IMG/VR virus record: IMGVR_UViG_3300028610_002655
Span: 1-51,665 of that record
Source: a virus
Reading direction: 5' to 3' (one strand)
DNA: 51,665 bases
Both the position numbers and the translations under genes were made by a program. Below the pieces are notes generated by a model. It saw only the letters and a program-made list of their open reading frames with translations. It made no database searches and was not told where the DNA came from. Of the stretch, positions 1 to 51,665 are shown one piece after another. Within the stretch, counting starts at the first letter, position 1, and every line of letters begins with the position of its first letter.

Positions 1-144
1 AGAATGCACTTGAGAACCAAAATTGTCTTGAAAAGTGTGCCATCATTGTGTGATATTCAATACCTAAACATTCAAGCTCTATTGTTGTACCTTCATCTTT
101 GTCACTTGCAGGTAAAATTTTTTGAATTTCGTAAAATCTTATGT
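1..144. repeat. Terminal direct repeat, left copy
   Basis: These 144 bases are identical to 51522-51665. The hub gene reads through the repeat in one open frame when the ends are joined, which shows the contig is circular or terminally redundant. The length is close to a large assembly k-mer, so it may be an assembly overlap and not a physical terminal repeat. Confidence 0.97.
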
Positions 145-394
145 ACGGATTTCCCTCAAGATCATCTAATGTAATTCCAATCCTATCAAATTCATCAACT
201 GATTTAGGATCTGTAGTTGTTATTCTTCGTCCATAAGGTGCTTTGAGAGTCAATCTTAGACTATTAACTTCACCACTTCCAACATCGGTGAACAATGGTA
301 ATCCAATAACATCTTTTGTGATATTCGTACTTGCGATATAATTTACAGTTGCATCATATAGTATTACTGAAAAATTAGTAAAATTAGAGGGCAT
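1..394 (-). CDS. Tail-tip/baseplate hub protein, N-terminal part (crosses circular junction)
   Basis: From ATG at 394 the frame reads MPSNFTNFSVILYDATVNY and stays open to base 1. It joins without a break to the frame at 51521 leftward, giving one 980-residue protein ending at 48973. The N-terminal 130 residues look like a siphovirus tail hub domain: a beta-rich segment, then FDRIGITLDDLEGNPYIRFYE, then a GIEYHTMMAHF stretch. It overlaps the preceding gene by 11 nt and is the last gene of the tail-tube/tape-measure run, the usual place for a hub. Function is inferred from place and general likeness, not from a search. Confidence 0.8.
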   Translation of the reverse strand, partial: MPSNFTNFSVILYDATVNYIASTNITKDVIGLPLFTDVGSGEVNSLRLTLKAPYGRRITTTDPKSVDEFDRIGITLDDLEGNPYIRFYEIQKILPASDKDEGTTIELECLGIEYHTMMAHFSRQFWFSSAF

Positions 395-902
395 TTTTTA
401 CATCACCGCCTAGTCTTAGAGTAATGGTAAATCCTACAATCTTTTTTTTCTCATATAATATTTCAAGTGTAGGATTTGCAATCTGATATCCAAAAGTTGT
501 AGTTGGTTCTACATTGAAATCAGTTGGAAAATCAAGTTCTAATCCAAACCTGCCAGGTTGAAAACCATCTGCAAATTTTGCTTCTTTCCACCACTTTACA
601 ATTTTAGAAATTCCTGTTTGAACATTTTGAAATTGACCTATAATTTTAATATCAATACCATCAGCTCCCATATCTTCAATGTCATTTTCATCTCCCTCAA
701 GTGCAGTATTTTCAGGAATTGAATTTCTCATTGTAATGTTTGTTGAAAAAAGATCACTACTACTGCCTACATTTGTCAGGTTAAACTTTACAGTGTTTGA
801 ATCTCCGGCTGTTTGCTGGGATCCATCAGCAGCTCCATCTTGTACTTGCCAAATCTGATTAACCAAATCTACTATTTCTCCTGTTTGCAAATTTACTTGC
901 AC
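384..902 (-). CDS. Minor tail protein candidate
   Basis: 172 residues from GTG at 902, overlapping the preceding gene by 44 nt. No signal peptide or membrane segment. It is mostly beta-prone, with an acidic stretch (ENTALEGDENDIEDMGADG, about residues 64-82) and a C-terminal region ending LEILYEKKKIVGFTITLRL that resembles a beta sandwich. It lies between the short tape-measure candidate and the hub, where distal tail or tail-adaptor proteins sit in siphovirus-like genomes. I do not recognise the family, so the role is positional. Confidence 0.6.
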   Translation of the reverse strand: MQVNLQTGEIVDLVNQIWQVQDGAADGSQQTAGDSNTVKFNLTNVGSSSDLFSTNITMRNSIPENTALEGDENDIEDMGADGIDIKIIGQFQNVQTGISKIVKWWKEAKFADGFQPGRFGLELDFPTDFNVEPTTTFGYQIANPTLEILYEKKKIVGFTITLRLGGDVKNAL

Positions 903-1620
903 GACTTGAGCTTTGAGATTCTATTACTGGTGCAATTACACGTCTAGGATCTAGTCTATTCATTGGAATTGCAGTTGGGTTATACAGATTACCTGATATT
1001 TGTCCTCTTAATTCTGAACCTCTTAGAAAGGGAATGGTAGTTATTACAACTGTTCTAAATCCTTGTCTTAATTCTGCTTGTTCTTCTCTACTGTTAAATA
1101 ATAAAATTTCATCTTTTGCAATTCTTTTAAATCGTCTATCAAGTAATCTTCCAGGCTTTAATAATTCTGAGATAATAAATTGTACAGCTGCAAAGATAAC
1201 TGTTGCAAGTGCAACTATACCTGCACCTTTTGCAAATTTTTTAAAAAAAGTGGAAAATAAAAACTTGAATGGATCTTTAGAAAATGTTTGTAAATTAGAA
1301 ACTTGAGTTCTTGTAAGGGATTCCATTGTTCCAAATGGTGATTTTTTTAGATTGTCTAGTGTCTCTGTTAGTTTAGTAACTTTTCTATCAACTTCAGGTG
1401 TTATATTTTTGTCTTTAGATAAAATATCAGATGTTTTTAACTCTGTTTTTTTTAGATCAATCTCTTCGTCTACTATTGTACGTATTTCAGTCTCTAAATC
1501 GGGATTTTCTATTTCAGATATTGCAGTTACAGTATTGGTATGTTCAGGTGAAGCTGAAGAAATTTTAACACTTTTTAATGCTACTTCAATAATACGATTA
1601 ATAGTATCAGATAAAGCCAT
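859..1620 (-). CDS. Tape-measure protein candidate (short, one membrane-like helix)
   Basis: 253 residues from ATG at 1620, next to the tail-tube stop. Residues 1-110 are charged and helix-prone (SEIENPDLETEIRTIVDEE, DRKVTKLTETLDNLKK). A hydrophobic helix follows at about 134-153 (GIVALATVIFAAVQFIISEL), then a basic tail with many Arg. Long helix plus a hydrophobic segment, placed between tail tube and tail tip, is the usual look of a tape-measure protein. It is very short for that role. At the usual 1.5 A per residue it would set a tail of roughly 40 nm. An alternative is a small tail chaperone or membrane-interacting tail protein. Confidence 0.45.
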   Translation of the reverse strand: MALSDTINRIIEVALKSVKISSASPEHTNTVTAISEIENPDLETEIRTIVDEEIDLKKTELKTSDILSKDKNITPEVDRKVTKLTETLDNLKKSPFGTMESLTRTQVSNLQTFSKDPFKFLFSTFFKKFAKGAGIVALATVIFAAVQFIISELLKPGRLLDRRFKRIAKDEILLFNSREEQAELRQGFRTVVITTIPFLRGSELRGQISGNLYNPTAIPMNRLDPRRVIAPVIESQSSSRASKFANRRNSRFG

Positions 1621-2295
1621 TTACGCATCCACGGGGTGTACTGCATCATCTGTAATGATCAAAGTGCCAACAATTTTGATTCTTCCTTCACTACCTTCTA
1701 ATGGCTCAATTGATACATCACTTAATTCTGCATTAAAAGCAAATGCCACCGGACTTGAAACTTCAGTTATACTAACAGTGGGTGTGGTAGAATATCCACT
1801 TCCCTTATCAATTACAATAATCTTGATTACTTTACCCTCAGATACTATACCGACTGCTTTTGCAATAGTATCAGGAGATCCTCCAGTAAAAGTGACAAGT
1901 ACACTTGTATAATTACTTCCTTGATTACTTAATGCAACTCCTGTTACTTCATTATCTGATACTGTTGCAGAAGCTGCTGCATTAGCACCAGTTCCTGAAA
2001 ATGGATTTGATGCCATCTCTAACGTATATGGTAGATTTGTCAAAAATCCATTCTCGTCTCTGGCATTTAGATTTGCCCAGTTTACAGTCTTTGTAATATC
2101 TGCCTCCAGCTCTATAGGAACTGAATGGTCTCCTGCACCAAACGTATTAACTGGTCCTATCTCTATTGCGTCTCTAAATCTAGTTCTAGATATATCAAGT
2201 GTTAATTTATTTTTTAAAATGTATCTATCAGTACCTTGTTTTAGAATCCACTTTGCATTAATTATAATATTTTCAGGATTGCCTTGATTTGTCAT
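1621..2295 (-). CDS. Major tail tube protein with inserted Gly-rich repeat domain
   Basis: 224 residues from ATG at 2295. Residues 1-80 and 180-224 have the alternating beta pattern of tail-tube proteins (KLTLDISRTRFRDAIEIGP; DVSIEPLEGSEGRIKIVGTL). Between them, about residues 105-175, are two copies of a repeat around NQGSNYTSVLVTFTGG and DKGSGYSTTPTVSI. This G-x-Y-T-x-x-P-x-V motif is widespread as add-on domains in phage structural proteins. Position upstream of the tape-measure candidate and downstream of the tail-completion gene supports the call. Confidence 0.6.
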   Translation of the reverse strand: MTNQGNPENIIINAKWILKQGTDRYILKNKLTLDISRTRFRDAIEIGPVNTFGAGDHSVPIELEADITKTVNWANLNARDENGFLTNLPYTLEMASNPFSGTGANAAASATVSDNEVTGVALSNQGSNYTSVLVTFTGGSPDTIAKAVGIVSEGKVIKIIVIDKGSGYSTTPTVSITEVSSPVAFAFNAELSDVSIEPLEGSEGRIKIVGTLIITDDAVHPVDA

Positions 2296-2326
2296 AAATT
2301 TATTTCGTGTTTAAATTTTATTAGAA

Positions 2327-2830
2327 TTATTTTGAGATTATTGTTAAATTTAGAGTGATGGTCCTGCCTTGATCTGGATGTCCTTTTTTGGCAGTAAACA
2401 ACAAAGAATCAACACGTTCTATGAAACTTTTCAGGCATATTGGATCATCAGTAGTATTAGGAGTAAATAGTTGAAAATTATTTTCTATTGCAGTAGATAT
2501 TGCCAATTCTATATCATCTAATTGTTTCTCAGAATTTACTGGTTTATCTTTTGTTTTTGATACAAAATTTATCAAATATCTTACAGTATTCTCAAAATAT
2601 GATTGTTCATTGTTTTGTACTATACCTTTTGGTTTTTTTGTAAGTATTGGATTACCATTAATTACATATGCAAATGGAGCAAAGTCTGAACCACTAGAAA
2701 ATTTTGGTACTCTTTGCCCAACATATATCTCACGAAGTTTACCTACGGTTTTTCCTAAATCAAATACATTAGTATCAGCCTTTAAAATATCTACAATTCT
2801 TTGTTTGTTTTTATTATGATCAGTTGCCAA
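2327..2830 (-). CDS. Tail completion/terminator protein candidate
   Basis: 167 residues from TTG at 2830, directly abutting the stop of the upstream gene. It begins with a helix (NKQRIVDILKADTNVFDLG), followed by a beta/alpha pattern with FAPFAYVING and TVRYLINFVSKTK and a late strand RTITLNLTII. This helix-first, strand-last layout and size fit small tail-completion proteins (lambda gpU/gp17-like fold), which sit just before the tail-tube gene. I see no unambiguous motif. Confidence 0.5.
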   Translation of the reverse strand: MATDHNKNKQRIVDILKADTNVFDLGKTVGKLREIYVGQRVPKFSSGSDFAPFAYVINGNPILTKKPKGIVQNNEQSYFENTVRYLINFVSKTKDKPVNSEKQLDDIELAISTAIENNFQLFTPNTTDDPICLKSFIERVDSLLFTAKKGHPDQGRTITLNLTIISK

Positions 2831-3160
2831 CTATTTCACCCAAAAAACAAATCTTTCGGATGTTTGAAACTCATCATTGTTATTTAGTTTCACTTTTCCT
2901 GCATATTCCCAATTAGCAACCAAATCTAAAATTGATTCTGTTTCAGGATCTGTGTTTGTATATGTGATGAAAAAATTTGCACTGGATGGAGGATTCTCTA
3001 CTAATGTTGCGGTTTTTTCAAATCTTGTTCCATCTGGTTTGTAAAATACAATAAATTGCTCTGCAACATCTACAATATCAAAATCAGTATCAGATATACA
3101 ATCTAAAAGTTTTACTTGAAACTGTGCACCAAAGTGATTTAATGCAAAAGTTGTTGCCAT
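2831..3160 (-). CDS. Small beta-sandwich virion protein (BppU N-domain-like)
   Basis: 109 residues from ATG at 3160. The pattern FIVFYKPDGTRFEKTATL, then an ITYTNTDPE turn, then WEYAGKVKLNNNDEFQTSERFVFWV resembles the small Ig-like N-terminal domain of phage baseplate-attachment (BppU-type) proteins. It lies between fibre genes and the tail-completion gene. It is probably an adaptor that docks a fibre, by resemblance and place only. Confidence 0.45.
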   Translation of the reverse strand: MATTFALNHFGAQFQVKLLDCISDTDFDIVDVAEQFIVFYKPDGTRFEKTATLVENPPSSANFFITYTNTDPETESILDLVANWEYAGKVKLNNNDEFQTSERFVFWVK

Positions 3161-3179
3161 GATATTACATACCCCTCGC

Positions 3180-3293
3180 TTATTTAGTAACTACACATAG
3201 TTCTGCAGCTACTCTCTTTGTTGGAACTTTTTTAACAAACGTTGCTTCTCCTGCAAAGTTTGATCCAAAATTAGTACCAAATCCTCCCATCAT
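3180..3293 (-). CDS. Small Gly-rich protein, 37 aa
   Basis: ATG-ATG at 3293/3290 overlaps the stop of the upstream 709-residue fibre gene, so translation is probably coupled. The product MMGGFGTNFGSNFAGEATF.. ends RVAAELCVVTK. It is glycine-rich at the N terminus with no membrane segment. It is placed among fibre and tail genes with no other gene in this stretch, and a small virion protein is likely. Family unknown. Confidence 0.55.
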   Translation of the reverse strand: MMGGFGTNFGSNFAGEATFVKKVPTKRVAAELCVVTK

Positions 3294-5419
3294 GCACTCG
3301 CCTGTAATCCCAGAGAAGCTAATTGTGCTAAAATAGAATTAATTGCAGTTCTTGCTTCTGCATCTACTGTTGCGCCACCTGCAGGATCTGCAATATGTGC
3401 AGGTTGAACTATAGGTGTTGCATTCCAAAATCCAAGTTTTTGTGTTGTACTAGTTGCAATTTTTGTTCCAGTTGTAGTTCCTATAGATATGTTATTTGCA
3501 TCACCTATTGTGAATAGTACATTACTAAATTCGTATTCTTCTACACCATTAACACCAATTCTAAGAGATTCATTAGTTGGCATATTCATTCTTAATGAAT
3601 TACTATTAGCCCAAATTGCAATGTCACTTGCATCTGGAGTTGAATTTGTACCAGCAAATCTTATCTGATCTAGATTAATTAAATTATTTCCCTTCAAATC
3701 TAATCCGTTTGTGTTGTCAAGTAACATTTCAGAAGCTCCAACAATGAACCATTCATGTGTGTCTCCAGTTTCTGAAACTTTGTATTCAAGTCCTCCAGTA
3801 TTGCCTTCTATTTCTTGAGATTCACTAACCCAGAATATAGATTGATTATTATCCAACTTTATTCCTGCTGCGCTTATCACTAAACCAGAACCACCCAGTA
3901 ACTCCAGATTATTTTGATCTAATCTCATTCGTAGAGTGCCATTCGTATTAACTTCAAAATTATCATTTGCCCCAACATTGATAACAACATTACCGCTTCC
4001 ATCTACACCAAGATAATTTTGGCTTATGGATGGTTCTGTTCCTGTTAGAGTTAGTTGAAATGCATTTACACCAATAAGATTATTTCCATTCATGTTTACA
4101 GGTTTTAGAATGTCAATATCGTCACCATCATTAGCATTAAATGCCATCCATAATTGATCAGTCGCACCTGTTTTTAATAATCTAAATTTAAGACCACCAG
4201 AAGGATTTGCTATACTGTCATCTTCGGTAATTGCATCAATACTTGCAATTGAAAGTTTAGTGCCATTATCATCTTCACTATGAAAATTAATAGAAGCAGA
4301 TATGACATTATTACCTGGATTATTCGTATCATTATATAATTCTAAAATTGGTACCCCTGTTTTTTGCATTGAGATATCCCCAACATTATCTAAATCATTT
4401 CCATTCATGTTTAGAATCTGAGTTTGATCACCTAATCCAGTAATTCCTGTAAATACACCTTGTCTGTTCTTCCACTTAGAACCAGTAGTATCAAATTCTA
4501 ATAGATCATTATCGGCAACTGCAGTAATTACAACATCAGATAAATCATCTAGTACAGTAGTTAATCCTAGAAAATTAGCTTCAGCAAAAGCTTTAGTTAC
4601 AACATCTTGAGCTAAAATTGGGTCTACAACATTACTAATTTTTTTACTATGATTATCTGTAAATGCGTCACTTACAGTAAATTCAACTTGATCATTAATT
4701 AAAAGTTGATGAGTACCACCAATTACTACAAAATATTTCAAGTCTAGTGCAACATGGTCTATTAGTGTAGATACATTATCAAATTGAATATGTCCACCTT
4801 GAAGATGTAAATCATTTCCATGAATTTGTGTTACTCCCTCTTTAACGGTAAATGTTGTTACTGAATTAATCTTATAAAGAAATTGACCGCCAGCAACAAC
4901 ATCAGAAATAAGATTTGCTGCTCCTTGTGATATTGTTGTATTTGCATCATCAAATTGAATTAATCCAGTATTAAGATCTAAAATATTTCCATGTATGTCT
5001 GTTGTAGTTCCTGTAACAGTAAATTTGGGTGATGAATCAATAATGAAAGAAAATTGTCCACCAACAGCAACATCAATTTGAAGACCTAAACCCACCTGAG
5101 ATATTGTTGTATTTGCATCAGCAAATTGAATTAATCCAGTACCACTAACAATTAACTTATTACTATTTGTATCATGGTTAGCACTCCATGTAAGAACTTC
5201 ACCACCATTCACTATTGCACTTTGTGGAATAAAATTAGGAGAATTATCTCCTGAGACATAATCAATTAGTTGATCTACATTATCTATTGTTTCATTAGTA
5301 GTCTTTGTAGTAACTAAAATTGTACCATTTGGAATTGTTATAGGAGAAACTACTGTATCAGTAGCTGGTGGAGTAGGATCTTTTGTGACTCCTTTATTTA
5401 GTCCTGGTAGTGTTGCCAA
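3290..5419 (-). CDS. Tail fibre protein with N-terminal repeats
   Basis: 709 residues from ATG at 5419. After a Pro/Thr-rich start there are three copies of a repeat of about 57 residues, at about 95-265, each opening with LIQF(A/D)DANTTISQ or HIQFDNVSTLIDH and ending ..IHGN.L.L. A DDLSDVVITAVADNDLLEFD segment follows, a motif often seen in phage fibres. The C terminus (DAEARTAINSILAQLASLG) is a short helix typical of trimeric fibre ends. No enzyme motif. Likely a host-binding fibre. Confidence 0.75.
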   Translation of the reverse strand: MATLPGLNKGVTKDPTPPATDTVVSPITIPNGTILVTTKTTNETIDNVDQLIDYVSGDNSPNFIPQSAIVNGGEVLTWSANHDTNSNKLIVSGTGLIQFADANTTISQVGLGLQIDVAVGGQFSFIIDSSPKFTVTGTTTDIHGNILDLNTGLIQFDDANTTISQGAANLISDVVAGGQFLYKINSVTTFTVKEGVTQIHGNDLHLQGGHIQFDNVSTLIDHVALDLKYFVVIGGTHQLLINDQVEFTVSDAFTDNHSKKISNVVDPILAQDVVTKAFAEANFLGLTTVLDDLSDVVITAVADNDLLEFDTTGSKWKNRQGVFTGITGLGDQTQILNMNGNDLDNVGDISMQKTGVPILELYNDTNNPGNNVISASINFHSEDDNGTKLSIASIDAITEDDSIANPSGGLKFRLLKTGATDQLWMAFNANDGDDIDILKPVNMNGNNLIGVNAFQLTLTGTEPSISQNYLGVDGSGNVVINVGANDNFEVNTNGTLRMRLDQNNLELLGGSGLVISAAGIKLDNNQSIFWVSESQEIEGNTGGLEYKVSETGDTHEWFIVGASEMLLDNTNGLDLKGNNLINLDQIRFAGTNSTPDASDIAIWANSNSLRMNMPTNESLRIGVNGVEEYEFSNVLFTIGDANNISIGTTTGTKIATSTTQKLGFWNATPIVQPAHIADPAGGATVDAEARTAINSILAQLASLGLQASA

Positions 5420-5477
5420 TAAAATTAATTTGTTAATATGACTTTTGAGAAGTGTTTGATTTTAATTTAAAAAAAGG

Positions 5478-6080
5478 TTATGGGTTTTGACCCAAATTAT
5501 ATTGAATGTATGCAGTTGCATTTACATTGTTGTGATAGGCGTGGACAATATAGGTTCCATTTGTGAGCCATCTATGATTTGGTTCTATTGAAAGTGAAGA
5601 ATATCTGTTATTTTGTTCAATTAGAAAATCCTCATACTGAACATGTGTACCAGTTGGATTATGGATTTCAAAATCCACCCAATTTTGAACCATCATATTG
5701 GCAGTTCCATAGATTCTAAAGTTTTCACCTTTACTAATTGATGTAGGATATACATTCACAGTAAACGGTAAATCTTGTGCTGGTATTGTACCATCTAAGA
5801 CATCTAGTCTGTATTGTAAATCTGATATTTTAGTTGCTGTATTATTTAGATCAGCTTCTATGTTTGTTGTTATATCAAAGAGAGTAGCAATATTATGCCA
5901 CATCTTGTAAATATCTACAAAACAAGCATATTCTGCATTCTGCCATTTCTCATCGTTGAGTTTGTTTTCACAGGTAATATACCAGTTCTCTTCAGTGGGC
6001 TGCCTTACTGCATACGCATTTGGTATAATGATTGTCAAAATCAGTAAACCAGCCAATGCTATTATTATTTTATTTGTCAT
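5478..6080 (-). CDS. Exported Ig-like protein of host type
   Basis: 200 residues from ATG at 6080 (a TTG three codons upstream is possible). It has a signal peptide: basic start, hydrophobic IIIALAGLLILTIIIP, then NAYA-VRQ. Two Cys follow in the next 40 residues (YITCENKL, EYACFVD), then a helix (ITTNIEADLNNTATKISDLQ), then one beta-sandwich domain with FTVNVYPTSISKGENFRIYG. This layout is common in secreted proteins of ammonia-oxidising archaea. It sits between two fibre genes, which is odd for an exported protein. It could be a tail component with an export signal or a surface protein made late in infection. Confidence 0.7.
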   Translation of the reverse strand: MTNKIIIALAGLLILTIIIPNAYAVRQPTEENWYITCENKLNDEKWQNAEYACFVDIYKMWHNIATLFDITTNIEADLNNTATKISDLQYRLDVLDGTIPAQDLPFTVNVYPTSISKGENFRIYGTANMMVQNWVDFEIHNPTGTHVQYEDFLIEQNNRYSSLSIEPNHRWLTNGTYIVHAYHNNVNATAYIQYNLGQNP

Positions 6081-6093
6081 ATTATTCAAATCA

Positions 6094-7611
6094 TTAATCT
6101 GGTAATAGGATGCTCATATTTGTCTGATAAACATCAATATCTGCTGTACCATTATAATTAATCACTGCAACTTGTATAACATCATCTGTTGTTAGTTCTA
6201 CAATATCTGTTCGGGTAAGTGGAGTGATAGTTGTTGTAAATGCTCTAGGAGGGTTTACACCAACTATTCCACCATTTTTTAATAGTACAATTCCTATATC
6301 TACGCCACCACCACCAGATCTGTTTATTGTTGCACTATACGTTATAGCATAACGTCTTGCAGATAAAACATTTGCAATTAATCTTCCCTGGTTTGGAGTT
6401 ACAGTATCTTCTGTGAATCTTTCTAGATTGTTAGTTACCCATCCAACATCAGATATTACTTCTGGTACATCTTGTGTATTGATTGTTACAGTTATTGGAG
6501 AAGCTAGCTGTAGTGATGCACTACCAGTAGTCATACTATTTTGTTGTCCTGGATTGTCTTTTGCAGTTACTAGAATATCTGTACTAGCCAAGGAGGATTT
6601 ATTCATATTACCAGTATCTGTTGCAACAAATGCAATATCAACATCAAATTCTGTAGCAGAAGCTGGAACACCTAATACAAGTCCTGTTTGGTTGTAACTT
6701 GTTTGAGTAACAAATCCTGATATTACTACAGGTATATGTTCTGATAATCCATGCGGACTTGCAGTAGTAAATCTGCATTTACCAGATCCATTATCTGCAA
6801 CGCTATTAATTGCAATATCTGTTCCAGCTTGGAATAAATCAGTAAAGAATCCTGTAGTTTTTTCTATAACATATGCAGCACCAGCACTAGAATTAGGATC
6901 AAGAAATAGTACAGATGATGCAGTATCATTAACAAAACAATTCGACATGGTAAATGCTGAAGTGCCACTAGATAGAATTGTAATAAAAGTTAGAGCAGGA
7001 GCAGATGGTGACTGGTTAAGATTAAAACCATTAAAAATTCCGTTTATTAGGTTTTTTATTATTAATCCTGAGTTTACTCCCTGTAATGCTGTAAATCGAA
7101 AATCCAAAAATGGAGAAGCTATAGTTCCTGTCTTATCAAAAGAATTGAAAATTACATCTTCCATAATTACAACAAAGGCTGTTGCAATATCAAATATGTC
7201 GTTAGAGTTCTGTCCGTCAATATCGATGTTATGAATATTTAATGTTAGAATGGGATTAGATAAATTTTCATTTTGGAATATTGCCCCTAATCCCTGATAG
7301 GTAATTCTTATCTCAACAGTAGAGCCATAAAGTTCTAGAGAAGAATTATTACCAATCATTATTGGTTTAGTTAATGTAAATGAACCATCAATTACGATAG
7401 TCCAACTCTCACCAGCAGGAATTAATATACCTGTACCAAATTTTGCTTCTAATTGTGTTTGCGATGTTACATTAATTTGGAATGGTGGATTTGGTCTGAC
7501 TCTTCCTCTAAATGTAGTACCATCTTGTGATATTGCAACTTGTGCATCAGGGGTTTGTGTATTAGTTACATCAGATAGATCGGAGATTTTTACTCCAGGT
7601 GGTAAACTCAT
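6094..7611 (-). CDS. Receptor-binding tail protein with beta-helix
   Basis: 505 residues from ATG at 7611, with an ATGA overlap with the upstream stop. Residues 1-35 (ISDLSDVTNTQTPDAQVAIS) are a common fibre N terminus. About residues 60-250 have short strands and Asn/Ser turns (SSLELYGSTVEIRI, LTLNIHNIDIDGQNSN) as in right-handed beta-helix/pectate-lyase-like depolymerase folds. Residues 270-340 contain RFTTASPHGLSEHIPVVISG, a beta domain shared by many phage fibres. The C terminus is a jelly-roll-like domain. No catalytic residues can be assigned. Likely binds or trims surface glycans. Confidence 0.65.
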   Translation of the reverse strand: MSLPPGVKISDLSDVTNTQTPDAQVAISQDGTTFRGRVRPNPPFQINVTSQTQLEAKFGTGILIPAGESWTIVIDGSFTLTKPIMIGNNSSLELYGSTVEIRITYQGLGAIFQNENLSNPILTLNIHNIDIDGQNSNDIFDIATAFVVIMEDVIFNSFDKTGTIASPFLDFRFTALQGVNSGLIIKNLINGIFNGFNLNQSPSAPALTFITILSSGTSAFTMSNCFVNDTASSVLFLDPNSSAGAAYVIEKTTGFFTDLFQAGTDIAINSVADNGSGKCRFTTASPHGLSEHIPVVISGFVTQTSYNQTGLVLGVPASATEFDVDIAFVATDTGNMNKSSLASTDILVTAKDNPGQQNSMTTGSASLQLASPITVTINTQDVPEVISDVGWVTNNLERFTEDTVTPNQGRLIANVLSARRYAITYSATINRSGGGGVDIGIVLLKNGGIVGVNPPRAFTTTITPLTRTDIVELTTDDVIQVAVINYNGTADIDVYQTNMSILLPD

Positions 7612-8615
7612 GCTTCAGTCACCAATGCTATATCATCTTCAGTTGTTATGATGTTTAGTGAATCTTCAGTTAAGAATGCAACACTCTTCCAATAATTCAT
7701 TATTGCATTAGATATTGTAAACAAATTTACTTGTTGGTCAGTATCATAGAATACTAATTCTTGGTATTGATAACTAGCAAAAGGTCCAGATGTTGGACCA
7801 GTAGCACCTACAGATATTTCACTTAAGACAGTTGATGTAGAGCCTTGTGTTCTTTGTGCAATTTGTATGCTATCTTCTAATATTCTTTGATTGTCTGTTC
7901 CAGCAGTTTTACTAAATGCATAAACATGGTGCAATGTATCGTTAAATCCTAGTGGTGATGTTAGTCTATTTGAACCAGAAGGACCTGCATCCCAGATTAT
8001 CATATTTGCGTTACTTATTCGAACAAAAACATGGTTAGGATCATCTGGTGAATTTAGATTGAAAAGGTCTGTATTATTACCTATATCCACTTTATTTCCA
8101 ACAGTAAAAATAAAGAGGTGAGATGCGGGGGTTGGTAATGAAAGTGTTGAAAGTAACACATCATTTGACGCATCAAATTTCATAGCTACGACATTGTTAC
8201 TTTTTTGTAATACTCCTGCAATTATTATTAATGGTAATTTTGTATTATCTGCATTATCATCAAGATCAATTCCGTTACCTGACTGGTCATACCAAATTTT
8301 TACTTGTCCATCTGATGCGCCAACAAAGGATGTTAAAGATACTAAATCAAGATTTCCATCAGCTAAAAATCCAATATCTTGTTCTGTTCCATCTGATGTT
8401 CTTCTTACTCTGATTGCAGGGCCAGTATATGCACTTCTTAATTGTCTTAGAGAATATGCTATTTCAGCACCTGGAAATGAATCTAAAAGAAGATCTAACG
8501 GTGCCAAGTCCATACCTTGAGGTGGTAAAATGAATGTAATAGAAAAACCGCCTTCGATTCTTAGTTGCTCAGAATCATCTCGCGTTTGTGGTGGTTCTGC
8601 AAAAAAACGTGGTAT
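7608..8615 (-). CDS. Tail-associated lectin-like protein (arabinofuranosidase-B catalytic-domain-like)
   Basis: The core begins PGAEIAYSLRQLRSAYTGPA and continues VRRTSDGTEQDIGF and KIWYDQSGNGID. These are hallmarks of the concanavalin-like AbfB catalytic-domain family, widespread in phage structural proteins. The first canonical start is ATG at 8513 (301 aa), but it has no ribosome site. The frame stays open upstream through VIPRFFAEPPQTRDDSEQL, and a clean AGGTGA lies 6 nt before an ATA codon at 8615. That ATA overlaps the upstream stop by one base (TAATA), as TAATG does for other genes here. I give the longer form (335 aa), and the start needs proof. Confidence 0.65.
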   Translation of the reverse strand: MPRFFAEPPQTRDDSEQLRIEGGFSITFILPPQGMDLAPLDLLLDSFPGAEIAYSLRQLRSAYTGPAIRVRRTSDGTEQDIGFLADGNLDLVSLTSFVGASDGQVKIWYDQSGNGIDLDDNADNTKLPLIIIAGVLQKSNNVVAMKFDASNDVLLSTLSLPTPASHLFIFTVGNKVDIGNNTDLFNLNSPDDPNHVFVRISNANMIIWDAGPSGSNRLTSPLGFNDTLHHVYAFSKTAGTDNQRILEDSIQIAQRTQGSTSTVLSEISVGATGPTSGPFASYQYQELVFYDTDQQVNLFTISNAIMNYWKSVAFLTEDSLNIITTEDDIALVTEA

Positions 8616-8953
8616 TACACTTCACCTACTAGAATGCGATTTAGTGTACCAGGTTGTTTAGCTCGGAAATTAACTTCAACCCCTGAAGTTACTCTGATGT
8701 ATCTACTTTGACCACCCATAACATCTTGTTCTTGATTAAATGCTACCCATGTTACTTGACCATCAAGTGAGAATTCTACAACAGAGACCACAGAATATGA
8801 AAAATCAACAACAATTGTAGTTCCTCTATTTGCATTAGATGTTAATACTGTAATGTCTTCTGCAAACCATACCTCATCTGCATTTTTTGAAACAGGAGTA
8901 GTTATCTGATCTCCTATTTTGAAAATATTAGAATCGATTGGAAAATCTACCAT
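8615..8953 (-). CDS. Small virion protein, 112 aa
   Basis: ATG at 8953. The protein is all beta-prone with TTIVVDFSYSVVSVVEFSLDG and WVAFNQEQDVMGGQSRYIRV, a pattern like small decoration or fibre-knob domains. It lies between the head-tail connector and the lectin-like gene, ending in TAA that overlaps the next frame by one base. No family recognised. Confidence 0.6.
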   Translation of the reverse strand: MVDFPIDSNIFKIGDQITTPVSKNADEVWFAEDITVLTSNANRGTTIVVDFSYSVVSVVEFSLDGQVTWVAFNQEQDVMGGQSRYIRVTSGVEVNFRAKQPGTLNRILVGEV

Positions 8954-8984
8954 AAATCATATTATTTCTAATCTTTTAAGAGAA

Positions 8985-9443
8985 CTATCCAAAGCGTTGT
9001 GACACAAACAAATCATTTTGTGTTGGTAATGGTACCTTGATATTTCTTGGATCAAATCTTGCAAGAACAGTTACTGTTCTATTATTTCTTAATGAAATTA
9101 ATTCTTGTATAAGACCACCAGCCATTGGGTATCCTTCAGTACCACCTTCTCCGTATAATTCAACATTATATTTTTCAAGATAGTTTTTTGATTTTGCAAT
9201 TAGCTCAATGTCTTCTGCCTGTAATGAACGAGCATATGCTAATGCTGCATGATGGCATCTAGAAAAATAAACAGAGCCTTCCTCTAGTGGTGTATCAATG
9301 TATCGTGATATTGCAGTCTGAACTTTTCCGTTTGCATCATTTACAAACTGCAAATAAGTATCATCATCTTGTGTATCAGTACTTTGTATCATCTTCTTGA
9401 AAAAATCAAGAGTTAGATACTGATCTATTGGCTGTACACTCAT
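8985..9443 (-). CDS. Head-tail connector/adaptor protein
   Basis: 152 residues from ATG at 9443, with an ATGA overlap with the upstream small gene. Mostly helical: DQYLTLDFFKKMIQSTDTQDDDTYLQFVNDANGKVQTAISRYID resembles the first helices of gp6/gp15-type connector proteins (a short sequence packed with Asp, then a long helix). It then has HHAALAYARSLQ and a C-terminal extended arm. It lies downstream of the major capsid gene, where connectors occur. Confidence 0.6.
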   Translation of the reverse strand: MSVQPIDQYLTLDFFKKMIQSTDTQDDDTYLQFVNDANGKVQTAISRYIDTPLEEGSVYFSRCHHAALAYARSLQAEDIELIAKSKNYLEKYNVELYGEGGTEGYPMAGGLIQELISLRNNRTVTVLARFDPRNIKVPLPTQNDLFVSQRFG

Positions 9444-9643
9444 GGTTTTGGTGGTGGGTAATTGAATCGTGCGTTATATTCTGCTTGCACTCTATCTAGA
9501 TTTTCATTAATTAGTGCTGCAGTTTCTTCATAATCATATTTTTCATATCGTAAATTATCATCCCCTAATGATTCAAGTACAGTTCCAGGCAGATCTCGTA
9601 AATCTTCACTTCTGTTTCTGAATTGACCGTAATTTATCCCAAT
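9440..9643 (-). CDS. Small head-region protein, 67 aa, near-cognate start
   Basis: The frame between the capsid and connector genes reads GINYGQFRNRSEDLRDLPGT.. through ENLDRVQAEYNARFNYPPPKP and ends in ATGA overlap with the connector start. It is open from 9652, just below an in-frame TGA at 9655-9653, but has no ATG, GTG or TTG at the front. A GGGTGA site lies 6 nt before ATT at 9643, the best start by spacing. A 7-codon ATG frame (from 9657, MGETLLG) lies one base out of register over the same site, so a frameshift or a base error is the alternative. The charged helical product is probably a small connector or capsid-associated protein. Confidence 0.6.
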   Translation of the reverse strand: MGINYGQFRNRSEDLRDLPGTVLESLGDDNLRYEKYDYEETAALINENLDRVQAEYNARFNYPPPKP

Positions 9644-9696
9644 AATGTTTCACCCATGAATACAATCTAGTAATTATAGACAAAAAGAAGTATATC

Positions 9697-10794
9697 CTAC
9701 GCTGGTGTATCAAATGGAACAGTCATTCCAAAGTCTCTAGTTAATTTGGTTAACTGCTCCTTTACTGCAATATACTGATTGAAATCTAATTTCTTGACAA
9801 CTTCACCGTCTCTTTCCTCATCATAGTATCTTCTCATAATTACTGGTCCTTGACCTAATCTTAGTGCATTTGCCTTGTTGATTGCAAACATTACATCATC
9901 GTTTGTAATCATTGGATCAACTACTGCAGTAATTCCAGGAATTCCTGGAAATTGTACTACACCACCAGATGGCAATCTCATTGGAGCTAATCCAGATGGA
10001 CCACTGTTTTCAGTCCAAGTGTTTGATGTGTAATTAGCATACATTGTAGGAGACATTGCTACATGATCTATTGATACATCATTAGTAATCAAGAATGATT
10101 TGAACAAGTCCAAGAGATCATTACCTGTGTTATTAGTGGAATGGAAATTAGCTCCAATATCTGCAGGAGATCCTAACTGAACCTGAGTGTTTGCAATCTT
10201 TGTTAATTGGTTGATGCCTTCTTGGTTTCGTCTTCGCTTCATACCCCAATCTATCTGTGATTGGTCAATCTGTTGTGGATTGATGATAGTTCTAATCATA
10301 TCCTCAATTGGATTGTAAGTCTTACCAGTTAGTTTCTTTAAATCATATTCAATTTCATCATAGTTAGTTGTAGTTGATCTTGATTCCTCCATTCTATCAA
10401 GATATTCAACATCTTGAGTGGTGTCATAGAAAGTCTCTCGGAATTCTAACTGAGGAATGTCTCTGTGTATATACATTGCATCAATGTGGAAATACACATC
10501 AGGAACTCCTTGAGCTGCTTCAAATAATCTGATTAACTGCAAGTGTGTAATGTTTTCTGAATTTGCTATAGTAGTAGCTGCTGCAAGTGACAAATTCTCA
10601 TTAACAATTCTTGAAAACAATGCAGATGTCTTATCATGCATCGGCATTACCTTACCAGCTAGACCTTGTTTTTCTGGTTTTCGTAGTTTAGCATAAAGTT
10701 TCTGATTCTCTGGTATAGAGTTTTTGTGCTCACCTGTGTAAACTCTTCCGTCAGGAAGTACGGTAATGGCACCGTGATAACTATCGCCTTTCAT
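9697..10794 (-). CDS. Major capsid protein, HK97 fold
   Basis: 365 residues from ATG at 10794 (TAATG overlap with the decoration gene). Residues 1-70 are a charged delta-like domain. Residues 71-86 (AAATTIANSENITHLQ) match a segment in the protease/scaffold protein and probably mark the maturation cleavage. The rest shows the HK97 layout: an N-arm, long helix EGINQLTKIANTQVQ at about 192-206, P-domain strands, VSIDHVAMSPTMYANYTSNTW (A-domain), IPGITAVVDPMITNDDVMFAINK and a C-terminal VVKKLDFNQYIAVKEQL. Gene order (protease, decoration, capsid) supports the call. Confidence 0.85.
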   Translation of the reverse strand: MKGDSYHGAITVLPDGRVYTGEHKNSIPENQKLYAKLRKPEKQGLAGKVMPMHDKTSALFSRIVNENLSLAAATTIANSENITHLQLIRLFEAAQGVPDVYFHIDAMYIHRDIPQLEFRETFYDTTQDVEYLDRMEESRSTTTNYDEIEYDLKKLTGKTYNPIEDMIRTIINPQQIDQSQIDWGMKRRRNQEGINQLTKIANTQVQLGSPADIGANFHSTNNTGNDLLDLFKSFLITNDVSIDHVAMSPTMYANYTSNTWTENSGPSGLAPMRLPSGGVVQFPGIPGITAVVDPMITNDDVMFAINKANALRLGQGPVIMRRYYDEERDGEVVKKLDFNQYIAVKEQLTKLTRDFGMTVPFDTPA

Positions 10795-11249
10795 TAGGCT
10801 TGCACCGTCTCCACTACTATTTTGTCGCCAGATACTGAAACTATTTTCTTTGTTGAATCTGTATTTCTAGTATAAATCTCAAAAACTTTACCGATGTATA
10901 GATCACTAGTCTTAGCCCCTGTTACAATGTTAGTTGTATTTGCAACAACAATGACATCTTCACCTGGCACTAATGAACCAACTGTATCGTTAAAGATCAT
11001 TCTAGTTCGTGGACCTAAACACTGAACTTTATCATCATTTGCAACTACTGCTGCTAAAAGTGGTGTTGCTTTAGCCTGAAAAATTCCGTTATCTAATGTT
11101 GTAGATACAACAATTAATCTTCCTGCAGCATCTTTGGTGTAAACTACACCTTTTAAAATTACTAGAGTATCACTGATTGGTTCAGTTGTAGTGACTGAAT
11201 ATTGAGGATATGGCATATCACCTGCTACCATTGGGTTTAGATCAGCCAT
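10794..11249 (-). CDS. Capsid decoration protein candidate (DUF2190-like)
   Basis: 151 residues from ATG at 11249, with one-base TAATG overlaps at both ends. The sequence is beta-rich with evenly spaced Gly turns (VILKGVVYTKDAAGRLIVVS; VGSLVPGEDVIVVANTTN; GKVFEIYTRNTDSTKKIVSV), as in small trimeric capsid-stabilising or decoration proteins. The slot between scaffold/protease and major capsid gene is the usual one for that function. Confidence 0.65.
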   Translation of the reverse strand: MADLNPMVAGDMPYPQYSVTTTEPISDTLVILKGVVYTKDAAGRLIVVSTTLDNGIFQAKATPLLAAVVANDDKVQCLGPRTRMIFNDTVGSLVPGEDVIVVANTTNIVTGAKTSDLYIGKVFEIYTRNTDSTKKIVSVSGDKIVVETVQA

Positions 11250-12886
11250 TATGCGCTGACCTCAGCAATTTGGTCAAAGGTTTTACCCTTTAGAGCAGTT
11301 ACATCTGAACCATTAAAAACAAAATTATCATTATCATCTGGAATAATAGATGCCTTCATACTTTTAATTTCAAATTTATTATCATCATATTTACTTAGAA
11401 TATCATCATAGGATTTTCCCTTTAGTGATGCGTGATATTCATTTACATCTTTTGCACCAAGACCGTTTTTGGATTTTAAAGCCACCAAATCTGTAATCAT
11501 TGAAGTTGACTCTTTAGCTTCTAATGCAGAAAGTCTTGCTTCTAGTTTTTCTTTTTCAGGGTCATGATTAGTTGCTTTCTTTGCTTTTCTCATTTCGTTA
11601 TGAACTTCCATAGCTGCCTTGAGGTCGTCTTTGTCATCGTCATTTGCCCTTAAACTGGCAACCATCTTTTCGCGTTCCTCATCTTCTACATTTGCAAATA
11701 GTTTTCCGTATCTACCTTTACGAGCTTCATGTGATTTTTCGTTGTTATCTTTATCTTCTTGAGCTTTAAGTTTAGCTTCAAGATCTTTTACTTTATCTTC
11801 TTGAGCTCTTAGGTTTTTTTCTAATTGTTCAGCATCAGGCATTGTATTCTGTTTTGCAGAGCACGAACAAGTCTTAAAAGAACTTTTAGCTTTTTTTCCT
11901 TTTGATTCTCCGCATTCAGAATATGCAATAGCTAAAGCTTGATCATCAATTTCAATTCCAGAATCTTTTTTCTCTTTGATTATTTTTTGAACACATGTAC
12001 TAGCTGATAACAAAATTAATTGTCCCTTGTGTTTATACAGTAATGGTACTTCTTGCAGATGAGAAATGTTTTCTTGATTTGCAATTGTAGTTTCAGCTGA
12101 CATACTAGCTGCCAATGCATGTCTGTAATTGACTTTGGATTTTTCTTTGGTTGGGTTTACTGGAGTGTCCTTTGGATTTGTTTTTCCAAACTCATGCAAA
12201 TCACAAAGATCTTCATATCTAATCTCACCTTTTACAAGCTTGCAAGTGTTATTTTCCACAAAGAATTTACAGTTCCCACACATTGGGGCATCTTCATATT
12301 TTGCTGAAAGTAATTTTACATCACAATCTTTTCCATCACACATTGTTTTGACAATTGCAGTGTCTTTACCATATGCAGGATTATTCTTCAAAAATGCGTG
12401 ATGAACAAACTTCCATGCATTAGTATCAATAATTGGCAGTCCTGCCCTTCCATGCCCTAATACTTTAACACCATACGCAAGAGGCCATATCAGTGGAGAT
12501 ACGTATTTTATCTCTCGTTTTTGTAGTTTTTGCCAAAATTCATCATTATTTACCTCATGAATTAGATCTACTGACTCTTTTTCTTCATTTAATACATAAT
12601 CAATAATCGTAGTCCGCTCAAATGGTTTTTGTTTGGCAACGTTTTCCTCAAATGTATCAGCCTCAACATGGTCCAAATCACACCCTTCTTTTCTGCACAC
12701 CTCATACTCTATTCCAGGAAATTGTAATGCAGTGTGAATATATTTTTTAATTGAATCCCATGTGGCTCTCCATTCGTTTTTGTTTCGCTCAGAGTTCATG
12801 CCAAAGGTTCTTACAAATTTTCCCTCTCGGCCTTTCCAGTTTGTTAAAAGATTTGTTGCTGGAATTTCCCTAGCTATTAGATACAT
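11249..12886 (-). CDS. Prohead maturation protease fused to scaffold domain
   Basis: 545 residues from ATG at 12886. Residues 1-190 fit an assemblin-type/XkdF-like protease: DLIHEVNNDEFW, then EIKYVSPLIWP, with His110 and Ser130 as candidate catalytic residues. A four-Cys motif follows (Cys203, Cys206, Cys215, Cys228; CGNCKFF..C..C), seen in many phage prohead proteins and possibly metal binding. Residues 266-278 (TTIANQENISHLQ) match the capsid protein. Residues 290-330 have STCVQKIIKEKKDSG and ALAIAYSECGESK. From about 350 to 460 a long charged coiled coil (LEKNLRAQEDKVKDLEAKL) is the scaffold. It makes the prohead and then cuts scaffold and capsid. Confidence 0.7.
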   Translation of the reverse strand: MYLIAREIPATNLLTNWKGREGKFVRTFGMNSERNKNEWRATWDSIKKYIHTALQFPGIEYEVCRKEGCDLDHVEADTFEENVAKQKPFERTTIIDYVLNEEKESVDLIHEVNNDEFWQKLQKREIKYVSPLIWPLAYGVKVLGHGRAGLPIIDTNAWKFVHHAFLKNNPAYGKDTAIVKTMCDGKDCDVKLLSAKYEDAPMCGNCKFFVENNTCKLVKGEIRYEDLCDLHEFGKTNPKDTPVNPTKEKSKVNYRHALAASMSAETTIANQENISHLQEVPLLYKHKGQLILLSASTCVQKIIKEKKDSGIEIDDQALAIAYSECGESKGKKAKSSFKTCSCSAKQNTMPDAEQLEKNLRAQEDKVKDLEAKLKAQEDKDNNEKSHEARKGRYGKLFANVEDEEREKMVASLRANDDDKDDLKAAMEVHNEMRKAKKATNHDPEKEKLEARLSALEAKESTSMITDLVALKSKNGLGAKDVNEYHASLKGKSYDDILSKYDDNKFEIKSMKASIIPDDNDNFVFNGSDVTALKGKTFDQIAEVSA

Positions 12887-12931
12887 CTAAGAATTGGAAC
12901 TATTTTTATTCATAAAAGAAGAATCAGTTTA

Positions 12932-13162
12932 TCATTTTGATTTTGTTACAGGTTCTTCTTTTGGTAAAGTTGCAGGAGTTTTAATATTATTACTCACAAA
13001 CTTTGGATGTCTTTGTTTTCCTCTTTGAATAATTCTAGGAGAAGCATTTACATCACCTAATTTTTTTATTTCATTTTCAAGTTTGGCAATAGTGTTTGCT
13101 TGTTGATCTGCAGTTTTTTGCAGCTCTTCAATTTTTTTAGAACTATTATCATCTTTTCCCAT
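12932..13162 (-). CDS. Small coiled-coil protein, 76 aa
   Basis: ATG at 13162. Residues 8-38 form a heptad coiled coil (KIEELQKTADQQANTIAKLE), followed by a basic Pro/Lys tail. It lies between portal and protease/scaffold genes. A head-assembly accessory role is likely, and no family is recognised. Confidence 0.6.
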   Translation of the reverse strand: MGKDDNSSKKIEELQKTADQQANTIAKLENEIKKLGDVNASPRIIQRGKQRHPKFVSNNIKTPATLPKEEPVTKSK

Positions 13163-13196
13163 GATGCTTTACAATTTGATAATAATATAAGAATAA

Positions 13197-14948
13197 TTAC
13201 AGTTTACCTTTTTTCATGGTTATCTTTTCTGTTCCAGACCCAATACTCATTTTGTTTTTTCCACCCCCTCCAGGAATTGTTTCAGCATCAGTCTCTACCA
13301 TTCCAGGATAATTAATTAATCCCATTAGTTTTCCATACTCTGCATCAGTTAGTTGCTTTCTTGAGTCAATCTCATTTACTGCCTCTACCTTATCAAACCA
13401 CTCTGCAATGTTTAGATCCTCAAACTTCATTATCACTCGGAATTTCTTTAATAATTCCTTATCATCTTTGTTCATTATTCTAAACCACTTGTCATATGAT
13501 TGCGGAGATACTGAACGGTTAATCCACTCCCTCATTGGATTAATTGTAGTAGCTATTGCTAGCTGTATCTTACCAATCATGGTAGCACGATTACTAGCTG
13601 ATTCATCATAAAACATTGCATGAGGCATACCAAGAGTTGCTGCACAATATTTTACAAGTGACTCATTCATGTTGATAAAAGAATCCACTTCTGGCTTGTA
13701 GTCAATATTATCAAAGCGTGTAAGGTTTGGATCTTTCATCAGAATGTTTGTAGTAGCTGGAACCATTCTTTGAGATACTAGATCATATTCCTCTTCTTTC
13801 TTTGATGCAGTAGAGCCTTCTGGTTTTATTGAGAGTAATCCCAATCCAGAGTATGCGTTCTCACCCATTGCGACAAAATTAACACCGATGTTAGTTCTTA
13901 GAACTCGCAGAGAATCAATCATTGGGAGCATAAATGAATCACCGTACCATGTGGAGTTGTACGTGTTAGCTGAAATCAATGGATTCCACAGATATATTGA
14001 ATCCTGAATGTCTACAAATCCATTAGAGTTATTCCATTGGAACTGCTCAAGGCGTGATGTAAATGGGTTAGTCTTTATCATGCCCATTTCGCGTGCATGT
14101 GCGTTTTGCATGGAGCTTGGAATGTCTCCATAGTTTTTCTCATCAATGCTTACTGGTTCATCATATCGAGATAAAATGGCAGATCGATTAAAGGTAATTG
14201 CATTTAGAACTAGTGATGCAATTTTATCCTGAAATGAGATATCAAGGTATCCATCTTTATCAAATGATAATTGATTTTCTATCTGAATTAGATCACGAAT
14301 AATATCATCATGAGAATCTATCTCTTTTTGATTCTCTACTGAATCCTCTCCTGGATTAATTAACTCTAATTCTGGTTTGAATCCCCTGCCAACTAGAAAC
14401 TTTACCATGGAGCGTAATAATGGACCACCAATGGTACTACGTGAATGAGCTTCAAATGTTATGTAATCAAGTGATTGTGCAGGATTTGAGAAATATCGTG
14501 GAAACCATCTCTGCTTTGTATTTCTTCTGTATGTAATTTCTGCAGCGGACAATGGAGTGCCAGTTTTTTCATCATTAACTACTAGGTGCATGTATGGCTT
14601 CCAATGATTAACTATATCCTCATCATACGCTGTCGCATCACCAAAAACTGCTGGCTCAAACTTGCTACGCTTTCCTCTTAATGGTCCAGCTGCTGCTGCA
14701 ATACGGTATTCTTTTTTCTTTGTATCGGGATTTATGATCTCCTCTTTGATTCCATCAAATCCTTCCCAAGAAATAACTGACTGTCCATTTTCTTTTTTCT
14801 TTGAGAACTTTACTTTGAGTGTTAGATGTCTTGCTCGCCACACTTTGGTTCTATTGATATCAAACTTTAATGCAATTTGAGAATCTGTAAACTGTGGATA
14901 TCGTAAAATGTATTTTGCAATATCATGTAAAGAAGATTTTTTGTTCAC
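13197..14948 (-). CDS. Portal protein with N-terminal helix-turn-helix
   Basis: 583 residues from GTG at 14948. Residues 1-55 read SSLHDIAKYILRYPQFTDSQ..IALKFDINRTKVWRARH, a clear helix-turn-helix DNA-binding pattern. The rest is portal-like: FISNPAQSLD-type region at about 150, LLRSMVKFLVGRGFKPEL, a long central domain, helix ENAYSGLGLLSIKPEGS, and late helices LVKYCAATLGMPHAMFYDESASNRATMIGKIQLA, the conserved portal segment before the crown. It follows terminase, as portals do. The DNA-binding head is not normal for portals. Confidence 0.8.
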   Translation of the reverse strand: MNKKSSLHDIAKYILRYPQFTDSQIALKFDINRTKVWRARHLTLKVKFSKKKENGQSVISWEGFDGIKEEIINPDTKKKEYRIAAAAGPLRGKRSKFEPAVFGDATAYDEDIVNHWKPYMHLVVNDEKTGTPLSAAEITYRRNTKQRWFPRYFSNPAQSLDYITFEAHSRSTIGGPLLRSMVKFLVGRGFKPELELINPGEDSVENQKEIDSHDDIIRDLIQIENQLSFDKDGYLDISFQDKIASLVLNAITFNRSAILSRYDEPVSIDEKNYGDIPSSMQNAHAREMGMIKTNPFTSRLEQFQWNNSNGFVDIQDSIYLWNPLISANTYNSTWYGDSFMLPMIDSLRVLRTNIGVNFVAMGENAYSGLGLLSIKPEGSTASKKEEEYDLVSQRMVPATTNILMKDPNLTRFDNIDYKPEVDSFINMNESLVKYCAATLGMPHAMFYDESASNRATMIGKIQLAIATTINPMREWINRSVSPQSYDKWFRIMNKDDKELLKKFRVIMKFEDLNIAEWFDKVEAVNEIDSRKQLTDAEYGKLMGLINYPGMVETDAETIPGGGGKNKMSIGSGTEKITMKKGKL

Positions 14949-15000
14949 AAACGTTCACGAACAATTAATGAACATTTCATAAAGGAATTATTATAAAAAA

Positions 15001-15204
15001 TTAAGATATTGCTCTTCCTGTAACAATTAGAACTAGTCTTTGAGATTTACCAGCACCAGTTACATTTACTATTTGAGTTGAGATAATATCCCATACTGCA
15101 TTTGGAAACAATGCTGCAACTCCATCTTGAAGGGAAGTATCTGAAACTGCAGTATAATCTGCAGTTATTGGAATTCTAACAAATTTAATATCTCCATCTG
15201 CCAT
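15001..15204 (-). CDS. Small protein between terminase and portal, 67 aa
   Basis: I choose ATG at 15204 (MADGDIKFVRIPITADYTAV). The frame is open further up to 15267, but that extension has no good start context. A compact beta/alpha product with KSQRLVLIVTGRAI at the end. Conserved-looking, no motif. Its place suggests a head or packaging accessory protein. Confidence 0.6.
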   Translation of the reverse strand: MADGDIKFVRIPITADYTAVSDTSLQDGVAALFPNAVWDIISTQIVNVTGAGKSQRLVLIVTGRAIS

Positions 15205-15241
15205 GATAAAAAATATTTTACATAACTTAAAGGAATTATAT

Positions 15242-15925
15242 CTAAATATCTCTAAACGACAAACCACGTTTGTTTAAAATTAGTTTGTAATCAGCCATGC
15301 TTCTAGGTTCTTTTTTTCTTACTGGACCAATTACAGTAATTCCACCTCCTAACTTGTTTATCATATACTCCATTGTAACATCTAATGATAGCATCCATGC
15401 ATGTAATAGATCATTGTGTTTTCCCTTGTGCTCAAACTTTATGGAACCATCAGGGTTTAGTAAAATTTGTTCATTAACTATTTGTTGCTTTAGTGTTCTG
15501 ATATTGTCTCGCTCCATGGGATTTTCTATTTTATTATGGTCTGGGAAATTATATCCATTATCTAAAAAATTCTTTGAGCTCTTGGCCATCTGCATTTTGG
15601 TTCCAGCCTCACCTTTGGTAAATGGAGTCTTTTTGATTCTGTCCTCACCGTATTTCTCCTCTAAAAAATCAGCTAGTGTCTTTTCATTTGTATAGTCAAT
15701 GTTAATTACTCTAAAATCCGCATACTTTGATAGTACTCCTTCTGTTAGCTCATCCCAGGTTGAGGAGTATTTTCCTTTTTGTAGTTTGATTAGTTTTAAC
15801 AGTAATGGCATCCAGGGTTTCTCTTCAGGGATATCTGCAGGTAATGCATGTACTGCTATTCCGAAATAATCTCCAACTATTGCTGGGTCCATTCCAATAA
15901 ATAACTCATCGTCTCTAGTATTCAA
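15242..15925 (-). CDS. terL: Terminase large subunit, nuclease domain (separate frame)
   Basis: 227 residues from TTG at 15925, overlapping the ATPase gene stop by 4 nt (TTGA). The product is the RNase H-like nuclease half of a terminase: FIGMDPAIVGDYFGIAVH with a first acidic residue, VINIDYTNEKTLADFLEE with a second, and HNDLLHAWMLSLD with the last Asp. It cuts concatemeric DNA during packaging. Together the two frames give about 570 residues, a normal single-chain TerL. A TTGA coupling also joins the ATPase gene at 23.66 kb to its neighbour, so a true two-gene TerL is possible. A missing T in the run at the junction would also explain it. Confidence 0.85.
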   Translation of the reverse strand: MNTRDDELFIGMDPAIVGDYFGIAVHALPADIPEEKPWMPLLLKLIKLQKGKYSSTWDELTEGVLSKYADFRVINIDYTNEKTLADFLEEKYGEDRIKKTPFTKGEAGTKMQMAKSSKNFLDNGYNFPDHNKIENPMERDNIRTLKQQIVNEQILLNPDGSIKFEHKGKHNDLLHAWMLSLDVTMEYMINKLGGGITVIGPVRKKEPRSMADYKLILNKRGLSFRDI

Positions 15926-16959
15926 AATGAATCATATGCCTCAGTAGCTTCTGGTGATGTTTGATTAATGGAATCTTTGTCAAACCATGTTTGGTCAGTT
16001 GAATAAAAGTCAGCCAAATAATACATTCCAAATAATACTCCCAGTCTGCGCTTTTCTTTTTCTATGAATTCTGGTGTAATCATTCCACAATCAATTCCAA
16101 CCTGATACGTGTATTTTCTAACCAAAAATCCAGAGGGAGTTTGAATCTTTTTTCCTTCTTCTAATTCTATAGTTATACCGTCTTGCTTTAGTGAATCATC
16201 CTCATCTACAATATTGAATACTGGTCCTGATGGTCCTCTTGGTGGACACTCTATAACTAAAGAGCCATCAGTGTTTGCTAGTCTACTAAATGCACCACCA
16301 AATGCTTCTACAAATCGCTCTTCAGTCATATCAGCTAAAGTAACATCAGACATGTGAATATGACAAACTCGCTTAAATGAAATTAAAGATCCTGCAGATG
16401 TTATCCCTAAAGCCACAATTTTAGTTGGAGTACCTGGATTCTCGGGGTTCCTCAGATAAATGGTATCAATTTTTGAGCGTTCGTCTTTTAATAGTTCTTC
16501 TTCTGTTACTGCCCTGTCAATTAAAAAGTCAGCATAGATAGAACTACCTATCATCTTTTTTAGATCTTGGATATGTTCTCGAGCTTTTTCTTTTGATTGT
16601 GATATTATTAAAATCTCTTTTCCTCTTCCTCGAGTTAATGCTATATGAAGATCTTCAAGCAATATCATAGTTGAGAGACCAATTTTTTGAGACTTTAGAT
16701 ATAACCTATACTGAGATATCCATCTGTCAGCCCATGTCTGAATTTGATGGTCAGCTAATACTGTTACATATTCATTTGTTTTTTGATTAACAAAAAATCC
16801 TACATTTAAATAAAACTCATCTAGTTTATCAGGAATCTCTTCAACTGATTGTAAGGTTAGCTCACGTATCTGATTTTTCTTTCTATCCTCTATTTCCTGC
16901 AGTCTTTGCTCTTCATCAGTAAAGGGATAAAATGGTATTTTCTGAGTTATTAATTTCAT
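15922..16959 (-). CDS. terL: Terminase large subunit, ATPase domain (separate frame)
   Basis: 345 residues from ATG at 16959, with an ATGA overlap with the small subunit gene. Motor of DNA packaging. YRLYLKSQKIGLSTMILLED at about 85-103 is a deviant Walker A of the lambda gpA type (KSARVGYSK). EILIISQSKEKAREH is the next strand and helix, and RVCHIHMSDVTLAD at about 205 is the Walker B region, where the usual DE is DV. IECPPRGPSGP then fits the C-motif/coupling region. The frame ends EAYDSF just before the nuclease domain. Confidence 0.85.
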   Translation of the reverse strand: MKLITQKIPFYPFTDEEQRLQEIEDRKKNQIRELTLQSVEEIPDKLDEFYLNVGFFVNQKTNEYVTVLADHQIQTWADRWISQYRLYLKSQKIGLSTMILLEDLHIALTRGRGKEILIISQSKEKAREHIQDLKKMIGSSIYADFLIDRAVTEEELLKDERSKIDTIYLRNPENPGTPTKIVALGITSAGSLISFKRVCHIHMSDVTLADMTEERFVEAFGGAFSRLANTDGSLVIECPPRGPSGPVFNIVDEDDSLKQDGITIELEEGKKIQTPSGFLVRKYTYQVGIDCGMITPEFIEKEKRRLGVLFGMYYLADFYSTDQTWFDKDSINQTSPEATEAYDSF

Positions 16960-17432
16960 TTTGATTCTAACTTTATCATTCCGTGTTTTGCAATTACGAG
17001 CTGAAGATCTTCCTGGTTTTTGATGATAGATCTAATATAATCATAAGCAGACGATAGATACACCTGCAGGTTTTGTATTCGCTCAAGTATTGCTGATTGC
17101 AAAAATGGTTTTGGTTCTTCTCTGTATTTTTTCCATTGTTCTGCCTCTATTGTTTCGAGTGTTTTAATTCTCATCATGTGCTGCTCAAATAACCCATTCT
17201 TTGAGGTTATTTTGTAGCCTTCCTCTATCATTTTATCGTTTAATGTTTTTTTAATTTCATAATATCTACTTGTTTCAACAGATTTGTAGTTGGATTTGAT
17301 ATATACCAGTGACTCTTTTTCAGATAGCTTCATTACAATACATCTAAGGGTTAGCTGTTCGAGCTCTACCTTGTTTTGTTCTCTCTTTGATGGAATGAGT
17401 TTAGTGGAATTTTTATCCGTTTTTTTTCCCAT
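16956..17432 (-). CDS. terS: Terminase small subunit candidate
   Basis: 158 residues from ATG at 17432, about 20 nt below a TATA-like box. The N-terminal third is helical and charged (RCIVMKLSEKESLVYIKSNY, VETSRYYEIKKTLNDKMIEE), fitting a DNA-binding helix-turn-helix. Long helices follow. It directly precedes and overlaps the terminase ATPase by 4 nt, the standard small-subunit slot. Sequence likeness alone is weak. Confidence 0.6.
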   Translation of the reverse strand: MGKKTDKNSTKLIPSKREQNKVELEQLTLRCIVMKLSEKESLVYIKSNYKSVETSRYYEIKKTLNDKMIEEGYKITSKNGLFEQHMMRIKTLETIEAEQWKKYREEPKPFLQSAILERIQNLQVYLSSAYDYIRSIIKNQEDLQLVIAKHGMIKLESK

Positions 17433-17448
17433 TAATTAAAAATGGGAA

Positions 17449-17460
17449 TTAAAAGTATAT
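17449..17460 (-). promoter_or_regulatory. TATA-like box for the terminase/late operon
   Basis: On the minus strand an AT-rich ATATACTTTTAA box lies about 17-27 nt before the ATG at 17432, with no ribosome site between. This fits a leaderless archaeal promoter driving the packaging and head genes. Confidence 0.4.
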
Positions 17461-17465
17461 TGGAA

Positions 17466-19673
17466 CTAATTACTATAATTTTTCTTTTGATCTAGTCTTT
17501 TTTGTAATAACTCTTCTTGTAATTTGAGTTTTTCACTCAAGTTCGCTTGTGCAATTTCAGATACTGATTTTCCATCATATTGATTTTGAAGATCATAAGA
17601 GTCAACTTGGTATGAGTGCTGGTTTACAGAATAGTCTCTTGTCATCGGTGTTAGTCTTTTTATCTCATCTGCTATCCTAATATCTAATTCTGCCTGTCTT
17701 TGTTCCTCAGACTTTGATAGATCATATGCAAATGTCTCATCTAATATACTAACTAGTTTACTTGCATCAAAGTGCAATATTGCTTTATCTTGTTCAGCAA
17801 TAATTAGACTAGAGAAAATAGAATTTTGTCTTGTCATTACAGATCCAGCTTTGTCAGGTTCTCGGATTGGTACTGGAATAGTATCTATTATTTTAAATGA
17901 TTTGTAATTATCACCAGTCCACAAGTAGCCGTATTCGTCTTGCCACATGTCAGTTTTATAATCTATTAGAGTTAATTCTACAATTCCTGCTCTTTGCGGA
18001 TAAAACGCGCCACCTTTTTCTGCAGTTATTGTATCTAATAATGGCTCATTTAATGATTTACCAACTACTAGAATACCATCATTCATAAAATTTACAATAC
18101 TGTTTCTAGAGATATCCATTGCGTTTATTGCCATTACGTTATACTTTGGTTGATCACGATAAATGTAATCCATTGAGACTGCTAAACAATCAGAAGTTGT
18201 GTAACCACACTCTACTATACTGGTAGTTACATTGGTAACATCAATGAGGGGATATTTTTCTACTTTTTCTATCTTTTCAACTTCACCTCCCTTTAGAGAT
18301 ATTGTAACTAGTGTTTGTGCCTCACTTAACGGAGCACCAATTTCAGGCATTCCAAAGCCAACTTGAAACCACTTTATATTATTTGGACCATTATTCTCAT
18401 ATGCTGTTAAGGTGAGATTATTTGTCTGGTTTGTCTCTACTGTGATTAATGGATACTCTGTGTGATAGTTAGTTACATCAGTGGCTATTCCATTAAATGA
18501 GAATCCATTATGTACGAGCTGTTTGTATTGTTTACTCTTTCCAAATGTTGGAGGAACACAGTCAGCACAGCTTCCACCTGATTTTTTCTTTTTTTGAAGT
18601 TCAGGAGTTAAAGAAGAAGGATCTATAAATGTAAACACACATTTAATTTCATCACCCTTAATAATATCAATTCTTTTGTGATGATTCACAGTCTCATCAT
18701 TCTTTTTACAAATTTCTGATTTCATCGCAAGTCCAGAGGGAAATTCTTTTAGATGTATGTCACCAAAGGCACTATGATGTATCTCAAATTTTTCACTACG
18801 TACTACATCATCAAAATGAATTGTGTTGTAGGTTAACAAGCTTGTATTAATACCATACACAGCATAAACAAATTTACCATCAATAGGTGAAATTATATCT
18901 ATTTCAAATGTTGGAAGATTATCTACCTCATTAAATGTAATTGTACATACGTTTAAAATCGTAGACTCATAAAAATAATTGTTAAGCATATTCAGAATGT
19001 TACCGTTTATATCTACACAAATTTGTGACGTTAACTCAAGTCCAGAGGGAAAAGATGTTATATCTACAGTAAAAAATTCTTCTGAAATATTAGTAGTTAT
19101 GTGAGTACCCTTTATCTGACTAGTAACATCGATTGTTCCCTCGACTACAAAAGCATTACCTATATCACCTACACCATATTTATATTCACCACTAATAGGT
19201 GAAATTATCCGAATTACTAATGGTGTAGGGACAACATCATTTACAACTTGATTTACAAATTCATCATGATCGCTAACAAGATCAAAATTACAGGTTATTG
19301 GAGCTTTAGTGGAAGGCGTATATGGAAAATCAATCTTATTCCCATTTTCCACATTACAAGAATAATTTAGTGAAGTTAATCCCAGATTAATTTCAACACT
19401 ATTAATATAAATCGGTTTGTCTAGTGAAGCATAAAATAAAGTCGATCCTTCGCGCGCATAATCACCAGTTGATTCATTAATGAGCATCATTCCATGTGGG
19501 GCTGCACCTAATAGAATCGTGAAACTCGAATTCGGTGGGATTGTTCCATAATTCATAAAAATTGGTACACTATCATCTGGATTTAACCCAGTTGATAGTT
19601 CAGCAAAAGCATCTGATATGCCAAAAGATGCCATAACCAAAATAAACAAGCTAAGCATCACTAATTTATTCAA
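17466..19673 (-). CDS. Large exported surface protein of ammonia-oxidising-archaeal type
   Basis: I choose TTG at 19673, 23 nt below a TATA box (frame open to 19694); 735 residues. The signal peptide is LVMLSLFILVMASFGISDAFA. Repeated beta domains follow with two IISPI.G..(K/F).YAVY/GVGD copies and FPSGL.(L/M).S.IC motifs. Then KKKKSGGSCADCVPPTFGK and NGFSFNGIATDVTNYHTEYP, a module found in exported proteins of Nitrosopumilus-like archaea. The end is a charged coiled coil (EKLKLQEELLQKRLDQKK). No membrane anchor at the C terminus. It sits between the terminase operon and the early genes and looks like a host-derived surface gene. Confidence 0.75.
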   Translation of the reverse strand: MNKLVMLSLFILVMASFGISDAFAELSTGLNPDDSVPIFMNYGTIPPNSSFTILLGAAPHGMMLINESTGDYAREGSTLFYASLDKPIYINSVEINLGLTSLNYSCNVENGNKIDFPYTPSTKAPITCNFDLVSDHDEFVNQVVNDVVPTPLVIRIISPISGEYKYGVGDIGNAFVVEGTIDVTSQIKGTHITTNISEEFFTVDITSFPSGLELTSQICVDINGNILNMLNNYFYESTILNVCTITFNEVDNLPTFEIDIISPIDGKFVYAVYGINTSLLTYNTIHFDDVVRSEKFEIHHSAFGDIHLKEFPSGLAMKSEICKKNDETVNHHKRIDIIKGDEIKCVFTFIDPSSLTPELQKKKKSGGSCADCVPPTFGKSKQYKQLVHNGFSFNGIATDVTNYHTEYPLITVETNQTNNLTLTAYENNGPNNIKWFQVGFGMPEIGAPLSEAQTLVTISLKGGEVEKIEKVEKYPLIDVTNVTTSIVECGYTTSDCLAVSMDYIYRDQPKYNVMAINAMDISRNSIVNFMNDGILVVGKSLNEPLLDTITAEKGGAFYPQRAGIVELTLIDYKTDMWQDEYGYLWTGDNYKSFKIIDTIPVPIREPDKAGSVMTRQNSIFSSLIIAEQDKAILHFDASKLVSILDETFAYDLSKSEEQRQAELDIRIADEIKRLTPMTRDYSVNQHSYQVDSYDLQNQYDGKSVSEIAQANLSEKLKLQEELLQKRLDQKKNYSN

Positions 19674-19695
19674 TAGTTTTTTTGTGATATACAAG

Positions 19696-19703
19696 TATAT
19701 AAA
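19696..19703 (-). promoter_or_regulatory. TATA box of the exported surface protein gene
   Basis: Minus-strand TTTATATA 23 nt before the TTG at 19673. The same TTTATATACT sequence stands before the S-layer-like gene. The spacing means a leaderless transcript. Confidence 0.6.
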
Positions 19704-19717
19704 TCCATGATATCATA

Positions 19718-19804
19718 TTACAACAACGAGATCAGATAACCTACAAATATTCCGATTACAAATGATGCCACTAATCCAAGGGTTACAGTATTTTTGATGT
19801 TCAT
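19718..19804 (-). CDS. Single-span membrane peptide, 28 aa
   Basis: ATG at 19804 overlaps the upstream stop as ATGA. The product MNIKNTVTLGLVASFVIGIF.. is almost one membrane helix ending GYLISLL. Such mini membrane proteins often act in lysis or membrane modulation. No homologue is recognised. It immediately precedes the exported surface gene. Confidence 0.55.
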   Translation of the reverse strand: MNIKNTVTLGLVASFVIGIFVGYLISLL

Positions 19805-19944
19805 CTCTGTGATATGAAATATTTTAGATCTGTTCTGGCAAGATTTGCAGCAGTCATATCTCCTGATAATTCCAACTCTTTAATTACTTGCTTTGTTGTC
19901 TCTATCTCGTTTTCAAGTTGTATTTTATTCATGTATGGTGTCAT
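19801..19944 (-). CDS. Small helical protein, 47 aa
   Basis: ATG at 19944. Charged amphipathic helices (NKIQLENEIETTKQVIKELE) and a TAANLARTDLKYFISQR end. It overlaps the following membrane-peptide gene by 4 nt, so the two are probably one operon. Function unknown. Confidence 0.55.
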   Translation of the reverse strand: MTPYMNKIQLENEIETTKQVIKELELSGDMTAANLARTDLKYFISQR

Positions 19945-20044
19945 TCTAATTTAACTAATAAAGAGATGTGTGTATTTTTTAAACACACCTAACTTACATG
20001 AATGTCTTTTTTGTGTCTTTTTAGATCTTTGCGTGAGGTTGCTG

Positions 20045-20102
20045 TATAATCACAGTTTGTATAATTACACGATACTAAACCCCTCATAAAACTGTGATTA
20101 TA
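20045..20102. other. 14-bp perfect inverted repeat hairpin
   Basis: TATAATCACAGTTT at 20045-20058 is matched by AAACTGTGATTATA at 20089-20102, with a 30-nt loop. It lies just downstream of the stop of the zinc-rich gene at 20113. It could be a terminator, a processed small RNA, or a protein-binding site. Confidence 0.75.
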
Positions 20103-20112
20103 TTAGATGAAT

Positions 20113-21108
20113 TTAAGAATTTGCATATTGTATTAATTCGTCTGGAAGATTGTTTCTAGTATCACAGTTTTGGCATTTGTTTTTGTGTTTTACCATCCAT
20201 GCCAAACGTTCTTTATATAATGGAATCTGACAATGCTCACACTTTGATATGTGGCCTGGGGGTAATACTTTATCACAGTCATAACATTCCAGATTATTTG
20301 ATTCTGCTTTATCGCGTACACGCCAGGAGCCACAAGTACACTGAACTCCACTGTAATCTAAAAATAATGCAGTATCTCTACTAATTGGTTTTAAAATATT
20401 TAGCTGACTTTGTCTGTTGCCCTTTTGAAATTTAGTTGCCTGCTTTAATGTCAAAAATTTATTCTGTTCAGTTAGATTGATTATGTTTTGCTCCATGAAG
20501 ACCTTGGCGCATTTGTTGGTGTTGCCCAAAACAGTAGCTAAACATTCAAGTAAAAATAATTCAGTGTTTCTTGGTACCTTTGTTTTGTTGTCTATTGCAT
20601 TTTTGCAATTATTAATCATAGTAGTTCTTTGTTTGTAAAATTCATTCATTATCTTTTCTCCAAACTTGTCTTCTAGGGGTTCAATGATCTTTGATTTATC
20701 AACTATGGTTCTGCATACATCAATAATATCATAACATAACTCTATCATATCTCTATTCGGAGTATTTATAGAACTATTTGGTTGATCCTGCGCAGGATCA
20801 AGTGTATTTCTTGCCATGGATGGATCAGTCCAGCCATTTCTTTTTGTAACTAACCAATATGTTCCGTTATGCCATTTATACTCTTCTCGTGTCATAAACT
20901 CTTTGAACTGTTTCTCATAAAGCTTATCCTCAATATCTTTTCTCATAAGAGTAGAGATCTGAATCTTTTCTATTCCCTGGATTTCCAGCTCATTTCCCAT
21001 GGCTACCCATAGAACCTCATTGTTAGGTATCTCTATGTTTAGTTCATTCTCAATTACGTTTTCTAATAGATTAGAGTAATCCTTTGAACGCTGTAATAGA
21101 TGGCTCAT
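20113..21108 (-). CDS. Zinc-ribbon protein of unknown function, 331 aa
   Basis: ATG at 21108, 24 nt after a TATA box (leaderless). The N-terminal 100 residues are helical with EEYKWHNGTYWLVTKRNGW. The middle (about 110-220) is helical. The C-terminal 90 residues hold several CxxC-type knuckles: VQCTCGSW, LECYDCDK, SKCEHCQIP, NKCQNCDTR, at least two zinc ribbons. It heads the early minus-strand group and may bind DNA or RNA. No family recognised. Confidence 0.65.
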   Translation of the reverse strand: MSHLLQRSKDYSNLLENVIENELNIEIPNNEVLWVAMGNELEIQGIEKIQISTLMRKDIEDKLYEKQFKEFMTREEYKWHNGTYWLVTKRNGWTDPSMARNTLDPAQDQPNSSINTPNRDMIELCYDIIDVCRTIVDKSKIIEPLEDKFGEKIMNEFYKQRTTMINNCKNAIDNKTKVPRNTELFLLECLATVLGNTNKCAKVFMEQNIINLTEQNKFLTLKQATKFQKGNRQSQLNILKPISRDTALFLDYSGVQCTCGSWRVRDKAESNNLECYDCDKVLPPGHISKCEHCQIPLYKERLAWMVKHKNKCQNCDTRNNLPDELIQYANS

Positions 21109-21131
21109 TCATTATTACATGTGTAAAAATT

Positions 21132-21139
21132 AGTATAAA
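21132..21139 (-). promoter_or_regulatory. TATA box of the 331-aa zinc-ribbon gene
   Basis: Minus-strand TTTATACT 24 nt upstream of the ATG at 21108, with no ribosome site, so the mRNA is likely leaderless. Confidence 0.5.
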
Positions 21140-21272
21140 TACGATATTAGACTATTCCGGGACCAGTAATTGATAAGAACTCCACTTTTAATAATTAACA
21201 CGCATAAAAAATTATCAAAACTGGATATTTTCTCCACTCTTGTATTAATGAAATAAAGATACAGTAGTTTTT

Positions 21273-21443
21273 TTAGAATCGTTTCACTTTGGTTATCATG
21301 GCACTGTATAGATAGCCTTTGGGACCAAGAGTGACTGCATATGCTACTCTAGTAGTATTCATTTGTACCATAGTATCAGCTACTCTTTTAGCAAATTTTT
21401 TTTCATCTGTATGCTCTTCGATGATTTTGATATTTACTTTCAT
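21273..21443 (-). CDS. Small protein, 56 aa
   Basis: I choose ATG at 21443 (MKVNIKIIEEHTDEKKFAKR). The frame is open to 21563, but the extension overlaps a good zinc-protein frame. The alpha/beta product ends VAYAVTLGPKGYLYSAMITK. Function unknown. It is the last gene of a chain of four mini-genes. Confidence 0.55.
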   Translation of the reverse strand: MKVNIKIIEEHTDEKKFAKRVADTMVQMNTTRVAYAVTLGPKGYLYSAMITKVKRF

Positions 21444-21468
21444 ATTATTAATTATGTATAGAAGTATT

Positions 21469-21591
21469 TTATGTATTTGCTCGCTTCCCACACTCTTGGC
21501 ATTGTGGCCTTTCATGAATCTTTTTAGCATTAGGATCTCTTGAGGATGCGTATTCATTACCACAAGAGCAGTTATAGACTTTGAGTTTCAT
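21469..21591 (-). CDS. Mini zinc-ribbon protein, 40 aa
   Basis: ATG at 21591. Two knuckles: YNCSCGNEY and PQCQECGKR, about 24 residues apart, a complete rubredoxin-like zinc ribbon. It overlaps the upstream gene by 4 nt (ATGA). Such mini zinc proteins are common in archaeal viruses as nucleic-acid-binding or regulatory factors. Confidence 0.65.
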   Translation of the reverse strand: MKLKVYNCSCGNEYASSRDPNAKKIHERPQCQECGKRANT

Positions 21592-21731
21592 TTTTTTCTC
21601 TTCTTTACACATGTGTGTTGGATGATCTGCTGCTTGATAAAGACTAGTTTCTCAAGTGTGGTATAATCACGCTCAATTGCAGTTCTTTCAATTTCTCGAT
21701 TAATAATCACAACGGCTTCTGGAAGAGTCAT
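21588..21731 (-). CDS. Small helical protein, 47 aa
   Basis: ATG at 21731, with ATGA overlaps at both ends. LPEAVVIINREIERTAIERD and TTLEKLVFIKQQIIQ form two amphipathic helices; the tail is basic (VKKRKK). Function unknown. The tight coupling shows it is a real member of the mini-gene chain. Confidence 0.55.
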   Translation of the reverse strand: MTLPEAVVIINREIERTAIERDYTTLEKLVFIKQQIIQHTCVKKRKK

Positions 21732-21952
21732 TTACACCAGCTTCCATGAGGTTTACCATCACCCATTATCTCATAGCATAAGGGACAAATATCATATCCC
21801 ATTAGTATTTGATTGATAAACCACAACTCCTCATAGTATCCTTGGTCATCACTAGTCAAGATATAGTCAATGATATAATTTGGCATGTGTGTGTGCTCTC
21901 TCATAGTTGTCAATCCATGTCTAATTATATCCATGGTTTTATTACAACCCAC
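21728..21952 (-). CDS. Small CPLC zinc-type protein
   Basis: GTG at 21952 gives 74 residues; ATG at 21934 is also possible. The C terminus has DICPLCYEIMGDGKPHGSWC, where two Cys, a His and a last Cys can bind zinc. The rest is helical. First gene of the four-gene chain 21273-21952. Function unknown. Confidence 0.55.
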   Translation of the reverse strand: MGCNKTMDIIRHGLTTMREHTHMPNYIIDYILTSDDQGYYEELWFINQILMGYDICPLCYEIMGDGKPHGSWCK

Positions 21953-21980
21953 TAGGTTATAAGGTTTTTAAAAAACCAGA

Positions 21981-22210
21981 ATCGACAGTTATCGACAATT
22001 ATACTCATGCCTGGAGTTGTTCTTAGGTGATTGTCGATGAAAAACACAAAATGTTATAGGATTTTTTTATTAAAATCAATGAAATTAAGAGTACCATCTT
22101 TATCAAATATTTTAGTTAGTTTTCCATTTTGTCTCGACAATCGACCGAGTTTTGCGATGCCTAGCCATATAAAAAGAGGATGATTGTCGATACTCTCGAT
22201 GATTGTCGAT
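21981..22210. repeat. Iteron-like cluster of GATTGTCGAT sites
   Basis: GATTGTCGAT occurs exactly at 22029-22038, 22182-22191 and 22201-22210. TCGACAATC (reverse orientation) is at 22134-22142, and ATCGACAATT and ATCGACAGTT are in tandem at 21991-22000 and 21981-21990. The cluster spans the 3' end and downstream region of the putative replicative ATPase gene, the kind of place an initiator-binding origin occupies. Confidence 0.6.
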
Positions 22211-23658
22211 TTTAAATCAGATAAATTATGTATGGTAAGATCAGCGCCCAATGAATAAAAATTCTGCTTTTTGTTATCAGGATTTGGTTCACTCTCAAGC
22301 ATTCCCTCATCTACTAATGGCTCTAGATAATTTTCAACTATCTTTTTTGGAGTGGTTGGTTTGTCAAATTTCTCTGCATATTTATCTGCTAGCTGACGGG
22401 ATGTTAATTTGACCTGTAATTTAACATTGCCATAACTATCCAAATTCTCCATTAACAACTCCTTGACTACCTTTTGAAAGAAATTTACCTTATCTGGTGC
22501 CAAGGTGCTAATTACACCTAAGAACTCTGTTGATTTATCAATATTCTCAAGTGATGTAATTACAGAAACATGTCTTATTCCTTGATTAGTGATGAACTCT
22601 ATTTTCATATTCTCCTTAGCATGTAGTATTGTCTCAATATTACAAAATGCGTTAATTCGCGCAAAATGTCTCATATCAATTCCTTGAGTATTTGGGAGTA
22701 ATTCTACTATTTTTTGTCTGTATGGATTATAAATTGGGTTATTGTCATCTTGGCATAGTGTAATTATATATTCTTTAAGTTTGGCTACAAAAAATTTTGA
22801 ATATTCTCTATCCTTGGAATTTGTGTGTATATGAGCAGCCCAAGTAGGCACACCCATAATATCAGCAGTTAATTTGTTTGCAGCCTTGTATTTTTTAACA
22901 TCAGTGTTAGGTGATGTAATAAAGAACCTGCTTTGAATCTCTGGCCACACTTCATTTTTTGCTTCATTTTTTGCAGAACATACAATTGCTGCAGGCCAAC
23001 CTCTCAGAATAGTTTCTTTGACTCGCAGAGAGCCATCACCAGTTGTGGTTTTGTATAGTAATTCATGCTTGTCATGAGAGAGTAGTGGCTTTAGCATTTC
23101 ATATGTTGCAGGATTTGGATTATCAAGAAATAATAAAATTTTATGAGTTAGATCAACCATATTTTTGGCATTTGCCTTGAGCTCTTGGTATTCTGCCTCT
23201 AACTCTCGGCTCAGTTCTTTATCTTTACCTTTTCTTGCTTTCATTATATCAAAAAATAACTTTTCTGATCGCTCACCAATTTCATCTCCATTCTCATCAA
23301 TTAATACACCATTTTGATGAATTAATGCAGTAGGAGATAATCTTGCCACAGTAATCATATCTTTAGTTGGAAATAGATTAGTGACTTGAACTGTAGCATA
23401 TGTCTTACCTTCAGAAGTTGGAGCAAGCACACCAAGATTAATTGGATTATTAGTATATGCTGAAAAACATACTCGTAGTATTTGCCTTACTAGAATCGGG
23501 TCATTTTTTATTCTAGTATCTAAAAATTTTTCAATCTGCTCAATTGGTCTACCATCCTCTTTAATTTTCTGTATAGTTTTTTCATGTGCATTTGCAGATA
23601 CTTTTGAAACTAAATCCATTGCATCATCAACAAAGTTTGAAGTAGAATTAATCTTCAA
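22054..23658 (-). CDS. P-loop ATPase, candidate replicative helicase or initiator
   Basis: 534 residues from TTG at 23658 (TTGA overlap with the upstream zinc gene). Walker A is APTSEGKT at 79-86, and the candidate Walker B strand is HKILLFLDNP near 172-181. A further strand with AIVCSAKNEAKNE near 230 could hold the sensor/Asn, followed by EIQSRFFITSP with an Arg-finger-like Arg. Residues 400-470 resemble winged helices (LTSRQLADKYAEKFDKPTTP..EPLVDEGMLE). It is likely a DNA-dependent ATPase of replication. I cannot name the family. The repeat cluster at its 3' end supports an origin-linked role. Confidence 0.65.
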   Translation of the reverse strand: MKINSTSNFVDDAMDLVSKVSANAHEKTIQKIKEDGRPIEQIEKFLDTRIKNDPILVRQILRVCFSAYTNNPINLGVLAPTSEGKTYATVQVTNLFPTKDMITVARLSPTALIHQNGVLIDENGDEIGERSEKLFFDIMKARKGKDKELSRELEAEYQELKANAKNMVDLTHKILLFLDNPNPATYEMLKPLLSHDKHELLYKTTTGDGSLRVKETILRGWPAAIVCSAKNEAKNEVWPEIQSRFFITSPNTDVKKYKAANKLTADIMGVPTWAAHIHTNSKDREYSKFFVAKLKEYIITLCQDDNNPIYNPYRQKIVELLPNTQGIDMRHFARINAFCNIETILHAKENMKIEFITNQGIRHVSVITSLENIDKSTEFLGVISTLAPDKVNFFQKVVKELLMENLDSYGNVKLQVKLTSRQLADKYAEKFDKPTTPKKIVENYLEPLVDEGMLESEPNPDNKKQNFYSLGADLTIHNLSDLKSTIIESIDNHPLFIWLGIAKLGRLSRQNGKLTKIFDKDGTLNFIDFNKKIL

Positions 23659-23867
23659 AGCCTATTCATCTCAGATTCTCGAAGTTTTTTTTTGTATATC
23701 AGATTACGAGGCTTTGAACGTAATTTGTATCCGCAACACGGACACCAGATGCCATCCCATACTATAAACAAATCACAGACCTGACAACGCTTCTGGCCAT
23801 TTTTATATCTACCATTAATAAAAGCTCCAATAGCTTTATGTCTTGTACAAATGCCCTTGCATCCCAT
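23655..23867 (-). CDS. Archaeal GQKRCQVC zinc protein, 70 aa
   Basis: ATG at 23867. Cys-rich: MGCKGICTRHKA, GQKRCQVCDLFI and WCPCCGYKLRSKPRN. Proteins with this exact layout are abundant in ammonia-oxidising archaea, so this is a strong host marker. Probably a zinc-ribbon nucleic-acid-binding protein. It overlaps the ATPase start by 4 nt. Confidence 0.75.
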   Translation of the reverse strand: MGCKGICTRHKAIGAFINGRYKNGQKRCQVCDLFIVWDGIWCPCCGYKLRSKPRNLIYKKKLRESEMNRL

Positions 23868-23868
23868 G

Positions 23869-24246
23869 TTATTTTTTCTCCGTTAGAGTTTTTTCAAGAC
23901 TTTCGGGGGTGATTTCATATACTTCACTCAAAATAAATGAAATTATTTTAGATAATGGAAATAGAATATCTATAACATCTAATTCAGGATAAAGGCCTAA
24001 AAGCGCAAATGCTGACAAAGCTCCTAATTCTTGTGGAAAATTAGGTAATGAAGAAGTATATTTTAGCATAGAATTGACTTTAGCTACACGTATAAATTTA
24101 AGAAAAAATTTTTGTGAAAGTATTGGAGCTAGCCCTGATTCTGCCGTGTAAGATATAATCCCAAGAGAAAGTAACTGTTTAAATCCTTCCTCTATTTCTT
24201 CATCTGTTATTACTTCTCCATCTATTTTTATTTCTTCGTCTGTCAT
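23869..24246 (-). CDS. Hypothetical protein, 125 aa
   Basis: ATG at 24246, with an ATGA overlap with the methyltransferase gene and a GGAG ribosome site. The N terminus is acidic (TDEEIKIDGEVITDEEIEEG), and the rest is hydrophobic and helical. No motif recognised. Part of the replication/modification operon. Confidence 0.55.
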   Translation of the reverse strand: MTDEEIKIDGEVITDEEIEEGFKQLLSLGIISYTAESGLAPILSQKFFLKFIRVAKVNSMLKYTSSLPNFPQELGALSAFALLGLYPELDVIDILFPLSKIISFILSEVYEITPESLEKTLTEKK

Positions 24247-24782
24247 ATTTTCTCCTTTTTCTTTTTTGGTGTGGGGAGATGTTGTTCATCAAATCCTTGA
24301 TAGCATGGTGTGCCTTCTGGAACTCGCTTGAATATCCAAAACGATACAACATCACGATATGAATTAAAAGCCTGGACCACTTGCCAGCACTCTATTAATT
24401 CTAATCCTGTAACCCATGGAAACCATGGCGCATTGATAATTACATAGCCTCCCATCTCTACTAAATCCCTCATGGCATACGAGAAATATCTGCGAGTGTG
24501 ATATGGGATCTCCCAAGGGGGATCAGCCAAAATGTTTTTCTGTGAGCTTGAACCTAACTTGTCTGGCAAGTCCCGAATATCTGCGATTATATCGGGATTA
24601 TTCCCTCGCTCTATGTCAATTCGCAGTGCCCCGACTTGGGACTTGCCAGAAAAACAATGACATAGATCAGCATCTCTAATTTCTAGTCTATGCAAAGTGT
24701 CTCGGACAAAATCCTCTATTTTATCAGGCCAAACCCAGGCCTCAATAAACTTGAATTTTCCCTTGTCTACTTTATGTTTCAT
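24243..24782 (-). CDS. DNA adenine methyltransferase-like protein (DPPW)
   Basis: 179 residues from ATG at 24782. The catalytic DPPW is at 87-90 in NILADPPWEIPYHTRRYFS. The SAM region fits LCHCFSGKSQVGALRIDIE (about 40-58) and the acidic PDIIADIRDL. Then GGYVIINAPWFPWVTGLELI and YRDVVSFWIFKR match the end of N6-adenine methyltransferases. It is short and lacks an obvious target-recognition domain. It overlaps the HNH gene by 4 nt. May protect viral DNA or act as an orphan methylase; the target is unknown. Confidence 0.7.
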   Translation of the reverse strand: MKHKVDKGKFKFIEAWVWPDKIEDFVRDTLHRLEIRDADLCHCFSGKSQVGALRIDIERGNNPDIIADIRDLPDKLGSSSQKNILADPPWEIPYHTRRYFSYAMRDLVEMGGYVIINAPWFPWVTGLELIECWQVVQAFNSYRDVVSFWIFKRVPEGTPCYQGFDEQHLPTPKKKKEKI

Positions 24783-25099
24783 CTTCTACTTCTCCTTGCC
24801 ATATCCACTGCCCTCTCAAATCTCAAATCATCTTTTATTGCCTGCAAAATTGTGATTAGCTGATGACATGTCTTGCATAGTAATGCAAATCTGTCTGGGA
24901 ATTTTTTGATTATTGGAAGAATATACAAATTGTAAAGATACCAGGAATTAAAATCAGAATGTTTCTTTTCATCTTTCCTGTATACTATATGATGAAAGTG
25001 AAAATTCTTTCCAAACTTTTTTAGACATACCATGCATGCACCACCAAGTAGGGATGCTACTTTTTTTCTTTCCTCTTTGATTATTTCTATTTGATTCAT
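24779..25099 (-). CDS. HNH endonuclease-like protein, 106 aa
   Basis: ATG at 25099. The motif is Cys22-x2-Cys25, HFHH at 34-37, and Cys75-x2-Cys78-His79 (CKTCHQL), the zinc-bound HNH fold. Small HNH proteins serve in virus packaging, recombination or host DNA breakdown. Its direct coupling to the methyltransferase suggests a cut/protect pair, but this is inference. Confidence 0.7.
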   Translation of the reverse strand: MNQIEIIKEERKKVASLLGGACMVCLKKFGKNFHFHHIVYRKDEKKHSDFNSWYLYNLYILPIIKKFPDRFALLCKTCHQLITILQAIKDDLRFERAVDMARRSRR

Positions 25100-25165
25100 T
25101 TTCTTTTCCTTTACTGCCCAGTTTACATCTTGAGCAAAGATGTTTTTTTAAAAAAAAATAGGATG

Positions 25166-25489
25166 CTATGCATCCACTAGAACCCAATAATCCTTTCCAC
25201 CACCCTTGGCCTGTATCATTACACATTTGACTGGACCTACTGGCTTTCCATTTTTTAGATCTTCTCTTAATTGTGGATTCTTCAAAGTATCCATAACAGC
25301 TTTTCTGCTTGTGTAGAATTGATCATACTCTGTTCCTTCTACTTTGATTGATTTTTTAGTTGTAATGCGTATAGATGGTTCGCCTTCATAGCTTGAATCT
25401 TGTACAGATGTAATTGTAAAAGATTCAGCTCCAATTTTGGCCAAGCCTATTGCATCTCCACTTGTTTGGTAATCGCTTATCTTACTCAT
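25166..25489 (-). CDS. Small conserved protein, possible ssDNA-binding
   Basis: 107 residues from ATG at 25489, set by a perfect GAGGTGATATA-ATG ribosome site (the frame is open to 25534). The sequence is beta-rich: FTITSVQDSSYEGEPSIRIT, a VEGTEYDQFYTSRKAV strand-turn, then GPVKCVMIQAKGGGKDYWVL. Size and strand pattern would suit an OB-fold or similar ssDNA-binding protein next to replication genes. No family claim. Confidence 0.55.
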   Translation of the reverse strand: MSKISDYQTSGDAIGLAKIGAESFTITSVQDSSYEGEPSIRITTKKSIKVEGTEYDQFYTSRKAVMDTLKNPQLREDLKNGKPVGPVKCVMIQAKGGGKDYWVLVDA

Positions 25490-25517
25490 TATATCACCTC
25501 CTCTAATTGTATTAGTA

Positions 25518-25745
25518 TCATCGTTGCCACCCACCAGCTGAAAATTTTACAGTTAAGGTTTCCTCAAATCTTTGCACAGAAAAAATATACAAACCTAATT
25601 GTCTCATCCATTCTATTTGTTCGGGATTTAGAACTACATACGAATTGGTTTTTGCAATATATTTTTCATCATCTGCATCATATGTAATATTCCACATATC
25701 TAAGACATCTACAATTTTAGATACTATCTCATTCTCTATTCCCAT
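25518..25745 (-). CDS. Small protein, 75 aa
   Basis: ATG at 25745. Helical start (ENEIVSKIVDVLDMWNITYD) and a strand-rich end. Overlaps the upstream zinc gene by 17 nt. Function unknown. Confidence 0.5.
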   Translation of the reverse strand: MGIENEIVSKIVDVLDMWNITYDADDEKYIAKTNSYVVLNPEQIEWMRQLGLYIFSVQRFEETLTVKFSAGGWQR

Positions 25746-25986
25746 TTTTCATCCTCATCATATCGAGACGGTTTTTTTCCATTTCTTTCATTTTTTCATC
25801 ATATACTTTGCGTGACATTCCAATGACAACAATTCCAGTTAGTAAATTTTTCACACAACCAATATGATTATAATTTTCATTTTTGTGTATATCATATATC
25901 ACTCTAGCTTGTGCATCACTCATAGTATTCCAATATTTGTTACAAGTATGACAAGATGTAACATGAGAAAATTCCTTATCTCTCAT
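25729..25986 (-). CDS. Small Cys/His protein, 85 aa
   Basis: I choose ATG at 25986, which overlaps the upstream stop as ATGA. ATG at 26022 would add a CRIC knuckle that could pair with SCHTCNKYW. A basic Met-rich C-terminal helix (EKMKEMEKNRLDMMRMKN) follows. Whether it is a full zinc finger depends on the start. Function unknown. Confidence 0.55.
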   Translation of the reverse strand: MRDKEFSHVTSCHTCNKYWNTMSDAQARVIYDIHKNENYNHIGCVKNLLTGIVVIGMSRKVYDEKMKEMEKNRLDMMRMKNGNRE

Positions 25987-26111
25987 TTTATCCTCACCAT
26001 TACAAATTCTGCATGACACCATGTGCAGACAAGTCTAGAATTTTTGTTAGTTTTCCTTGAGATTCGCTCACCACAATCAAGACACACCACAGGGATAAAG
26101 CTAGGAGTCAA
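25983..26111 (-). CDS. Mini zinc-ribbon protein, 42 aa
   Basis: TTG at 26111, directly after a TAG in the same frame. VVCLDCGERI and LVCTWCHAEF give a complete CxxC-x16-CxxC zinc ribbon. It overlaps its neighbours by 4 and 11 nt. A real mini-gene of the early chain. Confidence 0.6.
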   Translation of the reverse strand: MTPSFIPVVCLDCGERISRKTNKNSRLVCTWCHAEFVMVRIK

Positions 26112-26205
26112 CTACTCTCTCCAACTTTTTATTTTCTTCAATTTGCTCGTCAAGTGACTTTGCACCACACCCAGCAAGTATTCCAAACCAGTATTGTGAG
26201 ACCAT
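26101..26205 (-). CDS. Small protein, 34 aa
   Basis: ATG at 26205 overlaps the upstream TAA as TAATG. MVSQYWFGILAGCGAKSLDE followed by a charged helix. Function unknown; supported by the coupled starts and stops. Confidence 0.45.
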   Translation of the reverse strand: MVSQYWFGILAGCGAKSLDEQIEENKKLERVVDS

Positions 26206-26384
26206 TATGAGAAAGCCTCCTGAGTGGTAAGCTGCTTTTTTGTTTTGTAATCAAAGATTGCCTTAACCCCTCTCTGATACTCAAATTTTTTAGAGTGATC
26301 TTGGCAGACAAAGATTAACTGCTCATTGTCATAACGGATTACAAGTTTGACTGGTTTGCCACAACAGCGTTTTGGTTCAGTCAT
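26205..26384 (-). CDS. Small CCGKP protein, 59 aa
   Basis: ATG at 26384 (the frame is open to 26408), overlapping the upstream frame by 8 nt. MTEPKRCCGKPVKLVIRYDN, then IFVCQDHSKKFEYQRGV: a Cys-Cys and a Cys-x2-His pair can form a zinc knuckle. Function unknown. Confidence 0.6.
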   Translation of the reverse strand: MTEPKRCCGKPVKLVIRYDNEQLIFVCQDHSKKFEYQRGVKAIFDYKTKKQLTTQEAFS

Positions 26385-26655
26385 TATCACTAATCCTCTT
26401 TTCTGCAATCAACATGAGCTCCTCAGTTGATTCAGCTTTGGATGCTGCAATGAGTAAATCGCTTTTGGTGCAAAGTAATTTTGTATTCTGTGCAATGTAC
26501 AGCAATCCAAATCTTGCAAGAACTGATTTGTCAATTGAATAACCTTTAGCTTTAAGATTAATGATAACTGGAGACGCGTCAATAATTCTCTCAACAGATT
26601 TGTTTGTAACATCTGTAACACGAATGAAAATTCCAGTTGTATTAGATTTCGATAA
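26377..26655 (-). CDS. First early gene, 92 aa, no canonical start codon
   Basis: The coding frame reads TGIFIRVTDVTNKSVERIID.., KGYSIDKSVLARFGLLYIAQ and ends LMLIAEKRISDND, a balanced alpha/beta protein. It is open from 26667 to 26377 but has no ATG, GTG or TTG at its front. A GAGGGGAG ribosome site lies 6 nt before TTA at 26655, the position I use. A GTG at 26660 opens a different, Leu-rich frame that looks like a shadow. It is the first gene after the divergent control region. The start is uncertain; the frame is likely. Confidence 0.6.
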   Translation of the reverse strand, partial: LSKSNTTGIFIRVTDVTNKSVERIIDASPVIINLKAKGYSIDKSVLARFGLLYIAQNTKLLCTKSDLLIAASKAESTEELMLIAEKRISDND

Positions 26656-26660
26656 GACAC

Positions 26661-27033
26661 TCTCCCCTCAAATTATATAACACAGAATAGTTTGCAAACA
26701 AGCTTTATTTAAAATGGATCAAAAGAATTATTACCGTATATCAGACGTATAGTAAATGTTAAATTATAATAAATTATTGGATTTACATTGGTCCAGTGAA
26801 CGGAAATGTCTCCCTTTTCAATTATGTAACACAACGTTTTGAAACACTGGGCCAATGTAACTTTTTACTTGGTTTTGATTCCATATATTGTTATGATCAA
26901 TTCACTTTGATCAATTGGAATAGAGTATGGGGGTTTAATAAAATGATATATAATTTAAATTGATCATAATTTTAAGAATAGATAATTTGGATTGAAGATT
27001 TTTTTATTATCATATTGATCTGTGTAATTATTA
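26661..27033. promoter_or_regulatory. Divergent control region, 373 bp, no gene
   Basis: It separates the minus-strand early chain from the plus-strand protease. It holds a shared BRE/TATA box at 26705-26722, the palindrome GTTTGCAAAC at 26690-26699, an imperfect 16-bp inverted repeat (26783-26798 with 26845-26860), and TGATCAATT elements at 26894, 26908 and 26958-26966. I see no coding frame. It could be a master switch, an origin, or both. Confidence 0.7.
26705..26722 (-). promoter_or_regulatory. Conserved 18-bp BRE/TATA promoter box, copy 1
   Basis: TTATTTAAAATGGATCAA here is identical at 30714-30731 and 31173-31190. On the minus strand it reads TTGATCC followed by TTTAAATAA, a BRE plus TATA arrangement. 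Transcription should begin about 25 nt downstream, near 26680, just past the palindrome GTTTGCAAAC, and read the early mini-gene chain. Confidence 0.7.
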
Positions 27034-28218
27034 ATGACATATAAAAACACAAAAACAATATTATTTGCATCTTTGATTGCTGCAATGATTCTATCATTTT
27101 CAGGAATGAACATGATAGAAGCTGCAGCAAATGAGAAGGCAAATGATAAAGTAGAAAAAAAATCAACACTAACAAAAGAACAAAAAGAAGATCTCAAGCG
27201 AGTAACTGAAATCATGACTAAGCGTCTTATTTTGGAAACTGAGAAAAGAGGACTCGAAAAAAGTGCATCTACTGATGACAAAATAGTAAAATTAGAAATC
27301 GAAAAACAAATAGATGATATTGATAAAGAGTTCAATAAACTCCAAAAGAAAAGTCAAGAAAGATACCATGTAACTCCAGAAAGACAAGCTGAATTATCTC
27401 AAATTAGAGAAAATACCGACTTTTCTGGAATTCCACTAGTAGGAATGGGAATTGATGGCATAAAAAAACAACTTTCTTTTGAAATCTTAGATAGTAAATG
27501 GAACAGAGCACTTGAAGACAAATATAGAAAACAATTACACGAATTGATTCCTAGTGAAAAATCTTTCACTATTAAATTCAGAGATACCCCAACAGACTTT
27601 TTATGTGGTAGTAGACAAAATTGTATTCAATTATTTGGTGGAACACAAATCGAAGCTCATACAAGCGGTAATTGTACCTTGGGTTACAAAGCTATTAGAT
27701 TAGGAGTAATAGGATTTGTAATGGCAGGTCATTGTGCAGATGGTGATGTAGGTGAAAGTGTATATCATCCAACTGGAAATCGTAGGGCTGTGGGTATTGT
27801 GATTGCAGAATTGAAACATTCTAACACATCTTGTGATTGTGCATTTGTGGGAACTTCTAGTAGTGATGTATCAAGCAAAATCTATTTTGGTCCATTTAGG
27901 TACTATCAACCACAATACTACACATCCACAACAAACCAAGCAGGCCAATATGTAGCAATGTCTGGTGTAGGAAGTGGAATTGAATACGGTGTAGTAAATG
28001 ATATTGACTTTACTGCAAATTATAACAGTGGTACAGTCAAACATTTAGTAAAATCTACATTAGATTCAACTTATGGAGATAGCGGTGCACCAGTTACACG
28101 TTCAACTGGCAAAAGTATTTTTGGCATAGTTAGTGGTGGTCAGGAATTCTGGGGCGAAACTTATCACGTTCCAGTTCAGAGAGTCATGACAGAATTAGGT
28201 GCTTATCCAGTATCATAG
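27034..28218 (+). CDS. Secreted trypsin-like serine protease (S1 fold)
   Basis: 394 residues from ATG at 27034. The N-terminal hydrophobic segment ILFASLIAAMILSFSGMNMI is a signal peptide or anchor. Residues 35-125 are a charged coiled coil (likely propeptide or spacer). The catalytic domain begins at about 190, with the triad His233 (AGHC), Asp268 (CDCA) and Ser350 (GDSGAP) and paired Cys residues that could form disulfides. One of the few plus-strand genes, with its own promoter. It could cut the S-layer for entry or exit, or process surface proteins. Confidence 0.85.
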   Translation: MTYKNTKTILFASLIAAMILSFSGMNMIEAAANEKANDKVEKKSTLTKEQKEDLKRVTEIMTKRLILETEKRGLEKSASTDDKIVKLEIEKQIDDIDKEFNKLQKKSQERYHVTPERQAELSQIRENTDFSGIPLVGMGIDGIKKQLSFEILDSKWNRALEDKYRKQLHELIPSEKSFTIKFRDTPTDFLCGSRQNCIQLFGGTQIEAHTSGNCTLGYKAIRLGVIGFVMAGHCADGDVGESVYHPTGNRRAVGIVIAELKHSNTSCDCAFVGTSSSDVSSKIYFGPFRYYQPQYYTSTTNQAGQYVAMSGVGSGIEYGVVNDIDFTANYNSGTVKHLVKSTLDSTYGDSGAPVTRSTGKSIFGIVSGGQEFWGETYHVPVQRVMTELGAYPVS

Positions 28219-28751
28219 GATTCACCCTTGTTCTTTTTTTCATATTTTTCCCAAATTCGTACAACTATCAAACCAATTACTATTATGAGTAATGGAGTTG
28301 TGTAAGTGTAATCAGTTGAATTTTCAACATATTCAATATGAGTAGTTGTCATATGAACCCAAGAAAGAATTCCAATAAATCCAATTACTGCAAACTTTAT
28401 TCCATCTCTAAAAATCCTCTTCAGAATTCCTTGTTTTTCAATGTCTTCTTTAGTTTTATTAATTGTAACAAAAATATCACTATTAATTTTAAAAAATCTA
28501 TGTTCTTGTCCTTTTCTTTTAATCTTCTTTTCTGTAATTGTTACCATGCCTAACTCTTCCATCTTTTTTAGATGATGAATTACCAGACTAACTCTCATGT
28601 CAAGTGTTGTGGCAATCTCATTTGTGTACATTGCCTGATTCATTAGATTAAAAATGATTTTTCTACTTGAATCATTACTTAGTAGCTCGCCTAGAGATTT
28701 GAGGTTATCATCAGATGCAAATACCTTGATTTTTGGTTCATCATCTAACAA
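28203..28751 (-). CDS. Membrane-bound winged-helix regulator
   Basis: 182 residues from TTG at 28751. Residues 15-85 are an ArsR-type winged helix (SSRKIIFNLMNQAMYTNEIA, then RVSLVIHHLKKMEELGMV and a wing IKRKGQEHRFFKI). Two membrane spans follow at about 117-133 and 149-165 (LLIIVIGLIVVRIW). Such membrane-tethered regulators are common in ammonia-oxidising archaea. It overlaps the protease tail-to-tail by 16 nt, so it may sense the surface and control the accessory promoters. Confidence 0.75.
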   Translation of the reverse strand: MLDDEPKIKVFASDDNLKSLGELLSNDSSRKIIFNLMNQAMYTNEIATTLDMRVSLVIHHLKKMEELGMVTITEKKIKRKGQEHRFFKINSDIFVTINKTKEDIEKQGILKRIFRDGIKFAVIGFIGILSWVHMTTTHIEYVENSTDYTYTTPLLIIVIGLIVVRIWEKYEKKNKGESYDTG

Positions 28752-28831
28752 TATTGTTCAATTCAGATAGAGCTATATCTATGTATAGCGACTGTTAAAT
28801 ATTTTAATTTATATTAAAAATATGAAGGAAA

Positions 28832-29188
28832 ATGAAAACTAGATATAAAATATTGATTATCGGAATAATTGTTTTTAGTATATTAGTTGTGATTCCACTT
28901 GCAATAACTTGGGGTACTGAATATAATTGTCGTATTAGTAAAGAAGTATGTACATGGTACGAGGTGCCAATAATTGGTTCAGGTTATTTTGACGGTGATC
29001 CAAAACCTGATGTTATTGAAGACCCAAATTCGAATTACATTGAACCAACTTATAATTATACAGGACTGGGAGATGATTGTACTTGGATAGACCATCCAGA
29101 TGATTGCTATGCAGTAGTACCAGAACCAATATGTGAGGAAGGACTTTACTATACTGACAGATATGGATGTAGTGAGTTTAGGAATTAG
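28832..29188 (+). CDS. Membrane-anchored exported protein, Cys-rich, 118 aa
   Basis: ATG at 28832. One N-terminal membrane segment (ILIIGIIVFSILVVIPLAIT) then an outside domain with seven Cys, acidic and Tyr-rich (YNYTGLGDDCTWIDHPDDC). Layout as in small surface proteins of ammonia-oxidising archaea. A TTTATATT box lies about 20 nt upstream. It ends overlapping the integrase gene. Function unknown; likely at the cell surface. Confidence 0.7.
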   Translation: MKTRYKILIIGIIVFSILVVIPLAITWGTEYNCRISKEVCTWYEVPIIGSGYFDGDPKPDVIEDPNSNYIEPTYNYTGLGDDCTWIDHPDDCYAVVPEPICEEGLYYTDRYGCSEFRN

Positions 29189-30401
29189 TCTTCTTCATCA
29201 CTAACTGATTGATATAATTCTTAATCTCATCAGTCATTGGTCCATTTGATTGCAGATCTCGCATCTTCTCAGATAGCTCATCAATCTTTTTCTCTTTTGC
29301 TTCTAGTTCACTAATTTTTGCTTGTTGCATCTTTAACTGTCTCCTTTGGCGCTCCTTTGTACTAATGGTTAATTGATCTATAGCTTTGACAAACTCCTTA
29401 AAACACTCTTGCCTAGTTGGAGTAAGATATGTACCATCAAGGCCTTTTTTGTGCTGCATCAGCTTCTCTGCGATATTGGAATTTACCTCAGAGTCAAGCT
29501 TGAGAATTGTATTGAATCTCTTTCTAAAGCCATGGTCTATCTGAACATCAAAGCGATTTCTCTTTTTAATTCTGGTAATTGATGTTCTTCCAAGTATTCT
29601 CTGCATTGTCTTTTGAAAGCCATTACCTGTCATCTGAAAGTATTTGCCATCTTTATCTACACGTAAAGATAAAAAGATTGGAGTGTTCTCATCAAATATT
29701 TCACCCCTCTTTTTTCTAAAGGCATGATAATTGTCAATTGCCATAGTTGCCTCTGGAGATGTAAAAACAAAATGAGAATAGTCATTTTCATCAATAATTT
29801 GCGAATCACTCCTAGTATCTTTTTCAGATATTGTCTCATCAGACTCTGCATAAATGAGAAATGCATAGCATTTCTCATCGTTAGGATCAAGCATAGCTAT
29901 CATGTGTTTCATTAATAATGGATGATTATGCACTCCAACCCTAGAGCCAGTTGATGCATGATAATGAATAACTGCAGTCTCTCTATGATTAATGCAGCTA
30001 TCAAGCATTGTATCAATTTTGGTGGTTTCCCAGGGTTTGTAGCCTGATAGTTTTTCTTCTGGCGGAAATTGTGCATAAACTGGCTTCCAAGATACTGCAT
30101 GTTCACGATAATTTACATCCAATAATTTTCGCATTGGTTTGAATTGTTTAGGTACAGTATTTGGTGAAATTTCATTAGCTAAAACTCGTTTTCTCAGGTG
30201 TTTCACATACATATCCATAAGGGACTGTAGATCTGTATCTGATACCTTGAGAAACTCTACTACTCCGGATATGTCAGACCATCTAAAAAATACTTTGAGA
30301 TAGCTGTTGTAAGTAGGTAAGCTGGTACGAGCTAGATTTGTGTCCTCCAAAAGAGTGATTTTTGTGCGTGGGTTTTCTAGGCCTTGTTGTAAGCTAATCA
30401 T
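29178..30401 (-). CDS. int: Tyrosine recombinase/integrase
   Basis: 407 residues from ATG at 30401, with a GGAG ribosome site. Catalytic residues: Arg154 (STGSRVG), His290-x2-Arg293 (IDHGFRKRF), His317 (LMQHKKG) and Tyr325 (GTYL). The N terminus is a SAM-like core-binding domain, and the C-terminal 60 residues are a coiled coil (QQAKISELEAKEKKIDELSE). It should integrate the circular genome into the host chromosome, so the virus is probably temperate. The attachment site was not found. Confidence 0.9.
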   Translation of the reverse strand: MISLQQGLENPRTKITLLEDTNLARTSLPTYNSYLKVFFRWSDISGVVEFLKVSDTDLQSLMDMYVKHLRKRVLANEISPNTVPKQFKPMRKLLDVNYREHAVSWKPVYAQFPPEEKLSGYKPWETTKIDTMLDSCINHRETAVIHYHASTGSRVGVHNHPLLMKHMIAMLDPNDEKCYAFLIYAESDETISEKDTRSDSQIIDENDYSHFVFTSPEATMAIDNYHAFRKKRGEIFDENTPIFLSLRVDKDGKYFQMTGNGFQKTMQRILGRTSITRIKKRNRFDVQIDHGFRKRFNTILKLDSEVNSNIAEKLMQHKKGLDGTYLTPTRQECFKEFVKAIDQLTISTKERQRRQLKMQQAKISELEAKEKKIDELSEKMRDLQSNGPMTDEIKNYINQLVMKKTNS

Positions 30402-30446
30402 AACCTATATCTCCATAATTAGTATATGAGTTAAGTGCCATATGCA

Positions 30447-30463
30447 AACAATAGGATATTGTT
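30447..30463. promoter_or_regulatory. Palindromic operator before integrase
   Basis: AACAATA-GGA-TATTGTT, perfect 7-bp arms with a 3-bp centre, lies 46-62 bp upstream of the integrase ATG. A natural repressor site for the integration decision. Confidence 0.55.
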
Positions 30464-30469
30464 TTAACT

Positions 30470-30515
30470 ACCTGCATATGGGTAATAACTTTTAACTATT
30501 ATTTAAATAATTAAT
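30470..30515. repeat. 46-bp intergenic repeat, copy 1
   Basis: Similar over 46 bp (about 41 matches) to 31215-31260. Contains CTGCATATGGGTAATAAC and CTTTTAACTATT. It straddles the stop of the 60-aa gene. A third fragment (CCTGCATATGG) lies at 32837-32847 before the stop of the basic 72-aa gene. Confidence 0.7.
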
Positions 30516-30693
30516 CAGAACTGGGGTCCATAATAACTATGATTGTATCATCATTATCTTCTAATTGAGTTATCTTATATCGCACTGTAGTCAAATTAAC
30601 AGTCATTTCAATATGATCACCCAAACGAAAATTAGGAAGTCCTTCTCGTTTTGAAAAAGTTGTCCGACATCTTCCTATTGGAATATCTACCAC
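30511..30693 (-). CDS. Small early protein, 60 aa
   Basis: GTG at 30693, directly after an 18-bp palindrome and 21 nt after the TATA box, so leaderless. The beta-rich sequence (RLGDHIEMTVNLTTVRYKIT) looks like a small beta-barrel. Function unknown. It follows the shared 18-bp promoter box, so it is probably expressed early. Confidence 0.6.
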   Translation of the reverse strand: MVDIPIGRCRTTFSKREGLPNFRLGDHIEMTVNLTTVRYKITQLEDNDDTIIVIMDPSSD

Positions 30694-30754
30694 GCTATAC
30701 TTACGTATAGCAATTATTTAAAATGGATCAAAGATGATCAATTTTAATTGATCA
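30694..30754 (-). promoter_or_regulatory. Promoter of 60-aa gene: 18-bp box, TGATCA palindrome and start-site palindrome
   Basis: The 18-bp TATA box is at 30714-30731. Upstream of it is a perfect palindrome TGATCAATT-TT-AATTGATCA (30735-30754). Downstream, at the start site, is GCTATAC-N4-GTATAGC (30694-30711), abutting the GTG. Two operator types flank one promoter. Confidence 0.7.
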
Positions 30755-30767
30755 TTGTGATTATGAT

Positions 30768-31148
30768 TTATTTTTCATTTAATTCAAACTTCCATTGTAT
30801 ACCGCTTATTTGATGATGGACTTTCCCATCCTTATAAATTCTATCAAACTGAATTGAACGTATTTTAAAATCAATTTGTACGTTGTTTGTGAATTCGATA
30901 AGAGTATCTGGAATCTCAACTAATTTATGTTTTAGATTTTTTTTATTTGATAGTTCAGGAATGTAATCATCTCTATTCTCAAAGTGGGGGTGTTGAAACT
31001 TTGCAGAAAATGTAGTTTTTTGATTTTTTCTATGTAAAACTACTGACACAACTTTAAGATTTAGTTTGATTCTCATTCCATCTTCTAATTCATAAACAAA
31101 ACCTCTCTCATCATCAACAAGTGGATAACAAATTAAATCCTCATTCAA
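30768..31148 (-). CDS. Early protein, 126 aa
   Basis: I choose TTG at 31148, about 25 nt after the TATA box (the frame is open to 31169). The beta-rich sequence (MRIKLNLKVVSVVLHRKNQK, VQIDFKIRSIQFDRIYKDGK) has Gly/His turns. No motif recognised. It is controlled by the second 18-bp box promoter. Confidence 0.6.
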   Translation of the reverse strand: MNEDLICYPLVDDERGFVYELEDGMRIKLNLKVVSVVLHRKNQKTTFSAKFQHPHFENRDDYIPELSNKKNLKHKLVEIPDTLIEFTNNVQIDFKIRSIQFDRIYKDGKVHHQISGIQWKFELNEK

Positions 31149-31152
31149 GATA

Positions 31153-31213
31153 TATTGTAAACAATACAATTATTATTTAAAATGGATCAAGGATGATCTA
31201 TTAAAATTGATCA
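31153..31213 (-). promoter_or_regulatory. Promoter of 126-aa gene: 18-bp box, TGATCA palindrome and start-site palindrome
   Basis: Same plan as the 60-aa gene promoter: 18-bp box at 31173-31190, an imperfect TGATCTATT-AA-AATTGATCA palindrome at 31194-31213, and a start-site palindrome TATTGT-AA-ACAATA at 31153-31166. Confidence 0.7.
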
Positions 31214-31214
31214 T

Positions 31215-31260
31215 ACCTGTATATGGGTATTAACTTTTAACTATTAATTAAATAATTATT
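31215..31260. repeat. 46-bp intergenic repeat, copy 2
   Basis: Near copy of 30470-30515. It straddles the stop of the 135-aa gene. The paired repeats and paired promoter boxes show this region arose by duplication of an intergenic unit. Confidence 0.7.
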
Positions 31261-31660
31261 TTAATTGTAGTATTTTTTTATTCGTTATATCAATTAATGA
31301 TGTATCTTTTTTACGTTTATTTTTAATAAAAAATAATTGTTTGTTTGCTAAAGCAGGATGAAAATTAAAATGTTGAATAATTTTTGTTCGTAATCTTCGA
31401 TTCACAGATCTTCTTAAATGACCACAATAAGTTTTTTTGTTACCCAATATATCAACACTATTACTTTCATGACATCCTCTTATTTTCTGATTATTTTGTT
31501 GAATGCATTTTTTACATGATTTTTGACGATATTGAGCTTCAGTTATTTCAAATCTTTTTTCTAAACCAACACCATCTTCCAACCAATCAACCATTCTATC
31601 TTGCCTAATTTTATCTAAATCTGTTAAACTTGTTTGTGGAAAAGATACACGTTCATCCAT
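31256..31660 (-). CDS. Cys-rich basic protein, 134 aa
   Basis: ATG at 31660 (a TTG one codon earlier is possible). It has QKSCKKCIQQNNQKIRGCHE and TYCGHLRRSVNRRL, so two Cys pairs could hold zinc, then a basic tail. Family not recognised. A nucleic-acid-binding role is possible. Confidence 0.55.
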   Translation of the reverse strand: MDERVSFPQTSLTDLDKIRQDRMVDWLEDGVGLEKRFEITEAQYRQKSCKKCIQQNNQKIRGCHESNSVDILGNKKTYCGHLRRSVNRRLRTKIIQHFNFHPALANKQLFFIKNKRKKDTSLIDITNKKILQLK

Positions 31661-31718
31661 CAACGTAACTCAAAATATAGCATATTTAATCCATATCCAG
31701 CCGCAAACCTGTTATCTA

Positions 31719-32702
31719 TTAAAACCCTCTAGTTTTATGGTTTAACTGAAATTCTTGAGGTACAAAATCACTATGTGGAGTTTGATCTACAACTGCGAGA
31801 CCAATTTCACGAAGTGAATTAAAAATTAAATTATTTGATTCAATATGTATAATGTTTCTTGGACGTTCTGATTCTTCATAACACCAAGTATGAGTATTGA
31901 ATATTTTACCAGGAGGCATTATTGCTGGTAATTTAGTATTAGGTCGGACATAACCTGGAGATATTAGATGTGGTCCTATTAACCCAGCCAAGATGTGATT
32001 TGATGCAAATGGGGGTGCATTACTTCTGAGTGGTTTTACCGAAATTATATTACAAAGAATTTTTTTATTTGCTAATTCACTGGAAAGAATTGACATATTT
32101 CTTGGAAATTGGGAGAAACCACCCCATTCAACATTGAATGCTTTGAATTCTTTCTTAATTACAAGTTTAATTTTTTCTTGAAACAACTCTGGATTTTCCG
32201 TTCTAAGACTAATTGTAGGACATTTAATTTGATCCGTTTCCATTTCAAGAAAATTATCCAATTGTCTTTCAAATTCTGAAGCTGATTGGTTCTTGTCAGG
32301 TTCCATATCCGATAGAAATGTTGTTTGTAATTCTGTTTGTATTTCCAAAGACAGTTGACGAGTACGTTCATCAACATGATTAGAATCATAATAAAAATTT
32401 ATACCTGTAATTTTTGGATCTTTCTTACTAACTATATTTTCAAAATCTTTTCTAATAGCAGTTCTTTTTGCCACATCAGTTAAAGGCTTTGCATTTGATG
32501 CAGTCTGATCAATATAATAATAAAAGATTTCACTTTCTAAATCAATTTGTGTATCATGTGATTTTTTATAATCAGATTTATTTGAGCACAAATATGGACA
32601 TTCAAATTCAAAATCATCAATCATTGCTTTAAGATAGTTAGAAGTGAATTTATTTTCAGGGTTAGTTAATGATCTATTATCAATAATTACAAGTTCTGGC
32701 AA
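31719..32702 (-). CDS. Unknown protein, 327 aa
   Basis: TTG at 32702. The N-terminal part ECPYLCSNKSDYKKSHDTQ, the middle with helices rich in Asp/Glu/Gln (residues 90-170), and the C-terminal ordered domain EFKAFNVEWGGFSQFPRN.., SNAPPFASNHILAGLIGPHL, GKIFNTHTWCYEESERPRN look like an alpha/beta enzyme or nucleic-acid-binding fold, but I cannot assign a family. No signal peptide. It sits in the accessory segment between integrase and S-layer gene. Confidence 0.6.
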   Translation of the reverse strand: MPELVIIDNRSLTNPENKFTSNYLKAMIDDFEFECPYLCSNKSDYKKSHDTQIDLESEIFYYYIDQTASNAKPLTDVAKRTAIRKDFENIVSKKDPKITGINFYYDSNHVDERTRQLSLEIQTELQTTFLSDMEPDKNQSASEFERQLDNFLEMETDQIKCPTISLRTENPELFQEKIKLVIKKEFKAFNVEWGGFSQFPRNMSILSSELANKKILCNIISVKPLRSNAPPFASNHILAGLIGPHLISPGYVRPNTKLPAIMPPGKIFNTHTWCYEESERPRNIIHIESNNLIFNSLREIGLAVVDQTPHSDFVPQEFQLNHKTRGF

Positions 32703-32855
32703 TACAGTGTAATAATTTAACTACGCTATAAATGATCCACCGATCTGGTTAGAATCTGATCTGTAACTAACTAAAATACTCTCTAAACAGATCAAACCAA
32801 ATAGATCATTATGGCTATTGACTGATCTGTTCAAATCCCTGCATATGGTTATTGA

Positions 32856-33074
32856 TTATTTTTTGGCTCTTCGCTTCTTGTTTAATTCTGGTGCATGCTT
32901 GTAATAGTATTCCAGGCTTGTCGTGTTGCGTTTTGTCTTGTCTTTATAATGCCTATTCAGGGATGATGCTCTTTCTTCTGTGATGTTTTGTTGATATCGT
33001 AGCTTGCGCTTTCTTTTAATCTCATCTTTGTTTTTTTCATAATAATTTTGACGGGTGGTTGTATAAGTTGACAT
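32856..33074 (-). CDS. Basic Tyr/Lys-rich protein, 72 aa
   Basis: ATG at 33074. NYYEKNKDEIKRKRKLRYQQ, repeated Tyr-Lys-Lys and Asn/Arg helices, ending KKRRAKK. The high positive charge suggests DNA or RNA binding. Its repeats resemble short basic host proteins with YYEKN.DEI motifs. It follows the S-layer gene terminator. Confidence 0.6.
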   Translation of the reverse strand: MSTYTTTRQNYYEKNKDEIKRKRKLRYQQNITEERASSLNRHYKDKTKRNTTSLEYYYKHAPELNKKRRAKK

Positions 33075-33113
33075 TTTAAAAAAAAGAAAAAAGGGGGAAA
33101 TTTGAACTAGTTT
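33075..33113 (-). terminator. Oligo-T terminator after S-layer-like gene
   Basis: On the minus strand, TTTCCCCCTTTTTTC and TTTTTTTT follow the S-layer stop. Such T-runs end transcription in archaea. Confidence 0.5.
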
Positions 33114-36100
33114 CTAACTTACGTTGACAGTTATACTAACTGGTGGTGATAATGCCGTTGGATTATCAACAGACTCCCAAACAAATACAGTAGCAGTGTA
33201 TGCTCCTGCTTCACTTGGTGTCCATGATACCGCTGGGCTGAATGATTGACCACTTGTTAATGAACCTGTAATCCAGTCTAATTTGACTGTAACACCGTCA
33301 CTATCCTGAACCTGTAACAAGTATGCGAATGCTTGCTCTCTATCCTGACCATTTATCAAGTCAGCAGTGAGTTGTACCTGTTGGTCAACTGTAACAACAT
33401 CTAAGCTGTTACCGAAGGCATCAACGGTTCTCAAGTTAGCAGCTGGTGCTCGCTCAAGAGGTGGTACTATCGTGCCGATTAGTGTAGTGGCAGTAATATC
33501 AAGTTCATCTGCAGTTGTGTACGGATCTGGTAGTGTATTGTCCTCATATTCTGCGGTGACAGTGTCACCTTCTGCGACTCTGAGTCTGTGACCAGATGAT
33601 TCATCGGAGGTTGTGAAGAACACAGTACCTTCGAATATTCCGGTTGCCTCATTAGTCTCAGTTACAGTAAGGTCAATACCTCCGGCATCGGAGTCAGACC
33701 ACACATCGACAGCAAAGTTGTCGACTGCTTCTGGATTAAAGTTCATATCTGGATCAATTATTCTAACAACACCTGTTCCGCTAGCTGGATAGCTTGCTTC
33801 AAGCCACTGAGTTTCACCTATATTCCATCTGATAAGTGCTGAACCAATTACAGTTTCATCCTCTGAGAATTCAAAGGATACTGTAAGTCCGTCATCATCA
33901 TCTGCTGGTAATAGTCCATCTGTTGGACCACCATTATCTAGGGATATAGCACCTGTTGCGTCTGTTTCAGTACCATCGCCATCTGCATCATGTTCAGGAA
34001 ATCCTGTAAGGATTACTTCACCTGTGAAGATGCCTGTGTCAGTTCCAGTTTCAACGAGTTTGTAATTGTCAATATCAGAACCTCGAGTTGAGACCTTTAT
34101 TGGGTCTGCAGCTGTGTTTCCAATTTCGTCAACTAAATCACCGTCAAAGTTGTGATCTGGAGCGACTATGGTAATGTAGACTTTATCAGTCCATGTGTAA
34201 ACTTTTTGGTCAAGCTCTACAGTTGCACCGAAGTTTGAAGTAAAGATTGTAACATTTACATCTTCATCTTCATCACCTACATAGTTTGATCCGGATGGAC
34301 CCCAATCAGTATATTCTAATACGATTTGTTCACCTCTGTTAAGGTTGTTACTATCTAGTTCCGCAGGAATCTCAATGACTACTTGGAAGATACCAGTAGA
34401 GTCACCAGTTTCTCTGAAGCTAGATGGTTCTGGATCAAAGTTAAGATCTTTACCCAATGTGGTAATAGCTGCATCAGAATCCCATTCAATCAAGTCCAAG
34501 GAATATGATTCTGCACCATCATTGTCCAAATCAAAGTCTGGCTCAATGAGTGTTAAAATCATATCAGAACCGATAAGATATACGGATTTGTCTGATTGCA
34601 ATACACCATTTCTTAGGTCAAATGTAGCTGAATCTGTGACAGTATTTGGTTCACCTGAAGCATCAGTTGGATCAGTGTATTCTACAGTGAGAATATCTCC
34701 TTGTAAGATACAATGTTTATCATCGTTTGATGCACCTGCAATACGGTCTGATACTATAGTACCTTTAGTAGTTGGACATGCTGAACTTACTGGGCCATCA
34801 GTGAATCTGATAGTCAAATCAAGTTCAAATATACCAGCATCAGGTGCAATCTCTAAGATTGGACCTAATTCTAGTGTATTATCAATTACATCCTCGCCTA
34901 TAGTAATTTGTTTACTATTTGCACTAGATGCTCCTGCTGTTGCAAGAACTACATGATTGGAGCCTCTACTAATAGTGACCTTTACAGGACCATTATCTGT
35001 AGATTCTTCTATCTTATCCTCACCATTTGGAGCTAAATCAAAGTCTGGATCATTGACTCTAATATGTACAGTCAAATCACCAACACCTAATTCACCACCA
35101 GCAGTAGCATGAAGTGGGAAGTATGATTCTCCTTCAGCGGATGTACCATATGGTACTGAATAGACAGTTCTATCAAATGCGACAGAACCTGTATTTGCAC
35201 TTATACCTGCAGAATCACCTGTTTCTATAGTTTCACCAGATGCATCTCTAAAGTCTTGATAGTTAACTTCAAGATCAACTCCTGTTACAGAATCGATTTT
35301 AAAGGTGTCACCATCAGGCTGACAGTATGTTTTTGGAATTTGGAATGTTCCAATAAATACACCAGTAGAGTCACCAGTTTCTATAATAGTACTCATAGAG
35401 CCAAATAGACCACTTGCACCATCGCAAGATTTCCATTTAGCATCATTGAAAGTAATATCAAGAAGTAATGATCTACCATCACCAATACTATCTGATTCTC
35501 TTACTACATAGACATCAGGAAGTTCGCTGTCGGTATTGAGATCAGGGTCGTTAACTGTTACAATAACAGTATCTGCAACTTTGTAGTTTGTACTATCAAA
35601 TGTTACCATACCCGAATAAGTTGGAGCATCTTCTTTGGCAGATATTGTGGTTTGTTCACCCTCATTATCTGTATCTAAGTAGACTATCTCAACTGCATCC
35701 TCATCAGTCAAATCTTCATGAACTATTACATCAAGCTCATCACCTATTGTTTCAAGGCTAGCGAATGTATCAGCATTAAAGATATTGATTTGATTTAGCA
35801 TAATGTATTCGACTGTACCAGTGTATATTCCACTAACTGAAGTAGTTTCTTCTGCTTCAAATCTGTATATTGCATCGTTGTAACGTTTACCATCACTTGA
35901 TTGTCCAAATGTAAGGATATCAAAGACGACGTTAAATGATTTACCTTTTAGACCTTCAGAATCAACTGTGATAACAAGATTTCCTGATGTTATATCATCA
36001 ATTACATCTTGATTAACGTAGATTAATCCTTGATCATCCAATTTTAATCCGTTAACGGATGCAGTTATTTGATTTAGGGATCTAATATCATAGTTAATCA

Positions 36101-37991
36101 GTGTATGGACACCATCGACATTTACAAAGTCATCTAGTATGTTAGAAGAGATTCCAGTATCAATTACAACTGTAGGGTTAGCATCAGGTGTAATGGGAGT
36201 GGCATCAATTCTTAATATTTTACTAAATTGTGTAACAGTAAATGTTGCTGGAGCATTAGTTGAAGCACTATTTAGTGAATCATTTGTAGCTTTAATTTGC
36301 TCAACCAAACTAGTTTGTTCAACAATTGCAATATCTAGCTTTGACTTTACTATTAATTCTGTAGGAGTAAATAATGCAGTAATCTCTTCTGCAATTTGAT
36401 TTACTCCAATAACTGCATTATCTAACAATGCCTGTTTGGCATCTATGGCTCCTTGTGTAGCACCTCGTAGCCATAAATCGTCAAGTTCAGTACTGTTAAC
36501 AATGACAAAGGCGTCCCACTTTGTTTGATTTGTGTTAAGAACAGCTGCATTGGTATTAGATTCAATTTCGGTCCAAGCGGTTTGATTGTCAAAAACCCAT
36601 TTATCTACAATGGTTTCTCTATCAGTTAATTCTTTGAGTGCATTGACTAAGTCAGTTGTATCCATTTGTCCAGTTATAGTAACAACACTTGTTGATTCAA
36701 GAGTTGTTGGACTACCAATTTCTATTGTTGGAATTACAGTAAAGATTGCATCACTAACATCAAAGTCATTGTCGAGTTTTGTGTTAGTATTTGCGTCTTG
36801 ATCTGTAATTACAACAGTAAGTGGTTCTCCAGAACTCCATTCACCATCAATGGATGCAATATCCATATCAATTGTACCACCAAAGTATTTTACAAAAATA
36901 CTTGATTTGTCAGCATTGTACTCAATAATTCCACTTTTGTCTCTTATTTTGGCATCAGTTGTAAACAAATCAGATTTATCTGAATCGTCTGTATTATCAA
37001 ATACACCACTATTTGGTGCTGATTCTGTAACTACTATAGCTGGTCCATAGTCAACTGATGTGAAATGATCATCGTTTGGTTTTAAAACGAGCACATTTTT
37101 TACATCAAGATCTAAGAATCCATTATCATCATAATACAAAGCATTTTGCTTTGCTGGTGTAATGTCAGCTAAAGTAGTGAGGTCAGTGGTTTCATCAACA
37201 ATACCATACCATGAAGTTTTATTCTCGACATTGAATGTCCAAGTATCTTCATCAGTAGGGTCGATGTTTAGTTGCATGTCATCAATGACTAGATGAATAT
37301 CTGCATTGTGTGCATAATCATTTTTGTCTAGACTGTATGATGCAAAGTCATCCATATCTTCTGTGTAGGTAAGACTGACTACTTGATCAGGACTACCACC
37401 ATAGATTACAGCAACTGTTTGAGCATCAGTGAAGGAGAATGTTTGGATAAATGGCCATTTGTCTTCATCTGAAGATTTAAGCTCAATTTGTCCCAAATCA
37501 CCTTCACCGCCAGGATTAGCATAAGAGTTTTTGTTGAGACTACGTTCATTGTTTAGAACATTTTGTCTATCATCTCCATTACAGAAAACCTCAGCTGCGT
37601 CATCAAAGTCACCCTTAACCGTAAGTGTTTTAGTACAATCTACACCAAAATCAATATTCGTGTTAGGTAAAGCATCTACTACATTTTGAGCAGCAACATA
37701 TGCATACCATGATCCATCATCGCCTTGTGCCATGACTAGATCATCACCATCAATAGTTACATTTGGTTGACCCTTTGATTCATCAGTTTGACGAATACTT
37801 GGATCATTCACAACAATCTCAAGGACCATTGGACCACCAAAGTTAACGCTTGACACATACAGATTTGCTGTTTGTGTTACTTCAGCTGAGGCAGTTGGCG
37901 TAAAGCCTGGAAAGGCAATAGTCATACCGCCTGCTAGCATGATTGTCATTAGTGTTAGACTAGTTATTTTTCGTTGTATTTCGTTATTCAT
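33114..37991 (-). CDS. Virus-encoded S-layer-like protein, 1,625 aa
   Basis: I choose ATG at 37991, about 28 nt after a TATA box. The signal peptide TSLTLMTIMLAGGMTIAF ends at about TASA-EVTQ. The mature part is a chain of Ig-like beta domains, acidic and rich in Asp, Thr and Gly, with recurring ETGDSTGIF(Q/I/T) and TVTVNDPDLNTDSEL motifs seen in the giant S-layer proteins of Nitrosopumilus-like archaea. A helical insert lies at about residues 485-605. There is no obvious C-terminal membrane anchor. Codon use looks richer in G+C than neighbours, as for a highly expressed host gene. It may coat infected cells or virions. Family match is by pattern. Confidence 0.85.
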   Translation of the reverse strand: MNNEIQRKITSLTLMTIMLAGGMTIAFPGFTPTASAEVTQTANLYVSSVNFGGPMVLEIVVNDPSIRQTDESKGQPNVTIDGDDLVMAQGDDGSWYAYVAAQNVVDALPNTNIDFGVDCTKTLTVKGDFDDAAEVFCNGDDRQNVLNNERSLNKNSYANPGGEGDLGQIELKSSDEDKWPFIQTFSFTDAQTVAVIYGGSPDQVVSLTYTEDMDDFASYSLDKNDYAHNADIHLVIDDMQLNIDPTDEDTWTFNVENKTSWYGIVDETTDLTTLADITPAKQNALYYDDNGFLDLDVKNVLVLKPNDDHFTSVDYGPAIVVTESAPNSGVFDNTDDSDKSDLFTTDAKIRDKSGIIEYNADKSSIFVKYFGGTIDMDIASIDGEWSSGEPLTVVITDQDANTNTKLDNDFDVSDAIFTVIPTIEIGSPTTLESTSVVTITGQMDTTDLVNALKELTDRETIVDKWVFDNQTAWTEIESNTNAAVLNTNQTKWDAFVIVNSTELDDLWLRGATQGAIDAKQALLDNAVIGVNQIAEEITALFTPTELIVKSKLDIAIVEQTSLVEQIKATNDSLNSASTNAPATFTVTQFSKILRIDATPITPDANPTVVIDTGISSNILDDFVNVDGVHTLINYDIRSLNQITASVNGLKLDDQGLIYVNQDVIDDITSGNLVITVDSEGLKGKSFNVVFDILTFGQSSDGKRYNDAIYRFEAEETTSVSGIYTGTVEYIMLNQINIFNADTFASLETIGDELDVIVHEDLTDEDAVEIVYLDTDNEGEQTTISAKEDAPTYSGMVTFDSTNYKVADTVIVTVNDPDLNTDSELPDVYVVRESDSIGDGRSLLLDITFNDAKWKSCDGASGLFGSMSTIIETGDSTGVFIGTFQIPKTYCQPDGDTFKIDSVTGVDLEVNYQDFRDASGETIETGDSAGISANTGSVAFDRTVYSVPYGTSAEGESYFPLHATAGGELGVGDLTVHIRVNDPDFDLAPNGEDKIEESTDNGPVKVTISRGSNHVVLATAGASSANSKQITIGEDVIDNTLELGPILEIAPDAGIFELDLTIRFTDGPVSSACPTTKGTIVSDRIAGASNDDKHCILQGDILTVEYTDPTDASGEPNTVTDSATFDLRNGVLQSDKSVYLIGSDMILTLIEPDFDLDNDGAESYSLDLIEWDSDAAITTLGKDLNFDPEPSSFRETGDSTGIFQVVIEIPAELDSNNLNRGEQIVLEYTDWGPSGSNYVGDEDEDVNVTIFTSNFGATVELDQKVYTWTDKVYITIVAPDHNFDGDLVDEIGNTAADPIKVSTRGSDIDNYKLVETGTDTGIFTGEVILTGFPEHDADGDGTETDATGAISLDNGGPTDGLLPADDDDGLTVSFEFSEDETVIGSALIRWNIGETQWLEASYPASGTGVVRIIDPDMNFNPEAVDNFAVDVWSDSDAGGIDLTVTETNEATGIFEGTVFFTTSDESSGHRLRVAEGDTVTAEYEDNTLPDPYTTADELDITATTLIGTIVPPLERAPAANLRTVDAFGNSLDVVTVDQQVQLTADLINGQDREQAFAYLLQVQDSDGVTVKLDWITGSLTSGQSFSPAVSWTPSEAGAYTATVFVWESVDNPTALSPPVSITVNVS

Positions 37992-38006
37992 GTTATTAGT
38001 TTTCAA

Positions 38007-38210
38007 TTAAAAAGTTAGTATATAAAATGAATGAACGATTGATTCTTGATTTTGCCAAATATTTTATAAATTATTAAATTAGCAAAGTGAACAGGCATCA
38101 AATGAAAAGTTCAAACCAAACTACTGCTGACAATTCTGAGGGTATTTGGATATTTCCCTATCTAGCCTGTTCATCTATTGATTTGAAAAGAACTTTAAAA
38201 ACATATAGTA
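38007..38210 (-). promoter_or_regulatory. Promoter region of the S-layer-like gene
   Basis: TATA box TTTATATA (minus strand, 38019-38026) sits 28 nt before the ATG at 37991, giving a leaderless or very short leader. An inverted repeat TGAACAGGC (38088-38096) and GCCTGTTCA (38165-38173) flanks the upstream stretch. A weak plus-strand frame of about 46 codons (from 38102) crosses it, which I do not call. Confidence 0.6.
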
Positions 38211-38789
38211 TTATTTTTTTGTTAATGAAGCGATATTTCTAGGATCAAAGAGAACTATACTATCACAATCCCATGTGTTAAAAATAGTGTGCATATGCAG
38301 CTTCCATGAATTCTCATAGTATATTCCATCACAAATATTAAATGCATTGGACCATATCATTTTGGGTGTAACTGGATTACCTTTTTTGAATTGCTCAAAT
38401 TGATAATGTGAAAAATTAACCAAGTCACTAATATTAAACTGGAATCCTGGATTATAATCTCTAATGTCAGGTAGTAAAAATTGTACCAATTCATCAGCAT
38501 CATCAACTGTTGATATTCTGATAAATAACAGATTTGCCTTGAGATACACATTACATATTGTTGAATTTTGTATGTCTCGGAATTCCTCTGATTCACACCA
38601 TCTCTCCCAATCACCATTTACTGATATCCAAAATCCAGGTGGTTTGTAAATTAATGCCTTATCCCCTAGATCGGATAGCATGATATCATTTTTTATCATA
38701 CCCTCATATCCTTTTTGTGTGGTTGTATGGGTTAGAGGTGCTGTGATGTACTGAGAATTAATAAAATTCAATTGACATTCCATTCTCAC
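38211..38789 (-). CDS. Unknown protein, 192 aa
   Basis: GTG at 38789 overlaps the upstream stop; ATG at 38783 is possible. Mixed alpha/beta with KALIYKPPGFWISVNGDWER, ISTVDDADELVQFLLPD and a final DCDSIVLFDPRNI. No signal peptide. I see no family. It lies upstream of the S-layer gene, downstream of the membrane protein with which it overlaps. Confidence 0.6.
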   Translation of the reverse strand: MRMECQLNFINSQYITAPLTHTTTQKGYEGMIKNDIMLSDLGDKALIYKPPGFWISVNGDWERWCESEEFRDIQNSTICNVYLKANLLFIRISTVDDADELVQFLLPDIRDYNPGFQFNISDLVNFSHYQFEQFKKGNPVTPKMIWSNAFNICDGIYYENSWKLHMHTIFNTWDCDSIVLFDPRNIASLTKK

Positions 38790-39367
38790 CTTAATGTCTC
38801 AACATCTGCTGGTTTGTAAAACTGTAATACAGGACAATACTTTCCTTTTCTTGCTTTAAGATATTCTAGTGCTAGGTTGTGATGTTTTGGTTTTTGATTT
38901 TCCATTAATTTAATTTTGTATTTTCTTGCACGATTTTCAACTAAATAATTTATAATTGCATTACCAAAAATTAAAAAGAATGCCAACCCAAACTGAAAGG
39001 CCATCAGATAATAATTCTCTCGAAACAAATACACTATACCAGCCCCAAACATTGCAGCACTAGCGATTACTCTTACTAGTTTTGAGCTTACTTTAATTGC
39101 AGGCCATTTTATTTTAATTGGCCTTTTATGATATAGGGCATCAAGAAAATTATAAACAGGCACACACACTTTTCTGATTACCACCATAGAGGGATATGCA
39201 TAACAACACAAAACTACACTCCAGAAATATTTACAGAGTGTGATATTTTTTGGTACAATCTTTACGCCAAAATGCTCATAATCTTTTGCATACTTTTGAA
39301 AGTACCATTTACCCATAACATAAAACACTAGTCTATAATGCCAGGATCTTACGCTGATAGGATTCAA
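38786..39367 (-). CDS. Two-span membrane protein, 193 aa
   Basis: TTG at 39367, 21 nt below a TATA box. Early segment ITLCKYFWSVVLCCYAYPSM (about 40-60), then hydrophobic VRVIASAAMFGAGIVYLF and YYLMAFQFGLAFFLIFGNAI (about 103-158) make two membrane helices. A basic tail follows. Function unknown; a TGATCA-type operator sits just upstream of the TATA box. Confidence 0.65.
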   Translation of the reverse strand: MNPISVRSWHYRLVFYVMGKWYFQKYAKDYEHFGVKIVPKNITLCKYFWSVVLCCYAYPSMVVIRKVCVPVYNFLDALYHKRPIKIKWPAIKVSSKLVRVIASAAMFGAGIVYLFRENYYLMAFQFGLAFFLIFGNAIINYLVENRARKYKIKLMENQKPKHHNLALEYLKARKGKYCPVLQFYKPADVETLR

Positions 39368-39405
39368 TGTAATTTTAATAATTTCAGATATAAAATAAAA
39401 TACTT

Positions 39406-39425
39406 TGATCTATTTGGATTGATCA
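39406..39425. promoter_or_regulatory. TGATCA-type palindrome before membrane-protein gene
   Basis: TGATCTAT-TTGG-ATTGATCA, one mismatch from perfect. It is the same element, in opposite orientation, as the perfect palindrome at 41825-41844 (centre CCAA). Confidence 0.65.
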
Positions 39426-39482
39426 ATTATTCATAAATCATCATACAGTGTAAGGAATTTACAGTGATCATACTTGTTTTTT

Positions 39483-39626
39483 TGGTTTTCATAACTTAGA
39501 TACTTCGTATGGGATTCATGGTTTTCATGCCATTTACAACTCGTATGAGATTTGTGGTTTTCAAACAGATTTCACCTCATATTCTTCTTTTGGTTTTCAT
39601 ATGATGGGTACTTCATTTCAATCATC
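39483..39626. repeat. Four 36-bp tandem repeats beginning TGGTTTTCA
   Basis: TGGTTTTCAT or CAA begins at 39483, 39519, 39555 and 39591, exactly 36 bp apart. Columns 22-30 share a weaker YTCRTAT motif, and the rest varies. The array runs into the 3' end of the IS110-like gene at 39618. No long open frame crosses it. Confidence 0.75.
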
Positions 39627-40508
39627 TGTAAATGCCTCAACTGTACTATGTTGTAAGAGTTGTTTAGTATATGGCTCTGTTGTTTCTAATCCTTGTTGCC
39701 TTCGCCAAGTTTGCCATAAATGAACAAGAAATATCTTTACTGTCTTTCGCATGGCAATATTAACAATGTGACTGTCTGTGTGTTTTGGGTTTTTTCTTCT
39801 TTCTTTCTTTTTGATTTTATCATATAGTTTTCTGTACTTACATCTGTTAGGTGAACACATTACAAATGATCTTCCAACTTTCCAAGCAACTTGCCTTAGT
39901 CTAGGATTCCAGTTTATTTGATAACCTGAAATCTTTTTCTGTATGGTATATTCAGTCATACTATTACACACTGGACATTTTAGAAACGGGTGTAACATCT
40001 TGGCTGTTTTTCCTGTGTGATATTCTTTTATGATAAATGTTGGTTTTTTACAATTAGGACAGAAATTATTTCCACCATACCCAGCATATTGGTGTAAACT
40101 GGATGGATGCTGATATTTTTCAATATCATCAATGTATGCTATCAATCCAGCAGAAAGTAGTACGTCAATACCTGTTATTTTTACTAAATATTGGTTATGT
40201 AATGCATAATTTTTTAGTTGATTTCTTAACAATCGTTCAATGTCTTTCTCAAAAGATTGCGCGTTCCCAAAGATTGTAGTAATTCCATAAATAGATAATT
40301 CATCCTCAGTTAGTGAATGTTCACGTTTTGAAGCTCTTATTCTTGCTTGTGTTTGTATTCTTTGTCCTTGAAAATCATAGTAAATATCAACTAGATTCCT
40401 TAACAAGTATGGTGGGATTTCATCAGTGTCTTTAAATGGTATAGGAACTTTCTTTTTGATTTTTGCCTTTCTTTGCTTACTCTTTATCTTTGACAATTCC
40501 CTTCTCAA
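39618..40508 (-). CDS. IS110-type C-terminal (Tnp20) domain protein with zinc insert
   Basis: 296 residues from TTG at 40508 (TTG at 40496 also possible). From about residue 108 it matches the Transposase_20 domain of IS110/IS116 transposases: YLVKITGIDVLLSAGLIAYI, PSSLHQYAGYG, then RLRQVAWKVGRSFV and MRKTVKIFLVHLWQTWR. A two-knuckle zinc insert (Cys150-153, Cys178-181) splits it. The DEDD/RuvC-like catalytic half of real IS110 enzymes is not seen; the N terminus is basic and helical. It seems a domesticated DNA-binding or recombination protein. No flanking IS ends were found. Confidence 0.75.
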   Translation of the reverse strand: MRRELSKIKSKQRKAKIKKKVPIPFKDTDEIPPYLLRNLVDIYYDFQGQRIQTQARIRASKREHSLTEDELSIYGITTIFGNAQSFEKDIERLLRNQLKNYALHNQYLVKITGIDVLLSAGLIAYIDDIEKYQHPSSLHQYAGYGGNNFCPNCKKPTFIIKEYHTGKTAKMLHPFLKCPVCNSMTEYTIQKKISGYQINWNPRLRQVAWKVGRSFVMCSPNRCKYRKLYDKIKKKERRKNPKHTDSHIVNIAMRKTVKIFLVHLWQTWRRQQGLETTEPYTKQLLQHSTVEAFTDD

Positions 40509-41340
40509 GGTACAAGCTTACTTTGGGGCCTGCCACATCAATGATGTAATGGTATATTCCGCGCATTGCATGATTGTCTCTCTTCTCTGCTAGCTCACGA
40601 ATTTTTTCTGATTTTACTAGTATATCACCTAGTGCAATCATGCCATCTTCTGCTATGTCATTCTCATAGTATATTCTAAAGAAATTTCTCATTATTGTAT
40701 AATGGTAAAATATCGACTCAGGATTAGTTGCTATCTTGGCTAAGAGTGGAATAAATTTTTTCAGCGCTGTTATATCTTGTGGAATAATTGATTGTAAAAA
40801 GTCATCAATATGCATTGGTCTGAGTGGTCTAATGGATGTAGACTTTGCATAGTGCAGACAATTAATGGCAACTGCATATCTTATCTTACTACCTTTAGTG
40901 TAATGCTCACAGTACTCTCGTAGATCATTAAAAAATTTGATCGAACCACTATCTAGTGCTTTGAGATGATCAGCTAAAGTTAGTGGTTTACCAAGGTTTA
41001 GTCTGCGATAAATCTCTCGGCTATTACCACCAGTGTATACAAATAATATCAGATCATATGTTGTTAATGCCCAAAAATCCCTAGCGTATTTTAGTCCCTC
41101 TATTCTGTGCTGGCCATCAATTACATCATATTTGGATGGACCACTAGAATGGACTAGCCGTAATACATTATCAGTGAATTTATTATCAATTATAGCATGA
41201 GCAATTTTGTGTACCTTTTGCTTTGAGACTCGTCTCTCAAATGAAGCATAAGCAAATGTCTCTTCAATCTTTGATAGATCAAAGTTTTTGAGTGTAACAA
41301 TTTTTGCCTCTGGTGGCATGTAAACCTGTTTGTTACTCAA
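40477..41340 (-). CDS. DGQHR/ParB-like protein, 287 aa
   Basis: TTG at 41340 with a GGTGGAG site. The motif YDVIDGQHRIEGLKYARDFW at 71-90 is the ParB/DGQHR signature. A TGGNSREIYRRLNLGKPLTL segment and a helical C-terminal half follow. ParB-like enzymes bind DNA, hydrolyse CTP or act as nucleases; this one is next to the Tnp20 gene, overlapping by 32 nt. It may act with it in DNA processing or in plasmid-like partition. ParA is not seen. Confidence 0.7.
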   Translation of the reverse strand: MSNKQVYMPPEAKIVTLKNFDLSKIEETFAYASFERRVSKQKVHKIAHAIIDNKFTDNVLRLVHSSGPSKYDVIDGQHRIEGLKYARDFWALTTYDLILFVYTGGNSREIYRRLNLGKPLTLADHLKALDSGSIKFFNDLREYCEHYTKGSKIRYAVAINCLHYAKSTSIRPLRPMHIDDFLQSIIPQDITALKKFIPLLAKIATNPESIFYHYTIMRNFFRIYYENDIAEDGMIALGDILVKSEKIRELAEKRDNHAMRGIYHYIIDVAGPKVSLYLEKGIVKDKE

Positions 41341-41815
41341 TGCTCCACCCTTTTGGATATAGATGATTTTCCTTTACTATTTGGTCAGTTTCGACCTTAA
41401 AATTATAGAACCTGATTAGTTGTATTACTTGTAATGGTTTAAAATGCAACAGCACACGTCTTCTTTCATCACATATTCCCATTGCGTAAAGTGGTGTTCC
41501 CAGAATTACTTCAACCTCTTTTACTTTTAGTCGTACCATATACTGCATTTGATGTCTTCCATCTTTGTGGATTTTCAAATGCAAAGCTATTATTCCATTA
41601 TTGACTGACCATTGATTGTTAATGTCAATCTCCATGTTATTCCATTGTCGTAAAAATGGGTGGTGGTTTTTATCATCATCTTCAATACATAATATTTTAC
41701 CAACATACTTTGATTGACAAAGATAAACTCTATGATTATACATTGGCGCATCTCTTGGATTATGAGATATTGTATAACTTCCTTCTCTCACATGTTTATA
41801 AAAAAATAATATCAT
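41333..41815 (-). CDS. Unknown protein, 160 aa
   Basis: ATG at 41815. Beta-rich with KYVGKILCIEDDDKNHHPFL, NNGIIALHLKIHKDGRHQMQ and a hydrophobic IRFYNFKVETDQIV end. First gene of the three-gene unit with DGQHR and Tnp20 genes, under a TGATCA palindrome. Function unknown. Confidence 0.6.
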   Translation of the reverse strand: MILFFYKHVREGSYTISHNPRDAPMYNHRVYLCQSKYVGKILCIEDDDKNHHPFLRQWNNMEIDINNQWSVNNGIIALHLKIHKDGRHQMQYMVRLKVKEVEVILGTPLYAMGICDERRRVLLHFKPLQVIQLIRFYNFKVETDQIVKENHLYPKGWSIE

Positions 41816-41824
41816 TTAAGATTC

Positions 41825-41844
41825 TGATCAATCCAAATTGATCA
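41825..41844. promoter_or_regulatory. Perfect TGATCAAT-N4-ATTGATCA palindrome
   Basis: TGATCAAT-CCAA-ATTGATCA, 8-bp perfect arms, lies 10-29 bp upstream of the ATG at 41815. A TATTATAAT-like box lies just further upstream, so the site covers the probable transcription start. Confidence 0.7.
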
Positions 41845-41863
41845 CATTATAATAAAAAAAGAA

Positions 41864-42040
41864 TTAGAGCCTTTTACGGATCTTCTCTAATTTTGATATG
41901 ATTTGTGTGATGTTTTTCTTTACACCCTTTGCTTCACCACGAATATATGACCTTGCAAGCTGACTCACATCAGCTCCAATTCCAAAGAGTATGTATGCAA
42001 CATCAAGTTTTTCCTTACAGATTTCCCAGTGATTTGCCAT
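41864..42040 (-). CDS. Small helical protein, 58 aa
   Basis: ATG at 42040 (TAATG overlap). MANHWEICKEKLDVAYILFG then LARSYIRGEAKGVKKNITQI and a basic end. Three helices, no motif. Function unknown. Confidence 0.55.
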   Translation of the reverse strand: MANHWEICKEKLDVAYILFGIGADVSQLARSYIRGEAKGVKKNITQIISKLEKIRKRL

Positions 42041-42354
42041 TATGTTACCAGCTGTATGTGTGGGTGTACTTTGAGATATTCACGCTCAGCTCGAGTTAGG
42101 GGTTCAAGACAATAAAGATCAAAATGTTTTCGCATGTTTGATTCTCGTCTTGCCATAGGACTAAAGAATACACCATTTTTTGATTCATTGTAATAGATAC
42201 CTTTGGTTCCATCCATACAATAGATGTATTGTGTTTTGCCTTTTCGCAGTGTTCTGCGTGAAGTTTTGATAGCAACTAGAATCATTGCCTTACCATTTAT
42301 TTTTTTTACAGATGAGAAAAATGTTTCCCTATCTGCTATTTTGGAGTAATACAT
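42040..42354 (-). CDS. Small protein, 104 aa
   Basis: ATG at 42354 (TAATG overlap). Beta-rich, basic (MILVAIKTSRRTLRKGKTQY) with an EREYLKVHPHIQL end. Function unknown. Confidence 0.55.
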   Translation of the reverse strand: MYYSKIADRETFFSSVKKINGKAMILVAIKTSRRTLRKGKTQYIYCMDGTKGIYYNESKNGVFFSPMARRESNMRKHFDLYCLEPLTRAEREYLKVHPHIQLVT

Positions 42355-42743
42355 TATTGTGTCTCCTTTCCTGGTGGCAAATCATCTACATCATCTATTG
42401 GTTCTAGTTCTTCCTCAGTAACTTGTTGTGTTTTTCTATCCTTTATTTTTTGAGATATTTTGTGACTTTTTCTTACTGCTGCATCCACTCCCATTACCAA
42501 ACCAATCTGACCAAAGACTGCAGCTAACTGTAATGTTGAATCCATGTCTTCAGGTAGAGCATCAATTACTGGTGCTACTAATCCAACTGATGTTACCATA
42601 CCAATCATGAATGTAGTTAATGCCAAAGTAGGATTAAATTCACTCCAACTTTTGCCTACCATTCCAGTGATTATTCGAAAACTTACTCCAATTACACAGA
42701 TTATCACTGTAATAATTACTGGTTCAAACCCTAGAATTTGCAT
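42354..42743 (-). CDS. Holin-like membrane protein, 129 aa
   Basis: ATG at 42743. Three hydrophobic segments: VIITVIICVIGVSFRIITGM (about 9-28), ALTTFMIGMVTSVGLVAPVI (41-60) and LQLAAVFGQIGLVMGVDAAV (71-90). A highly charged C-terminal tail follows (KIKDRKTQQVTEEELEPID). This is the layout of phage class-I holins. No endolysin lies beside it; the secreted protease could be the partner for wall breach. Function inferred. Confidence 0.55.
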   Translation of the reverse strand: MQILGFEPVIITVIICVIGVSFRIITGMVGKSWSEFNPTLALTTFMIGMVTSVGLVAPVIDALPEDMDSTLQLAAVFGQIGLVMGVDAAVRKSHKISQKIKDRKTQQVTEEELEPIDDVDDLPPGKETQ

Positions 42744-42861
42744 ATTGCCTCACTTTTACGAGTAATTTCACTCATTACATTTGGTAAAAATTTTGTAGGT
42801 TATGAGAAGTAATTTACTATCACGCCTATTAAAACAAGATGACAATATGAATTTAATATAA

Positions 42862-42870
42862 TTATAAATA
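42862..42870 (+). promoter_or_regulatory. TATA box of RHH-type gene
   Basis: TTATAAATA about 22-30 nt before the ATG at 42892; leaderless. Confidence 0.5.
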
Positions 42871-42891
42871 GTATGTTAAGAACCAAACATA

Positions 42892-43035
42892 ATGGCAAAA
42901 CGAGTTACAATAATGCTAGATGATGATTTAGACAAAAAGGTAAGAATTCGTCAGGCAAAAATGATTCAGCAGAAACAGGCAACATATAGTTTCTCAAGAT
43001 CCCTAAATGATATATTAAGAAAAGGTTTCAAATAA
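42892..43035 (+). CDS. Ribbon-helix-helix-type regulator, 47 aa
   Basis: ATG at 42892, on the plus strand. MAKRVTIMLDDDLDKKVRIR then QATYSFSRSLNDILRKGFK is the strand-helix-helix pattern of CopG/MetJ-type DNA-binding dimers. Such a protein could bind palindromes like those in this genome. It has its own leaderless promoter, opposite to neighbouring genes. Confidence 0.7.
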   Translation: MAKRVTIMLDDDLDKKVRIRQAKMIQQKQATYSFSRSLNDILRKGFK

Positions 43036-43043
43036 CACTAGTA

Positions 43044-43685
43044 TTATTTAGTTGGTTCTTCGCTAGGTTTGTTTAGTTCTTCAAATTCTTTATCTAGGAT
43101 TTCTTGTTCTGCTGCTTTAATTTTATCAATAATTATTTCAGAGAAAAGACCATGAATATAGGATTCAATACATTCTTCTTCTGAGAATTTTAAGATGTCT
43201 TTTTCACTTTTATCTATCTCATTTTCTTTTTGTTTTATTTGATTTGGATCTACCTTTCCATCAGATCTTAGATCAGATAATACTTTTTTGTTATTTTCAA
43301 GAACTGATGCATTAAATTTTCCATTTAAAATAGATGATAGTTTTGCCCACCTACAAATTTTATCCCAAAACGTACCACCTATAATACATTCAAAAGGCTC
43401 TAGATTTCCTGCAATATCTTTTGGTTCCCATTCCAGATTAGATGTAAGTTCTACTGTATCAAAATTAATTTCAGCAAGAGTTGAGGGTACAACTATAGGT
43501 TTGTTATCTTTGATTAATCGAAGATTTACAGTTTTTTTAATAAACACATCACCAATTCCTTCATTGATTTTTTTTGTAGAATTTTGATAGAGATATGCTC
43601 GTTCATCTTCTTTTTTAGGAAAACAAGTTTGAAAATCAGTTATAATATCTGAAGATAATTTGAGAATTATTGTTTTTGCCAACAA
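43044..43685 (-). CDS. Unknown helical protein, 213 aa
   Basis: TTG at 43685. The first half has strands and GTFWDKICRWAKLSSILNGK. The C-terminal half is coiled coil (DPNQIKQKENEIDKSEKDIL). No signal. It ends the late operon after the repeat fibre; an assembly chaperone for fibres is one possibility, but unsupported. Confidence 0.55.
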   Translation of the reverse strand: MLAKTIILKLSSDIITDFQTCFPKKEDERAYLYQNSTKKINEGIGDVFIKKTVNLRLIKDNKPIVVPSTLAEINFDTVELTSNLEWEPKDIAGNLEPFECIIGGTFWDKICRWAKLSSILNGKFNASVLENNKKVLSDLRSDGKVDPNQIKQKENEIDKSEKDILKFSEEECIESYIHGLFSEIIIDKIKAAEQEILDKEFEELNKPSEEPTK

Positions 43686-43735
43686 GTGATGGATCGCAAA
43701 TGAGATTAATAAGCGTTGTACAGTTATTTACAAAA

Positions 43736-44326
43736 CTACACACATAGGTCACTTTGAGTATCAGTATTAACACATAGATCTGCAACTATAGTATTTGGTG
43801 TGATGACTGGTTGTGGGAAAATAAAATGTTTGAATATTGTAGTTTTTGTAGCAGCTTGGAAAATTTTATGGATAAATATTGTAGTCTTTGTAGTGATTCC
43901 TTTAATATCATGTTTGAAGATTGTAGTTTTTGCAATGTTTTGAGATATACCATGTTTGAATGCTGTAGTTTTTTCTACACTTAGACGAATAATATGTTTG
44001 AATATTGTAATGTTTGCAACACCAGTAATTATCTCATGCTTGAATATTGTAGTCTTTGATGCTGAGATGCCAATATCATGTTTGAATTTAGTAATCTTTG
44101 CTACAACTAGACCCATACCATGCTTGAATATTGTAGTCTTTGAGACAAAATTAATTATAGTATGCTTGAATATTGTAGTTTTTGAAATTAGTCCACTAAT
44201 AACATGTTTGAAAATAGTAGTTTTTGAAACAGATGATTCAATTTGATGCTTGAATATTGTAGTCTTTGAGACATTATCTATTAGTTCAAGTGCTGTAATA
44301 TCGTGAGTGTGTGCAAAAGATAGCAT
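43736..44326 (-). CDS. Fibre-like protein with eleven 14-aa repeats
   Basis: I choose ATG at 44326, preceded by GTGGAGGGTACAAC, a good ribosome site (the frame is open to 44395 but overlaps another gene). Residues about 19-172 are eleven copies of a 14-residue repeat, consensus VSKTTIFKHxIxxx. The ends are unlike repeats; the C terminus has two LCV motifs (VADLCVN, QSDLCV). Even spacing suggests a beta-solenoid or trimeric fibre. No homologue recognised. Confidence 0.7.
   Translation of the reverse strand: MLSFAHTHDITALELIDNVSKTTIFKHQIESSVSKTTIFKHVISGLISKTTIFKHTIINFVSKTTIFKHGMGLVVAKITKFKHDIGISASKTTIFKHEIITGVANITIFKHIIRLSVEKTTAFKHGISQNIAKTTIFKHDIKGITTKTTIFIHKIFQAATKTTIFKHFIFPQPVITPNTIVADLCVNTDTQSDLCV
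43811..44272 (-). repeat. Eleven 42-bp coding tandem repeats
   Basis: Each 42-bp unit encodes K-T-T-I-F-K-H and seven variable residues. On the plus strand the constant part is TTTGAATATTGTAGTTTTTG. The variable half differs between units while the constant half is nearly fixed. Confidence 0.85.
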
Positions 44327-44339
44327 GTTGTACCCTCCA

Positions 44340-44663
44340 CTATGATGTGTATAATGCGAAAGTAATTGTCTTGTTAGATCCTGATACTTGCTCACATGTA
44401 ACTCTGTATGATGAAGATGGCATCCAGTTTACTAGGATTTCAGGATTTTCTTGTACTCCTCTAACTATTGTAGTTCTATATTTTTTCTCTACTGCTGCAT
44501 CTTCATCTAAATCATAAACACGAATCATTATTTCATCACCTGCTAACAAGGCATCAAAAAATATTTTAGTTGAATAGTGTTTCAATCCTACTTGGGATGC
44601 AAATAATGGTTGCTCAGTTCCATTCATTAGTAATGAACCACTAATATCAAGTATTAATGCCAT
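44340..44663 (-). CDS. Virion protein candidate, 107 aa
   Basis: ATG at 44663 with a TAATG overlap. Beta-rich with DEIMIRVYDLDEDAAVEKKY and VRGVQENPEILVNWMPSSSY, a small beta-sandwich such as a fibre-base or adaptor protein. Follows the 202-aa gene in one operon. Family unknown. Confidence 0.55.
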   Translation of the reverse strand: MALILDISGSLLMNGTEQPLFASQVGLKHYSTKIFFDALLAGDEIMIRVYDLDEDAAVEKKYRTTIVRGVQENPEILVNWMPSSSYRVTCEQVSGSNKTITFALYTS

Positions 44664-45271
44664 TACTGTAATACCTCGCGTTCGTGTGTTGTATGAGTAT
44701 CAGGTGTGTTGATTTGTTTGGTTGCAGTAGCTGGAGTTGCAATTATTCCTGCATGTGTATCAGTACCTTTGATGAAAAATAAAGTTACTTCTATTGTACC
44801 ATAAGTGGTGACATCATCTTCATTTACGGTATAGGTAAAAGTTCCAGCAGGTGGTGAAGTATCAAAGAATGTTCTTAACTCTACTGACTGTTGATTAGTT
44901 TGAGATGACTGTAAGTCAAATGTATCAAGTACTGTTGCACCTCTTTTTATAACCCAATCCTTTCTAAAATTTTGATTAGCAATAAATGTTCCACTAGCAA
45001 CTACTATTACCAAAACACTCTTTTCTGTTGGAGTTGTAATATTTGAAAAAGTTGCTACTGCAAAACCTAGACCGTCAGTAGTATGAGCACGACCCTGAGC
45101 TTGAACTTGTGTTGTTCCAGATATTCCTTGTGGAGTTTGTTCTAAATCCTTAGACATTACAAGGGAACCACTTAATCCAGCTACTGCGGATGTATCAATA
45201 ATTCCAATACTGTCTTCTGGATCTCCCAATAATAGTGGTTTAGCATTTGGAAATGGATGTATTCTAGTCAT
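44663..45271 (-). CDS. Virion protein candidate, 202 aa
   Basis: ATG at 45271 (ATGA overlap). After a Pro-rich start, a beta-sandwich (KSVLVIVVASGTFIANQNFR, TFTYTVNEDDVTTYGTIEVT) typical of virion surface proteins. Unknown family; operon context is structural. Confidence 0.55.
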   Translation of the reverse strand: MTRIHPFPNAKPLLLGDPEDSIGIIDTSAVAGLSGSLVMSKDLEQTPQGISGTTQVQAQGRAHTTDGLGFAVATFSNITTPTEKSVLVIVVASGTFIANQNFRKDWVIKRGATVLDTFDLQSSQTNQQSVELRTFFDTSPPAGTFTYTVNEDDVTTYGTIEVTLFFIKGTDTHAGIIATPATATKQINTPDTHTTHEREVLQ

Positions 45272-45627
45272 ACTCGAATCTCATCTCTTACACTTCCAGG
45301 GATGTTTTTTGCAGATCCTTCAGCAATACTGCTTTGTAATGTAATTTTCATATCTTGCCCAGAACCATCCAATATTATGACAACACCTTGTGTACCAGTT
45401 TCATAGTCAGTTGGAAATACTTTTTCAGATATTTGGCGATAGTTTGATCCATCTATTTTCTCAAAAACTCGTAGGGTTGTAATTTGTAATAAATTTGAAA
45501 AATCAAAGTGATGGTCTATTAATTCCTCGAGATTTAGATGTTCAACTAGATTAGTTTCTACAGTAGTATTTGGATGAGTAAATAATACAGTTCGTAATAC
45601 TGTTGTGATTTCTCCGGCATCTGGCAC
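45268..45627 (-). CDS. Virion protein candidate, 119 aa
   Basis: GTG at 45627. Beta-rich: TTVLRTVLFTHPNTTVETNL, LLQITTLRVFEKIDGSNYRQ and a GTQGVVIILDGSGQDMKITL end. Same style as the next two genes. Unknown. Confidence 0.55.
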   Translation of the reverse strand: MPDAGEITTVLRTVLFTHPNTTVETNLVEHLNLEELIDHHFDFSNLLQITTLRVFEKIDGSNYRQISEKVFPTDYETGTQGVVIILDGSGQDMKITLQSSIAEGSAKNIPGSVRDEIRV

Positions 45628-45631
45628 AAAA

Positions 45632-46009
45632 TCACTGTCCTTCTTGTTGTAGTTTCTCCCAAGTCTGATACGCTTGAGATGATTTTGGAATATCTAATTG
45701 TGCAGTAAATGATTTTTTACACTTTCTACATGTAATATTGTCTTTGTTAGTTATTGAAATACACTGTAATGCTCCACAATCAACTTCTACATTTCCTTTT
45801 CTTTGTGGATTTGTGCATTTTACATAATATAATGGAACACTTGTATTTTGAAGTGAAGCAATCCATTCTTCTCCTTTAGAATCTATTCCAATGTATAATT
45901 TTTCTTCTTCATTCCATATCATTTCAAGATTATTTTTGTTCCAAAATTTTTTAGGTGCCTTGGAATAATCTATCTCAAGTCGTTTTTCTAATTCTTCTCT
46001 TAGTGTCAT
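45632..46009 (-). CDS. Zinc-ribbon protein, 125 aa
   Basis: ATG at 46009 (ATGA overlap). YYVKCTNPQRKGNVEVDCGA, then LQCISITNKDNITCRKCKKS hold four or five Cys as a zinc ribbon near residues 65-100. The helical N terminus EELEKRLEIDYSKAPKKFW is shared with small phage genes. May regulate or help assemble the tail fibre. Confidence 0.6.
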   Translation of the reverse strand: MTLREELEKRLEIDYSKAPKKFWNKNNLEMIWNEEEKLYIGIDSKGEEWIASLQNTSVPLYYVKCTNPQRKGNVEVDCGALQCISITNKDNITCRKCKKSFTAQLDIPKSSQAYQTWEKLQQEGQ

Positions 46010-46527
46010 GGTAAAGTATCTCCTTCTGCTTTTATGGTATATTGATCTACTGTTGAACTTGCTGCAGCCATTACATTATACCTAATCCAATGACCTCGAA
46101 AATCATTTTGGTCAAGTGAACTTATTGCAATTCCTGCAGCTTTATTTGCAGGAGATGTAAATGATGGACCAGATGGTGCAGTCTCTTCATTAGCTATAAT
46201 TTCTATTGCAAGATTCTTTGCCTCATCAGCTATGGCAATCGAAACATCAGTATCACCAGAACTTGTTTGTGATTCAATCCAAAATACAGGATTAGTCCAT
46301 GTTAATACAGCACTAGTAATTTCATTAGAATAAAAATAACCGTGATAAATTACAATTCCATTTAATGCCTCTGTACTTGTAATATCATCCATATCATTAT
46401 TATCAGTATCAGATACAATTACTCCTCCAGCAACTGTACTCATTGCACCACCTAGTGCTAGATTAGGATCAGTGTTTGTGGGACCCCCTGAAAGTCTATG
46501 GATAAGATCAGCTTCTACTATTGGCAT
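46006..46527 (-). CDS. Virion protein candidate, 173 aa
   Basis: ATG at 46527. Begins IVEADLIHRLSGGPTNTDPN and ALGGAMSTVAGGVIVSDTDN, then IVIYHGYFYSNEITSAVLTW and a GHWIRYNVMAAAS segment: a beta-sandwich virion protein pattern seen in phage genes for tail-attached surface proteins. Family uncertain. Confidence 0.55.
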   Translation of the reverse strand: MPIVEADLIHRLSGGPTNTDPNLALGGAMSTVAGGVIVSDTDNNDMDDITSTEALNGIVIYHGYFYSNEITSAVLTWTNPVFWIESQTSSGDTDVSIAIADEAKNLAIEIIANEETAPSGPSFTSPANKAAGIAISSLDQNDFRGHWIRYNVMAAASSTVDQYTIKAEGDTLP

Positions 46528-46602
46528 TAATTATTACGGTCAGATTTTGTATTTGAGAACTAAATGCTATTTAAAGAGGATAAATGATATACAGATGATT
46601 AA

Positions 46603-46794
46603 ATGGATAAAAAAACAATTATTTTATTGAGTTTAGTGTGTGTAGTTAGTTTTTCCGTAGGTTACATATCTGATATAGATATCATAGATATTAATGAATT
46701 ACCAAAAGAACCTAATAGTGAGACTGTATGTGGAAAAGGAACAGAAGAAAGAAGTGATGGTAGATGTTATCCAAAGTTATTAAATTATATGTAA
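46603..46794 (+). CDS. Small anchored surface protein, 63 aa, CGKGT motif
   Basis: ATG at 46603, with CTATTTAAAG about 30 nt upstream. An N-terminal membrane helix (TIILLSLVCVVSFSVGYI), then VCGKGTEERSDGRCYPK, a short Cys-pair motif common in exported proteins of ammonia-oxidising archaea. One of the few plus-strand genes. Role unknown. Confidence 0.7.
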   Translation: MDKKTIILLSLVCVVSFSVGYISDIDIIDINELPKEPNSETVCGKGTEERSDGRCYPKLLNYM

Positions 46795-46809
46795 TAAGAT
46801 ATACTAGAT

Positions 46810-46929
46810 CTATTCCAAATCTTCAAGAGGTTTTCCACACTTGAAACAATTAGTTGGGTATGTATCCATAGGTTGTCCTTCATCTAATTCTACTTTGCAA
46901 TTAATACATCCTTTTCTTATCCATTCCAT
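46810..46929 (-). CDS. Mini zinc-ribbon protein, 39 aa
   Basis: ATG at 46929. KGCINCKVELDEGQPMDTYP, then TNCFKCGKPLEDLE: two CxxC knuckles, a full mini zinc ribbon. It lies 4 nt past the stop of the fibre gene. Unannotated small regulators of this kind recur in the genome. Confidence 0.65.
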   Translation of the reverse strand: MEWIRKGCINCKVELDEGQPMDTYPTNCFKCGKPLEDLE

Positions 46930-46933
46930 ATCT

Positions 46934-48976
46934 CTAAGGCTCCGTTGCTATTATTTGTGATACACCAGTTTGAAAAGAAGCTCTTAATTCTGTCTTTCCA
47001 CCTGCTGTTGGGACGGTAAACAAAATAGCTGTATTTGTTTGTCCACTTGGTTTAAATCCTGTAGCATAACCTTCAATGATTGCAACTCCAGATTTATCAT
47101 AAATAAAGTCCCATGCTTGAGTTGGTGCACCTAAATCATCAGTGTTATCAGTATTTGGGGTGATATTACCAATTGTGTCTGCGATAAAAGTTACACTATC
47201 TGTTGATGCATTTCCTAAAGTGACATTTCCATTAAACAACGTAGCTCCAAAAAAGGTATTAGTTCCAGTCCAATCTTGTGATACTACACCTAGTCCAGCT
47301 AGTGTAGTTGTAGCATTAGGAAGTGTTAGTGTTCTAATAGTTGATGTAGAAATACCACTTAGATCCCACTTTACTTGTTTTGAATTATCTGACTGATTTT
47401 GAATAAAATAATTACTATCTCTTACATTAACAATTCCAGCAAAAACATTAGTGCCAGTCCAAGTTTGTGATACTACACCTAGTCCAGCTAGTGTAGTTGT
47501 AGAATCTGGTAATGTTAAAGTTCTATTATCTGTATGGTTTGATTTTAGTGTTAATACTTTACCTGTAGTAGCTCCAACCAAATCAAATTTAGCTTGTTTT
47601 GTAATGTCTGCTGTTTGTTGTATGAAAAAGTTAGTATCTCTAACGGTAGTGTTTCCAGCAAAAATATTAGTGCCAGTCCAAGTTTGAGATACTACTCCTA
47701 ATCCAGGTATTGTAGTTGTAGCATTAGGAAATGTGAGAGTTCTATTATCAGTTGGATTAAAATCAAGTGTAGTAACCTTTCCTGTAGTTCCTCCTGCTAA
47801 ATCGAACTTTAATTGTTTAGTAATGTCGGATGTTTGTTGTATGAAAAAGTTAGTATCTCTAACGGTAGTGTTTCCAGCAAAAATATTAGTTCCTGTCCAT
47901 GTTTGTGATACTACTCCAAGTCCAGCCATTATTGTGGAAGAATCAGGAATTCTTATTGTTCTAGTTTGACCTGTAGTTATGTCAACTGCACTAAAGAAAA
48001 TTTGTTTAGTGTTATCTGCTACATTTAAAATTCTAAAATCATCTGTAACATCAATTGTACCTGAAAAAAAGTTAAATCCTGTCCATTCTTGAGCGCCTAC
48101 CTGAAGTCCACCCAAGTCAGTTGTTTCATCTGGAAATGTTACAGTTCTATTATCCGTATGATTGGATTCTAGTGTAAGAACTTTTCCTGTAACAGCTACT
48201 GCTAAATTAAACTTTAATTGTTTAGTAATATCTGCGGTATTTTGAATAAAGAAATTTGTATCTCTAACTGAGGTGTTTCCTGCAAAAATATTCTCACCTG
48301 TCCATGTTTGGCTTAAAACTCCTAACCCAGCCATTGTGGTGGAAGAATCAGGAATTGTAATTACCCTAGTAGTTGCTGGAGTAAATCCATCAATCTCAAA
48401 TCTTAATAATTTTGTATCATCTACACTTCCTTTTATGAGAGGATTAGAATCAATAAATGGCGGATCACCAGATCCATCATCGCCTGAACCTCCTTCTATT
48501 TTCCATTTGTTAGTAAGAATATCATATCTTAATGTAACAAATGCTTGATTAGTTAGAGTAATTGATGATAAGACATCTATGTTATCTGCATTATCTATTG
48601 TTATTGTATGGCCAACTTTAGCAATTAGTTTTAATCCCTGAAAACTTAGCTGAAAATTATTAATTGTAGATAATGTATCTGTAGTTCCAGTCTCTGATTC
48701 TAAAATTACAACACCAGCATATTTTCCAGAGTTACCTCCAATGTCAATAGTATCTGATACAATCTGAATCTTTGATGCATTATACCCAATAGCACCATCC
48801 ATTACCCCCCCAGATGTAAAGAGAGGAGATTTGTTGTTATTGTTTGGTGGAGGTGTAGTAAAAAATTGCCCGTGATCAATATTTGAGTTCTGAGACATAA
48901 AAGCTTCAGCTTTTCTATTAAACTTTTGCTGAAATGCCTCAAAGGATTCATCATTTGATCTAGCTTTTCCTGTCAT
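46934..48976 (-). CDS. Tail fibre with about 70-residue repeats
   Basis: 680 residues from ATG at 48976, with an ATGA overlap with the hub. From about residue 215, six units begin LGV(V/L)SQTWTGTNIFAGN or variants, each followed by VRDTNFFIQ, a KQ(L/A)KFDL strand, and TLTLPD/NATTTLAG. The beginning (EAFQQKFNRKAEAFMSQNSN) is helical and the end has GVAIIEGYATGFK. Repeats make a long beta shaft. Likely hub-attached central or side fibre. Confidence 0.75.
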   Translation of the reverse strand: MTGKARSNDESFEAFQQKFNRKAEAFMSQNSNIDHGQFFTTPPPNNNNKSPLFTSGGVMDGAIGYNASKIQIVSDTIDIGGNSGKYAGVVILESETGTTDTLSTINNFQLSFQGLKLIAKVGHTITIDNADNIDVLSSITLTNQAFVTLRYDILTNKWKIEGGSGDDGSGDPPFIDSNPLIKGSVDDTKLLRFEIDGFTPATTRVITIPDSSTTMAGLGVLSQTWTGENIFAGNTSVRDTNFFIQNTADITKQLKFNLAVAVTGKVLTLESNHTDNRTVTFPDETTDLGGLQVGAQEWTGFNFFSGTIDVTDDFRILNVADNTKQIFFSAVDITTGQTRTIRIPDSSTIMAGLGVVSQTWTGTNIFAGNTTVRDTNFFIQQTSDITKQLKFDLAGGTTGKVTTLDFNPTDNRTLTFPNATTTIPGLGVVSQTWTGTNIFAGNTTVRDTNFFIQQTADITKQAKFDLVGATTGKVLTLKSNHTDNRTLTLPDSTTTLAGLGVVSQTWTGTNVFAGIVNVRDSNYFIQNQSDNSKQVKWDLSGISTSTIRTLTLPNATTTLAGLGVVSQDWTGTNTFFGATLFNGNVTLGNASTDSVTFIADTIGNITPNTDNTDDLGAPTQAWDFIYDKSGVAIIEGYATGFKPSGQTNTAILFTVPTAGGKTELRASFQTGVSQIIATEP

Positions 48977-51665: not shown

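Follow-up and report, generated by a model that had tools for sequence, protein, structure and literature searches.

The DNA analysed here (the window) is an IMG/VR contig of 51,665 nucleotides which corresponds to a genuine, complete genome of a head-tailed virus of the Caudoviricetes, and we found that it encodes a full-length, host-derived S-layer protein. The gene has been captured together with the promoter and the terminator of its host counterparts, and it is accessory in both virus lineages that carry it. We propose that it is an S-layer 'moron' conferring superinfection exclusion through a changed outer face of the cell; this is the best explanation available to us, with a probability of roughly 0.5, and its expression, its assembly and its effect on adsorption are inferred. 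The features of the window are listed in Table 1.

Table 1. Main features of the window, with coordinates on the 51,665-nucleotide contig
Feature	Position	Strand	Remarks
S-layer protein gene	33114..37991	-	1,625 aa, ATG start at 37991; full-length NmSLP homologue, 1,458 bits
Signal peptide, about residues 1-36	37884..37991	-	viral and host proteins start almost alike, MNNE...RKITSLTLMTIM
Outer, N-terminal domains, residues 37-921	35229..37883	-	virus-type clade, SH-aLRT 98; model matches NmSLP, E 4e-52
Enlarged stretch matching NmSLP 516-714, residues 433-684	35940..36695	-	252 aa vs host median 187
Membrane-proximal C-terminal domains, residues 1077-1625	33117..34763	-	host-like; 88% identical to host L002
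Host-type S-layer promoter	37992..38046	-	TATA-like TTTTATATA about 38019-38027; CTAATAAC before ATG
Host-type S-layer terminator, T-tract	33075..33113	-	aligned with hosts
Small basic partner gene, 72 aa	32856..33074	-	directly after terminator
Direct terminal repeat	1..144		exact 144-bp, identical to 51522-51665
Terminase large subunit, two overlapping ORFs	15242..16959	-	phrog_2, 3e-10, for 15922-16959 (ATPase part); nuclease part by sequence reading and order in G010
Probable portal	13197..14948	-	weak HK97 portal match TIGR01537, E 0.011; conserved in G009-G011
Probable major capsid protein	9697..10794	-	gene order only; 83-85% identical in three related viruses without S-layer gene
Putative tyrosine recombinase (integrase)	29178..30401	-	weak NF001399 match, E 0.004

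Identity of the S-layer protein

The reading frame 33114-38006 (minus strand) is open over 1,630 codons from a TTG, and its right start is the ATG at 37991, since nearly all host relatives start at the same MNNE motif. A phmmer search of the PDB with the protein returned a sole match, the S-layer protein NmSLP of Nitrosopumilus maritimus (8c8k and sister entries, E=0), whose structure has been solved by cryo-EM (PDB 8c8k-8c8r; Nmar_1547; PMC11153153). This match (1,458 bits) is made of four collinear significant stretches from residue 6 to 1630, and residues 865-1630 alone account for 1,174 bits. The signal peptide MNNEIQRKITSLTLMTIMLAGG...ASA is almost the same as that of the hosts. The protein is acidic (D 11.9%, K 3.0%), and its net acidic fraction rises towards the C-terminus from 0.119 to 0.142. 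An AlphaFold2 (AF2) model of residues 36-830 (pLDDT 70) retrieved the NmSLP entries first in a structure search (E 4e-52, TMq 0.69), followed by the Haloferax volcanii S-layer protein. The model of the C-terminal half was too poor for use; the array of Ig-like folds is thus supported by the match of the model to NmSLP in the N-terminal half and by sequence only in the C-terminal half. No family was matched in Pfam or PHROGs and no phage protein in INPHARED, and NCBIfam gave only a far-below-cut-off match to an anammox S-layer family. Homology and the fold match of the N-terminal half show that this is a host-derived S-layer protein; formation of a lattice on cells is not shown.

A host transcription unit and its partner gene

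A weight matrix built from 41 host S-layer promoters scored the window promoter at 20.4 bits, the best of 103,214 positions, the next best reaching -4.3. With the same matrix, the four viral genomes that carry an S-layer gene (the window and the three described in the next section) scored 20-39 bits immediately upstream of the S-layer ATG, in each genome the best of 65,000-103,000 positions with a negative runner-up. After the stop codon of all four genes comes the host terminator AACTAGTTCA...TTTTTTCTTTTTTTT, and an independent DNA search found the 39-nt terminator of the window at 90-92% identity in several host genomes. Because a host-type promoter and terminator flank each viral copy, the captured unit comprises promoter, gene and terminator; that it is expressed is inferred.

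These results bear on the original prediction, which described an exported, acidic Ig-domain protein of 1,625 residues, S-layer-like and of ammonia-oxidising archaea, with a strong-looking promoter of its own and a probable host origin. The length, start and acidity were confirmed and a signal peptide was found, export itself remaining an inference from the sequence; the S-layer identity held with the full-length NmSLP homology, the promoter proved to be the host S-layer promoter, and the host origin is supported by homology and by both control signals. A structure search without similarity to S-layer proteins would have refuted the prediction; such proteins came first.

In all four viruses a small partner gene starts 38-42 nt past the S-layer stop. 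Its product has 72 aa in the window and 118-123 aa, with a CxxC...CxxC zinc-ribbon-like end, in the other three, and the versions of the two virus lineages are 47-54% identical. A search of 250 host-family genomes did not find it, and it has no match among INPHARED phages. Since a distant relative (L128) matches endonuclease VII/HNH families, its product might bind DNA or help the pair to move, though neither is shown. The partner gene itself has no such match, and whether it is a homing endonuclease was left open. Beside the S-layer pair lie two genes of unknown function (31256-32702, minus strand; L139:14796-16256, minus strand), which are again neighbours in the host genome G118 near an IS-type transposase, possibly in an integrated element.

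An accessory gene in two virus lineages

Scans of IMG/VR revealed three more full-length viral S-layer genes, in contigs G001 (36,173 b), G007 (32,469 b) and G008 (43,658 b); a further search with the viral N-terminal alignment found no new viral copy. These three contigs belong to one virus group, with portal-like and one head protein 84-89% identical and, in G001, a clear terminase (phrog_675, 4e-29). What the group shares with the window is confined to portions of the tail block plus a few further genes. Each of the three has its S-layer gene between a portal-like gene, with a small ORF after it, and the ORF that precedes the head-morphogenesis gene. In the relatives L041, L044 and L051 the same flanking ORFs are direct neighbours, which defines an empty site: the S-layer gene is absent despite 84-86% identical portal-like genes, and the flanking DNA can be recognised whether the site is filled or empty. 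The three contigs related to the window by their head block (G009-G011) likewise lack the S-layer gene. Near relatives in both lineages thus lack the gene, which is therefore accessory; it is not conserved in every group member, as a core virion structural protein would be.

In another relative, L046, the same site is occupied by an opposite-strand gene for a different secreted protein, a 1,246-aa FG-GAP protein, and the site is likely to be a hotspot for surface-protein genes. Large secreted proteins of the window (17466-19694, minus strand) and of L046 (11816-15556, minus strand) have a common, 57% identical 'CxxCxPPTFGK' C-terminal module, and related pieces are present in G009 and G010. 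They form a second class of virus-coded surface protein, found in L046 at the S-layer hotspot.

Genome of the virus

An exact direct terminal repeat of 144 bp marks the contig as complete or circular, with the S-layer gene internal to it. Capsid, portal and terminase genes had also been predicted, and this claim held in part: the terminase is supported by a match at 3e-10, the portal by a weak match (E 0.011), and the capsid gene, which is probably 9697-10794, is inferred from gene order only. A virion-protein match was obtained for 7608-8513 (phrog_10356, 3e-14). The three contigs encoding 83-85% identical products of 9697-10794 share the head block, whole or in part, and two of them (G010, G011) carry their own terminal repeats. 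Part of the putative integrase gene (29363-29558) has DNA matches in many host genomes.

The terminase large subunit (minus strand) is seemingly split into an ATPase ORF and a nuclease ORF with a 4-nt overlap, and adjoining DNA in G010 matches both. A single tail gene spans the contig junction (1-394 and 48973-51663, minus strand), its two pieces sharing the terminal repeat. The virion genes 7608-8513 and 48973-51663 (minus strand) may contain sugar-binding modules (arabinofuranosidase-type PF09206, 2.5e-7; CBM_5_12, 4.6e-5, below cut-off), which might suit binding to a glycosylated S-layer. The product of 43736-44395 (minus strand) has about ten copies of an 'SKTTIFKH' repeat. Adjacent transposase-like and ParB-like genes (39618-41340, minus strand) are also adjacent in several viruses of the G001 group, with and without the S-layer gene, at 61-67% identity. 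On the plus strand, otherwise little used, 27034-28218 encodes a secreted chymotrypsin-fold serine protease (PDB alpha-lytic protease, E 1e-6) adjoining an ArsR-like HTH gene; host DNA matches (e.g. G179) span both genes. The protease could possibly act on surface proteins, but it is absent from all other viral contigs examined and we do not claim it as part of the S-layer system.

Mosaic ancestry and the outer face

We aligned the window protein with the three other viral and 43 host S-layer proteins. Over NmSLP residues 1-900 the viral copies are clearly less host-like than the 43 host proteins are among themselves, whereas over residues 1200-1734 they are nearly as close to hosts as hosts are to each other. 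A tree of residues 1-1000 joins the four viral copies in one clade (SH-aLRT 98), which persists when the host sequences with the longest branches are left out. Long branches underlie this clade; it is solid for the window, G001 and G007 and weaker for G008, whose identity to hosts is not below that to viruses and whose placement is unsure. In a tree of residues 1180-1734 the viral copies are scattered among hosts, the window grouping with Nitrosopumilus L002 (99) and G007 with another host group (97); a single viral clade is rejected there (AU p=0.0036), and the grouping of the window with L002 is rejected for the N-terminus. Fourfold-site identity between these two is 0.42 at residues 1-500 and 0.91-0.93 at NmSLP 1401-1734. 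None of the 43 host proteins has a virus-type N-terminus.

Recombination with hosts is the simplest reading of this mosaic. As a trait of viruses only, it is ruled out: host pairs also have lower C-terminal dS (L101/L120, 0.83 vs 0.14), so the viruses join an exchange or a constraint already present among hosts. The dN and dS between G001 and G007 are 0.34 and 1.01 in the N-terminal part and 0.12 and 0.61 in the C-terminal part; the viral copies are under purifying selection, with dN/dS well under 1.

In NmSLP, the outward-facing N-terminal domains bear most of the glycans, with domain 4 reaching into the medium, and the C-terminus is directed towards the membrane (PMC11153153). From this topology and the trees we infer that the viral proteins have a changed outer face and an inner side that has remained host-like. 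Among hosts, too, variation is greatest in the N-terminal half. The part that aligns with NmSLP 516-714 has 242-252 aa in three viruses, 127 aa in G008 and a median of 187 aa in hosts (137-232); by inference, the enlarged stretch of the window (residues 433-684) probably includes domain 4. AF2 draws helices in this stretch at a pLDDT of about 50, and composition does not cleanly separate viruses from hosts, so that a domain 4 turned helical is only a tentative idea. The outer part of the window protein has only 6 N-glycosylation sequons; viral G007 has 17, and L118, a host protein as long as NmSLP, has 21.

Proposed function

We suggest that tailed viruses of Nitrosopumilaceae captured a host S-layer transcription unit as an accessory gene. 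Under its host-type promoter, the viral protein would follow the same route of synthesis and export as the S-layer protein of the host, and the viral subunit would co-assemble into, or replace, the hexagonal lattice, as is expected because the lattice and membrane-proximal domains stay host-like. The virus-type N-terminal domains would then give the infected or lysogenic cell a changed outer face, with the receptor masked or replaced. Other S-layer-dependent viruses would bind this face badly, hence superinfection exclusion, and the change may also stop progeny from sticking to spent cells.

Several features support this reading: the gene is accessory between near relatives, it has its own expression signals, and in L046 the site is taken by the gene of a different secreted surface protein. 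HFTV1 and HRTV-DL1, two haloarchaeal tailed viruses, have the S-layer protein as their receptor, and their infection is blocked or reduced when it carries small insertions at aa 209-246 (PMC9973310, PMC10544981); by analogy, a subunit brought in by the virus and differing in its outer face should hinder infection as those insertions do. Its weak point is that no expression, assembly or adsorption data stand behind the inferred steps. Moreover, no superinfection exclusion was seen with HFTV1 itself, and the change of outer face need not be a viral trick, because variation among hosts is likewise greatest in the N-terminal half. Among the functions originally listed for the protein, superinfection exclusion or receptor change is the best fit, by inference, and virion decoration is disfavoured.

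A bolder reading is that tailed archaeal viruses rebuild the host wall, so that infected or lysogenic Nitrosopumilus wear a virus-coded S-layer; we lean slightly against it. It would further hold that recombination fits the membrane side to the host, and that the outer face and a partner gene not found in hosts spread between distant virus lineages.

Alternative explanations

The metabolic, or coat maintenance, explanation is a live though less likely rival and remains possible: the viral S-layer protein would sustain ammonium concentration and cell integrity as host expression falls. Binding and channelling of ammonium, and perhaps upkeep of cell shape, are functions of the NmSLP S-layer (PMC11153153), and the viral copy keeps the acidic composition, its rise towards the membrane side and the host promoter. 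Viral amoC, which is thought to support ammonia oxidation, offers a parallel. This explanation, however, does not account for virus-type outer domains combined with host-like inner ones.

It is unlikely that the gene is merely a recombination reservoir or hitch-hiker, in which S-layer variants swapped by hosts and viruses add diversity to the layer but do not directly help the virus while it infects. The nesting of the C-terminal parts among different hosts and the equally low C-terminal dS in host pairs speak for it; the purifying selection on the viral copies, the spread of the S-layer/partner pair between two virus lineages and the lack of a virus-type N-terminus among the 43 host sequences speak against it.

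Decoration of the virion, in which the protein would coat or spike the particle, is very improbable. It is favoured by the position of the gene within the head block of G001, G007 and G008, but close relatives with the same head block lack the gene, which lies at a different place in the window, has its own host-type promoter and terminator and encodes a Sec-type signal peptide predicted to export the protein.

Finally, an assembly chimera of virus and host DNA, which would have refuted the original prediction and which the GC content of the S-layer gene would favour (0.38, above 0.33 for the rest of the genome), is all but excluded by the exact 144-bp terminal repeat with the gene internal, by a third-position GC like that of viral genes, by Nitrosopumilus loci in which the S-layer gene likewise exceeds its flanks in GC, and by the window and three other viral contigs having the partner gene at the same conserved junction and having diverged under purifying selection.

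Significance and comparison with known systems

Ammonia-oxidising archaea are among the most abundant cells of the sea and their S-layer gathers ammonium; a virus-supplied S-layer could alter the set of competing viruses able to infect the cell as well as the cell's uptake of its energy source. By inference, the gene also points to the S-layer as the likely virus receptor in these hosts; the receptors of Nitrosopumilus tailed viruses are unknown. An arms-race explanation of S-layer diversity becomes directly testable.

Within the open-access literature searched, which excluded most subscription papers and all of bioRxiv, we came across no earlier description of an S-layer protein encoded by a virus of these archaea, and novelty is thus provisional. 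Host-derived viral accessory genes and surface conversion are known; what appears new, as far as we could find, is a complete lattice protein carried with host control signals. Like NmSLP, the window protein has a collinear full length, a signal peptide, an Ig-like array, an acidic gradient and the same type of promoter and terminator. Unlike NmSLP, it is encoded by a virus, its N-terminal outer domains are about 36-41% identical to any host, its total length is smaller, the stretch that probably holds domain 4 is enlarged, and its lattice assembly is only inferred.

Phages encode superinfection exclusion and lysogenic-conversion genes, and the viral S-layer gene resembles these in being accessory, with its own promoter, variable between near relatives and predicted to change the cell surface. 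It differs in that it would supply a whole archaeal cell-wall lattice protein instead of a small membrane protein or a sugar-modifying enzyme, the effect being inferred. The S-layer protein is also the receptor of tailed viruses in Clostridioides difficile (SlpA; PMC10100898, title); in that system and in those of HFTV1 and HRTV-DL1, the S-layer protein decides adsorption and small N-terminal changes give resistance, but the gene there is the host's, whereas here the virus brings its own. An 'SLP' gene is labelled in cryptic integrated elements of Thaumarchaeota (PMC6563490, figure legend), likewise an S-layer protein with an Ig domain on a mobile element of the same phylum, although that element is not a virus. 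Finally, viruses of ammonia-oxidising archaea carry auxiliary metabolic genes, e.g. amoC and multicopper oxidase (PMC11849493), which are also host genes on such viruses; unlike them, the gene described here encodes a structural cell-wall protein and has carried its host control signals along.
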